From positions 1 to 37,014 of the IMG/VR virus record IMGVR_UViG_3300044846_000885: DNA of 37,014 bases, one strand, 5' to 3'. Below are positions 1 through 37,014 of this stretch, piece by piece. Below the pieces are notes generated by a model. It worked only from the letters and a program-made list of their open reading frames with translations, was not told the origin of the DNA and did not search any database. The DNA comes from a virus. A program made the translations under genes and the position numbers. Positions within the stretch are counted from its first letter, which is position 1; each line of letters begins with the position of its first letter.

Positions 1-1
1 T

Positions 2-244
2 GATGATGTATTCATTGTGACAGCGCGACAGCAGAGCAATGGAGCTATTGTATATGAGATGGCTCAAAAGCTCGGCATACCTAAGGAGAATGTGTATTTT
101 ACAGGTGGCAGAGACAAGTGGCAGATGCTTAGAAGGCTGAGAATAGAGCGCCATTACGACAATAATGCAGAGCAGATTTCCCTAATCAAGGAAAATACAG
201 AGATTGATGCCGTGAAATTCGGAACAGATGTACATAAAGAGTAA
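2..244 (+). CDS. HAD-like phosphatase, C-terminal part (phage A)
   Basis: The reading frame is open to the left edge, so this is the last 80 codons of a longer gene; a GTG at 17 is only an internal codon. The fragment begins DDVFIVTAR and continues with a stretch around KENVYFTGGRDKW and IERHYDNN. That pattern (sheet ending in T/S-A-R, then a lysine after GG-D, then HYDDN-type acidic residues) is typical of motifs II-IV of the haloacid dehalogenase superfamily, including phage nucleotidase-like members. The substrate cannot be told. It ends 15 bases before the scaffold-like gene. No counterpart is seen in phage B, where 30085-30486 holds this position. Family call moderately sure. Confidence 0.6.
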   Translation, partial: DDVFIVTARQQSNGAIVYEMAQKLGIPKENVYFTGGRDKWQMLRRLRIERHYDNNAEQISLIKENTEIDAVKFGTDVHKE

Positions 245-259
245 ACAAATTAGAGTAAT

Positions 260-838
260 ATGAACGAGAATTTCAAAAAGGTAATGGATTCCTTAGCTGA
301 ATTCAAGACTATCCTTGCCGGGCGAAAAGTATCTGCGCAATTTGGTGAGGCAGTCCTGGAGGATGGTACAGAAATCCGTTGGGAAGGCGTTGATTTAACG
401 CCAGGAATTCCTGTTTTTGTTGTTGCTGAAGGCGAAGAGATCCCTGCACCTGAGGGCACACATCGCTTAGGTGGTGACATGGCAGGTATATCCATTGTGG
501 TTGATGCAGAGGGCAGAATCGCAGAATTAATTGATGAGCGTGAAGGTAGCGGAGGCACACCAGCTGAAGATGCAATGTCTGCTGAGCAGGTTCGTTCAAT
601 TGTGGAGGGTGAGGTTTCAACTTTTGGCAAGGCATTCAAGTCTATGTCAGGAATTGTTGAGGCCATCGCTAAGCAAAATGATGAACTTAGCAATGAGCTT
701 GCTGATTTGAAAGCTGAATTCGCAGCCTACAAAAACGCACCATCAAATGAGGTCAAAGAGGCGGAGAAATTTGCCAAGAAAAGTAATGCAGGTATGACCA
801 GCCGGCAAATGTTTCTTTTAAATAATATGAAAAAATGA
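260..838 (+). CDS. Capsid assembly/scaffold-like protein (phage A)
   Basis: A 192-residue acidic protein. The first ~90 residues form a small beta-rich domain (LEDGTEIRW, TPGIPVFVV, EEIPAPEGTHRLGG), followed by a Gly/Glu-rich linker and a helical, coiled-coil-prone C-terminal half (about 110-160) ending in a basic tail. The same plan occurs in the 187-residue protein at 30498-31061, in the same place just before the capsid gene. A head scaffold or capsid-assembly role is inferred from position, charge and coiled coil; I know no catalytic motif in it. Its stop overlaps the capsid start (ATGA, 835-838), which suggests translational coupling. Confidence 0.65.
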   Translation: MNENFKKVMDSLAEFKTILAGRKVSAQFGEAVLEDGTEIRWEGVDLTPGIPVFVVAEGEEIPAPEGTHRLGGDMAGISIVVDAEGRIAELIDEREGSGGTPAEDAMSAEQVRSIVEGEVSTFGKAFKSMSGIVEAIAKQNDELSNELADLKAEFAAYKNAPSNEVKEAEKFAKKSNAGMTSRQMFLLNNMKK

Positions 839-1806
839 GCTTAAAAAAGTTTATCAAATCTAAGTTTGACTATGATGTGTCTGAACTTAGCCCATACGTT
901 GATGATTCGCGTGAGGACCTAATTGTGCGTTCAGTAACTGAAGCCGAAACATTACAGTATATCACCATTCAGGAAGGTATCAAAGGAACTGAGGACCTTA
1001 AGCTGTTGGATGATTCAATCATCTACCAGGAAGCCAATTGTTCAATGAGCCCTGATGGAGATACTATCTTTTCAGATAGACCTTTGACAGTTAACGCTAT
1101 TGGGTACATGAAGAGATTTTGCCAAAAGGATTTGGCTGGATTGTGGACACAGTTGGCTCTTCGTCCAGGTGCAATGGCTGAGGATAAGGAGCTACCTTTC
1201 GAAGCACAATTGACTGACTATTTATTGAGGTTGCATGCTCGCGAATTGGACAAATTAATTTGGCAGGGTAATGTCGCTACAGGTACAGGCAACTTGCAAT
1301 GGATGAATGGATTCCGTCAATTCCTTACAACTGCCAATGGAGCTGTTGATTTGAATACATCCTCAACTGCAGCAATTAACTCATCCAATGCATTTGATGT
1401 ATTCTATGAGTGTTTCATCAACACACCTGCACAGGTAGCTGAGCAAACTGATTTAGTATGTTTCACAGGCCGTGAAAACTTCAACTACTTATTGAAGAAT
1501 TTAGTTGATCAAAATTTCTACCATTACAGCCCTGAGACAATTGCGTCAATGACTGAGTGTTTGGTACCAGGTACTAACATGCGAGTGGTAAAAGTGAACG
1601 GATTGAATGGCTTAGATAACATCTACACAGGTCGTTCATCTCATTTCTTCTTTGGAACTGACCTTTCATCTGATTTCGAATCATATGATTTGTGGTATTC
1701 ATTTGATGATGATGTAATCTACATTCGTTCTAAATTCCGTGCAGGGGTACAGGTTCCTTTCTTAGATGAAATCGGAGTATGGAATGGTACAGGATCTCCT
1801 AACTAA
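835..1806 (+). CDS. Major capsid protein (phage A)
   Basis: A 323-residue protein placed between the scaffold-like gene and a putative tail-tube gene, the normal place for the major head subunit. The C-terminal part (DDDVIYIRSKFRAGVQVPFLDEIGVW) parallels the end of the 317-residue protein at 31080-32033, and both carry a central W-x-GN motif (IWQGN here, IWTGN there), so I take the two as diverged homologues. It probably has the HK97 fold, judged from length and context and not from a specific motif. It starts by 4-base overlap with the preceding gene. The family is typical of Bacteroidota phages and prophages. Confidence 0.75.
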   Translation: MSLKKFIKSKFDYDVSELSPYVDDSREDLIVRSVTEAETLQYITIQEGIKGTEDLKLLDDSIIYQEANCSMSPDGDTIFSDRPLTVNAIGYMKRFCQKDLAGLWTQLALRPGAMAEDKELPFEAQLTDYLLRLHARELDKLIWQGNVATGTGNLQWMNGFRQFLTTANGAVDLNTSSTAAINSSNAFDVFYECFINTPAQVAEQTDLVCFTGRENFNYLLKNLVDQNFYHYSPETIASMTECLVPGTNMRVVKVNGLNGLDNIYTGRSSHFFFGTDLSSDFESYDLWYSFDDDVIYIRSKFRAGVQVPFLDEIGVWNGTGSPN

Positions 1807-1834
1807 TTGTTAAACTAAACTAAAAGATAGAGAG

Positions 1835-2368
1835 ATGGCATGTAATATGACAACAGGGTACAATGACAGAACATGTACCAATGGTAAAGGTGGGATACTA
1901 AGCGTGTTATTATTCCCTGTGGGGAATATCCAAACACCTGTAACCATCGCAGCGAATGAGATCACATCCCTAACTGTAACCGGTGAGGTATTTCTTTACA
2001 AGTTAAAGAGTAACCTATCCAGCTTTACAGCACCAATCAAAGTGAACAAAGAGAATGGTACACTTTGGTATGAGCAAAGCCTCTCAATGATCCTGGCATC
2101 CGATACTAAGGAGCTAAGGTCAGAGATACACTTGCTTGCTCAGAATGAGGTTTGCTGTTTGGTGGAAAAAGCCAATGGCACATGGGTTGCATTGGGGTTG
2201 AATGAAGGCCTACAGGTGGCAGATGCCAATGAATATACATCTGGAGTACTTAAATCAGACCGTCAAGGGCATGTAATTGTTCTTAATGGTATGGAAAATG
2301 ACGAGGTACCTGATGTAGCTGATGGTGTAATAACCACATTGCTATCACAGCAGTCACCTGCAATCTAA
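1835..2368 (+). CDS. Putative major tail protein (phage A)
   Basis: A 177-residue, mostly beta-type protein. The N-terminus (MACNMTTGYNDRTCTNGKGG) resembles that of the protein at 32088-32651 (MSCDISQGRLEACKDAVSG), and both lie directly downstream of the capsid gene and directly upstream of an intrinsic terminator. A strong, separately terminated gene next to the capsid gene fits an abundant structural product; I infer the tail-tube subunit. A head decoration protein is the main alternative. The 28-base gap before it contains an AG-rich GATAGAGAG just upstream of the ATG. Confidence 0.55.
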   Translation: MACNMTTGYNDRTCTNGKGGILSVLLFPVGNIQTPVTIAANEITSLTVTGEVFLYKLKSNLSSFTAPIKVNKENGTLWYEQSLSMILASDTKELRSEIHLLAQNEVCCLVEKANGTWVALGLNEGLQVADANEYTSGVLKSDRQGHVIVLNGMENDEVPDVADGVITTLLSQQSPAI

Positions 2369-2391
2369 TATATCTCATAAATTCTACCGAG

Positions 2392-2417
2392 GGGAGGGCA
2401 ATGTCCCTCCCTTTTTT
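2392..2417 (+). terminator. Intrinsic terminator after putative tail gene (phage A)
   Basis: A perfect 7-bp stem (GGGAGGG 2392-2398 with CCCTCCC 2405-2411), a 6-base loop and a run of six T. It lies 24 bases after the stop at 2368. A terminator sits at the same relative position in phage B (32685-32718). Confidence 0.9.
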
Positions 2418-2430
2418 GTAAATTAGAGCC

Positions 2431-2685
2431 ATGAAAAAGTTGAAAATCAAAAAGGAATGTATCGGATTAAAGGTCAGAGGTGGCTTTTTAAACAAGTGGT
2501 ACATAATTGAGGAGGGCAATGAGGAGCTGTATTGGCAGATGGGTATCTTAGATATTTTTGAGAAAACAGAGCCTGCAATTGTTAAAAAAACTAAGGATGT
2601 TAAGGATAGAAAAAAACAATCAGAGTACGTTGATAGTAACGGTATCGGAATTGACAACGATTCCAGCCCCATACTATCTGTTTGA
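2431..2685 (+). CDS. Hypothetical protein, 84 aa (phage A)
   Basis: A small basic protein that I do not recognise. The start lies 13 bases after the terminator T-run. The first ~50 residues look ordered (KVRGGFLNKWYIIEEGNEELYWQMG); the rest is a charged Lys/Glu/Asp-rich tail. Its 3' end overlaps the next gene in another frame. In phage B the corresponding place is empty, so it is an extra between the tail-tube and neck genes. A head or neck role would be only a guess from position. Confidence 0.6.
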   Translation: MKKLKIKKECIGLKVRGGFLNKWYIIEEGNEELYWQMGILDIFEKTEPAIVKKTKDVKDRKKQSEYVDSNGIGIDNDSSPILSV

Positions 2686-2965
2686 ATTCATTGAGGAGCA
2701 AACACAGGAGGCATTGTATTGCATATTGACCAACATCAGTACAGGCATTCCTAGATATGACGAGTTTACGCTGGTTGATGGGGTTGATGTTACATTCCCA
2801 TATGCTGGTTTTTACACATACAAGATATACCAACAGACAAGCTCATCCAATTTGGACCCTGCGCTATCTGATGGAATGGTGGAGGAGGGCCGTGCCCATG
2901 TTTATGAGATGGATAGTCCATCCAATTATTATGATTACAATGTAGCTAATTTCGTTTATGAGTAA
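2630..2965 (+). CDS. Small beta-rich structural protein before portal (phage A)
   Basis: The frame is open from an ATG at 2558, but the first ~24 residues overlap the previous gene and look like read-through of its Lys-rich 3' end. I prefer the TTG at 2630, giving MIVTVSELTTIPAPYYLFEF; ATGs at 2597 and 2558 are alternatives. The pattern YYLFEF-EE-T-EALY, RYDEFTL, FPYAGFYTYKIYQQ, SDGMVEEGRAHVYE is a recurring Bacteroidota phage family found just before the portal. Phage B has a diverged relative at 32756-33109. It is probably a minor head or neck protein; the exact role is unknown. It overlaps the portal start by 8 bases. Confidence 0.6.
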   Translation: MIVTVSELTTIPAPYYLFEFIEEQTQEALYCILTNISTGIPRYDEFTLVDGVDVTFPYAGFYTYKIYQQTSSSNLDPALSDGMVEEGRAHVYEMDSPSNYYDYNVANFVYE

Positions 2966-4967
2966 GGTATTGAACGTCCAATTTTCTAAGTCATTCACAG
3001 TTCCTGTGGAGGAGCTTGATAAGGGCCAAGGGTTTGTAAAGTGGGGAAAGAAAAATGACTATCCATTCTTTATCATTGATTTGCTACATGGCTCTGCTTG
3101 GCACCAGGGTATCATTAAAAACAAAAGCTACTATATTTCAGGCGGTGGCCTTGAGGTGGTGAGTGGAGATGCACAGCCATTCCTTAATAATGAGTTTAGG
3201 GATTTTGACATGAATGAGATAGCTCAAAGAATGACCTTTGATTTTGAGCTGTTTGGTGCCATGTGTGTTAAGGGTACTTGGAATAGAGAAGGTACTAGGG
3301 TCGTGGCATGGGAGCATCTGAACATTGATGCATGCAGGCTGTCTGAGGATGAGCGCACACTGTATGTATCAGATGATTGGAATGCCAGGAGACAAACACC
3401 TGAGGACACAAATTTCCGCACATATCCAGCCTTGGATGATAACAATCCACATGGTGCATTCTTTATATATTACAAGGAGCCAAGCAAACAAGCCAAGGGT
3501 GAAAAGGGAATATATCCAAAGCCTCCATATGTGGGTGGAATCACAGCAATACAGACAGATTGCGACATATCTCGCTGGCATATGTATGAAATTTCCAATG
3601 GGTTTAAAGCTGGCACCTTGATAAATCTGCCGGGAGGTTTTCCGGAGACAGCTGAGGAGGAGCGCAAAATAAAGGAGCAGATTAAGGGGCCTGTGCAATC
3701 CATTGAATCAGCTGGTGAAATAATAATCACATTCAGCCAAACCAAGGATGATGCACCATCTGTAATGCAGCTGTCGGGCAATGACCTTGATAAACGCTAT
3801 GAGATGACAGAGAGAGCTGTGCAGCAGAACATATTGGTAGCTCACAGCATCACAGCACCTACTTTGTTTGGTATCATTCAGCAGGGCTCATTCAATGCAG
3901 CGGAATCTGCTGATTTGTTTGAGATATTCAAGGTGACCTATGTGAGCTCAAGGCAAAAGCAAATAGAATGGATGATAAACTACATGGCCCAATTAAGTGG
4001 CTCATCTGCAATACTCAAGCTCGTTGATGTTACACCTATCGGAACTGTACCACAAGTTGATGCAGCCGCACCTGTAGCTGATGTGGCAGCGGACCCATTG
4101 GCAGCTGGAGAGATTGATGTTGCTAAAACAGCATTGAATGGTGCACAGATTGCATCAATTATTGATGTAGTGGCAGCCATCAAGGAGGGAGTATTAACAC
4201 CTGAGGCAGCGCTACAGGTACTATTGGCATCATTCCCTACCATTGCAGAGGCACAAGCTCGCGAGATAGTGGGATTGGACAGTGCAGGCATGGGTTTCTG
4301 TAACCACAAACAGCTGTTTTCGGACCAAAGCATTGAGCTATTTGAACAGCATGGCGAGCTCAAGGAGCAATTTGAGATAATTAAAAGCGTACCTGTGGAA
4401 TGGGATACACCATCTGAGGAGGTATTCAGCAGAGAACAGCAGCTATTTGATGAGATTGGTCAAATAATGGTGCAGCTTACTGACCTTGAGAAGGCTGTAT
4501 TGACCTTGCTACAGGAGGATGATGAGGAGGCAGGATCAATTGCCAAGGCAACAGGCGAGCCATTGCAGGTAATTGTTCAGGTGATTGAGAAATTAGTGAT
4601 TCTTGGCCTTTATGAAAAGCCATCTGTTGATGCTGAGGGTGTGCGTACAAGTGGAACAGTCACACCAACAGGTGGGCAGGTGGTGAATCAAATACCAGGA
4701 GCAGAGCAGCCACAGTATGAGATACGATACAGCTATGAAACGAGAAAGGATGTACCACCTGTAAAAACCAAATCAAGGAATTTCTGCCTGGCATTACTCA
4801 GATTGGATAGGCTATATTCCAGGGATGAGCTCTCCATGATTAGCTCACAGGAGGGCAGAGATGTTTGGAGATACAGAGGTGGATACTATACCAATCCGGA
4901 CACAGGTAAAACCACACCATGGTGCCGTCACATATGGATGCAGAATCTCGTAAAACGTAAACAATGA
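2958..4967 (+). CDS. Portal protein with extended C-terminus (phage A)
   Basis: A 669-residue portal, the dodecameric ring through which DNA enters and leaves the head. The core (about 1-350) matches the phage B portal at 33102 in layout: KKNDYPFFIIDLLHGS, then VQQNILVAHSITAPTLFGI, where phage B has GHNVTSPLLFGVSS. After an Ala-rich linker (about 365-440) come a winged-helix-like segment (LTDLEKAVLTLLQ through KLVILGLYE, about 510-555) and a Cys/His-containing end domain (NFCLALLRLDRLYSRDEL, WRYRGGYY, PWCRHIW) that phage B shares in altered form. The linker and helix segment make it 84 residues longer than the phage B copy. It overlaps the adaptor gene by 4 bases (ATGA). Confidence 0.85.
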   Translation: MSKVLNVQFSKSFTVPVEELDKGQGFVKWGKKNDYPFFIIDLLHGSAWHQGIIKNKSYYISGGGLEVVSGDAQPFLNNEFRDFDMNEIAQRMTFDFELFGAMCVKGTWNREGTRVVAWEHLNIDACRLSEDERTLYVSDDWNARRQTPEDTNFRTYPALDDNNPHGAFFIYYKEPSKQAKGEKGIYPKPPYVGGITAIQTDCDISRWHMYEISNGFKAGTLINLPGGFPETAEEERKIKEQIKGPVQSIESAGEIIITFSQTKDDAPSVMQLSGNDLDKRYEMTERAVQQNILVAHSITAPTLFGIIQQGSFNAAESADLFEIFKVTYVSSRQKQIEWMINYMAQLSGSSAILKLVDVTPIGTVPQVDAAAPVADVAADPLAAGEIDVAKTALNGAQIASIIDVVAAIKEGVLTPEAALQVLLASFPTIAEAQAREIVGLDSAGMGFCNHKQLFSDQSIELFEQHGELKEQFEIIKSVPVEWDTPSEEVFSREQQLFDEIGQIMVQLTDLEKAVLTLLQEDDEEAGSIAKATGEPLQVIVQVIEKLVILGLYEKPSVDAEGVRTSGTVTPTGGQVVNQIPGAEQPQYEIRYSYETRKDVPPVKTKSRNFCLALLRLDRLYSRDELSMISSQEGRDVWRYRGGYYTNPDTGKTTPWCRHIWMQNLVKRKQ

Positions 4968-5473
4968 ACTACCTAATTTCAGCGGAAAACATCCGCAAGC
5001 TGGGGTTAATCCATCCCAATACAGATACAAAACTGCTCACTGTAATCATTAAGCGGTCCCAGGATATGCACATCCAGCCAGCAACAGGCACACCTTTGTA
5101 CAAGGCTCTGCTGCTTAGGGTACAGAATAATGATTGGACCAATCCGGATTATGTGACATTGATGAATGATTATGTAATTCCTTGCCTGGTGGCGTTCGTT
5201 GATTACAGGAGTGCTACATTGCTCAATGAAAAGCTCACCAACAAGAGTGTAGGCCGGCAGTCTGATGAGACAATGACAGCCAATGATGACAGCCAAAGCA
5301 AGGTAATGCGGGACCAGCTTAGAAAGGATGCATATTTTTACAAGGAGCGATTAATTGGATACCTTAAGGATGATGGTGGTGTGATGTTTCCGGAGTATGT
5401 ACAGAGCCCATGTGAACATGAGGCAGTTAGAAAGGACAGAACAGGGTACACACCAACAGGCTGGATAGTATGA
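4964..5473 (+). CDS. Head-tail connector/adaptor (phage A)
   Basis: A 169-residue, largely helical protein directly after the portal and translationally coupled to it. It resembles the 166-residue phage B protein at 34859-35359 in layout: LISAENIRKL/LITRDDLVRL at the start, DMHIQPATGTPLYKALL/DIYIQNYLGTNLLNRFK, a central PCLVAFVDYRS/PMLIHWAMVEY helix, and a C-terminal FPEY segment ending in a GW motif. These features fit the adaptor that joins the portal to the neck. The name is inferred from position and family, not from catalysis. Confidence 0.75.
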   Translation: MNYLISAENIRKLGLIHPNTDTKLLTVIIKRSQDMHIQPATGTPLYKALLLRVQNNDWTNPDYVTLMNDYVIPCLVAFVDYRSATLLNEKLTNKSVGRQSDETMTANDDSQSKVMRDQLRKDAYFYKERLIGYLKDDGGVMFPEYVQSPCEHEAVRKDRTGYTPTGWIV

Positions 5474-5592
5474 AATTCAAAATATCACAGAAACAAATTG
5501 ACAAATTAAAGCAATACCTAAATGCTAAGGACATTAAACCAGGTAATGCGCGAGCTCAGCGAGATAGCAAGCGCACACCGGCAAATAAATGA
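5470..5592 (+). CDS. Small basic protein, 40 aa (phage A)
   Basis: A 40-codon frame starting by ATGA overlap with the adaptor stop (MKFKISQKQIDKLK...), rich in Lys and Arg and ending PANK. Phage B has an equally placed 49-codon basic frame at 35356-35505, also coupled to its adaptor, and both run into the following gene in another frame. Conservation of position, size and charge is the evidence that it is real. Function unknown; a DNA- or neck-associated peptide is possible. Confidence 0.5.
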   Translation: MKFKISQKQIDKLKQYLNAKDIKPGNARAQRDSKRTPANK

Positions 5593-6106
5593 ATTTTTCC
5601 AGGGTGATTTCCTTGATGCCATCAGCCGAGATGCTGCTCAATATCCATTGATGGTGGTCACATTGGCACCTGGTAATGTCAATGAAACAAGCGTGCAGAT
5701 GAGTGCTACAATTACTATCTGTGACAAGTACAATCATTCAGAATATAGGCAGATAAATGAGGTACATTCTGACTGCTTGAGCATAGTGAATGATTTGAAT
5801 ACCACATTCAGACAGTACAGGTGGACGGAATTTGTGGATATCACTGATGATATAACCATTGAGCCATTCATTAATGAGGGGCAGGATATGGTGGCAGGCT
5901 GGACCATGTCGGTTAATTTTGATGTGTATAATGAATTGAATTGGTGTGATATTCCATATGATAATTATGATTTTGAGAATGGTCCTGCAGCACCTGAAGC
6001 ATGTGGTGACATGTACACAACATACCAGCTATACGTTAATGGAGTGCTGGAGGATACGTTCAGCATGTCCACAACAGAGAATAATACCATAAACATTACA
6101 TTATAA
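5522..6106 (+). CDS. Tail-completion/terminator-like protein (phage A)
   Basis: A 194-residue protein that shares its plan with the 151-residue protein at 21523-21978 of phage B: an N-terminal helix, a QGD/QGS turn, a YPLMVVTL/FPLVHLIV strand, then DLNTTFRQYRW/TQLTVLMRLYE and IEPFINEGQDMVAGWTM/IEPFTERFENYLAGMTM. Phage B keeps it beside its terminase and tail genes, so the module has moved relative to the head genes. The extra C-terminal ~45 residues (about 150-194) look like an added beta domain. The ATG at 5522 fits the length of the homologue better than the ATG at 5546. Role inferred. Confidence 0.6.
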   Translation: MLRTLNQVMRELSEIASAHRQINEFFQGDFLDAISRDAAQYPLMVVTLAPGNVNETSVQMSATITICDKYNHSEYRQINEVHSDCLSIVNDLNTTFRQYRWTEFVDITDDITIEPFINEGQDMVAGWTMSVNFDVYNELNWCDIPYDNYDFENGPAAPEACGDMYTTYQLYVNGVLEDTFSMSTTENNTINITL

Positions 6107-6651
6107 TGGCAGTAACTACCATAAACATAATAAGCACAGCGAACAAGGGCCTATTTGCTCAGACAGCCAATAGCCCAACATTGACATCCACCACAGCTGA
6201 GGGTACTTTGATTGATGGAGGTGTTGGATCTCTGAGCGTGCCAGCCAATGGCTTCGCTGTGGGTGATTCATTTCAAGTACAAATGGGTGGAATGATGAGC
6301 GCCAAGAACAATGATACCATCAGAATTAGGTTGAAAAGTGGCTCTGTTGTGTTGGCAGATTCGGGCACATTGACAATGCCAGGAATCACCAATCAGGTAT
6401 GGTACATGACTGCACATTTTACTGTGAGGTCCATTGGAGCAGCAGGGGTGGCATCAATTGTCACTGTTGCACAGCTGCATGTATTAAAGGCAGCAGGCGG
6501 AACGCAGGAGGGCTTTGCCTGGAATACTGTAGATAGCACCACCTTTGATACAACTATTCAAAATACATTGAATATTACAGCTCAATTCAGCAGCAATAGT
6601 GGATTGAATAGCATATACAGTGATATATTTATCCTCAATAAGATATATTAA
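6106..6651 (+). CDS. Putative surface/receptor-binding-like protein (phage A)
   Basis: A 181-residue Thr/Ser/Gly/Ala-rich protein made largely of predicted beta strands ([61 protein letters not shown]). Its composition and position, between a tail-completion gene and a fibre gene, suggest a jelly-roll-like fibre or decoration component. I see no counterpart in phage B. Overlaps with both neighbours (stop/start TAATG) point to one transcript. Confidence 0.5.
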
Positions 6652-7511
6652 TGTTTAATATCTTTGATTACCTTAAGAGCCAGATATTAGGCAAACAAGA
6701 TGCCCTGGTATCAGGCACCAATATAAAGACCATCAACGGATCATCTGTATTAGGTTCGGGTAATTTAGTGGTATCAGGCAGCGGTGTGCCGGATGGTGAC
6801 AAAGGTGATATCACTGTTAGCGGTTCCGGTAGCATATGGACCATTGATAACGGAGCTGTGACAGATGTCAAGGTAACTGATGTGGCTGCTACAAAGGTAA
6901 CTGAGGACAGCAGTCATAGGTTTGTAACTGATGCAGAAAAAACCACCTGGAATGGCAAGCAAGCTGCCCTAGTATCAGGCACAAATATCAAAACAATCAA
7001 TAGCACATCCTTATTGGGCAGCGGTGATATAGCCATCAATGGAAATCCATCATTGGGAATTGTGACCGGTACCAATGTTACAGGTACCACAGCATTTACA
7101 AAGAGCGCCACAATCACAATACCAGCCAATACAATTAGTGCATTGAGCCTGCTGGAGATTGAGGCGAGAGCCATAAGGGTAGCAGTTACAACAGGAACTA
7201 TTGGATTTCAAATGTATATTAATACATCAGATTCATTGACAGGGGCAACTTTGTTAGGGGCATTTTCAACTTTAACAAACACTAACTGGTTCTCACAGGC
7301 TCGAAGGTCGTTATTTATCAATCCAACTACAAATACTTTAACAAGCGTAAACGCGGGCGCTGTGGGAAACACTGATTTTATAAATACAGGTACAAATACG
7401 GTGTTAACGTTTGACGAAACACAAACCTATTACCTAATTTTCGCGCTTCAACCTTCAAGTACGGCAAGCACTTCGGCGGTTCAATATGCTTTTGCAAAAC
7501 GATATGTATAA
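6651..7511 (+). CDS. Tail fibre protein, junction of phage A and phage B sequence
   Basis: A 286-residue fibre-type protein. It carries two collar-like repeats, [25 protein letters not shown] (about 14-43) and [25 protein letters not shown] (about 102-131), separated by [13 protein letters not shown] and [15 protein letters not shown], then a conserved beta domain from about residue 140. The same architecture is in the fibre gene starting at 36288. From 7245 to 7371 the DNA is identical to the window end, and it stays close (5 mismatches in 81) back to 7165. So the N-terminal half is phage A and the C-terminal end is phage B. It may be an assembly chimera or a true recombinant. Confidence 0.8.
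7245..7371 (+). repeat. 127-bp exact direct repeat, copy 1 (circular closure)
   Basis: Identical to 36888-37014, at a constant offset of 29,643 bases. It lies inside the fibre coding sequence, and mismatches begin at once to its left (7244, 7241). The repeat stops exactly at the window end. This is what a de Bruijn assembler leaves when a circular or terminally redundant sequence is cut, with k = 127. Confidence 0.9.
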
Positions 7512-7716
7512 TATTACAAAAATAGAGGGCGGTTTTCTATATAACGAAAGGGAATACACCTTTGTAGAAATAGACGGACTTCAATACCGAATAGTGAGCG
7601 ATACACAGGTTCATATTTACACCGATTACGGAATAATCCTATTCGATTTAACTTGTAGTATTGACGAAATAACATACGACAACATAGAAACCTTTATAAA
7701 CGAGTTATATGGTTAG
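7504..7716 (+). CDS. Hypothetical protein, 70 aa
   Basis: A small acidic, beta-type protein ([36 protein letters not shown]). I chose the ATG at 7504, which overlaps the fibre stop; an in-frame ATG at 7486 lies deeper in the fibre gene. It overlaps the next gene by 8 bases. I do not recognise it. Its position between fibre and wall-enzyme genes would fit a fibre accessory or lysis-linked factor, but nothing in the sequence shows that. Confidence 0.6.
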
Positions 7717-8290
7717 AAAATACACCGATGAGGAACTATTGACGCGAGTAAAAGAACTCAAATCATTTAAGAAAATACCGAAAGGGCGTTGGATTCTTGG
7801 CGTAAGGTCGAAAGCTGACATTCCGAACAAATTTGACGATAAATTTTACGTCTACGATGGTGAGGAATTCGTGGTAATGTTAGAGGGGACTACTAACCCA
7901 GGCGTTAGCATCCTAAAAAATCATTCGTCTTTTAACAAGTTAGGCGCGGCTATTCTCAAATCGGACGAATGGTATTACGACGTGTGGCACTACGGAATGC
8001 ATCGTAACCGAATAATGGGATTGCTACAGCGTGGCGCAAAAATGAAAGTTTACCGCGACGGCGATAAGGATAATAAAAGCGAAGAGCAAGGTGTACTACA
8101 AGAAGGTTATTTCGGTATTAACTTCCATTTGAATTCACACGACATTAACGTACGAAACCGAAAATTAGACATTAACGGATGGTCTGCGGGATGTCAAGTG
8201 CCAAACGAACCTTTAAAATACAAACCTTTGTTAGAATGGTTTAGGGACAACCAAAAAGTAACTACATATTGCCTTATAAATGAATTTTAA
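7709..8290 (+). CDS. Putative endolysin, SxGC-type peptidoglycan peptidase/transpeptidase-like
   Basis: A 193-residue protein. The C-terminal half has GINFHLNSHD (H140, H144) followed by WSAGCQVP (S159, C162), the H...S-x-G-C signature seen in L,D-transpeptidase-like and related wall-acting enzymes. The N-terminal ~100 residues are unassigned. There is no signal peptide, so it would need a holin; one lies just upstream on the circular map (35872-36288), with only fibre and one small gene between. It is the best endolysin candidate in phage B, since no lysozyme or amidase is seen. The exact bond cut is unknown, and the family call rests on the motif only. Confidence 0.6.
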   Translation: MVRKYTDEELLTRVKELKSFKKIPKGRWILGVRSKADIPNKFDDKFYVYDGEEFVVMLEGTTNPGVSILKNHSSFNKLGAAILKSDEWYYDVWHYGMHRNRIMGLLQRGAKMKVYRDGDKDNKSEEQGVLQEGYFGINFHLNSHDINVRNRKLDINGWSAGCQVPNEPLKYKPLLEWFRDNQKVTTYCLINEF

Positions 8291-8300
8291 ATTTCTCAAA

Positions 8301-8525
8301 ATGGCTAAGAAAAAGAAGAAAGACGTAAGCGTCGACATTGACACTAAAAACGTAGACGTTAAAATAGAACGAAAAGACGGTGAATTAGAAGCGACAATCG
8401 ACACGCCAATTTTAGACGTAACTATCGAAAAGAAAAACGACAAGTTAAAGGTCAAGGTAAAAGCCGACGAAAACCTTGTTAAAACATTTCGCAATTTACG
8501 TACTAAAAGAAGCTCCTACCAATGA
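8301..8525 (+). CDS. Hypothetical highly charged protein, about 74 aa
   Basis: A Lys/Asp/Glu-rich small protein (MAKKKKKD, then repeated VDVKIERKDG / LDVTIEKKND strands). The alternating pattern suggests a short repetitive beta structure: VDIDTKNVDVKIERKDGEL and IDTPILDVTIEKKNDKL look like two copies of one unit. An in-frame ATG at 8280, overlapping the previous stop, would add seven residues; I prefer 8301. It overlaps the phosphoesterase gene by 4 bases. Function not recognised. Confidence 0.6.
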   Translation: MAKKKKKDVSVDIDTKNVDVKIERKDGELEATIDTPILDVTIEKKNDKLKVKVKADENLVKTFRNLRTKRSSYQ

Positions 8526-9394
8526 TAACTAAGATATCGCGCAACGTTCACGAAATCAAAATCAAGTCTCAGGAATTCCGTTTAGCGGTGCTTTCGGATA
8601 TTCATTGGGATAACCCTAAATGCGACCGAGATAAGTTAAAGAAAGACTTGGATTACTGCCTAAAACACGAAATACCCGTCTTTATAAACGGCGACTTTTT
8701 TTGTTTGATGCAAGGGCGCGGTGACCACAGGAGAAATAAGAGCGACATAAGACCCGAACATAACAACGCCCGTTATTTAGATTCAATTGTAGATACTGCG
8801 GTTGAATGGTGGACGCCCTACGCGCACTTACTTACGGTAATTGGTTACGGAAATCACGAAACGGGAATTATTAAATATCAAGAAACAGACCTTTTAGCGC
8901 GTTTTGTAGACCTTCTTAACTACAAGTGCGGTACTAACATTCAAACGGGCGGTTACGGCGGTTGGTTGGTGCTTAAATTCATTATAGGGGAGGAAAGTTA
9001 TAAAAAGACCGCTAAGATTAAAATCAAATATTTCCACGGCTCAGGTGGTGGCGGTATCGTAACCAAAGGAGCGATTAACTTAACCCGTGCTTTGGAACTC
9101 TACGAAGACATGGACGTATTTTGTATGGGACATATCCACGAAAACTGGGCGCGAAACGATATGCGCGAAAAATTGGTTCACTCATCGATTAAAGGCTACC
9201 ACATCGAACACAAGCATATACACCACATGATAACGGGAACGTATAAAGACGAATATGTAGATGGATTTGGCGGTTGGCATATCGAAAGGGGTGCGCCTGT
9301 TAAGATATTAGGCGGGCGAATTTTGAACATTTCCGTTAAAAGAACCAGTAAAGCCGAGATTAAAAACGTAGATTCTATTAGCTTTCCGCGTTAA
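8522..9394 (+). CDS. Calcineurin-like metallophosphoesterase
   Basis: A 290-residue protein with the ordered metal-binding motifs of the family: SDIH (D26, H28), NGDFF (D58), GNHE (110-113), an FHG near 171 and GHIHE (203-207). Members hydrolyse phosphodiesters or phosphomonoesters with two metal ions (phage examples include nucleases and phosphatases); the substrate here cannot be read from sequence. It is the last gene before the 9.4-kb promoter gap, so it probably belongs to the transcript coming from the fibre/lysis region. The family assignment is sure, the role not. Confidence 0.9.
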   Translation: MITKISRNVHEIKIKSQEFRLAVLSDIHWDNPKCDRDKLKKDLDYCLKHEIPVFINGDFFCLMQGRGDHRRNKSDIRPEHNNARYLDSIVDTAVEWWTPYAHLLTVIGYGNHETGIIKYQETDLLARFVDLLNYKCGTNIQTGGYGGWLVLKFIIGEESYKKTAKIKIKYFHGSGGGGIVTKGAINLTRALELYEDMDVFCMGHIHENWARNDMREKLVHSSIKGYHIEHKHIHHMITGTYKDEYVDGFGGWHIERGAPVKILGGRILNISVKRTSKAEIKNVDSISFPR

Positions 9395-9427
9395 TTTGTT
9401 AAAAAGTTAAAAAAAGTTGTTTAAAGA

Positions 9428-9460
9428 TTTGGATAAGTTATTTCTTATCCTTTATATTTG
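9428..9460 (+). promoter_or_regulatory. Bacteroidota-type promoter of the early genes
   Basis: TTTG (9428-9431), a 21-base spacer, then TATATTTG (9453-9460), an exact match to the TTTG-N(19-21)-TAnnTTTG pattern of Bacteroidota primary-sigma promoters. It lies in the 88-base gap before the gene at 9483. The -7 region TTATATTTGTGTATAA closely resembles that of the promoter at 14425. Confidence 0.8.
9431..9450 (+). promoter_or_regulatory. Palindromic operator inside the early promoter
   Basis: GGATAAG (9431-9437) and its exact reverse complement CTTATCC (9444-9450), separated by TTATTT. The palindrome fills almost all of the spacer between the -33 and -7 elements, where a bound dimer would block RNA polymerase. 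No T-run follows, so it is not a terminator. The binding protein is unknown; the small proteins at 16382 and 11082 are possible candidates. Confidence 0.6.
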
Positions 9461-9482
9461 TGTATAACAAAAAACAAAGGAC

Positions 9483-9731
9483 ATGAAATTAGGAGACAAA
9501 ATCAAAACGTTTGAAGTAAAACAAATCGTAAAAGGTTATTCGATTAGTTACAATTCAAAAGGTGTTAAAACACGAACAATAATTGATTTTTATTTATTGC
9601 TCTCGGATAATGGGCAAGAGCGAGTTTTAGCATCTAACAAAAAATCGTTATCAGATTGCGAAACATACCGACCTACATTTGGTCACAAATCAAAGTTTAT
9701 TCAGTGGAATCAATTTAACATTGTAAAATAA
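9483..9731 (+). CDS. Hypothetical early protein, 82 aa
   Basis: First gene behind the 9.45-kb promoter. A basic beta-type protein (MKLGDKIKTFEVKQIVKGYSISYNSKGVKTRTIIDFYLLLSDNG...). I do not recognise the family. The first position in the early unit makes a host-takeover or regulatory role plausible, but this is position only. Codon use matches the neighbours. Confidence 0.65.
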   Translation: MKLGDKIKTFEVKQIVKGYSISYNSKGVKTRTIIDFYLLLSDNGQERVLASNKKSLSDCETYRPTFGHKSKFIQWNQFNIVK

Positions 9732-9736
9732 AAGTT

Positions 9737-9826
9737 ATGTCAGAACACACTAAGTTATTAGGAAAGGCACTATTGACAGGAATAGTGATAAGCATTTTAG
9801 TCGGATTAATTGAAACAATTTTTTAA
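9737..9826 (+). CDS. Tiny membrane protein, 29 aa
   Basis: A 29-codon frame, MSEHTKLLGK followed by a hydrophobic run of about 16 residues (ALLTGIVISILVGLIETIF). It fills the gap between two genes and has the AAAGTT-ATG start context seen at other genes here. It is probably a single-pass inner-membrane peptide. Evidence is the hydrophobic segment, the start context and the tight fit; function unknown. Confidence 0.45.
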   Translation: MSEHTKLLGKALLTGIVISILVGLIETIF

Positions 9827-9829
9827 GTT

Positions 9830-10105
9830 ATGGAATGTAGAGAATGTAAAGGTAAAGGTACGGTTGTAGTTCCGTCCGAATGTGGAAAAGCCGCGTCGAT
9901 GTGTTGCGGTGGATGTGTGGAGAATGAAATTTGCTTTGTTTGCGATGGCGACGGTGAACTTAAAGAGGCATTAATGGACGAAGAACTACTGAGAGCGGTA
10001 AACGTTTACGACAGGCTTTTAAAACACCGTGTTTTTCACAAGCATATTATGACTGCTATTTATGGTCACGTTAACGATGTAGAACTAAACAAGGCTTTAT
10101 TATGA
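9830..10105 (+). CDS. DnaJ-type zinc-finger-like small protein
   Basis: A 91-residue protein with CRECKGKG (3-10), a central CCGGC, and CFVCDGDG, i.e. two CxxCxGxG-type knuckles as in the cysteine-rich region of DnaJ, each able to bind half of a zinc site. The rest is an acidic helical tail. No J domain is present. Such isolated zinc knuckles are frequent in phages with unknown partners. The start is preceded by TAAGTT; the end overlaps the next gene by 4 bases. Confidence 0.65.
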   Translation: MECRECKGKGTVVVPSECGKAASMCCGGCVENEICFVCDGDGELKEALMDEELLRAVNVYDRLLKHRVFHKHIMTAIYGHVNDVELNKALL

Positions 10106-10284
10106 AAACATACCATATAACATTTTACATATCCCGCGAGGTTGAAAGTGACACGGGGGTATTATTAAGCGGAATAAGCGTAGAAGCTGACAACGTGTTA
10201 GCGGCGGTTATGGCATATATGCACAGGATGGACGAAGAAAAATTACCAGTAGTAGAAGAAATCAAATATATTTTAGAAGTATGA
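10102..10284 (+). CDS. Hypothetical protein, 60 aa
   Basis: A small protein with an N-terminal strand (MKTYHITFYISREVE), a middle strand (SGISVEADNVLAAVMAYMH) and an acidic end. It is coupled by 4-base overlaps to both neighbours. I do not recognise it; the pattern resembles short alpha/beta phage proteins without assigned function. Confidence 0.6.
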   Translation: MKTYHITFYISREVESDTGVLLSGISVEADNVLAAVMAYMHRMDEEKLPVVEEIKYILEV

Positions 10285-10640
10285 AAACGATAGTAATAAC
10301 AGGATTAATTTTAAGCGCATTTTCAAGCGTTTTAACGACAGGTAAGGCAACTTACTACGGTCAACATTGGACAGGGCGTTTAACGGCGTCAGGTGAAAGA
10401 TTCCACGCGGATAGTTTAACGTGCGCTCACAAGACTTTGCCGTTCGGAACGTTACTCGAAGTAACCGACCTAAACACGAAACAAAAATTAACGGTAAAAG
10501 TTAACGACCGTTTGCCGAAAAGTTCGGGAGTTTTAATAGATTTGACTTACGGAACTGCAAAAAAGTTCGGGATGCTTAAAAAAGGCGTTATCAAAGTAAG
10601 TATTGAAAAAGTAGGAACACGTAAAATTTATAAGAAATGA
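10281..10640 (+). CDS. Exported RlpA-like double-psi beta-barrel protein
   Basis: A 119-residue protein with an N-terminal signal-like hydrophobic segment (MKTIVITGLILSAFSSVLTTG) followed at once by GKATYYGQHWTGRLTASGERF, THKTLPFGT-type (AHKTLPFGTLLEVTD), VKVNDRLP and IDLTYGTAKKFGM. This is the RlpA/DPBB core, which in bacteria binds or cleaves denuded glycan in the periplasm. The usual SPOR domain is absent. In this early unit it may remodel the host wall or help lysis. The Asp of VNDR, important in RlpA, is kept. Family sure, role inferred. Confidence 0.85.
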   Translation: MKTIVITGLILSAFSSVLTTGKATYYGQHWTGRLTASGERFHADSLTCAHKTLPFGTLLEVTDLNTKQKLTVKVNDRLPKSSGVLIDLTYGTAKKFGMLKKGVIKVSIEKVGTRKIYKK

Positions 10641-10804
10641 AAAAGACACTATTAGAAACCTTGGAAGACGAAGTTAAATACAGAATCCAAGAAGCCGAAA
10701 GAGGCGAGAATTACGAAGGACGTAACCATTATTTGATGGGTTTGAATGGAGTATTAAGGTCTATTAAAAGTTTAAGAGAATTAGAAGATGAAAGTAACGA
10801 TTGA
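10637..10804 (+). CDS. Hypothetical helical protein, 55 aa
   Basis: A 55-codon frame beginning by ATGA overlap with the RlpA-like gene (MKKTLLETLEDEVKYRIQEAERG...) and overlapping the next start by 17 bases. It is charged and helix-forming throughout. It fills an otherwise empty 147-base gap in a tightly packed operon, which is the main support. Function unknown. Confidence 0.55.
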   Translation: MKKTLLETLEDEVKYRIQEAERGENYEGRNHYLMGLNGVLRSIKSLRELEDESND

Positions 10805-11015
10805 ATTCAACCTACCCGACGAGCAAATCGAGTACGAAATGCACCAAAACACGAACAAGTATTTTAACGTGATTTGGGAATGGAAGCAGTACATGAGAAA
10901 CCGACTCAAATACAACGAAGAACACCTAACAGAAAACCAGTATTTGTTATTGGCTGAATTAGCGGACGCGTTTAACGAAATGATTAACGACCATGGATGT
11001 TCAACTGATTTCTGA
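10788..11015 (+). CDS. Hypothetical protein, 75 aa
   Basis: A small acidic protein, MKVTIEFNLPDEQIEYEMHQNTNKYFNVIWEWKQYMRNRLKY..., a pattern I know from many phages as a conserved uncharacterised protein (a short strand, then a Trp/Tyr-rich helical part). No catalytic motif. It lies within the early unit between two very small genes. Confidence 0.65.
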   Translation: MKVTIEFNLPDEQIEYEMHQNTNKYFNVIWEWKQYMRNRLKYNEEHLTENQYLLLAELADAFNEMINDHGCSTDF

Positions 11016-11100
11016 GGTGTGTAATTTGATTGCCACGCTCATAATAGGAATAGTAATAGGAATGATAATAGGATACGAGATATGGAACAACGAGAATTAA
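10993..11100 (+). CDS. Tiny membrane protein, 35 aa
   Basis: A 35-codon frame overlapping both neighbours, with a strongly hydrophobic centre (LIATLIIGIVIGMIIGYEIW) that should span the membrane once. GxxxG-like spacing (GIVIGMIIG) could allow dimer packing. It fills the 66-base gap between the larger genes. Support is moderate; function unknown. Confidence 0.45.
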   Translation: MDVQLISEVCNLIATLIIGIVIGMIIGYEIWNNEN

Positions 11101-11465
11101 TAGAGCACGTTAGAGAATTGATAGACAAGTACGACCTGAAAAACCCTTGTAGGCTTCAAAAGTACACCTATCCGCGTTATTATCTATTTGCGGTACTTAA
11201 ACAAAACGCTCGAATGCCTTGGGTAGAAATTGCGCGGATGTTTGAAAAGAACCATTCAACGGTAATTCACGGTTTAGATGTACACGATATGCTAACCAAA
11301 ACAAAGGACTTAGGATACAGGTACTTCACAGCGTCAATACGCGACGAAATCAAGTTACAAGAAAAAGACGAAGAAAGAGACATAGCAAAAGACGTCCTTT
11401 CGTGTAGAACTTACAACCAAATAAAACAATTACAACAAAAAATAAAAGACGGATATTATGATTAA
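11082..11465 (+). CDS. DnaA domain IV-like DNA-binding protein
   Basis: A 127-residue protein whose centre (about 31-75) reads YYLFAVLKQNARMPWVEIARMFEKNHSTVIHGLDVHDML. This matches the helix-turn-helix and signature helix of the DnaA C-terminal domain, where [RN]HSTV-H contacts the DnaA box. The AAA+ ATPase domain of DnaA is missing, so it cannot load helicase alone. It lies about 0.9 kb before the predicted initiator gene and could bind the phage origin, bind DnaA boxes as a competitor, or regulate early genes. Domain call fairly sure, role inferred. Confidence 0.75.
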   Translation: MEQRELIEHVRELIDKYDLKNPCRLQKYTYPRYYLFAVLKQNARMPWVEIARMFEKNHSTVIHGLDVHDMLTKTKDLGYRYFTASIRDEIKLQEKDEERDIAKDVLSCRTYNQIKQLQQKIKDGYYD

Positions 11466-11748
11466 GAGATTAGTAGAAAAAGAGCAACCCTTCCTAATAG
11501 TGGAAGAGAACGTTTACGACGAAATAACAGCGTTTTGCGTAGTGTATGAAGGTAGAGCATGGAACGGAAACTTTACCATACTACAAAAGCCAATAAAGAA
11601 GAAAGAACACTTCCAAGAATTTAGGCAATTTAAGCACCTATTCAAGGTTACGGACTTTCAAGGTGATGGACGCATTTACGATTTCAATAATTTTAAAAAC
11701 AATGTTGATAAAAGACTTAAAAATAATTTGGTTAAGTCGCTGAAATAG
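11458..11748 (+). CDS. Hypothetical protein, 96 aa
   Basis: A basic 96-residue protein (MIKRLVEKEQPFLIVEENVYDEITAFCVVYEGRAWNGNFTILQK...). It overlaps the preceding gene by 8 bases and is the last gene before the candidate RNA; the promoter of that RNA lies inside its 3' end. No family recognised. Confidence 0.6.
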   Translation: MIKRLVEKEQPFLIVEENVYDEITAFCVVYEGRAWNGNFTILQKPIKKKEHFQEFRQFKHLFKVTDFQGDGRIYDFNNFKNNVDKRLKNNLVKSLK

Positions 11749-11758
11749 TTGTATATTG
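11727..11758 (+). promoter_or_regulatory. Promoter for the candidate RNA and replication genes
   Basis: TTTG (11727-11730), a 21-base spacer, then TATATTG (11752-11758), one T short of TAnnTTTG. Transcription would start near 11764-11766, just at the first helix of the structured segment. Confidence 0.5.
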
Positions 11759-11764
11759 CGCATC

Positions 11765-11856
11765 GGTTCGCTTCCACATTATAGAACCTTAAAAAACTTA
11801 TTGACCTTGTTAATGAAGTAGACGTGGAAGCCTATGGATTTAGCAAGGTCTTTTTA
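11765..11856 (+). ncRNA. Candidate structured RNA with loop-loop pairing
   Basis: Non-coding stretch between the gene ending at 11748 and the start at 11872. Hairpin 1: GGTTC (11765-11769) with GAACC (11784-11788). Hairpin 2: GACCTTGTT (11803-11811) with AGCAAGGTC (11842-11850), 9 pairs including one G-U, followed by TTTTT. The loop of hairpin 1 holds GCTTCCAC (11770-11777), an exact complement of GTGGAAGC (11824-11831) in the loop of hairpin 2: eight pairs in a kissing or pseudoknot arrangement. A promoter sits right upstream and a T-run right after, so a ~90-nt RNA or a switchable leader for the replication genes is possible. I do not recognise a known class. Confidence 0.45.
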
Positions 11857-11871
11857 TTTAAATTATTTATT

Positions 11872-12063
11872 ATGATTATTTTTCAAACAAGGAACGAAAA
11901 AGGCGGCAGGTTAGAGTTATCATTTGATGAAATAGAAGGTCATATGTATATTGATTCTTATGATTTTAAAAACCAATTAGTCAATAGTGAAACCATTTAT
12001 GAGGAAGACATGAAAAAATTTCTTCAATTCATTAAAATTAATTGCGATGCAAGGATGGATTAA
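11872..12063 (+). CDS. Hypothetical protein, 63 aa
   Basis: A small acidic protein starting MIIFQTRNEKGGRLELSFDEIEGHMYID. I chose the ATG at 11872; a GTG at 11824 would put codons through the structured RNA and its T-run and gives an odd leader. It overlaps the initiator gene by 17 bases. No family recognised. Confidence 0.55.
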   Translation: MIIFQTRNEKGGRLELSFDEIEGHMYIDSYDFKNQLVNSETIYEEDMKKFLQFIKINCDARMD

Positions 12064-12709
12064 AATACATCGTAAGTTTTTAGACTGGCAATGGTTTAAT
12101 AAAAGCGAGGCGGTTCATTTGTTTGTTTATATGCTTTTAAAAGCGAATCATAAGGACTCACAATGGCAAGGTATTGAGGTTAAACGAGGTGAGTTTATTT
12201 CGTCTTTAGGTAAGATTTCAAGCGACACAAATATCAGTTCTCAGTCGATTAGAACGCTTCTAAAAAAGCTCGAAAACACGAACGAAATTATAGTAAAATC
12301 AACAAACAAATACACACAGATAACTATCTGTAAATATGACTGTTACCAATTGGATTTAGAAGATACTAACAAACAACTAACAAACAATCAACAAACAACT
12401 AACAATCAACTAACAACAAACAAGAATGATAAGAATAAAAAGAATGAAAATAATATACCTGAAATCGAGGATTTTGTGGCTTATGCTTTAGAGCAATTCC
12501 CAAAGGTAGAAGAAGACGAAGTAAGATTGAAATACAAAAGTTGGTTAGTCAATGGTTGGTGTACTAATAGGGATAATAAACTACGACCAATTAAGAACTG
12601 GAAATCAACTTTACTAAACACCCTTCCGTACATGAAGGAAACAGTTATAACTTCGGACGACCGTTTAGTAGCCCACATTAAAAAAACACTTAATCTTAAA
12701 CACCTATGA
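12047..12709 (+). CDS. Replication initiator-like protein (winged helix, O/DnaD type)
   Basis: A 220-residue protein. Residues ~1-100 form a winged-helix domain as in phage replication proteins: GWIKIHRKFLDWQWF, EAVHLFVYMLLKANHK, VKRGEFISSLGKISSDTNISSQSIRTLLKKLENTNEI. Then follow an Asn/Thr/Gln/Lys-rich linker (about 105-138) and a C-terminal part (EDFVAYALEQF..., LRPIKNWKSTLLNTLPYM) resembling helicase-loader regions. It is followed by a helicase-like ATPase (4-base overlap), the layout of lambda O/P and DnaD/DnaB modules. The linker DNA contains direct repeats, see the iteron entry. It should open the origin and recruit helicase. Confidence 0.75.
   Translation: MQGWIKIHRKFLDWQWFNKSEAVHLFVYMLLKANHKDSQWQGIEVKRGEFISSLGKISSDTNISSQSIRTLLKKLENTNEIIVKSTNKYTQITICKYDCYQLDLEDTNKQLTNNQQTTNNQLTTNKNDKNKKNENNIPEIEDFVAYALEQFPKVEEDEVRLKYKSWLVNGWCTNRDNKLRPIKNWKSTLLNTLPYMKETVITSDDRLVAHIKKTLNLKHL
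12365..12419 (+). repeat. Five 11-bp tandem iterons, probable replication origin
   Basis: Five head-to-tail units at 12365, 12376, 12387, 12398 and 12409 with consensus ACTAACAAACA: two perfect, the others with one or two changes (ATCAACAAACA, ACTAACAATCA, ACTAACAACAA). Eleven is not a multiple of three, so each unit is read in a new frame; the period is kept in the DNA and not in the protein. About one helix turn per unit puts binding sites on one face. It lies inside the initiator gene, as in lambda ori within gene O. Confidence 0.6.
12422..12457 (+). other. AT-rich 9-mer array, possible unwinding element
   Basis: Directly after the iterons, four 9-base units (AAGAATGAT, AAGAATAAA, AAGAATGAA, AATAATATA) with only five G and no C in 36 bases. 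These are codon-phased (Lys-Asn-rich), so protein repetition is another explanation. Next to iterons, such a tract fits the strand-opening element of an origin. Confidence 0.45.
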
Positions 12710-13596
12710 TTTTACCAAAAGGACACGCGACGCAGTACTTGACCGATTTTAAAGACGGACGAATAAAACGCGGATTAGGTATCGACACGGCGTTAGATGA
12801 CTATTTGCTTTTCAAACCTAAACAACTTTGCATAGTGCTTGGACATGACAACGTAGGTAAGTCGTATTTTATGGAGTGGTACTTTCTTGTTCTCGCTCTT
12901 AAACATAATTTGAAGTTTACCTTGTGGATGGGTGAGAATAATTCAGGTCAAGTTATGCGCGATTTAATCCAAATGTACGTAGGTGTTAAATTCGAGGAAC
13001 TAACCCACGAACAAATAAGACGAGCGGAAATGCGTTTAGAATATAATTTTACCTTTGTGGATAATTCACGGCTTTACACGCCCGACGATATTTTAGCGAT
13101 ATTTGAAAAGACGGATTCAGACGTTTGCTTTATTGACCCGTTTACAGGACTTGACCGAGGTTTTAACCATTCGGATAATTACGACTTCTTAAACAAAGCG
13201 AGATTATTTTGCAATAAGACAGGAAAGACTTTGTACCTAAGTACCCACCCAACAAGCGAAAGCGGACGAAGCGGAAACGTTTACCCAGCTAAACACGAAT
13301 TCGAAGGGCATTTAAGACCGCCAATGAAAGCACACATCGAAGGCGGTAAGCCATTCTTAAACCGATGCGATGACATGATAGTTATTCACCGACTTGTGAA
13401 ACACGAAACTATGAAATTTCACACCATGGTTGACGTAGAGAAGATAAAAGACCGCGACACTGGAGGACAACAAACCCAGTTTGATTCGCCGTTAATGTTT
13501 GACTACAATTACGGGTTGGGTTTTACAATGGGCGGAATAGATGCAATTGCCCCGCATCGAAGAACGAAGAAAAACACGAACGAATTACCTTTTTAA
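12706..13596 (+). CDS. RecA-fold replicative helicase-like ATPase
   Basis: A 296-residue single-domain P-loop ATPase. Walker A GHDNVGKS (46-53) and Walker B DVCFIDP (139-145) are clear, followed by STHPTSESGRSGN and a C-terminal DDMIVIHRLV / DVEKIKDRDTGGQ segment of the kind seen in DnaB/RecA-fold (AAA_25, RepA-like) helicases. The DnaB N-terminal primase-binding domain is missing. Coupled to the initiator by a 4-base overlap, it should unwind DNA at the phage origin. Whether it acts alone or helps the host DnaB is unknown. Confidence 0.8.
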   Translation: MILPKGHATQYLTDFKDGRIKRGLGIDTALDDYLLFKPKQLCIVLGHDNVGKSYFMEWYFLVLALKHNLKFTLWMGENNSGQVMRDLIQMYVGVKFEELTHEQIRRAEMRLEYNFTFVDNSRLYTPDDILAIFEKTDSDVCFIDPFTGLDRGFNHSDNYDFLNKARLFCNKTGKTLYLSTHPTSESGRSGNVYPAKHEFEGHLRPPMKAHIEGGKPFLNRCDDMIVIHRLVKHETMKFHTMVDVEKIKDRDTGGQQTQFDSPLMFDYNYGLGFTMGGIDAIAPHRRTKKNTNELPF

Positions 13597-13599
13597 ATT

Positions 13600-13899
13600 A
13601 TGGATGAACTAACATTTTTATCAGTAAAACTAAACGTGCAAGTAGTAATCGACAGTATGAAAATAAGCATCGAGGAACTACGCAAAAGCCCACGACAAGA
13701 ACAAGCAAAGCCATACATCGACGGAATGACCAAGCACATAAGAAATCTTAACGAGGCTTACGGTTGTTTTATCGCGATGGCACAAGAACTTCGGATGTTA
13801 AATAAGATGAATTTTAACTATCATCTTGAAAGTATGCAACACAAACACGAAATCGATAAACTAAAAGCTGAAATCGAGGAACTAAAAAAGTTTATATGA
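13600..13899 (+). CDS. Hypothetical helical/coiled-coil protein, 99 aa
   Basis: A mostly helical 99-residue protein, ending in a heptad-like Lys/Glu/Leu segment (HKHEIDKLKAEIEELKKFI). It lies between the helicase and NinG genes, with a TAAATT-ATG start and a 4-base overlap with NinG. No family is recognised; a replication-complex accessory is possible by position. Confidence 0.6.
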   Translation: MDELTFLSVKLNVQVVIDSMKISIEELRKSPRQEQAKPYIDGMTKHIRNLNEAYGCFIAMAQELRMLNKMNFNYHLESMQHKHEIDKLKAEIEELKKFI

Positions 13900-14420
13900 G
13901 GTGTAAAAACTGCAAAGAGGAATTTAAACCAGTGCGATTCAACCAAAAATTTTGTTTTGACCCGCTATGCTTACAAGTTTGGATAGCACAAGAAAAAGCG
14001 AAGCAATGGAAAAAGACGAAAACCAAAATGAAAAGCGAGTTAATGACTACCCAAGACTACCTAAAGATAGCCCAACAAGTATTTAACAAATACATTCGTC
14101 TTCGCGACAAGGGTAAGCCGTGTATAAGTTGCCAAACGACACCAAAAAAAGAAAACGCAGGGCATTTTTTCAGTAGCGGTGGACATTCAAACGTGCGATT
14201 TGACGAGCAGAACGTACATTTACAATGCGAACACTGTAACTCGTTTCTGTCGGGTAACCTAATCGAATATAAGAAGCATTTAAAAAAACGAATCGGACAC
14301 GATGAATATATACTTTTAAGGCAAAGAGCATACATAACAAAGCAATGGACGCCCGACGAGTTAAAAAAACTGATTTTTTTATACAAAAGAAAGGTTAAAG
14401 AGTTGGAGGTAAAAGAATAA
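13896..14420 (+). CDS. ninG: NinG/Rap-family recombination nuclease
   Basis: A 174-residue protein with the layout of lambda NinG (Rap): an N-terminal zinc knuckle (C3-x2-C6 ... C20-x4-C25), a basic helix (EKAKQWKKTKTKMKSEL), then CISC and AGHFFSSGGHSNVRFDEQNVHLQCEHCNSFLSGN, the Cys/His metal-binding nuclease core. Lambda Rap cuts recombination intermediates such as D-loops and Holliday junctions. The next genes encode an annealing protein and an exonuclease, giving a complete phage recombination set. Family sure. Confidence 0.88.
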   Translation: MRCKNCKEEFKPVRFNQKFCFDPLCLQVWIAQEKAKQWKKTKTKMKSELMTTQDYLKIAQQVFNKYIRLRDKGKPCISCQTTPKKENAGHFFSSGGHSNVRFDEQNVHLQCEHCNSFLSGNLIEYKKHLKKRIGHDEYILLRQRAYITKQWTPDELKKLIFLYKRKVKELEVKE

Positions 14421-14432
14421 ATGTTATATTTG
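14403..14432 (+). promoter_or_regulatory. Promoter of the recombination genes
   Basis: TTG (14403-14405), a 19-base spacer and TATATTTG (14425-14432), an exact TAnnTTTG. It lies in the gap before the ERF gene at 14450 and shares TTATATTTGYGTATAA with the 9.45-kb promoter. Confidence 0.65.
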
Positions 14433-14449
14433 CGTATAAACTAAGTGAT

Positions 14450-14992
14450 ATGAGAAAGAAAGAGCAAACAGAAAGTTTCGAGGATGCCATTCCGAAGCCT
14501 CAAAACATCTACATTAAGTTGTGGAGGGCAAAACACGAAATCGGAAAAATCGTTAAAGGAAACGACAATCCGTTTTTTAAGAGCAAATACGCGGATTTAA
14601 ACACCATTTTAGAAGCGTGTGAGCCAATCCTACTAAAATACGATTTAATCCTGTTACAGCCAGTTAAAGGTAACTGCGTTCACACTTGGGTAATCGATAT
14701 TGATAGCGGCGACAGGATAGAAAGTTATTTAGACCTACCGAATATTGTAGACCCTCAAAAAATGATTGCCGCCGTGACTTACTATCGCCGTGCATCACTA
14801 CAAAGTTTATTAAGCCTTCAAGCTGTTGACGACGACGGAAACACGGCGAAGGAAGGTAGCAAGCCGACATTGTCAAATGAACGCTTCCAAAACGCCATTA
14901 AAGCGATTAACGAAGGTAAATATGACATTAAGGTACTACGCGAGAAATACCACATTACACCCGAACAACACGAAATACTTTTGGACTTATGA
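14450..14992 (+). CDS. erf: ERF-family single-strand annealing protein
   Basis: A 180-residue protein. Residues ~18-125 carry the ERF core: IYIKLWRAKHEIGKIVKG, NPFFKSKYADLNTILEACEPILLKYDLIL, and QKMIAAVTYYRRASLQSLLSLQAVDDDGN, the last being the most conserved motif of P22 Erf-like recombinases. These proteins bind single-stranded DNA and anneal complementary strands. The short C-terminal part is variable. It has its own promoter and overlaps the exonuclease gene by 4 bases, a classic exonuclease-annealase pair. Confidence 0.88.
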   Translation: MRKKEQTESFEDAIPKPQNIYIKLWRAKHEIGKIVKGNDNPFFKSKYADLNTILEACEPILLKYDLILLQPVKGNCVHTWVIDIDSGDRIESYLDLPNIVDPQKMIAAVTYYRRASLQSLLSLQAVDDDGNTAKEGSKPTLSNERFQNAIKAINEGKYDIKVLREKYHITPEQHEILLDL

Positions 14993-15657
14993 AAATTAGA
15001 TGCTCATCAATAGGTAAGATAATGACTAACCCCCGAACAAAAGGGGAATGTCTTTCAGCAACTGCAAGAACGCACGTACAAGAACGTTTTTTAGAAATAG
15101 AATACGGTATTTATAAAGAGTTTTGGAGTCGATACACGGACAAAGGTAACCAAGTAGAAGACGAAGCGATTTTAATGGCTGAATCATTGTTCGACGGGAT
15201 GTTCTTAGAGAAAAACGAACTCAAATTTACCAACGATTATCTAACAGGAGTTCCCGACGTGATTACGGACGATTTCATAATCGATGTCAAGTCGAGTTAC
15301 AACGCGCATACGTTTCCGTTTTTCGAGACCGAACTACCGAATAAGGATTATTTTTACCAAATGCAAGGTTACATGGCGCTAACCGAAAAGACGGACGTAT
15401 ATGTAATTTATTGTTTAATTAATACACCCGAAGATATTGTACTGGATGAAATACGAAGAGAAAGTTGGAAGCGAAAGGAAATTTCGATTAGCGAAGAGGT
15501 TGAAGAGTATGTGCGTTCTATTCATACTTTCGATAATATACCGAGGGATAAACGAATAAAGGTCTTTCACGTTGAACGAAACGACGGCGTAATCGAATCT
15601 ATTTACCAACGAGTAGACGAATGCCGAAAGTATTACGAAACACTTAAAGAGAAATGA
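14989..15657 (+). CDS. YqaJ/lambda-exonuclease-like PD-(D/E)xK nuclease
   Basis: A 222-residue protein with the ordered motifs of the YqaJ viral recombinase/Cas4-like superfamily: CSSIGKIM at the start, KGNQVEDEAI (E57/E59), GVPDVI (D90), IIDVKSS (D99-x-K101) and YFYQMQGYM (Q124, Y128). The active site binds Mg2+ and degrades one DNA strand to supply single strands for the ERF protein. It lacks the four Cys of Cas4. Coupled to ERF by a 4-base overlap. Family sure. Confidence 0.87.
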   Translation: MKIRCSSIGKIMTNPRTKGECLSATARTHVQERFLEIEYGIYKEFWSRYTDKGNQVEDEAILMAESLFDGMFLEKNELKFTNDYLTGVPDVITDDFIIDVKSSYNAHTFPFFETELPNKDYFYQMQGYMALTEKTDVYVIYCLINTPEDIVLDEIRRESWKRKEISISEEVEEYVRSIHTFDNIPRDKRIKVFHVERNDGVIESIYQRVDECRKYYETLKEK

Positions 15658-15797
15658 AAACAGTATTAAGGTGGTTTAAAATTAGTTGCCCGAAATGCAA
15701 GAAAGGCAAACTAACACAAGCTGGGGTGCATCATTGTTGGGGTGGTGGAGAGTTAAATGTTTATAGCTGTGATAATTGCAAAAGTCAGTTTATTTAA
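15654..15797 (+). CDS. Zinc-ribbon protein, 47 aa
   Basis: A 47-codon frame coupled by ATGA to the exonuclease stop. It has CPKC (12-15) and CDNC (39-42), plus HHC near 26-28, a classic zinc ribbon with two CxxC knuckles. Too small for more than a binding role (DNA or protein). The Cys pattern makes it clearly a real gene. Confidence 0.65.
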   Translation: MKTVLRWFKISCPKCKKGKLTQAGVHHCWGGGELNVYSCDNCKSQFI

Positions 15798-15857
15798 AAT
15801 GGCGTATGACTATCATATAAGCGAAACAAAATAACGTATAACTTAAAAACAATAAAT

Positions 15858-16076
15858 ATGAATTTACAAGAATTAATTGGCTTAAAGGTAATAGCCGTAT
15901 TTGATAATGAAGAAATCGAAGGTGAAGTAATTGATGTAGTGGTTAATGATTACTATTTCTTTGAAAAAAACGAACCAATACAGATTTACGTTAATATTCT
16001 ACCTGACCACGACGTAGAAGACGAAGAAATGTGTAGCGGAATACCTTTAAATTGTATATACTATAAACACAAATAA
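15858..16076 (+). CDS. Hypothetical acidic protein, 72 aa
   Basis: A very acidic small protein (MNLQELIGLKVIAVFDNEEIEGEVIDVVVNDYYFF...), predicted as a small beta barrel: the pattern G-KV-A-F--EEIEGEV-DV resembles SH3- or Sm-like strands. No family assigned. The 60-base gap upstream has only an 11-codon frame and no clear promoter. Confidence 0.6.
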   Translation: MNLQELIGLKVIAVFDNEEIEGEVIDVVVNDYYFFEKNEPIQIYVNILPDHDVEDEEMCSGIPLNCIYYKHK

Positions 16077-16077
16077 A

Positions 16078-16389
16078 ATGAGTACAAAAGTAAACGGACG
16101 CGTTCACACGATAGGAGCGCCACAACAGAAAAGCGAGAAGCTAACAATCCAAGAAGTTTGGGTGGAAACAACGGACGGTAAATTTAGCGAAGTGCTACCC
16201 ATTCAATTCGTGAACGACAAAAGAGAGCTAATTCAGAATCTAAAAGTAGGTGACGAAGTAGAAGTGGGAATTAATATTCGAGGGCGCGTATGGAATGATA
16301 AATGCTTTGTAAGTCTAAACGGTTGGACTATTGCGTTAAAGGCAGTACAAGTAATCCAAGAACCTAAAAACGATGATTTTCCGTTCTGA
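16078..16389 (+). CDS. DUF3127 family OB-fold, ssDNA-binding-like protein
   Basis: A 103-residue protein matching the DUF3127 pattern common in Bacteroidota and their phages: VWVETTDGKFSEVLPIQFVNDKRELIQNLKVGDEVEVGINIRGRVWNDKCFVSLNGWTIAL. The core (about 22-88) is an OB fold related to single-strand-binding proteins. Beside ERF, exonuclease and NinG, it probably coats single strands in replication and recombination. The C-terminus ends in an acidic NDDFPF tip like that of SSB proteins, which docks partners. Family fairly sure. Confidence 0.82.
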   Translation: MSTKVNGRVHTIGAPQQKSEKLTIQEVWVETTDGKFSEVLPIQFVNDKRELIQNLKVGDEVEVGINIRGRVWNDKCFVSLNGWTIALKAVQVIQEPKNDDFPF

Positions 16390-16588
16390 TATGTTTATTA
16401 ACGACGATAAATTACGCAAAGAGTTAGTTCGAATCATGCTAACGAAAACACGTAACCAAATAGTCAACGAAATAAAAGCAACGGGTAACAAGTTCCATCA
16501 GTACAATATCGACAGATTCGTACAAGGAAAGCCCGTAAGCATTGAAACGTTGAAAAAATTAGATAACTACGTGAATAAAAACCAATAA
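16382..16588 (+). CDS. Small helix-turn-helix-like protein
   Basis: The frame is open from an ATG at 16373 (71 residues); I mark a nearby start because the first residues lie inside the SSB-like gene, and the ATG at 16391 (MFINDDKLRKELVRIML) is also likely. The helical plan KELVRIMLTKTRNQIVNEIKATGNKFHQYNIDRFVQGKPVSIETLKKLDNYV resembles Cro/XRE-like regulators, with recognition helix around FHQYNIDRFVQGK. It is the last gene before a strong terminator. A DNA-binding regulator is likely, perhaps of the palindrome at 9431; this is inference. Confidence 0.5.
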   Translation, partial: RSDMFINDDKLRKELVRIMLTKTRNQIVNEIKATGNKFHQYNIDRFVQGKPVSIETLKKLDNYVNKNQ

Positions 16589-16600
16589 CTAAACTAACTT

Positions 16601-16634
16601 ACCCTCGTCTAAACAGCGGGGGTTTGTTTTTTTT
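16601..16634 (+). terminator. Intrinsic terminator ending the replication/recombination unit
   Basis: ACCCTCG (16601-16607) pairs with CGGGGGT (16617-16623), 7 pairs with one G-U, loop of 9, followed by TTG and eight T. It separates the DNA-metabolism genes from the sigma factor gene. Confidence 0.88.
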
Positions 16635-16636
16635 AA

Positions 16637-16644
16637 TATATTTA
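16637..16644 (+). promoter_or_regulatory. Weak promoter candidate before the sigma factor gene
   Basis: TATATTTA (16637-16644), one base from TAnnTTTG, 8 bases before the ATG at 16652. No TTTG at the right distance upstream. A promoter is expected here because of the terminator just before; the transcript would be nearly leaderless. Confidence 0.35.
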
Positions 16645-16651
16645 CACGCCA

Positions 16652-17182
16652 ATGCAATGGATTAACGTACTATCAAAGCATCACAAGGAATGGATTAACA
16701 TTGTCCGTTCGTTTGGAGAGTGTCCTTTAGCTGAAGACATTGTACAGGAAATGTACCTTCGCATTCACGACGCCAATTCGGGTGAAAAAGCGGTAATAAA
16801 CGACGAGCCGAACCGCGCTTTCGTGTGGGTAATTCTCAAAAATACGTTCATAACTTACGAGAAAGAGAAAACCAGGATTCAAAAGGTTTCGATTGACGAA
16901 CTTAACTACCTTTGCATCGAGGAAAGCGAACCACAAAAACACGAAGCGATTAGTAAAATAGACCAAAAGCTACAAAACGAGTTATCTAAATGGCATACTT
17001 ACGACCGTGAACTATTCAAAGTGCATACCTTAAAGGGTAAATCAATGCGTGAAATAAGCAACGGTGCGAACATAAGCCTATCGAGTATATTTAACACGCT
17101 TAAAAACTGCAAAACACGGCTTAAACAAAAGATAGGAGAGGATTATTTAGACTATAAAAACCAAGAATATGAGAGGATTTAA
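16652..17182 (+). CDS. Phage RNA polymerase sigma factor (ECF-like)
   Basis: A 176-residue protein with the two conserved regions of small sigma-70 factors: region 2 at about 12-60 (CPLAEDIVQEMYLRIHDAN, then RAFVWVILKNTFITYEKEK) and region 4 at about 115-160 (DRELFKVHTLKGKSMREISNGANISLSSIFNTLKNCKTRLKQKI), the second containing the -35-type helix-turn-helix. Sitting alone between a terminator and the packaging genes, it is the natural candidate to redirect host RNA polymerase to late promoters. No late consensus could be fixed by eye. Family fairly sure. Confidence 0.78.
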   Translation: MQWINVLSKHHKEWINIVRSFGECPLAEDIVQEMYLRIHDANSGEKAVINDEPNRAFVWVILKNTFITYEKEKTRIQKVSIDELNYLCIEESEPQKHEAISKIDQKLQNELSKWHTYDRELFKVHTLKGKSMREISNGANISLSSIFNTLKNCKTRLKQKIGEDYLDYKNQEYERI

Positions 17183-17360
17183 AGAGATATTTAAAGCAAC
17201 TGAACAAAAACTTGTTGAGCAAAAGGAACAGTTGGAAGAGCTTGATAGGTTAAATGAATATTTAACAAAAGAAAATACAAAACTAATTAAAGAAAACAAG
17301 CAACTGCGTGATGACCTTTGCGAGTTATCGCGTGAGTACACGAAAAAGAATAAGAGATGA
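17169..17360 (+). CDS. Coiled-coil protein, 63 aa
   Basis: Almost entirely one heptad coiled coil (FKATEQKLVEQKEQLEELDRLNEYLTKENTKLIKENKQLRDDL), with Leu/Asn at a and d positions. It overlaps the sigma gene by 14 bases and the next gene by 4. Function unknown; a partner of the sigma factor or an assembly protein is possible from position only. Confidence 0.6.
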   Translation: MRGFKEIFKATEQKLVEQKEQLEELDRLNEYLTKENTKLIKENKQLRDDLCELSREYTKKNKR

Positions 17361-17800
17361 CCGAATTTAAACAAAAGAGAAAAAGACGCACTAAAAAAGA
17401 AATGGAGTTAGTACGTTCAACTAATGAGAGCGTAGGATTAGGAGACACCGTAGAAAAAGTTTTAGAAGCGACAGGAATAGCAAAGGTTGCCAAATGGATA
17501 TTAGGCGAAGACTGCGGTTGTGATAAGCGAAAGGAAGCGTTGAATAAGTTATTCACTTACAAGCGTAAGATTGAATGTCTACAAGAAGGCGAATACTTAT
17601 TCCTAAAGGACTTTTTTACATTCAACAAATCAAGGTTAAAACCAACAGAGCAAAGTTCACTATTAAGAATCTACAACAGGGTATTTAACCAACGCCAAGA
17701 ACCGAGTTCGTGTGCGGATTGTTGGAAAAGGATATTAAACGACCTACAAAAGATAGTAAATGAATACGAACAAGAACATCAAGACGTTAGCGGAACGTAA
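17357..17800 (+). CDS. Hypothetical protein, 147 aa, Cys-pair motifs
   Basis: Starts with a very basic segment (FKQKRKRRTKKEM), then DTVEKVLEATGIAKVAKWILGEDCGCDKRKEALNKLF and a helical C-terminal part with SSCADCWKRI. The CGC and CxxC motifs could bind a metal or act in redox. I know the GEDCGCDKRK-type motif from other Bacteroidota phages, but no function. It lies just before the methyltransferase and terminase genes. Confidence 0.65.
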   Translation: MTEFKQKRKRRTKKEMELVRSTNESVGLGDTVEKVLEATGIAKVAKWILGEDCGCDKRKEALNKLFTYKRKIECLQEGEYLFLKDFFTFNKSRLKPTEQSSLLRIYNRVFNQRQEPSSCADCWKRILNDLQKIVNEYEQEHQDVSGT

Positions 17801-17894
17801 AAAGGAACGTGCCGAAAGACGAACCAAAAGATTACAAGGAACAAAGACCAAAGTAAAAGTAGACCCCTTTACAAGACTTAACCCCGAAGAATGA
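17760..17894 (+). CDS. Small very basic protein, 44 aa
   Basis: A 44-codon frame (MNTNKNIKTLAERKKERAERRTKRLQG...) with about one third Lys or Arg and a proline-containing end. It starts within the previous gene and its stop overlaps the next start (ATGA, 17891-17894). It fills a 90-base gap. Probably nucleic-acid binding by charge; function unknown. Confidence 0.5.
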   Translation: MNTNKNIKTLAERKKERAERRTKRLQGTKTKVKVDPFTRLNPEE

Positions 17895-18106
17895 ACTTAG
17901 AAGACCAACTCGAAGAAATGTTAGACCGCGTAATAGGTCAGTTTGATAACTACGCATTCTTTGTAGGTAGGTACTATAAAGACCAAATGGAAGGGATTAC
18001 CGAGTATTGTGGGTATCCTGTTTTCCTGGTTCTACTCATCGAAGAAAAAGACGATACTATTTACTTTGCACCTATTGATAACTTCTACATTCAATCAATG
18101 AACTAA
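17891..18106 (+). CDS. Hypothetical protein, 71 aa
   Basis: An acidic alpha/beta protein (MNLEDQLEEMLDRVIGQFDNYAFFVGRYYKDQMEG...), coupled to the small basic gene upstream and 1 base from the methyltransferase gene. No family recognised. Opposite charges of the two adjacent small proteins could mean they bind each other, a guess only. Confidence 0.6.
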   Translation: MNLEDQLEEMLDRVIGQFDNYAFFVGRYYKDQMEGITEYCGYPVFLVLLIEEKDDTIYFAPIDNFYIQSMN

Positions 18107-18107
18107 T

Positions 18108-19256
18108 ATGCAAGTAGTAAAAATAACACAAGTAAAACCTAATCCGAAAAACCCAAGGATAATAAAAGACGGAAAGTTTAAGAAGTTAGTACAATCTATT
18201 CAAGACTTCCCTGATATGTTGAATAAACGCCCGTTAGTTGTGTTTACTGATGTGGATAATAAATACATTGTGTTGGGTGGTAATATGCGTTTAAAAGCGT
18301 GCAAAGAGATAGGATTAAAAGAAATACCTATTATAGTAGCAGACGAATGGACGGAGGAACAAAAAAACGAATTCTTAATTAAAGATAACGTTGGCTTTGG
18401 AGAATGGGATTGGGATAGTTTAGCGAATGAATGGGACACCGAAAAATTAGAGGATTGGGGGCTTGATTTACCGATTGATTTAACAGTTGAAGAACTCGAA
18501 GCCGAAGAGGATGATTACGAAATACCTAACGAGATAAACACGGACATAATAATAGGAGACTTATTTGAAATAGGAGAACATCGTTTACTTTGTGGAGATA
18601 GTACGGATAGCGATTTAATAGAAAAACTATTAAACGGTAGCAAACCAGAGTTATTATTGACAGACCCTCCCTATGGAATTGATTATGGTGGAATGTTAAA
18701 AGGAAAAGGAGACGGTAAAGGTGGTGCAGATAAAAATGGATGGAAATCTTATGACGCACCTGATTGGGATAAATCAAAACCTGAAAGCGGAGTATTGCAA
18801 TATCTTTGTCAAATAACGGACAATCAAATAATATGGGGTGGAAATTATTTTACAGATGATTTACCTCCTACAATGGGATGGCTTATTTGGGATAAAGGAC
18901 AAAGAGGATTCAGTTTAGCAGATGGAGAGATGGCTTGGACTTCTTTTAACAATGCTCTAAGGATAAAAGAATACGCAAGAGCAAAAGCAAACCGAGAGGA
19001 AAAAAATCACCCAACACAAAAGCCCATTGAAATAATGAGCTGGTGTTTTGAATATGCGGATAGACATTCTAAAAAAGAAATCAAATTAGTTTTAGATGCT
19101 TATTTAGGTTCAGGTTCAACAATGGTAGCATCACACCAACTTAAACGCAAATGTTACGGTATGGAATTAGACCCGAAGTATTGCCAAGTAATAATTGACC
19201 GAATGAGAAAACTTGACCCGAGTTTAGTGATTAAGAAGAACGGAGTTACAATGTAA
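18108..19256 (+). CDS. ParB-domain / beta-class N4- or N6-DNA methyltransferase
   Basis: A 382-residue fusion. Residues ~1-110 are a ParB/Srx-like domain (PNPKNPR, VLGGNMRLKACKEIGLKEIPIIV, FLIKDNVGFGEWDWD). Residues ~145-370 are an amino-methyltransferase with TDPPYG (185-190) before the target domain and the SAM-binding VLDAYLGSGSTM (about 328-339) at the C-terminus, i.e. the beta order. DPPY fits adenine-N6 or cytosine-N4 methylation. The target site is unknown; GATC is absent from the phage, so that site need not be its target. Such enzymes protect phage DNA or mark it for packaging; it lies directly before the terminase genes. Confidence 0.88.
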   Translation: MQVVKITQVKPNPKNPRIIKDGKFKKLVQSIQDFPDMLNKRPLVVFTDVDNKYIVLGGNMRLKACKEIGLKEIPIIVADEWTEEQKNEFLIKDNVGFGEWDWDSLANEWDTEKLEDWGLDLPIDLTVEELEAEEDDYEIPNEINTDIIIGDLFEIGEHRLLCGDSTDSDLIEKLLNGSKPELLLTDPPYGIDYGGMLKGKGDGKGGADKNGWKSYDAPDWDKSKPESGVLQYLCQITDNQIIWGGNYFTDDLPPTMGWLIWDKGQRGFSLADGEMAWTSFNNALRIKEYARAKANREEKNHPTQKPIEIMSWCFEYADRHSKKEIKLVLDAYLGSGSTMVASHQLKRKCYGMELDPKYCQVIIDRMRKLDPSLVIKKNGVTM

Positions 19257-19266
19257 ATACAGAGTT

Positions 19267-19602
19267 ATGGAAGGAAGAAACGGTGGAACATTAAAACCAT
19301 TTGAAAAAGGCGAAAGCGGAAACCCAAACGGACGACCAAAGGGAAGTAAGAACAGAAGCACCATAGCGAAGAAATGGTTAGAAACTAATCAAACTGCAAA
19401 GAACCCAATAAGCGGACAGGATGAAACGTTAACACAAGAAGATATGATGACGTTGGCTTTAATTAAACGAGCGCGTGAAGGTGACGTTGCCGCATATAAA
19501 GCGTTAATGGATAGCGGTTACGGAATGCCTACTCAACAGATTGAAACAACTGAATTAAGAAAGAACCTTCCCGACTGGATGAATGAAGAACTTGAAGAGT
19601 AA
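19267..19602 (+). CDS. Small terminase subunit-like (DUF5681) protein
   Basis: A 111-residue protein beginning with the DUF5681 signature: FEKGESGNPNGRPKGSKNRS, a basic DNA-binding segment. The helical remainder (ALIKRAREGDVAAYKALMDSGYGMP) is typical of genes beside the large terminase. It should recognise phage DNA for packaging. It overlaps the large subunit gene by 20 bases. The start has the AGAGTT-ATG context. Confidence 0.75.
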   Translation: MEGRNGGTLKPFEKGESGNPNGRPKGSKNRSTIAKKWLETNQTAKNPISGQDETLTQEDMMTLALIKRAREGDVAAYKALMDSGYGMPTQQIETTELRKNLPDWMNEELEE

Positions 19603-20731
19603 TCCGAATTACACCTATCTAAAATCAAAGGTTGCAAAACAACGAATTACGCTTTTACAAGGCGGTACACGTTCGGGGAAGACATACGCGACCATTTACT
19701 ATTTAATTTGGCTTTGTGAAAAACACGAAGACGGAGGAATAGAAATAGACCTTTGTAGGGATACATTCGCCGCGTTAAAGGCTACCGCGTGGAAAGACTT
19801 TCGCGATGTGCTGATAAAACACGAACTATATTCCGATAAGAACCACAATAAGACCGACCATATTTACAACCTATTCGGGAACTACATAAACTACTACGGT
19901 GCTGACAACCCCGACAAGATACACGGACGGTCAAGGGATATTCTTTGGATAAACGAGGCGCATCAATTCCCCGAGGAAACAATAGACCAACTTTTCCCAC
20001 GAACACGGTATCGAATAATAGCCGACTATAACCCCGCGTTACCCCAAGAACATTGGTTAGATAAATACATAGATAAGTACCCGCCTTGTATAACGACGTA
20101 TCGAGATAATCCGCATTTAACCCGGCCGCAAGTAGAGGACATTGAAAGTAAGATAGGCAATTCGTATTGGTGGAAGGTGTACGGAACAGGTGAACGCGCA
20201 CAACCAACGGGGGCGGTATTTACTAACTGGTCATTAGGCGAATTTAAGGAGTGCGAGTTAAACGGATTCGGACAGGATTACGGATTTAGTAACGACCCGA
20301 GTACACTTATTAAGGTGTCAATCGACAGAAAGACGAAAGTAATTTACCTAAAAGAATGCTTTTACGAAAAGGGATTGAACACGGGTCAACTATTCGAGTA
20401 CAACAGACAGCACGCTTTGAATGATTTGATAGTAGGCGATTCAGCCGAACCGAGGTTAATAAGCGAACTTAAACAGCGAGGGTTAAACATTGTCGAAGCA
20501 ATTAAGGGAACTGGAAGTGTAACGGCGGGAATTAGTTTGATGTCGGAGTACCGAATATTCATAGACCCCGACAGCAAGAACATGATTAAGGAATTCAACA
20601 ACTATTCATGGCAAGAAAAGACGAACAAGACAATACCCGAGGATAAATGGAATCATTGCATCGATGCCGCACGTTATTTCGTGTACAACGCTTTGAGTAA
20701 TCCAAATAGGGGTAAGTATTTCGTAAGGTAA
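19583..20731 (+). CDS. terL: Large terminase subunit (packaging motor)
   Basis: A 382-residue PBSX-type large terminase. The ATPase half shows Walker A GGTRSGKT (27-34), Walker B ILWINEA (120-126) and the coupling segment RIIADYNP (144-151). The nuclease half begins about residue 215 with FGQDYGFSNDPSTLIKV, with acidic residues at VGDSAEPRLI and near the C-terminus CIDAARYFVYN. It translocates DNA into the prohead through the portal and cuts it. Somewhat short, but all key motifs are there. Sure. Confidence 0.93.
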   Translation: MKNLKSNPNYTYLKSKVAKQRITLLQGGTRSGKTYATIYYLIWLCEKHEDGGIEIDLCRDTFAALKATAWKDFRDVLIKHELYSDKNHNKTDHIYNLFGNYINYYGADNPDKIHGRSRDILWINEAHQFPEETIDQLFPRTRYRIIADYNPALPQEHWLDKYIDKYPPCITTYRDNPHLTRPQVEDIESKIGNSYWWKVYGTGERAQPTGAVFTNWSLGEFKECELNGFGQDYGFSNDPSTLIKVSIDRKTKVIYLKECFYEKGLNTGQLFEYNRQHALNDLIVGDSAEPRLISELKQRGLNIVEAIKGTGSVTAGISLMSEYRIFIDPDSKNMIKEFNNYSWQEKTNKTIPEDKWNHCIDAARYFVYNALSNPNRGKYFVR

Positions 20732-20774
20732 AAACGGACTAAGGTACAATTAAAGGAAATTAAGTTATAATAAT

Positions 20775-21467
20775 ATGCAGTCAAAGATTTTAATCCCAAC
20801 TTCATTAAGCGAAATTAGGTTAACTCAATACCAAGAGTTAATGAAACTGCAAAGCGAGGAAGATTCAAACGACATTGCCGCAAAGAAAATGATTTCGATG
20901 TTGTGCAAAATACGGATGTCGGAAGTTAACAACTTTAGCGCGGGTGACGTGTTTACGTTGATGGCTAAATTGGGCGACCTGTTCAAACAAGAACCCGACT
21001 TTGAACCGACGTTCTTTATTGATAAATATGAGTTCGGATTCATTCCCGATTTAGAGAATATGACCTTTGGCGAATACGTGGACGCTGAAAAGTATTTACA
21101 GGATTGGGACACGATGCATAAAGCGATGGCGGTTTTATTCAGACCAATCAAAAAAAAGAAAGGCGATAAATACGAAATAGAACCCTACCACACAAGCGCG
21201 ACGTATGCGGAAGTTATGAAAATGGCGCCGTTAAATATTGTACTGGGTGCAAGTTTTTTTTTGCGCAATTTAAGCGAGGCATTGTTGAACGTTACGATGG
21301 ACTTTTTACAGGAGGAACTCAAGACGATGGACTTGACCACAGCGCAGAAAGCAACTTTGCCAATCGATGGGGATGGTATGCTTCAATTTATACGCTCTGC
21401 AAAGGCGACGTTAGACGAATGGACGCAGTTACCGCATTATCGGTGCATCAGTGCCTTACTTACTTAA
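20775..21467 (+). CDS. Tail assembly chaperone, zero-frame product
   Basis: A 230-residue protein beginning MQSKILIPTSLSEIRLTQYQEL, with a helical middle (FGEYVDAEKYLQDWDTMHKAMAVLFRP). This is the Bacteroidota-phage equivalent of lambda gpG, as judged by family pattern, by the place at the head of the tail genes and by the frameshift signal near its end. After the T-run at codon ~160 the zero frame goes on with LRNLSEALLNVTMDFLQEEL to the stop at 21467. The start has AAGTTAT 8 bases upstream. It helps fold and load the tape measure protein and is not in the virion. Confidence 0.72.
   Translation: MQSKILIPTSLSEIRLTQYQELMKLQSEEDSNDIAAKKMISMLCKIRMSEVNNFSAGDVFTLMAKLGDLFKQEPDFEPTFFIDKYEFGFIPDLENMTFGEYVDAEKYLQDWDTMHKAMAVLFRPIKKKKGDKYEIEPYHTSATYAEVMKMAPLNIVLGASFFLRNLSEALLNVTMDFLQEELKTMDLTTAQKATLPIDGDGMLQFIRSAKATLDEWTQLPHYRCISALLT
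21254..21263 (+). promoter_or_regulatory. -1 ribosomal frameshift site (nine T)
   Basis: A run of nine T then G inside the chaperone gene, read as agT TTT TTT TTG, which offers X XXY YYZ slippage (T TTT TTG). From here the -1 frame is open without a stop for 88 codons to 21526, longer than the zero frame. Confidence 0.75.
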
Positions 21468-21526
21468 TGTTTGAAAAAGAAAAGAACGACTTAGAAATAC
21501 ACATGATAAAAAGACGGAACAAATGA
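21260..21526 (+). CDS. Tail chaperone -1 frame extension (gpGT-like)
   Basis: The -1 frame after the T-run gives 88 residues with a clear domain: FANRWGWYASIYTLCKGDV, then VTALSVHQCLTYLMFEKEKNDLEIHMIKRRNK. The WGWY-SIY-L--GD and VHxCLTYLxFEKEKxxLE pattern is one I know from Bacteroidota phage tail genes. An ATG-started piece (21419-21526, 35 codons) is too short to hold the domain. The fusion product would have about 250 residues. Equivalent to the lambda G-T extension that binds the tape measure. The frame ends by overlap with the next start. Confidence 0.72.
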   Translation, partial: FAQFKRGIVERYDGLFTGGTQDDGLDHSAESNFANRWGWYASIYTLCKGDVRRMDAVTALSVHQCLTYLMFEKEKNDLEIHMIKRRNK

Positions 21527-21528
21527 AT
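21509..21528 (+). repeat. 20-bp direct repeat at a gene junction, copy 1
   Basis: AAAAGACGGAACAAATGAAT, identical to 22488-22507. Each copy contains the last codons (KRRNK-stop) of one gene and the start ATGAA of the next. Confidence 0.85.
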
Positions 21529-21978
21529 GGATACTTCTACATACTAAATACTTTAAGAACCGAAATAGAAACTATTCCGTTAGTAAACACGGTAACACAA
21601 GGAAGCCTTGACGATATCGACAACTACAAGCAATCAATCTTTCCCCTGGTTCATTTAATAGTTAACAACATTTCACCAAATGGGAACGCTCTTACGTTTA
21701 ACATTTCCATTATAGCAATGGATATTGTAGACATAAGCAAAGAGGAAACGACAGATAAGTTTTTAGGCAACGACAACGAACTCGATGTACTGAATACTCA
21801 GTTAACCGTTTTGATGCGTTTATATGAAAGCCTTCGCCGTGGTGACTTGTTCGGTGATTACGCTCAGTTAGGAAGTTCAGTAAGCATCGAACCATTTACC
21901 GAGCGATTCGAAAACTATTTAGCGGGCATGACCATGACGGTCGACATAGTTATACCTAATCAAATGAGCATCTGTTAA
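21523..21978 (+). CDS. Tail-completion/terminator-like protein (phage B)
   Basis: A 151-residue protein, the counterpart of phage A 5522-6106: MNGYFYILNTLRTEIETIPLVNTVTQGSLDDIDNYKQSIFPLVHLIV, then NDNELDVLNTQLTVLMRLYESLRRGDLFGDY and VSIEPFTERFENYLAGMTMTVDIVIPN. The pattern of a strand-rich core with LAG-MT near the end fits tail terminator proteins that cap the tail tube. It starts inside the chaperone extension stop and its stop overlaps the next start (TAATG). Role inferred. Confidence 0.62.
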   Translation: MNGYFYILNTLRTEIETIPLVNTVTQGSLDDIDNYKQSIFPLVHLIVNNISPNGNALTFNISIIAMDIVDISKEETTDKFLGNDNELDVLNTQLTVLMRLYESLRRGDLFGDYAQLGSSVSIEPFTERFENYLAGMTMTVDIVIPNQMSIC

Positions 21979-22505
21979 TGAGAAAGCAGAAGCTACAACA
22001 AGAAATAAAGAAGTTTCGCGATTACGTTATTAAGCAGTCGCGCAGTAATTTAACGAAGTTTAAAAAGAACGCTTCTAAAGAATTATATAACTCGTTAAAA
22101 GGAACGATAACCGAGGAAGGCGACAATACCGATTTGGTTTTTACGATGCTTGATTACGGGAAGTTTCAGGACTTAGGGGTAGACGGAAAAAAGGTAAAAC
22201 ACGGAAGCGAATTTTCATTTAAAGATAAGATGCCGCCGCCAAGCGCGTTAGATAAATGGATTGTTAAAAGAGGGATAGCACCCCGCGATAAGCAAGGACG
22301 TTTAATGACACGAAAGCAAGTTCAATTTGCCATTGCTCGAGGGATATATTACAAGGGAATTAAACGCAGTTTGTTTTTCACCAAGCCATTTGCGGACGGA
22401 TATAAACGAGCGGGTAAAGATTTCCAAAGGGCTTTAGGGGGTGATTTAGCGATTTACTTAGATGAAATTATTCGAGAATCAAATACGAAAAGACGGAACA
22501 AATGA
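21978..22505 (+). CDS. HK97 gp10-like neck/tail-joining protein
   Basis: A basic 175-residue protein: FRDYVIKQSRSNLTKFKKNASKELYNSLKGTI, then LDYGKFQDLGVDGKKV, PPPSALDKWIVKRGIAPRDKQGRLMTRKQVQFAIARGIYYKGIKRSLFFTKPF. The Y-x-FQ-x-GV-G and A-x-x-GIYYKGI-x-x-x-xFFTKPF features fit the HK97 gp10 family of minor neck proteins, which bridge head and tail. It ends in KRRNK, sharing a 20-bp repeat with the end of the chaperone extension. Confidence 0.65.
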   Translation: MRKQKLQQEIKKFRDYVIKQSRSNLTKFKKNASKELYNSLKGTITEEGDNTDLVFTMLDYGKFQDLGVDGKKVKHGSEFSFKDKMPPPSALDKWIVKRGIAPRDKQGRLMTRKQVQFAIARGIYYKGIKRSLFFTKPFADGYKRAGKDFQRALGGDLAIYLDEIIRESNTKRRNK

Positions 22506-22507
22506 AT
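22488..22507 (+). repeat. 20-bp direct repeat at a gene junction, copy 2
   Basis: Identical to 21509-21528. Together the copies bracket the two genes 21523-21978 and 21978-22505. Confidence 0.85.
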
Positions 22508-23569
22508 ATACAAGCACGTAGCCCCTACATAATAGAAATAGATGAGGCAGGACAAACAGGAAGTAAAATAGAATTATTTCTTTGGAATGGTTCAGGTAGT
22601 GCACCCGCATCACCTACTTACACTCTTAGTAAGTTAATCCCGTCACCGACTAACACGGCTAATTACTACAACATTTCGCCATACATCCGAGAGTACATCG
22701 ATAACACGGTAAACCCAAACGTTTATAACACGGTAAGCCCCGCAGACTTCGACAGCTACGTAAATGTTAAAGTGATTAGGTACAAACTAACACCGAGCGG
22801 CTACGTTACGCTTGACGTGTTAAATCATTACGGTTGGGATGGCTTCGGATATTACGAGGATGGAACGAACCCGAATAACGGGAAATATTTCCTTGACCAA
22901 AAGACGTACTATTATTTATACGACCCGAGCGCGGTACTTGCAACCGACGTTTACAAACGAGCGGGATTTTTAACGTTAGAAATTCCTTCGGGCGGTTCAT
23001 TGCGTTACACTAACTTAGTAAGCGGAGCGGTAGTGAATACTGGCTTTGGTTCGGGAACGTTTCAATATTGCTATCGAGTTTACCCAACGTGGTACGACGA
23101 CGGCAACAAGTTAGAAATTCTTAGTTCCACATCCACGGTTTTGGCGACGTATTATTTCCGTCCACAGGTCGAATGTAGATACGATGTAATTACAATAGAC
23201 TTCATAAACAAATACGGCGCTTGGCAAAGGGAATTCATGTTCAAAGCATCCTACGACCAACTCGATGTAAAGACGAATTCCTACCAATTGATGCAAAGTA
23301 GCTTAATGAACTATTCGACCGCGGAAGGTAACTTTAAAGAGTTCAATGTAAACGGACGGCAAACAATTAAAGCGAACACGGGAAGCGTAACCGAAGACTT
23401 TAAAGAGAACCTTACCCAAATGGCACTAAGCGAACGGATACTTTTAAATGGGCATCCTGTAACGATGAAAACAAAAGGGTTCGATAGGGTGAAAGTGATT
23501 AACCAAAAGACGGTGAATTATACTATCGAGTTTGAAATGGCTTACGAAACGATTAACAACATCGTATAA
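22502..23569 (+). CDS. Putative tail tip/distal tail structural protein
   Basis: A 355-residue beta-rich protein (MNIQARSPYIIEIDEAGQTGSKIELFLWNGSG..., NYYNISPYIREYIDNTVNPN). The Tyr/Asn/Ser-rich composition and the position between neck and large tail protein suggest a distal tail or baseplate component. The end (VTMKTKGFDRVKVINQKTVNYTIEFEMAYETINN) looks like closing strands of such a domain. It overlaps neighbours by 4 and 1 bases. No enzyme motif. The exact role is unproven. Confidence 0.6.
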   Translation: MNIQARSPYIIEIDEAGQTGSKIELFLWNGSGSAPASPTYTLSKLIPSPTNTANYYNISPYIREYIDNTVNPNVYNTVSPADFDSYVNVKVIRYKLTPSGYVTLDVLNHYGWDGFGYYEDGTNPNNGKYFLDQKTYYYLYDPSAVLATDVYKRAGFLTLEIPSGGSLRYTNLVSGAVVNTGFGSGTFQYCYRVYPTWYDDGNKLEILSSTSTVLATYYFRPQVECRYDVITIDFINKYGAWQREFMFKASYDQLDVKTNSYQLMQSSLMNYSTAEGNFKEFNVNGRQTIKANTGSVTEDFKENLTQMALSERILLNGHPVTMKTKGFDRVKVINQKTVNYTIEFEMAYETINNIV

Positions 23570-25908
23570 TGAAAAGGAAAGTACAAGTATACATAGAGGG
23601 CAACCGCTTAGAATTATTCGAAGATGAGCAGATACAAGTTAGTAGTAGCATACAAAATATTCAGGACATATCAAAAGTGTTTACGGACTTTTCGCAATCA
23701 TTTAGTGTACCGTGTTCTGTTCACAATAACCCAATATTTGAACACTTTTATGAGAATGCTATAAACGGAACGATTAACCCGAACTTACGAAGGGATGCGT
23801 TTATCGAAATAGATTTAACGTTCTTTCGTAGGGGTAAGATTCAACTTGAAAGCGTCCAACTAAAAAACGGACAACCTTACGCATACAAGGTAACTTTCTA
23901 CGGGGAAATTCGAACGCTTAAGGACAGGTTCAGCGAGGATAAATTAGTTCAGTTGGACTTTTCCTCTTATGCACACTTTTACGATTACGTAGAAGTAGAA
24001 GCCCGTGTAACTGGTTCAACCGATTACGACATTCGTTACCCGTTGGTTAGTTCCCGCCGCGTTTGGCAATATAACGAACCCAGTACACCGAATGATAACA
24101 TCGATTCAGCGCTTGGAGCGATTCAATACACGGAACTATTTCCCGCGTTAAAGAACAAAGAAATACTACGCACAATAGGCATTGCATACGGCGTAACGTT
24201 TCAAGGGTTATTCTTAGATGACCCGCGATTTACGAATTCGTTTTTACACCTAAAAAACAAAGAGACATTTACCCAAGTTTCCGAGGTTCAAAGCCCCGAC
24301 TTTACGACATTAAATGTTATTAGTTCGTTGGACTATCAATATATGTTTGACGCGATGGATTTAGCTACCGACACGTTGCGAGTTCAGTTTAGACCTTGGG
24401 TAGATAGCGGAACGCATTTCGTTTACCTGAATGTTACAGCCGCATCAAATAACACGCCGTATACGATACAAGTTTTTCAAAACGGAATACTCACGAACAC
24501 GATTAACAACCTTGGATTATCAAATAACCTTATCGTTAGTTTGGTTAATGACCCTGGTTTAGATTCGTCGATTACTTATCAAATATACTCACAAGCACCC
24601 GTCAATTTAACGTTTCAAATGGTTTACAATTGGTCTTATTTATACACCGACCAATTCAACGTACAACAAAGCGCGAACGACTACCTTTACACGAATACAG
24701 CAACGCAAGTATTTACGAACAATCTAAACGTAGCCGCTAATATGCCCGACATGAAGGTAGCGGATTACTTCGCGGGGTTGCTTAAAGAATTCAATTTGAC
24801 TTGCTACCCAATTGACGAAAACACGTTTCAGATTGAACCCTTAGAAGATTGGTATTCGAAAGGTAGCATTATCGACATAACCGAATATACCGACTTAGAG
24901 GAAATCAATATTAGCCGTGTACCGCTTTACAAAAAGATAGAATTTAAACATGAGCAATGCGCGTCGTTTATGAATAGAAAATTCTTTCAGTTAAATTCGC
25001 GTGAGTACGGTGACCTATCCAATTCTTACCCTTACGACGGACAAGAATACGTAGTGCAAGTACCTTTTGAACAACCGTTGTTTAATAACTTCACAAACAC
25101 TAACGTTCAAGTAGGTTACTATCTACAAGAAGAGCCAACCTTCCAACCTTACGTACCTAAACCCGTTATTTTGTACTTCGATAAAATACAGGATTGCTTT
25201 TTATATTTTAGTGACGGAATTAGTTCGAGCATAATTAATAGATACGCCGTATTTGGACAAGACACGACCTACAATACCGCTCAATGGTCGTTGAATTTCG
25301 GGCAGGAAGTTAGTTCGTTTTACTTAAACACGATTCCTAACTCATTGTACGACGTTTACTACCGCCCGTACTTACAAAATATGTTCAACTTACAGAACAG
25401 ATTAACGGACGTAAAGACGGTGCTTCCTTTGCGAATACTTACCAACCTAAAATTAAACGATAGGTTAGTGATTCGCGACAAGCGTTACATCATTAACGAA
25501 ATGAAAAGCAACCTTACAAACGGAGAGGTTAACTTCACTTTGCTTCATGACTTTAGACCTGTAAGAAGACGAAAGTTCATTCCTGTAAAACCAGGTACAA
25601 CAATTCACAAAGAACCAATTCTATTTCCGAATGGAGTAATTCAAGCGGATATTGACGTAACAGGAACAAGTATAACAGCCGACGTGTACACAATGACCAC
25701 GGAAACCACGGTAGAATTTACGATACCTGTTAACCTTACGCCTGTCGAAGAAATCGTTTCGGAGGACGGCATAAATATTTTGGTAAGCGAAGACGGATTA
25801 GACGTAATTGTAGCCGAACCATACGCGATAAACATTGAAACCGTGAGTATAATATACACTTACGACAACGGAAACACGGAAGTAGAACCTTTAACTTTTG
25901 AATGGTGA
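23569..25908 (+). CDS. Large tail tip/baseplate protein
   Basis: A 779-residue protein. The N-terminus (RKVQVYIEGNRLELFEDEQIQVSSSIQNIQDISKVFTDFSQSFSVPCS...) is a pattern known to me from Flavobacteriia phage tail proteins. The middle is Asn/Thr/Tyr-rich beta material; a hub-like segment lies near residues 400-480 (MPDMKVADYFAGLLKEFNLTCYPIDENTFQIEPLEDWY). The C-terminal ~60 residues hold a repeated EIVSEDGINILVSEDGLDVIV segment. It may be the tail hub or tail-associated protein. Odd: it lies before the tape measure gene, not after it. Confidence 0.6.
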   Translation: MKRKVQVYIEGNRLELFEDEQIQVSSSIQNIQDISKVFTDFSQSFSVPCSVHNNPIFEHFYENAINGTINPNLRRDAFIEIDLTFFRRGKIQLESVQLKNGQPYAYKVTFYGEIRTLKDRFSEDKLVQLDFSSYAHFYDYVEVEARVTGSTDYDIRYPLVSSRRVWQYNEPSTPNDNIDSALGAIQYTELFPALKNKEILRTIGIAYGVTFQGLFLDDPRFTNSFLHLKNKETFTQVSEVQSPDFTTLNVISSLDYQYMFDAMDLATDTLRVQFRPWVDSGTHFVYLNVTAASNNTPYTIQVFQNGILTNTINNLGLSNNLIVSLVNDPGLDSSITYQIYSQAPVNLTFQMVYNWSYLYTDQFNVQQSANDYLYTNTATQVFTNNLNVAANMPDMKVADYFAGLLKEFNLTCYPIDENTFQIEPLEDWYSKGSIIDITEYTDLEEINISRVPLYKKIEFKHEQCASFMNRKFFQLNSREYGDLSNSYPYDGQEYVVQVPFEQPLFNNFTNTNVQVGYYLQEEPTFQPYVPKPVILYFDKIQDCFLYFSDGISSSIINRYAVFGQDTTYNTAQWSLNFGQEVSSFYLNTIPNSLYDVYYRPYLQNMFNLQNRLTDVKTVLPLRILTNLKLNDRLVIRDKRYIINEMKSNLTNGEVNFTLLHDFRPVRRRKFIPVKPGTTIHKEPILFPNGVIQADIDVTGTSITADVYTMTTETTVEFTIPVNLTPVEEIVSEDGINILVSEDGLDVIVAEPYAINIETVSIIYTYDNGNTEVEPLTFEW

Positions 25909-26069
25909 TAGAACAGATTTTACAGATGCTTAGAATAGACCCTTGGTATGGGGAAAGCGAACTAATAGAAATAGCCAAAGGTAAAAATAAGATTCCTAAA
26001 ACGGTGAAGGAGGTTTTCGAGCAAACACGAAGGGAAGCAAAATTTAAAAAAGCACAAAAAAATGGCTGA
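25902..26069 (+). CDS. Hypothetical protein, 55 aa, before tape measure
   Basis: A 55-codon frame (MVIEQILQMLRIDPWYGESELIEIAKGKNKIPKTVKEVFEQTRREAKFKKAQKNG) fitting exactly between two large tail genes, overlapping them by 7 and 8 bases. Helical and basic at the end. The tight fit in an otherwise 150-base gap supports it. Function unknown; a tape measure accessory is possible. Confidence 0.55.
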   Translation: MVIEQILQMLRIDPWYGESELIEIAKGKNKIPKTVKEVFEQTRREAKFKKAQKNG

Positions 26070-28626
26070 AGAATATAGCGTATCGTTAAACGTCGATAGC
26101 AAAGAAGCAACCAAAGGGCTACAAGCGGTTGAAAAGGAAGTTAACAAGTTAGACCAAGAATTCCAAGACTTGGTGCAAACAATGGACGGCGACGCGGGTA
26201 AAGCGATGTCGAAACTCGAAGACCAAATGTTAGCGTTAGCCCAAGCGGGTAAACGTGGAACGGACGAATATAACAAACTTGCCGAAATGCTTGGACGCGC
26301 CAACCAAGCGACGAACTTAGTAGCCAAAGACATCGAGAACCTTTCCGTAAGTGCCAACGATGTAACCGCTCAGATTTCCGTTTTAGAAGACCAACTTTAT
26401 GAAATGGCGAGGGCGGGAAAAAAGGATACCGAAGAATTCAAAGCGTTGGTTCAAAAAGTCGGAGACCTTAAAAAGACGATAGTCGAAACCGATTTAGCTA
26501 TCGAAGAATACGCCGCCACGAATGCAGACCTTGGACAGAAAGTAGGAATCCTTACCGACAAGATGTATCGAATGGCTCAAGCGGGAGACATGAACAGCGC
26601 CGAATTTAGAAAGACCGCACAAGAAGCCGCCGCCGCACAAGCACAAATAACACGCGTAGACATGGCGTTAGAGGCTATGGCAATGACGGGAGCGATGAGA
26701 ATGCAAACCGCGCTCGGAGGTATCCAAGGTGGGTTCGATATGGCTTCGGGTGCAATGACTTTATTTGGTATCGAAAGCGAAGCGGCTCAAAAGGTCATGA
26801 TGAAGTTTCAAGCCGTTATGCAAATGACTGCGGCGGTAACTACAATGCAACAAGCCTTACCCGCAATTACAGCGATTAAGAACAACGTAATCGATGGATT
26901 TAACGCGATGTCAAAAAGTAGTAAGGCGTTTGCGTTAACTGGTGTCGGTTTGGTGATTACAGCGATTGCGGCAATAGCGGTTTATTGGGATGACATTAAA
27001 CAAGCGATTTACGGCGTAAATAAGGAACAAGAAAAACTTTACAAACAAGCTCAGAAACGAGTTGACCAAGACAAAAAATCTTCCGAATTATTAGCGCTAC
27101 AAGAAAACTCGTTAAAGCTACAAGGTAAAACCGAGGCTGAAATCCGTAAGATTAGAATGGATAAATTAAAGGTGTCTATTAAGAATGCGGAAGTCGAACT
27201 TAAACTATTACAAAAACGAGCAAAAGAAGAACAAGCCGCCGTTGAAAATTCAGCAAAGAACGCTGAAAAGATAGCGCGGTTTATTCTCGAAATGATGACG
27301 GGCGTAATAAAAATGGTTAACGTTCCAATTGACGCCATGATATGGGCGGTTAACAAAGCGTCCGAGTTAATGGGTAAAGGTAAGGTTATAAGCAAAGACC
27401 TTAACACCATGGTTAATGAGTTTAACGAAATGGCTTCGAAGAAAATAGCGAAAGCGTTCTTTGACCCTAAAGAAACACGGGAAAAAAACAAAGCGGCTAT
27501 CCATGAATCAGAAATGTATTTAGGGCAACTTAAAAGCGATTACGACGGCTTGCAGTTAGAAATACTTGAAGGACAAAAAAGAACATCAAATAGCGCGGTT
27601 AAAACGGTACAAGAAACCGCCGACTTAACCCGTGAAATAGAACAGGAACGTATTAACCAAATGAAGGAAGGACGCGAAAAGGAACTCGCACAGCTTCAAC
27701 TAAATTCAAAATACGAACTAAAAGACCTCGAAGAAAAACTAAACAAAAAAGAAATAGAGCAAGCCCAGTACGACGAATTAGTAAAGGAAAAAGCCGAAAG
27801 TCTTCGTTTAGCTGAATTAGACATAAACCAAAAGTATAACGACTTAGAAGCCACACAACGTAAAGAACAACAAGACAAAATAAACGCATTAAAAGATGCC
27901 CAATGGCAAAAGGAACAAGAATTACTTTTGGGTAAATACAAGTACGAAGAATTACTACGGCAACAGCAACTCGATGAAGAGATAAAAGCGGCGGGTGATA
28001 ATGCCGAACTGAAAAAACTATTAGAAGAAAAATACGCCGCTGACCTTCGGGAAATTCGCGCACGGGAACAAGCCGAAAAAGACGCGTTAGCCGCTGAAGA
28101 TTTAGAAAAAAGGAAACAAGACTTTGCCGATAAAGTAGCCATGCAACAACAATACGCCGACAACGTGCAACAAGGCTTTAATATCCTATCAAGTCTTAGT
28201 TCGATGTTTGAGGGTAAAACCGAAAAGGAACGCAAGCGAGCGTTTAAAAGAAATCAAGCGTTACAGATTGCACAGGCTACGGTGGAAACTTATAAAAACA
28301 CGGTTGCCGCGTATGGTTCGCAGTTGGTAGTTGGCGACCCTTCCTCGATTGCGAGAGCAGTTTTAGCCGCCGCCGCCGCTGCCGCCGCAGGTGCAGCAAA
28401 TATCGCAAGCATCGCAAAACAGAAATACCAAGAAAATAGCACAACGTCTTCCGTTAATCCCGAATTAGGCACGGTTACAACGCCTGAATTCAACGTAGTA
28501 GGGAACGCCAACGTAAGCGCACTTGCTCAATTAACAGGACAACCTATTCAAGCGTATGTTGTGAGCGGTGACGTAACCACAGCGCAAGGATTAGATAGGG
28601 CGCGTGTAAATAATGCAACATTGTAA
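26062..28626 (+). CDS. Tail tape measure protein
   Basis: An 854-residue, mostly helical protein: long coiled coils, a hydrophobic segment (about 289-311, AFALTGVGLVITAIAAIAVYW), a charged Lys/Glu/Gln coiled coil at about 510-720, and an Ala-rich region near 770-785. Three N-terminal repeats begin at 52, 108 and 164 (LEDQMLALAQAG, LEDQLYEMARAG, LTDKMYRMAQAG), exactly 56 residues apart. At about 0.15 nm per residue the tail would be near 130 nm (inferred). It sets tail length and enters the host membrane at infection. It is separated from its chaperone by four full genes. Confidence 0.88.
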   Translation: MAEEYSVSLNVDSKEATKGLQAVEKEVNKLDQEFQDLVQTMDGDAGKAMSKLEDQMLALAQAGKRGTDEYNKLAEMLGRANQATNLVAKDIENLSVSANDVTAQISVLEDQLYEMARAGKKDTEEFKALVQKVGDLKKTIVETDLAIEEYAATNADLGQKVGILTDKMYRMAQAGDMNSAEFRKTAQEAAAAQAQITRVDMALEAMAMTGAMRMQTALGGIQGGFDMASGAMTLFGIESEAAQKVMMKFQAVMQMTAAVTTMQQALPAITAIKNNVIDGFNAMSKSSKAFALTGVGLVITAIAAIAVYWDDIKQAIYGVNKEQEKLYKQAQKRVDQDKKSSELLALQENSLKLQGKTEAEIRKIRMDKLKVSIKNAEVELKLLQKRAKEEQAAVENSAKNAEKIARFILEMMTGVIKMVNVPIDAMIWAVNKASELMGKGKVISKDLNTMVNEFNEMASKKIAKAFFDPKETREKNKAAIHESEMYLGQLKSDYDGLQLEILEGQKRTSNSAVKTVQETADLTREIEQERINQMKEGREKELAQLQLNSKYELKDLEEKLNKKEIEQAQYDELVKEKAESLRLAELDINQKYNDLEATQRKEQQDKINALKDAQWQKEQELLLGKYKYEELLRQQQLDEEIKAAGDNAELKKLLEEKYAADLREIRAREQAEKDALAAEDLEKRKQDFADKVAMQQQYADNVQQGFNILSSLSSMFEGKTEKERKRAFKRNQALQIAQATVETYKNTVAAYGSQLVVGDPSSIARAVLAAAAAAAAGAANIASIAKQKYQENSTTSSVNPELGTVTTPEFNVVGNANVSALAQLTGQPIQAYVVSGDVTTAQGLDRARVNNATL

Positions 28627-28646
28627 ACATTTTAAGTTATCAAATT

Positions 28647-29219
28647 ATGGACGTTATCGAATTAGTATTAGACGAAAACAACATGAAGCAAGGCGTATAC
28701 GCCGTTAGTGTTGTAGAACACCCTGCAATAGAGGAAGACTGGGTAGCATTGAACAAGCACTTTGTCGAATTGAAAGAAGTAGACGAAGAAAAGCGTATTT
28801 TGATGGGTGCGGCTTTGATTCCAAATAAGCATATCTTACGATTAAACGAAAAGACGAAAGAAGAGTACTACATTTTCTTTTCAGAGAATACCATTCGTAA
28901 AGCATCCGAACTTTTCTTGAAACGAGGGAAGCAAAATAACGCAACCTACGAACACATGAAAGAAATAAACGGAATGTCGGTAGTTGAAAGTTGGATAGTC
29001 GAAGATGAGAAACATGATAAAAGCGTGAAATATGGCTTTAACTTACCAATGGGTACTTGGATGCTATCCATGAAAGTAGATAACGAGGAAGTTTGGGAAA
29101 AGGTAAAAGCGGGTGAGGTTAAAGGTTTTTCAATCGAGGGTTATTTCGACAGCAAAGAAGAACTATCAAAACACGAATCATTATTAGACCAAATAAAAAA
29201 CATACTTCAAAACCTGTAA
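28647..29219 (+). CDS. Prohead protease (XkdF-like/S78-type)
   Basis: A 190-residue protein with the pattern of XkdF-type serine proteases: ILMGAALIPNKHILR, YYIFFSENTIRKASELF, NATYEHM, SVVESWIVEDEKHD, LPMGTWMLSMKVDNEEVWEKVKAGEVKGFSIEGYF. The family trims scaffold and capsid inside the prohead; His in TYEHM and Ser in GFSIEG are the likely catalytic residues. It lies upstream of scaffold and capsid genes, as expected, but here follows the tape measure. The start has TTAAGTTAT upstream. Confidence 0.82.
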   Translation: MDVIELVLDENNMKQGVYAVSVVEHPAIEEDWVALNKHFVELKEVDEEKRILMGAALIPNKHILRLNEKTKEEYYIFFSENTIRKASELFLKRGKQNNATYEHMKEINGMSVVESWIVEDEKHDKSVKYGFNLPMGTWMLSMKVDNEEVWEKVKAGEVKGFSIEGYFDSKEELSKHESLLDQIKNILQNL

Positions 29220-29222
29220 GCA

Positions 29223-29858
29223 ATGAATAGAACCGCACCACGTCCAAGAACACGCTCAAATAGTCAATATTCCGTACAAATGGAAAGTTTAGAGCGTAAA
29301 AAGCGTTTAGAATCAATTCCCGAAGTCGGCGCGTTAGTAGAAACAACTGGTAGTTTTTATGTCGGTAACGGGGAAGAATGGATACAATTTGCGCCTATTA
29401 ATAATGAAACTTTACAAATAGGATGGGCGCGTTACGACGACACCGAATACACAAGTGGAAATCCGTATTTAATGACCGCAAACACGGAATTTACGTTACC
29501 TAATAACGGAGGTACTACAAACGACCCTTACAGCTTAGGAATGTACACAAGCCCATCTTTTGATTTAGAAGCGGGTTCAACGTATGCGCTCACTATTTCT
29601 TTTAAAGCGTCCATGAACACGAACAACGCACACGCAGACTTAAATTTTTATTGTTCAACGGAAGACGATTACGAAAACATAGCCGACGTTATTGTATTTC
29701 CAAAGGGCAACGGTGTTGAACACGTATTTTCGAGGTCGTTTAATTTCTACGCTGACACAAACGTAGCAAATGACGGATTACAAATCAAGTTTAACGCAAG
29801 CCATTCGGGGATAATATACGACGTTATTTACTTCATTGAAAAATTAAGCCATGCCTAA
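29223..29858 (+). CDS. Hypothetical structural protein, 211 aa
   Basis: A basic N-terminal stretch (NRTAPRPRTRSNSQYSVQMESLERKKRLE), then a linker reading VGALVETTGSFYVGNGEEWIQ and a beta-rich domain (about 70-205, TYALTISFKASMN, FSRSFNFYADTN) like a small carbohydrate-binding or jelly-roll module. It sits between protease and scaffold genes. A head fibre or decoration role is plausible but not shown. It overlaps the next gene by 8 bases. Confidence 0.6.
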   Translation: MNRTAPRPRTRSNSQYSVQMESLERKKRLESIPEVGALVETTGSFYVGNGEEWIQFAPINNETLQIGWARYDDTEYTSGNPYLMTANTEFTLPNNGGTTNDPYSLGMYTSPSFDLEAGSTYALTISFKASMNTNNAHADLNFYCSTEDDYENIADVIVFPKGNGVEHVFSRSFNFYADTNVANDGLQIKFNASHSGIIYDVIYFIEKLSHA

Positions 29859-30048
29859 ACAAGACGAAAGAGCGGCAGTTAGTCCGTTAGGCGGTCGCCG
29901 CGGTTGCCTATGCAAAGACAACACGTATAAAAGCGAATGTTGTCAAGGTGAGTTATGGCAACAAGGCGTAGGTAGTTTAGAAAATCAGACTACAAGCCAA
30001 AGCCAAAACGTGAACCAACCACGAATAAAAAACAATAGTTACTCTTAA
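29851..30048 (+). CDS. Cys-motif small protein, 65 aa
   Basis: Contains GGRRGCLCKDNTYKSECCQGELWQQGVGS, a motif (GCLC--..YS-ECC-G-L--QGIG) that I know as a short conserved segment in Bacteroidota phage and prophage head-fibre regions. Four Cys in 15 residues could bind a metal or form disulfides. The rest is Gln/Asn/Ser-rich and disordered. Function unknown. Confidence 0.6.
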   Translation: MPKQDERAAVSPLGGRRGCLCKDNTYKSECCQGELWQQGVGSLENQTTSQSQNVNQPRIKNNSYS

Positions 30049-30084
30049 AAATGCAACAATATAAACCAAATAAGTTAATAAGTT

Positions 30085-30486
30085 ATGAATAAACACGTAT
30101 TTGAAAAGATAGCGAAGTTAGATAATACTGAGTTGTCGGCAGTAGATGTTAAATTGTCATTAATGACCCAAATGCAAGGGGGTATTAAGCAGTTAACAGA
30201 ATGGAGTAAAAAATCCGTAAAAGCTAAAGCAACAATTGAGAAAGCAGCGGCAACTATAAACGCGGCTTATAAAGATATTGCTTTAAATAAAGGATTTTGG
30301 CAAGGCGCACAAAAAACAGCTGAAAAATACAAAGCTCAAATGGATAAATTGAGCGGTGAATTAGGCGTTAATCTTAAAGGTTCTGACCTTGATAAAATGT
30401 TAAGCGACATTTATATGTTAATCGAGGACGGGCAAGGCGATTTTAACGACATCGAAATGGCTATGAAATCAATAGGTAAAGTCTAA
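30085..30486 (+). CDS. Hypothetical helical protein, 133 aa
   Basis: A helical 133-residue protein (MNKHVFEKIAKLDNTELSAVDVKLSLMTQMQGGIKQLTEWSKKSVKAKATIEKAAATINAAYKD...). It precedes the scaffold gene by 11 bases. A head morphogenesis role is likely by position only. The start lies behind a doubled AAGTTA motif (TAAGTTAATAAGTT-ATG). Confidence 0.6.
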   Translation: MNKHVFEKIAKLDNTELSAVDVKLSLMTQMQGGIKQLTEWSKKSVKAKATIEKAAATINAAYKDIALNKGFWQGAQKTAEKYKAQMDKLSGELGVNLKGSDLDKMLSDIYMLIEDGQGDFNDIEMAMKSIGKV

Positions 30487-30497
30487 ATAAATAAACG

Positions 30498-31061
30498 ATG
30501 AACGCAAAACAAGCAATAAAAGAAATCAAGACGCTTTTAGGAATGGAAGTGAAACTTGAACAAGCCCGTTTAATAGACGGAACAACCGTAATCGAAGCAC
30601 CTTCTTTTGAAGCGGGCGCAGAAGTATTTGTAGTAACCGAAGAAGGAAACGTACCGTTGCCTGTTGGTGAGTACGAAATGGAAGGCGGGGAATACATTCT
30701 TGTAGTTACCGAAGAAGGTATCATTTCCGAAATCAAAGAAAAGATGGAAGAAACCGAGGAAGAAGTAACCGAGGAAGTCGCTACCGAAACTGAGGAAGAA
30801 ATGTCTACCGAAGAAAGACAGCCTAAAAAGACTATCGAATCCATTATCAAGGAAACGTTGTTCTCAGAGGTTGCAAAAATGCGCGAAGAAAACGAAGCGT
30901 TGAAAGCGGAATTAAACGCCATTAAGACGGAATTAAGCACACAAAATAGCGTTAAACCTATTTCTTATAATCCTGAAAACGAAAAGCCCGTACAAGTATT
31001 CCGATACGAAAAACAAAAGGCTCAAAGTTCTCTAGACCGAGTTTTAAATAAATTGTATTAA
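30498..31061 (+). CDS. Capsid assembly/scaffold-like protein (phage B)
   Basis: A 187-residue acidic protein with the same plan as phage A 260-838: a small N-terminal beta domain (LEQARLIDGTTVIEAPSFEAGAEVFVVTEEGNVPLPVGEYEM), a Glu/Thr-rich linker (about 76-105), a coiled-coil segment (MREENEALKAELNAIKTEL) and a basic tail (DRVLNKLY). It directly precedes the capsid gene. Scaffold function inferred from place, acidity and coiled coil. Confidence 0.68.
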   Translation: MNAKQAIKEIKTLLGMEVKLEQARLIDGTTVIEAPSFEAGAEVFVVTEEGNVPLPVGEYEMEGGEYILVVTEEGIISEIKEKMEETEEEVTEEVATETEEEMSTEERQPKKTIESIIKETLFSEVAKMREENEALKAELNAIKTELSTQNSVKPISYNPENEKPVQVFRYEKQKAQSSLDRVLNKLY

Positions 31062-31079
31062 TCTTAATTTTTTAACAAA

Positions 31080-32033
31080 ATGCCTACAAACGTAGTAAAC
31101 ACTACTTCTTATGCTGGTGAATTCGCAGGGAAGTACATTGCCGCCGCTCTTTTGAGTGCAAACACTATCGAGAATGGTGGTGTAACCGTTATGCCTAACG
31201 TAAAATACCGAAGCACGGTAAAAACTTTAAGCGCAACAGGATTGGTTAAGGACAGCACTTGCGACTTCGACCCTACAGGGGAAATCGCTCTTACTGACCG
31301 AGTAATCGAACCTAAGTACCTACAAGTTAACGCGACTATCTGTAAAGACGAGTTCGAAGACGATTGGGAAGCTATCCAAATGGGATATTCCGCATTCGAT
31401 ACTTTGCCTAAAAACTTTACTGACTTCTTTATTGCGCGTGTTCTTGGAACAATGGCAGAAAGCACCGAAACTTCTATTTGGACAGGTAACGGAGCGACTA
31501 ACGGTGAATTTGACGGTCTTTTCGCTTTGGCTCTTTCTGAGGTTGGAACAGGTATTCCTGTTGGACAAGGTGTTGGAGGTACAACTATCGACCCTACTAA
31601 CGTTATCGACGAAATCGGTAAAGTAGTTGACGCGCTTCCTTCAAGACTTTACGGAAAAGAAGGTTTGAAAATCTATGCTCCTCAAAACGTAGTTCGTGCT
31701 TACGTTCGCGCATTGGGTGGATTCGCTGCGGGTGTTGGTGCTGCGGGTATCAACAACCAAGGAACTACTTGGTACAATGGTAACGCTAACGCTTTAACTT
31801 TCGACGGTATTCCATTGTTTATGGCAAACGGAATGGATTCTAACACCATGTTGGCAACTACAAAAGAAAACTTGTTCTTTGGAACTGGTCTACTTTCTGA
31901 CCATAACGAGGTTCGTGTTCTTGACATGGCTAACTTGGACGGGTCTAAAAACGTTCGTTTCGTAGCACGTTACACAGCGGGAACTCAAATCGGTATCTTG
32001 GAAGACTGCGTTGTTTACGACGTATCTCTATAA
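31080..32033 (+). CDS. Major capsid protein (phage B)
   Basis: A 317-residue protein between scaffold gene and terminator: YAGEFAGKYIAAALLSANTIENGGVTVMPNVKYRSTVKTL, IWTGNGATNGEFDGLF, a Gly-rich middle, and a final VRFVARYTAGTQIGILEDCVVYDVSL that parallels the end of the phage A capsid protein. Codon choice differs from the neighbours (more GCT, GGT, CTT and GTT), as expected of a very highly expressed gene. Probably the HK97 fold. A strong terminator follows 8 bases after the stop. Confidence 0.8.
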   Translation: MPTNVVNTTSYAGEFAGKYIAAALLSANTIENGGVTVMPNVKYRSTVKTLSATGLVKDSTCDFDPTGEIALTDRVIEPKYLQVNATICKDEFEDDWEAIQMGYSAFDTLPKNFTDFFIARVLGTMAESTETSIWTGNGATNGEFDGLFALALSEVGTGIPVGQGVGGTTIDPTNVIDEIGKVVDALPSRLYGKEGLKIYAPQNVVRAYVRALGGFAAGVGAAGINNQGTTWYNGNANALTFDGIPLFMANGMDSNTMLATTKENLFFGTGLLSDHNEVRVLDMANLDGSKNVRFVARYTAGTQIGILEDCVVYDVSL

Positions 32034-32041
32034 TCATTAAC

Positions 32042-32066
32042 GGGGGTGTAAAAGCCCCCTATTTTT
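32042..32066 (+). terminator. Intrinsic terminator after capsid gene
   Basis: GGGGG (32042-32046) pairs with CCCCC (32055-32059), loop TGTAAAAG, then TATTTTT. It separates the capsid gene from the putative tail gene. Confidence 0.85.
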
Positions 32067-32087
32067 AACTTTTTAATACATTTACCT

Positions 32088-32651
32088 ATGTCATGTGATA
32101 TTAGCCAAGGCAGATTAGAAGCCTGTAAAGATGCGGTTTCGGGCATCGATGCAATATACATAATAAACTACGGGATTAATTACCCGACAGATGTAACATT
32201 TGATACTACGCCTCCAACCCCTGGTTATGAAGACGTAATTACAGCAGTTGCGGGTGTTACTACCCTTTACAAATTTGAGTTAAAAGGCGCAAACTCATTC
32301 GAGCAAACAATCCAATCAAGCCGTGACAACGGTACTACGTTCTTCGAGCAAGTAGTAGTCGCTCAGTTGAAGCGTCAAGACATCGCTACTCATAAAACGG
32401 TTAAGTTACTTTCTTACGGACGTCCTCACATCGTTGTAAGAGATAGAAACTTGAACTTCTTTTTGGCGGGTCTTGAAAGAGGATGCGACGTAACAGCGGG
32501 TACTTTCTCTACTGGTTCGGCTTTGGGTGATTTTAGCGGTTATAATTTAACGTTCACGGGTATGGAAAACATCCCCGCGCCGTTCTTAGATTGTAACGAC
32601 GAAGCATCTTTAGCGGCATTGTTTGGTGGTGCATCAATCGACGATAACTAA
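32088..32651 (+). CDS. Putative major tail protein (phage B)
   Basis: A 187-residue beta-type protein (MSCDISQGRLEACKDAVSGIDAIYIINYG..., LKGANSFEQTIQSSRDNGTTFFEQVVVAQL, LERGCDVTAGTFSTGSALGDFSGYNLTFTGMENIPAPFL). The last segment, with G-x-GDF-GY-LTF-G-E, is the kind of closing motif seen in tail-tube subunits of Bacteroidota phages. It is the counterpart of phage A 1835-2368. It has terminators on both sides, thus a separately tuned, abundant transcript. A head decoration protein is the alternative. Confidence 0.58.
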   Translation: MSCDISQGRLEACKDAVSGIDAIYIINYGINYPTDVTFDTTPPTPGYEDVITAVAGVTTLYKFELKGANSFEQTIQSSRDNGTTFFEQVVVAQLKRQDIATHKTVKLLSYGRPHIVVRDRNLNFFLAGLERGCDVTAGTFSTGSALGDFSGYNLTFTGMENIPAPFLDCNDEASLAALFGGASIDDN

Positions 32652-32684
32652 AATAGGCTCTTAATTCTCCTAATACTTAGTTTA

Positions 32685-32718
32685 AGGGGGGTAGACAAAC
32701 GGTCTGCTCCCTTTTTTT
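32685..32718 (+). terminator. Intrinsic terminator after putative tail gene (phage B)
   Basis: AGGGGGGTAGAC (32685-32696) pairs with GTCTGCTCCCT (32702-32712), with two G-U pairs and one bulge, loop AAACG, then seven T. Same relative place as the terminator at 2392 in phage A. Confidence 0.85.
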
Positions 32719-32755
32719 GTTTTAAAACAATTCGTCTTTAAATAGTTATATAGAT

Positions 32756-33109
32756 ATGCAAGTAATAACACCTATTGCCGCACAGAAAACACTTAGTATC
32801 GTTCCGAGATACGAAAACGCGGACGCTTGTATATTTCGAGATGACCAAACAAACACCGAACAGACATTTGCGATAGTATCATTTACCGAATTAGAGTACT
32901 ACTTTGAGCTTGTAATCGACGTCGATGTCGACTTAATCGAAAACCATTGGTACGATATGTTCCTATTTGATGGGGCTGTAATGACCTTTTACGACAAGGT
33001 ATTTGTAACGTCTCAGAACTTAGACACGTTTAGCGTGAATAATTACCCAAATAACACGTCGCAGTACATCCCAAATGTGACACAAAACACGTACATAACC
33101 TATGAATAA
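32756..33109 (+). CDS. Small beta-rich structural protein before portal (phage B)
   Basis: A 117-residue acidic protein (MQVITPIAAQKTLSIVPRYENADACIFRDDQTNTEQTF...), in the same place as the phage A gene at 2630 and with the same FxLFDGAV--FYDKVFVTSQ-like layout, though much diverged. It overlaps the portal start by 8 bases, as in phage A. Probably a minor head or neck protein; the exact role is unknown. Confidence 0.6.
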   Translation: MQVITPIAAQKTLSIVPRYENADACIFRDDQTNTEQTFAIVSFTELEYYFELVIDVDVDLIENHWYDMFLFDGAVMTFYDKVFVTSQNLDTFSVNNYPNNTSQYIPNVTQNTYITYE

Positions 33110-34859
33110 CGTTCACTTTGTTGATTTAGCGAAATACGAAACGCCTTCCATACACGAAAGTAGCCGTGAAAATTGGGTTAGTTATGGGGAAAACGATGAT
33201 TACTTCCAATATCTGATAGACAGGTACACTTACAGCCCTACAAATAACGCGATTATAAACAACATAGCGAAGTTAATTTACGGACGTGGACTGAATGCTT
33301 TAGACGCTTCAAGAAAGCCCGCTGAATACGCTCAAATGCGCGTCCTATTTAACAAAGATTGCATTCGTAAAGTTATCATGGATGCAAAGATGTTAGGACA
33401 ATTTGCGTTTCAAGTAATCTACTCTAAGGATAGAAAGCGAATCGATAAGGCATACCACATTCCCGTACACCTTTTACGCCCTGAAAAGTGCAATGCTGAC
33501 GGTGAAATAGAAGCGTATTATTACTCGGACAATTGGACGGATACTAAAAAGTTCCCGCCTAAAAGAATTCCGTCTTTCGGTACGTCAAAAGAAGATATTG
33601 AAATACTTTACGTTCGTCCTTATTCGGTAGGATTAAAATATTTTAGTTTAGTGGATTACCAAGGTGCGCTTCCGTATGCCGTTTTGGAGGAAGAAATAGC
33701 CGACTATTTAATTAACGAGGTTCAAAATGGATTCAGCGGAACGAAGATAATTAACTTTAATAACGGAATCCCTACCGATGAGCAGATGAGCGACACCGAA
33801 AGGCTCGTTAAAAACAAGTTGACAGGCTCAAAGGGTGAACGTGTAATCATTTCATTTAACAACAATAGAGACCAAGCTACAGAAGTTGTAGACATACCGC
33901 TAAACGACGCACCACAGCATTACGAATATCTTTCCGACGAGTGCATGAGAAAAATCATGCTCGGACATAACGTAACTTCGCCTTTACTTTTTGGGGTATC
34001 AAGTTCCAACGGATTTTCAAGCAATGCGGACGAATTAAAGAATTCTTTTGTGCTTTATTACAACATGGTTGTGCGTCCATATCAAGAACTTATTTTGGAT
34101 GCCTTAGATACGATTTTAGCGTACAATCAAATCAGTTTGAAACTATATTTCGAGACTTTAAAACCGCTCGAATTTATGGACGCAAGCGGAAAGGTCGAAG
34201 AGGAAGTAGCGCTAAGCGCGGTAAATGAATTACAAAGCATTTTAGACGAGGTAGACCGCAATCAATTGAGCGACGAATGGGTGGTAGTTGACGAGCGCGA
34301 AGTAGGAGAGAACGAGGACGAATTAGACGAAGCACTTTTAAACGCCGAAACTGAATTCGAGCCTAAGGTTAGTTTGCTTAGTAAGTTGGTTAACTTGGTT
34401 CAAACGGGTAACCCTATGCCGAACTTAAAGAGTTCACAGGATAGGAAGGTAGGAGATTTGAAGTACTTTAAAGTGCGCTACAAATACACGGGCAACCCTC
34501 AACCCGAAAGAGACTTTTGTGCGGCGATGATGTCGAATACTGATAGGCTTTTCAGAAAGGAAGACATCGACATGATGAGTAATCGAGCGGTAAACCCTGG
34601 TTTTGGGGAAGGTGGCGCAAATACTTATGACATTTTTAGGTTTAAAGGCGGTCCGCGATGTCATCACAAATGGGCGCGGGTTACTTTTATGCTTGACTTG
34701 AATAAAATCGAGGAAGGATATAAAGAGATAGGGACGAGAGCGGCGGAAATTAAAGGCTACAAAGTAACGAATCCTTACGAGGTTAGCATTTACCCTAACA
34801 ACCTACCTAAAAAAGGATTTAGCCCACGAAATAAGAACCTACCAAGAGACGCGAGATAA
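33102..34859 (+). CDS. Portal protein (phage B)
   Basis: A 585-residue portal: SRENWVSYGENDDYFQYLIDRYTYSPTNNAIINNIAKLIYGRGL at the start, the stem-crown region around CMRKIMLGHNVTSPLLFGVSSSNGFSSNADELKNSF, and an acidic segment (about 370-420). The C-terminal domain (FCAAMMSNTDRLFRKEDIDMMS, YDIFRFKGGPRCHHKWARVTF) with CHHKW corresponds to the Cys/His end domain of phage A. Twelve copies form the DNA channel, the dock for TerL and the adaptor. Overlaps: 8 bases before, 1 base after. Confidence 0.87.
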   Translation: MNNVHFVDLAKYETPSIHESSRENWVSYGENDDYFQYLIDRYTYSPTNNAIINNIAKLIYGRGLNALDASRKPAEYAQMRVLFNKDCIRKVIMDAKMLGQFAFQVIYSKDRKRIDKAYHIPVHLLRPEKCNADGEIEAYYYSDNWTDTKKFPPKRIPSFGTSKEDIEILYVRPYSVGLKYFSLVDYQGALPYAVLEEEIADYLINEVQNGFSGTKIINFNNGIPTDEQMSDTERLVKNKLTGSKGERVIISFNNNRDQATEVVDIPLNDAPQHYEYLSDECMRKIMLGHNVTSPLLFGVSSSNGFSSNADELKNSFVLYYNMVVRPYQELILDALDTILAYNQISLKLYFETLKPLEFMDASGKVEEEVALSAVNELQSILDEVDRNQLSDEWVVVDEREVGENEDELDEALLNAETEFEPKVSLLSKLVNLVQTGNPMPNLKSSQDRKVGDLKYFKVRYKYTGNPQPERDFCAAMMSNTDRLFRKEDIDMMSNRAVNPGFGEGGANTYDIFRFKGGPRCHHKWARVTFMLDLNKIEEGYKEIGTRAAEIKGYKVTNPYEVSIYPNNLPKKGFSPRNKNLPRDAR

Positions 34860-35359
34860 TGGCAGAAGCACTTTTAATAACGAGAGACGATTTAGTACGT
34901 TTAACCGCGTTAGGTGGTAACGTCGATACGGATAAATTTATTCAGTTTGTCAAAATAGCACAGGATATTTACATACAAAATTACCTTGGCACTAACCTAC
35001 TGAATAGGTTTAAAACCGACATCGAGAACAACACGTTGGTAAGCCCTTATTTGGAGTTATTAGAGACGTATGTAAAACCGATGTTAATCCATTGGGCAAT
35101 GGTTGAATACTTACCCTTTGCGGCGTACACAATCGCAAATAAAGGAATGTACAAGCATAATTCAGAGAACGCTACGAACGTAGAAAAAAACGAAGTCGAT
35201 TACCTTGTAGAAAAAGAGCGTTCAATAGCACAGCATTACACACAGCGATTTATCGACTACATGGGTACTTATAGTGCGACGTTTCCCGAATACAACGATA
35301 ATAGTTCGCCCGATATGTTCCCCGATACAAATAACTTTTTTCGCGGTTGGTATTTATGA
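34859..35359 (+). CDS. Head-tail connector/adaptor (phage B)
   Basis: A 166-residue helical protein (MAEALLITRDDLVRLTALGGNVDTDKFIQFVKIAQDIYIQNYLGTNLLNRFK...) ending FPEYNDNSSPDMFPDTNNFFRGWYL. It is the counterpart of phage A 4964-5473, which shares the LLITRDDL-type start, a central helix of the PMLIHWAMVEY kind and the FPEY...GW end. It attaches to the portal underside as the first neck ring. Coupled to the portal by TAATG. Confidence 0.75.
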   Translation: MAEALLITRDDLVRLTALGGNVDTDKFIQFVKIAQDIYIQNYLGTNLLNRFKTDIENNTLVSPYLELLETYVKPMLIHWAMVEYLPFAAYTIANKGMYKHNSENATNVEKNEVDYLVEKERSIAQHYTQRFIDYMGTYSATFPEYNDNSSPDMFPDTNNFFRGWYL

Positions 35360-35505
35360 AAGCATACAAGCCTAAACATACGAACGTACAAAAATTAACA
35401 AGTTACATCAAAACGATAAGTAATGAAGACTATATCCGAGTTTCCACAAGCGACAAGCCTAACAAATCAAGACCTATTATTAATAAGCCAGTACGACGGA
35501 GTTAG
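35356..35505 (+). CDS. Small basic protein, 49 aa
   Basis: A 49-codon frame (MKAYKPKHTNVQKLTSYIKTISNEDYIRVS...) coupled by ATGA overlap to the adaptor stop, equivalent in position to phage A 5470-5592. It overlaps the next gene by 83 bases in another frame, so only the first ~22 codons occupy unshared DNA. The shared position in both phages supports it. Function unknown. Confidence 0.45.
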   Translation: MKAYKPKHTNVQKLTSYIKTISNEDYIRVSTSDKPNKSRPIINKPVRRS

Positions 35506-35872
35506 CGCATACGAAAATAAATACATAACCGCCAACCTTGCGGAAAGCGTAAGTAAAAAAGAATTCATTGCAAGTATCGAGCAGTCGGGAGTAACCGCTC
35601 CTACTATTACCGTGATTAAAGACGACTTTGGAGATACATATTCTACGCTTTATGTTGGTGTTGGGTCGTATGAAATTTCGGGTTTCAATGGTGAGTTAAC
35701 AGGTGACGAAGAAATTAGCGTAAACGTAAACAATTTACCCTTATCTGTTTTCATGCGAACAGGCAACGTAAGTACGACAAATATTTACATTAATACATCG
35801 GACGTTTCTACCACACTAATAGACGGAGCAATTCCAAACGCTACATACATTCGAGTAACAAAGTACCTATAA
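35423..35872 (+). CDS. Fibre-associated/structural protein, 149 aa
   Basis: A 149-residue protein starting MKTISEFPQATSLTNQDLLLISQYDGVSAYENKYITANLAESV, a short motif that often opens fibre or fibre-chaperone proteins of Bacteroidota phages (ISEFPQATSLTDDDLFLIEQ-type), then a beta-rich remainder (NVNNLPLSVFMRTGNVSTTNIYIN). It lies next to holin and fibre genes. Probably a tail or head fibre component. Confidence 0.6.
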   Translation: MKTISEFPQATSLTNQDLLLISQYDGVSAYENKYITANLAESVSKKEFIASIEQSGVTAPTITVIKDDFGDTYSTLYVGVGSYEISGFNGELTGDEEISVNVNNLPLSVFMRTGNVSTTNIYINTSDVSTTLIDGAIPNATYIRVTKYL

Positions 35873-36288
35873 TGAAAGCATACCTAACAACTCTTTTAGG
35901 CGGTTTAGCCGCACTTTTAACACCGATTAAGCCTTTGATATTAATGGCGTTCTTTGCGATTGTTTTAGATACCTATTTTGGCATTTGGAAAACGGTACGA
36001 AAGGACGGATGGAAAGCGGTACGAAGTAGAAGACTAAGCGATACGATTACTAAAAGCCTTTTGTACGTCGGTGCGATTATCGTTATTTTCCTCGCTGAAA
36101 AATTTATCCTTGCGGACGTGTTCGAGAATTACACAAGGGTTGAATTCATGCTTACTAAACTATTCACTTTATTTTGCTTAATGACCGAGGTTAAAAGCAT
36201 GAGTGAAAGTTACAAAGAGGTAACAGGTAAAAACCTTTGGAGGGCGTTTTTTATATTCGTACAACGAACACGCGAAAACCGTAAATAA
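35872..36288 (+). CDS. Phage holin
   Basis: A 138-residue membrane protein: a helix at about 3-31 (YLTTLLGGLAALL then LILMAFFAIVLDTYFG), the motif FAIVLDTYFGIWKT-KDG (24-45) and a second pair of membrane segments (SLLYVGAIIVIFLAEKFIL; LTKLFTLFCLMTEV), then a basic tail. This fits the phage_holin_4 (toxin-secretion/lysis holin) family. It makes the membrane lesion that lets the endolysin reach the wall. On the circular map the putative endolysin follows after the fibre gene. It overlaps both neighbours by 1 base. Confidence 0.85.
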   Translation: MKAYLTTLLGGLAALLTPIKPLILMAFFAIVLDTYFGIWKTVRKDGWKAVRSRRLSDTITKSLLYVGAIIVIFLAEKFILADVFENYTRVEFMLTKLFTLFCLMTEVKSMSESYKEVTGKNLWRAFFIFVQRTRENRK

Positions 36289-37014
36289 TGGCGTTAAAGT
36301 CCACATGGCGAAAAGTAGAAGAACTCGAAGCGGGTAAACAAGACAACCTTGTTTCGGGCACTAACATAAAAACTATAAACGGCAGTTCGATACTTGGAAG
36401 CGGTAACTTAGTTGTAAGTGGTGGAGGTGTTTCGGATGGCGACAAAGGCGACATTACGGTAAGCGGTTCGGGTTCGGTTTGGACTATCGACAACTTAGCC
36501 GTGAATAATGCCAAAATAAACGACGTTAACGCGACAAAGGTAACAGAAGATTCAACGCATCGATTCGCAACGGATACCGAAAAAAGCACTTGGAACGGAA
36601 AACAGGATTTACTGATTTCTACAACCAATATTAAAAGTATAAACGGGAATTCGATACTTGGAGCGGGTAACCTTACCATAAATAACAGTCCGTCGTTGGG
36701 TATCGTTACAGGCACGAACGTAACAGGTACCACAGCATTTACAAAGAGTGCGACTATTACCCTTCCCGCAAATACGATAACCGCTAACACGGTGTTAGAA
36801 ATCGAAGCGAGAGCAATAAGGGTAGCAGTTACAACAGGTACCATTGGATTTCAAATGTATATTAATACATCAGATTCATTGACGGGAGCAACTTTGTTAG
36901 GGGCATTTTCAACTTTAACAAACACTAACTGGTTCTCACAGGCTCGAAGGTCGTTATTTATCAATCCAACTACAAATACTTTAACAAGCGTAAACGCGGG
37001 CGCTGTGGGAAACA
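36288..37014 (+). CDS. Tail fibre protein, N-terminal part (phage B, continues at 7372)
   Basis: Runs off the right edge after 242 codons. Two collar-like repeats ([25 protein letters not shown] and GKQDLLISTTNIKSINGNS..LGAGNL), [13 protein letters not shown] and a conserved beta domain ([24 protein letters not shown]) match the 6651-7511 gene along its length. Joined at 37014/7372 the frame continues to the stop at 7509-7511, giving 289 codons with no break; this is independent support for circular closure. It probably binds the host surface. Confidence 0.85.
   Translation, partial: MALKSTWRKVEELEAGKQDNLVSGTNIKTINGSSILGSGNLVVSGGGVSDGDKGDITVSGSGSVWTIDNLAVNNAKINDVNATKVTEDSTHRFATDTEKSTWNGKQDLLISTTNIKSINGNSILGAGNLTINNSPSLGIVTGTNVTGTTAFTKSATITLPANTITANTVLEIEARAIRVAVTTGTIGFQMYINTSDSLTGATLLGAFSTLTNTNWFSQARRSLFINPTTNTLTSVNAGAVGN
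36888..37014 (+). repeat. 127-bp exact direct repeat, copy 2 (window end)
   Basis: Identical to 7245-7371; ends at the last base of the window. See copy 1. Confidence 0.9.

Follow-up and report, generated by a model that had tools for sequence, protein, structure and literature searches.

The 123-nt gap between the ORF ending at 11748 and the ORF starting at 11872 of the window analyzed here, a 37-kb IMG/VR virus record, holds an RNA element that is, to judge from comparison of its relatives, almost certainly a conserved pseudoknotted RNA, both in its fold and as a family. We propose, with moderate confidence, that this element is a leader or attenuator of the replication operon that also releases an RNA of ~93 nt. 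The proposal draws on what can be read in the DNA, namely the fold and its conservation, the promoter box, the terminator, the position of the element and the apparent lack of room for any other promoter.

All parts of the element lie on the plus strand. A -7 promoter box, TATATTGC (11752-11759), is followed by a predicted RNA spanning ~11764-11856, or ~93 nt. The RNA opens with hairpin P1, a covarying 5-bp stem (GGTTC/GAACC, 11765-11769 with 11784-11788), whose loop contains K1, GCTTCCAC (11770-11777), the first strand of an 8-bp loop-loop helix, and ATTATA (11778-11783), a conserved unpaired stretch identical in 76 of the 85 distinct elements. A single-stranded, A-rich linker of 14 nt (11789-11802; 9-16 nt in nearly all relatives) leads to hairpin P2, the terminator stem (11803-11814 with 11839-11850; 11 bp plus one U-U), which carries a 3x3 internal loop (11815-11817/11836-11838; GAA/GGA in 63 of 85 elements) and P2a, a 4-bp apical stem supported by covariation (11818-11821 with 11832-11835). 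The second loop-loop strand, K2 (GTGGAAGC, 11824-11831), is the complement of K1 and lies inside the terminator loop, and a T-run, TTTTT (11851-11855), completes the intrinsic terminator. An earlier, sequence-only reading had described two hairpins of 5 and 9 pairs with exactly complementary 8-mers in their loops and TTTTT directly behind them. The complementary loops were confirmed, each 8-mer being unique in the window, and so was the T-run, which is conserved in relatives; P1 indeed has 5 bp, and P2 proved longer than described, with 11 bp, a U-U and the 4 bp of P2a.

The same reading held this arrangement to be unlikely by chance, which was too strong a statement from one sequence: when the 123-nt gap was shuffled with its dinucleotides preserved, 8.6% of the shuffles had an inverted 8-mer pair at a distance of 30-80 nt. 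Nested folding of the stretch, with the pseudoknot left out, was no better than that of shuffles (z -0.26). The case from the single sequence is moderate, and it is covariation among relatives that, in our judgment, settles the reality of the element.

Relatives were initially sought by fetching 36 loci with two neighbouring proteins, and most of these loci carry a homologous element whose K1 and K2 are unlike those of the window yet mutually matched. In an alignment of 22 elements, made with MAFFT from sequence only, 95.6% of cells were paired, compared with 69.7% in shuffles and at most 46% when the alignment was slid; the covariation score was 0.742 against 0.226, and double changes were seen in 22 of 29 pairs, distributed over P1, K, P2a and P2 (P2, 93% paired, 9 of 12 pairs double-changed; P2a, 100% paired, 3 of 4). 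A covariance model built from the nested helices alone, with K left out, was used together with DNA-pattern scans and yielded ~120 elements on viral contigs in IMG/VR, with almost no model matches at pattern loci lacking the element; the weak matches L134, L152, L172 and L130:11581 were left out of membership. In a further alignment, of 38 distinct sequences, K was paired in 304 of 304 cells, with 6 of 8 pairs double-changed, double changes in 112 cells and no one-sided change, so that a search for uncompensated variation of the 8-mers, which the sequence-only reading had named as the observation that would count against it, came out in its favour. P1 was paired in 99.5% of cells of the same alignment, with double changes in all 5 pairs. 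The candidate structured RNA with an 8-bp loop-loop interaction is thus strongly supported by covariation.

The helix K is highly diverse among the relatives, in which ~35-40 different pairs of loop 8-mers were counted. Of 90 elements that were parsed, 89 have a K1 that matches its own K2 at 7-8 of 8 positions, the parse being wrong for a few diverged copies, whereas complete pairing with a non-cognate partner from a different K is seen in 1% of cases. K contains hardly any GU pairs, its AC/GT end is nearly fixed, the two bases before K2 are AA or AG in 73 of 85 elements, and the spacing between K1 and K2 is nearly constant at 52-58 nt.

A box of the TAnnTTTG type heads nearly all relatives, reading TATATTTG in 70 of 85 elements and TATATTGC in 5 of 85. 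The promoter suggested earlier consisted of this box and an upstream TTTG; the box is real and conserved as TATATTTG, and the upstream TTTG is not conserved in relatives. In Flavobacterium psychrophilum, TAnnTTTG and TAnnTTGY (SM5) boxes have been mapped at -12 to -5, and TATATTGC fits the TAnnTTGY form (PMC9723704). By this spacing, transcription would begin at about 11764, immediately 5' of P1, and the predicted +1 falls 0-2 nt 5' of P1 in 75 of 82 elements. Conserved -7 boxes occur before P1 only, and comparison of the relatives revealed neither a conserved -33 box nor, on the opposite strand within 150 nt, a conserved -7 box. An internal promoter 5' of the downstream gene was considered and rejected, as merely scattered boxes were seen there, mostly derived from the P2 arm. 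The window also encodes a sigma-factor-like protein (16652-17182; phrog_1740, E 3.4e-7), and the phage with this gene has a leader promoter of the TAnnTTGC form, not TATATTTG; a link between the two is possible.

The gene order in the window places the element within a replication region. A gene for a protein with a DnaA C-terminal helix-turn-helix (11082-11465, plus strand; PF08299, E 1.8e-7), which as cluster c2 is a common upstream neighbour among relatives, is followed by a 96-aa ORF, the RNA, a 63-aa ORF immediately 3' of it (11872-12063, plus strand), a DnaD-like helicase loader or replication initiator (12047-12709, plus strand; phrog_2514, E 2.5e-30) and a helicase, and then by a 99-aa gene, a NinG gene and a gene for an Erf-like annealing protein. 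Elsewhere in the window, two ORFs ~30 kb apart (2958-4967 and 33102-34859) both match the portal-protein families phrog_11226 and phrog_33693, and a ParB-like nuclease domain is fused to a DNA methyltransferase at 18108-19256 (phrog_498, E 4.1e-72; phrog_8071). A 119-aa protein with a signal-like N terminus is encoded at 10281-10640, and we presume that it resembles RlpA-type double-psi beta-barrel proteins.

The start codon of the 63-aa ORF lies 16 nt past the T-run, and comparison of relatives revealed no conserved promoter box between the two. Such close spacing is general, the start codon being 7-27 nt past the T-run in 78 of 85 elements, which is too close for a separate promoter; as -7 boxes are conserved only before P1, the downstream gene most likely depends on read-through. 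This placement, together with the terminator within the fold, fits the earlier suggestion of a ~90-nt RNA or a leader into the replication genes. Gene context was counted for 65 distinct elements whose discovery relied on the RNA pattern or model and not on a protein. The initiator cluster is the first or second downstream gene in 47 of these and lies within five genes in 2 more; another 8 run off the contig, and 8 are without the initiator cluster, some of which, from a reading of translations, look to have another initiator-like or primase-like gene. The first downstream genes fall in several unrelated clusters, mostly of the small ORF or the initiator. Exceptions to this placement are an annotated antirepressor 3' of the element in Tenacibaculum phage Gundel_1 and HNH genes in other phages. 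Genes for HNH-like endonucleases, as read from translations, stand directly 3' of the RNAs at L153:4979-5084, L174:615-722, L179:2629-2736, L231:6887-6990 and L030:548-650; their presence right behind the RNA in several relatives suggests a leader common to whatever gene inserts there.

The carriers are phages of Bacteroidota with flavobacteria-like hosts. At the nucleotide level the window matched no isolated phage, and two isolated phages carry the element itself. In Gundel_1 (MT732474) it lies at 33891-34001, and a diverged second copy with a 9-bp K (16794-16893) is directly 5' of an initiator-like gene. In Cellulophaga phage phi18:3 (KC821620) it lies on the minus strand at 3183-3074, has CTTCTGAC/GTCAGAAG as K, and precedes gp007 and the DnaD-like gp006. 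Bacteroides phage B124-14 gave no model match. Under strict filters, applied without a positive control genome, searches of 296 bacterial genomes from one family and 395 from one phylum found no copy. A genome scan yielded 16 pattern matches, of which at most one matched the model, and that weakly (L172, E 0.77). Two diverged leader-like elements were also seen, at L130:11581-11678 (minus strand) and L243:1501-1600 (plus strand), with loop pairs recognized by eye, GGTCAG/CTGACC in the former and the 9-bp GTAGGATTC/GAATCCTAC in the latter; both precede genes and have TAnnTTTG boxes and terminators, without ATTATA, and may point to a broader class of terminator leaders with paired loops.

To follow the turnover of K, changes were counted on a tree built from non-K columns. 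Per variable position there were ~11-23 changes in K, mostly 4-12 in P1, 0-7 in ATTATA and 15-27 in the start-site spacer; K changes about as often as unconstrained bases, and much of the other unpaired RNA is frozen. Elements that share 87 of 87 bases outside K, and whose upstream flanks are ~85% identical, differ at 2 of 8 K pairs, and Gundel_1 and contig L114 each bear two copies with differing K's. On this comparison, K is free in sequence and strictly matched, a pattern that a structural helix free of sequence contacts and an address rewritten by selection would produce equally well; the close-pair events, ~3 of them independent, are too few to separate the two. Covariation likewise fits pairing in cis and pairing between copies and cannot tell one from the other.

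In the leader model, transcription would start at P1 and the nascent RNA would fold P1, after which K1 in the P1 loop would pair with K2 as it emerges in the terminator loop; the result would be a compact pseudoknot with an intrinsic terminator at its 3' end. Transcription would mostly stop there, with release of the RNA, and the initiator and helicase genes would be expressed only from read-through transcripts. The K helix would most likely assist or time the folding of the terminator, so that read-through, and hence the dose of initiator, may depend on the availability of K1 and K2 for pairing. Transcription, termination, pairing in cis, the sign of the effect of K and any trigger are what we infer here. 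Speaking against the model are the elements that precede genes other than the initiator and the lack, on inspection of the alignments, of an alternative pairing like the antiterminators of classical attenuators; moreover, conservation of ATTATA and GAA/GGA is stricter than a plain terminator needs, so that the RNA product may have a job of its own, and upstream transcripts that pass the terminator may also reach the operon.

That the ~93-nt terminated product is a stable small RNA acting in trans on another RNA or protein, with read-through incidental, is a possibility that we take seriously without thinking it likely. Its own predicted promoter and terminator, the 5' end at P1, the heavily conserved unpaired bases (ATTATA in 76 of 85, GAA/GGA in 63 of 85) and the occurrence of two-copy phages (Gundel_1, L114) would suit such an RNA, but the remainder of these contigs shows no enrichment of the K 8-mers (15 matches versus 10 for reversed 8-mers), and the constant short distance to the start codon and the recurrent place before the initiator suggest a role in cis. 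We think it unlikely that K1 of one molecule recognizes K2 of another, whether in dimers and oligomers or by the action of released RNA on nascent leaders. A spacing of 52-58 nt between K1 and K2 is as expected for pairing in cis, although common descent could explain it, and independent close-pair events are few (~3); the turnover of K at the rate of unconstrained bases, the pairs of elements that differ in K alone and the different K's of two copies in one phage are nonetheless consistent with such recognition, and the covarying kissing loops of GOLLD and ROOL are intermolecular (PMC12286853). Slightly more doubtful still is a self-addressed switch, in which the released RNA would pair, via K1 and K2, with leaders still being transcribed from the same phage and alter their read-through, so that initiator output would fall as copies accumulate and K would serve as a phage-specific address. 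If this were true, the address would prevent interference between relatives that co-infect a cell or between two copies within a phage.

We give little credence to a unit like type III toxin-antitoxin systems or AbiF, in which excess RNA binds the protein encoded just 3': the layout of promoter, structured RNA, terminator and promoterless gene is the same (PMC12373285), but the first downstream genes come from several unrelated clusters, tandem RNA repeats are lacking, and neither abiF RNA nor any other Rfam family was matched. An inverted repeat acting at the DNA level, as an operator pair for a protein of phage-varying specificity, would accommodate inverted copies of K1 and K2 that vary together ~five helical turns apart; it is hardly tenable, given that the K's sit within nested hairpins, P1, P2a and P2, which themselves covary and end in a terminator.

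The element represents an undescribed, strongly supported RNA family before replication genes, in Bacteroidota phages whose gene control is little known. That one 8-bp contact has been rewritten ~35-40 times and stayed intact is seldom met in nature and provides ready-made orthogonal pairs for experiments. As two isolated phages with cultured hosts carry the element, Gundel_1 with Tenacibaculum sp. AHE14PA and phi18:3 with Cellulophaga baltica #18, its mechanism is directly testable.

Searches of Rfam 15 gave no match for the whole window at the gathering threshold, nothing plausible for 11600-12000 at E up to 5, and none for three diverged relatives at E up to 0.5, and no description of this RNA was found in the open-access literature. 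The element is a new RNA family, of the kind of a terminator-containing leader RNA whose terminator loop joins a pseudoknot. As predicted from sequence, a terminator lies between promoter and gene with no other promoter, as in intrinsic attenuators; inspection of the alignments revealed no alternative antiterminator pairing of the classical kind. The putRNA of phage HK022, a phage RNA of ~70 nt, acts in cis on RNA polymerase and has two stem-loops close to the 5' end of early transcripts (PMC9378689), much as the two hairpins of the element lie near its predicted start. The put RNA makes polymerase ignore later terminators; unlike the element, it has no terminator inside its fold and is not reported to have covarying loop pairing of the K type (PMC9378689); its host belongs to a different phylum, and no Rfam match links the two. 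In type III toxin-antitoxin systems and the phage-encoded AbiF, the order of promoter, RNA, terminator and gene without a second promoter gives abundant RNA and limited read-through (PMC12373285). Their RNAs, including abiF RNA (RF03085), share with the element the layout, predicted in its case, of promoter, structured RNA, intrinsic terminator and read-through gene, whereas the element is a single unit without tandem repeats, a toxin gene 3' or an Rfam match. Copy control of the ColE1 type was rejected because the opposite strand has no conserved -7 box within 150 nt. In ColE1, diverging loop sequences of RNAI and RNAII give orthogonal replication control (PMC9458437), and the loops of the element diverge similarly; however, RNAI and RNAII are an antisense pair from opposite strands, and the element has both loops in one RNA and no conserved antisense box. 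GOLLD and ROOL, at several hundred nt, form RNA cages and are unrelated by Rfam search to our element of ~93 nt, but they resemble it as structured phage or bacterial RNAs with covarying kissing loops, which in their case proved to be intermolecular (PMC12286853).

Follow-up and report, generated by a model that had tools for sequence, protein, structure and literature searches.

The initiator gene examined here lies at positions 12047-12709 on the plus strand of the window, which is the whole 37,014-nucleotide stretch of viral DNA that was analysed. It encodes a 220-amino-acid DnaD-like or O-like phage replication initiator. The protein matches PHROG 2514, named 'DnaD-like helicase loader' (E=2.5e-30), as do all 37 of the 37 relatives that were aligned. 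It also matches several replication-initiation families, including PHROG 345 ('replication initiation O-like', E=7e-9). Searches with the whole protein gave nothing above the cut-off in Pfam and NCBIfam, and a sequence search of solved structures yielded no convincing match.

Structurally, the AlphaFold2 model of the protein consists of two domains joined by a linker. The N-terminal domain (residues 1-101; plus strand, 12047-12349) is a winged helix, with pLDDT values of about 90 over residues 11-100. It is the proposed iteron-binding domain, and the proposed recognition helix spans about residues 65-77. Structure alignment matches this domain with the initiator domains 4pql, 4pt7 and 5kbj over about 90-100 residues with Z scores of 8-9. 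CRP-type winged helices score equally, and the modelled fold alone would not prove that the protein is an initiator. Among predicted viral proteins, an E. coli phage O protein fragment matches the N-domain over 82 residues (TM score 0.89 by fragment length), and many other structural matches bear the name replisome organizer. The linker (residues 105-134; plus strand, 12359-12448) is rich in Asn, Gln, Thr and Lys and is predicted to be disordered (pLDDT below 50). The C-terminal domain (residues 139-220; plus strand, 12461-12706) is a separate unit predicted with moderate confidence, and some relatives that share the N-domain and repeat array have an unrelated domain in its place.

The start of the next gene (plus strand, 12706-13596) overlaps the end of the initiator gene by 4 bp. 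Its product is a RecA-fold or DnaB-like ATPase and thus a candidate replicative helicase or loader. The initial annotation had a helicase encoded at this place, which agrees with matches to the primase/helicase families PHROG 18375 and 239 (E about 3e-18), although the Pfam support is weak (DnaB_C, E=0.054). A helicase or loader gene likewise follows the initiator in most annotated relatives. About 0.6 kb upstream of the initiator, at 11082-11465 on the plus strand, lies a gene for a small DnaA domain-IV protein (Bac_DnaA_C, PF08299, E=1.8e-7). Genes of this type occur in 8 of the 10 records searched, the window included, and are close upstream of the initiator in the relatives of about 30 kb. 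A DnaA domain-IV protein (gp012) is also annotated near the replication gene of Cellulophaga phage phi18:3. Elsewhere in the early region, the gene at 16652-17182 encodes a sigma-factor-like protein (PHROG 1740, E=3e-7; weak by Pfam), which is possibly a phage transcription switch.

Five 11-bp direct repeats occupy positions 12365-12419 on the plus strand, all in the same orientation and entirely within the initiator gene, as the initial annotation had described. The units begin at 12365 (ACTAACAAACA), 12376 (ACTAACAAACA), 12387 (ATCAACAAACA), 12398 (ACTAACAATCA) and 12409 (ACTAACAACAA). Tandem Repeats Finder reports the array with a period of 11 and 4.7 copies (12365-12416, 87% matches), and its score of 83 is the highest among the 28 rows for the window. 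A search of the window for 11-mers with at most one mismatch to ACTAACAAACA found none outside the array. In the 72 nucleotides that follow the winged-helix domain, the fraction of matches at lag 11 is 0.72, compared to 0.55 in synonymous-codon shuffles that leave the encoded protein unchanged (p=0.004).

The array adjoins a putative AT-rich unwinding tract at 12422-12457 on the plus strand. Four 9-mers composed of A, T and G had been claimed directly after the repeats. Three of these are copies of the AAGAAT type (AAGAATGAT at 12422, AAGAATAAA at 12431 and AAGAATGAA at 12440), whereas the fourth (AATAATATA) is degenerate; Tandem Repeats Finder gives a period of 9 and 3.7 copies. This 36-bp tract has a GC content of 14% and is the least stable 36-bp segment between positions 12000 and 13000. 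Only 0.13% of the windows in the whole record are less stable. With the 11-bp array and this weakly paired tract, the winged-helix initiator gene very probably carries a phage replication origin in its own middle.

Selection on the repeats and the tract acts at the level of DNA. Among 64 close relatives, the ratio of observed to expected synonymous diversity falls from 0.62 in the N-domain to 0.18 over the array and 0.11 over the tract. Codons are fixed position by position (K120 is AAA in 58 of 58 relatives, and K126 is AAG, N125 is AAC and N127 is AAT in 63 of 63 each), such that the same residue has a different fixed codon depending on where it stands (K120 versus K126, N125 versus N127). 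In Solobacterium phage SMO_1P (L164:1204-1380), the reading frame ends inside the array and none of the three frames is open after this point, but 11-12-bp units and AAGAA motifs continue in the non-coding DNA past the stop. Only this one phage shows such an arrangement, and its stop may reflect damage to the gene. The SMO_1P initiator is reduced to the winged helix, and the array/AAGAA region is followed by a helicase-loader gene.

These data bear on the possibility that the repeats merely encode a low-complexity Asn/Gln/Thr linker, arising by slippage or by selection for a flexible spacer, and have no function as DNA. The composition and predicted disorder of the encoded segment are what such a spacer would show. 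However, a period that is not a multiple of three and that exceeds the codon-preserving null, codons frozen in 64 relatives, and an array that persists past the SMO_1P stop codon all argue against this explanation, to which we give almost no credence. In addition, quite different residues are encoded at this place in other phages (for example VQRLSN and SKGQAK), while the 11-bp period is unchanged. The earlier proposal that a period unfit for codons reflects selection on DNA is thus upheld by the null, the frozen codons and SMO_1P.

Relatives of the initiator were drawn from viral contigs, in which 550 were seen, and from named phages to give 98 distinct members, and 30 representatives with less than 70% identity in the N-domain were kept. 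Over these 30, the mean match fraction at lag 11 is 0.53 versus 0.40 for the null, and lags 11 and 22 are the only ones that exceed the null by more than 0.1. A second set consisted of 14 named phages, which were picked for host diversity with the linkers disregarded. The top lag is 11 in 12 of them, and the other two have 23-bp repeats. The latter are the initiators of Pseudoalteromonas phage SL25 and Vibrio phage 1.064.O (L167:1216-1290 and L168:1219-1295), which carry their repeats at the same place. A spacing of about 12 bp is found in three further members (L032, L033 and L134), and the 11-bp spacing is therefore not absolute across the family. The expectation that the position of the array would be conserved despite changes in its sequence was confirmed in that the 11-bp period follows the winged helix across diverged relatives while the repeat word differs. 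A relative with the same protein and linker that lacks repeats was not clearly seen among the 98 members; the weakest array has about two units (L132), and a few have the 12- or 23-bp spacing. Many phages with relatives of this initiator thus appear to be organised alike but to differ in the word that is repeated. Beyond the case of phage L described below, the literature that was searched holds no prior statement of a family-wide 11-bp rule or of a shared AAGAAT tract, which is not in itself proof of newness.

The word ACTAACAAACA of the window is replaced by words of the GCAAACGAAT type in Vibrio phages, by GGGCAAGCAAA in Cellulophaga phage phi18:3, by CAACAAATCAA in a Staphylococcus phage, by GTCCAACGGTT in Shigella and E. 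coli phages including Sf6, and by ACCAGCAATCG in the relative L138. Similarity between words tracks identity between N-domains, with 10.2 of 11 positions shared above 80% identity and 6.6 of 11 (chance level) below 40%, for pairs that are not independent since the members are related. Within the close clade, the same N-domain and array are combined with several unrelated types of C-terminal domain. The reverse combination is present in the recombinant L029, whose C-domain is 82-85% identical to those of L025 and L094, but whose winged helix is only 42-44% identical and is accompanied by another repeat word. Here the winged helix and the repeats were swapped together and the C-terminus was kept. 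Because of these two patterns, the N-domain and its repeats appear to move as one cassette, as has been reported for plasmid pPR9 (PMC5703833).

The least expected result is that AAGAAT repeats recur beside the iterons in phages whose iterons are unlike one another. An exact 24-mer of the tract is present in nine viral contigs, and in eight of these it demonstrably lies in an initiator linker, including some where the initiator proteins are only 32-39% identical. In the ninth, the contig begins or ends at the match, so that nothing but the tract and the part downstream of it is present. Where the peptide of the tract is encoded elsewhere, other codons are used. Across 37 representatives, AAGAAT occurs 46 times versus the 12.6 expected from codon shuffles, a 3.7-fold excess; L026 and L030-L033 were excluded from this test as they were possibly retrieved via the peptide of the tract, which would introduce selection bias. 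In addition, the least stable 30 bp are located 40-160 nucleotides past the winged helix in 31 of 44 relatives.

One reading of this recurrence is that the AAGAAT tract is a separate shared element with a role beyond melting, which is kept across phages of different bacterial phyla with unrelated iterons. A conserved partner, such as the helicase, the C-domain or a protein resembling DnaD or DnaA, might recognise the tract once it is single-stranded and thereby determine on which strand and in which direction the helicase is loaded. We consider this reading unlikely, but far from negligible. It can be likened to the DnaD recognition element of Bacillus oriC, which consists of 5ˊ-TnnT-3ˊ pairs (PMC10201434). 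The lower strand of the tract has a T at every third position and is compatible with TnnT, but any DNA coding for Lys, Asn and Asp gives the same pattern. Because Lys, Asn, Asp and Glu codons all have a central A, a DnaA-trio or TnnT reading of the tract is an idea only.

The closest known counterparts of the window are found in enterobacterial phages. Gene 18 of phage L is reported to contain six 11-bp repeats as the likely origin of that phage, and the same paper remarks that initiators with only a distant relationship seem each to recognise a different set of iterons within the gene that encodes them (PMC8022706). The records of HK620 and Sf6 carry a rep_origin annotation at the same place in the gene ('putative' for Sf6). 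As in the window, phage L gene 18, HK620 O and Sf6 gene 43 have 11-bp repeats at the same place followed by AT-rich DNA, and the N-domains of ST64T, HK620 and Sf6 are homologous winged helices with 29-35% identity to that of the window. The phage L, HK620 and Sf6 origins differ in that their units have another word and form two groups with a spacer rather than one array, and their AT-rich tract is AATAATATAAATAAT-like rather than made of AAGAAT repeats. A further difference is that the downstream P gene of HK620 is annotated as a DnaB-like helicase. Six enterobacterial members (L159, L160, L161, L165, L171 and L172) have two groups of about two to three 11-bp units separated by a spacer of about 40 bp and followed by an AT-rich tract.

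The O genes of lambda and Stx phages also contain the origin, which in lambda comprises iterons and an AT-rich tract (PMC7466680), and the window is of the lambda type in its layout, with direct repeats inside the gene, a putative melting tract beside them, and a helicase or loader candidate next door. Lambda O differs in having four iterons of about 20 bp rather than five 11-bp units, which places the window outside a strict lambda O definition, and phage L gp18, a protein of the same kind as that of the window, is only 15% identical to lambda O (PMC8022706). Gene 38 of SPP1 contains oriL (PMC6316719), and the finding that a deletion of 80alpha ORF20 is not complementable in trans suggests that the origin lies within that gene (PMC5499656). 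Both resemble the window in that the initiator gene holds its own origin. The repeats of 80alpha gp20 are 15 bp long rather than 11 bp. We rejected ORF20 as a direct homologue, as the family profile gives no match on 80alpha gp20.

A parallel also exists in plasmids. Initiators of the pSK41-type RepA_N family have a winged-helix N-domain whose targets, the Rep boxes, are located centrally in the initiator gene itself; the origin encodes the linker and the C-domain interacts with primase, and pPR9 has a different, phage-like N-domain and origin within the same plasmid backbone (PMC5703833). The layout is alike, and the N-domain of the window resembles solved domains of this type, though CRP-type winged helices equally well. 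RepA_N plasmids have four Rep boxes rather than an 11-bp tandem array. The window protein has no significant sequence match to RepA_N and no Pfam match above the cut-off. Origins inside initiator genes are already well known, and the window adds another probable case.

It is highly likely that the array and the adjoining tract are the phage replication origin, embedded in the initiator gene, with a predicted sequence of binding by the N-domain, opening of the tract and recruitment of the helicase. We infer these steps and the use of the origin in vivo as follows. The winged-helix domain of the 12047-12709 protein would bind the five 11-bp units. The units are on the same strand at intervals of roughly one turn of the helix, which would place the bound proteins side by side along a single DNA face. 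The resulting nucleoprotein complex would then open the AAGAAT-rich tract. Recruitment of the helicase machinery would fall to the C-domain, with the RecA/DnaB-like ATPase of the following gene as its probable partner. The linker peptide would be a by-product of maintaining the DNA.

Tandem repeats serve also as operators and centromeres, and the same winged-helix protein might bind the array for autoregulation or partition while replication starts at some other site. The Foldseek matches include centromere-binding proteins with a winged helix, and the detrended GC skew minimum is at 8.9 kb, as this alternative might lead one to expect. However, all named family matches of the initiator are replication families, a helicase or loader gene is next in most annotated relatives, an AT-rich tract adjoins the array, and origins are annotated at the same site in HK620 and Sf6. 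The failure of trans complementation for the analogous 80alpha initiator deletion (PMC5499656) points in the same direction. We therefore judge such an exclusive role to be very unlikely, but the array may contribute to autoregulation in addition to its proposed role as the origin.

GC skew was rejected as a test of the origin. As the genes share one direction, the raw cumulative skew climbs along almost the whole window, and the detrended curve has its minimum at 8.9 kb, about 3.4 kb upstream. In seven relatives of about 30 kb, the detrended minima are scattered between about 7 kb before and 3 kb after the start of the initiator. The minimum that the initial annotation would expect near 12.4 kb is not seen in sharp form, and the spread among relatives is too loose to decide the matter. 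Near the detrended minimum, an intergenic region at 9394-9483 has a pair of minus-strand DnaA-box-like sites (9428 and 9459), in a window where the counts of such sites are at chance.

Those counts are relevant to another possible arrangement, in which the origin is at the array but is opened by the phage DnaA domain-IV protein or host DnaA, and the initiator is only a DnaD-like helicase loader. This would fit the name of PHROG 2514 and the frequent presence of a DnaA-C gene (8 of 10 records), close upstream of the initiator in the relatives of about 30 kb. However, the window has no excess of DnaA-box-like sites (44 versus 46 expected) and the array is free of them. The repeat words vary together with the winged helix of the initiator. 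The probability of this arrangement is accordingly very low, and opening by the initiator itself is the reading we prefer.

The circular 29.6-kb map assumed in the initial annotation does not describe the record as it stands. The segments 6690-7371 and 36333-37014, which would have to coincide in a closed circle, are only 76% identical over 683 bp. These tail-fibre-like stretches each end one of two diverged head modules (1-7511 and 30498-37014), whose capsid genes are at 835-1806 and 31080-32033 and whose portal genes are at 2958-4967 and 33102-34859. Close relatives are contigs of about 30 kb, three of which have identical ends of 123-127 bp, and they match mainly the second head module. For this linear record the evidence for a 29.6-kb circle is indirect, but the permuted relatives of about 30 kb support it. 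The record may be an assembly product in which two variants of the same circular phage were joined, or it may represent prophages in tandem.

For phages annotated with this 'helicase loader' family, the origin becomes readable from the gene itself, as the DNA after the winged helix would give the word that is bound as well as the tract that is unwound. The family also offers naturally occurring pairs of DNA-binding domain and target word, from which recognition rules might be derived and origins of uncultured phages predicted. Finally, the recurring AAGAAT tract poses a testable question as to what is recognised after the iterons.
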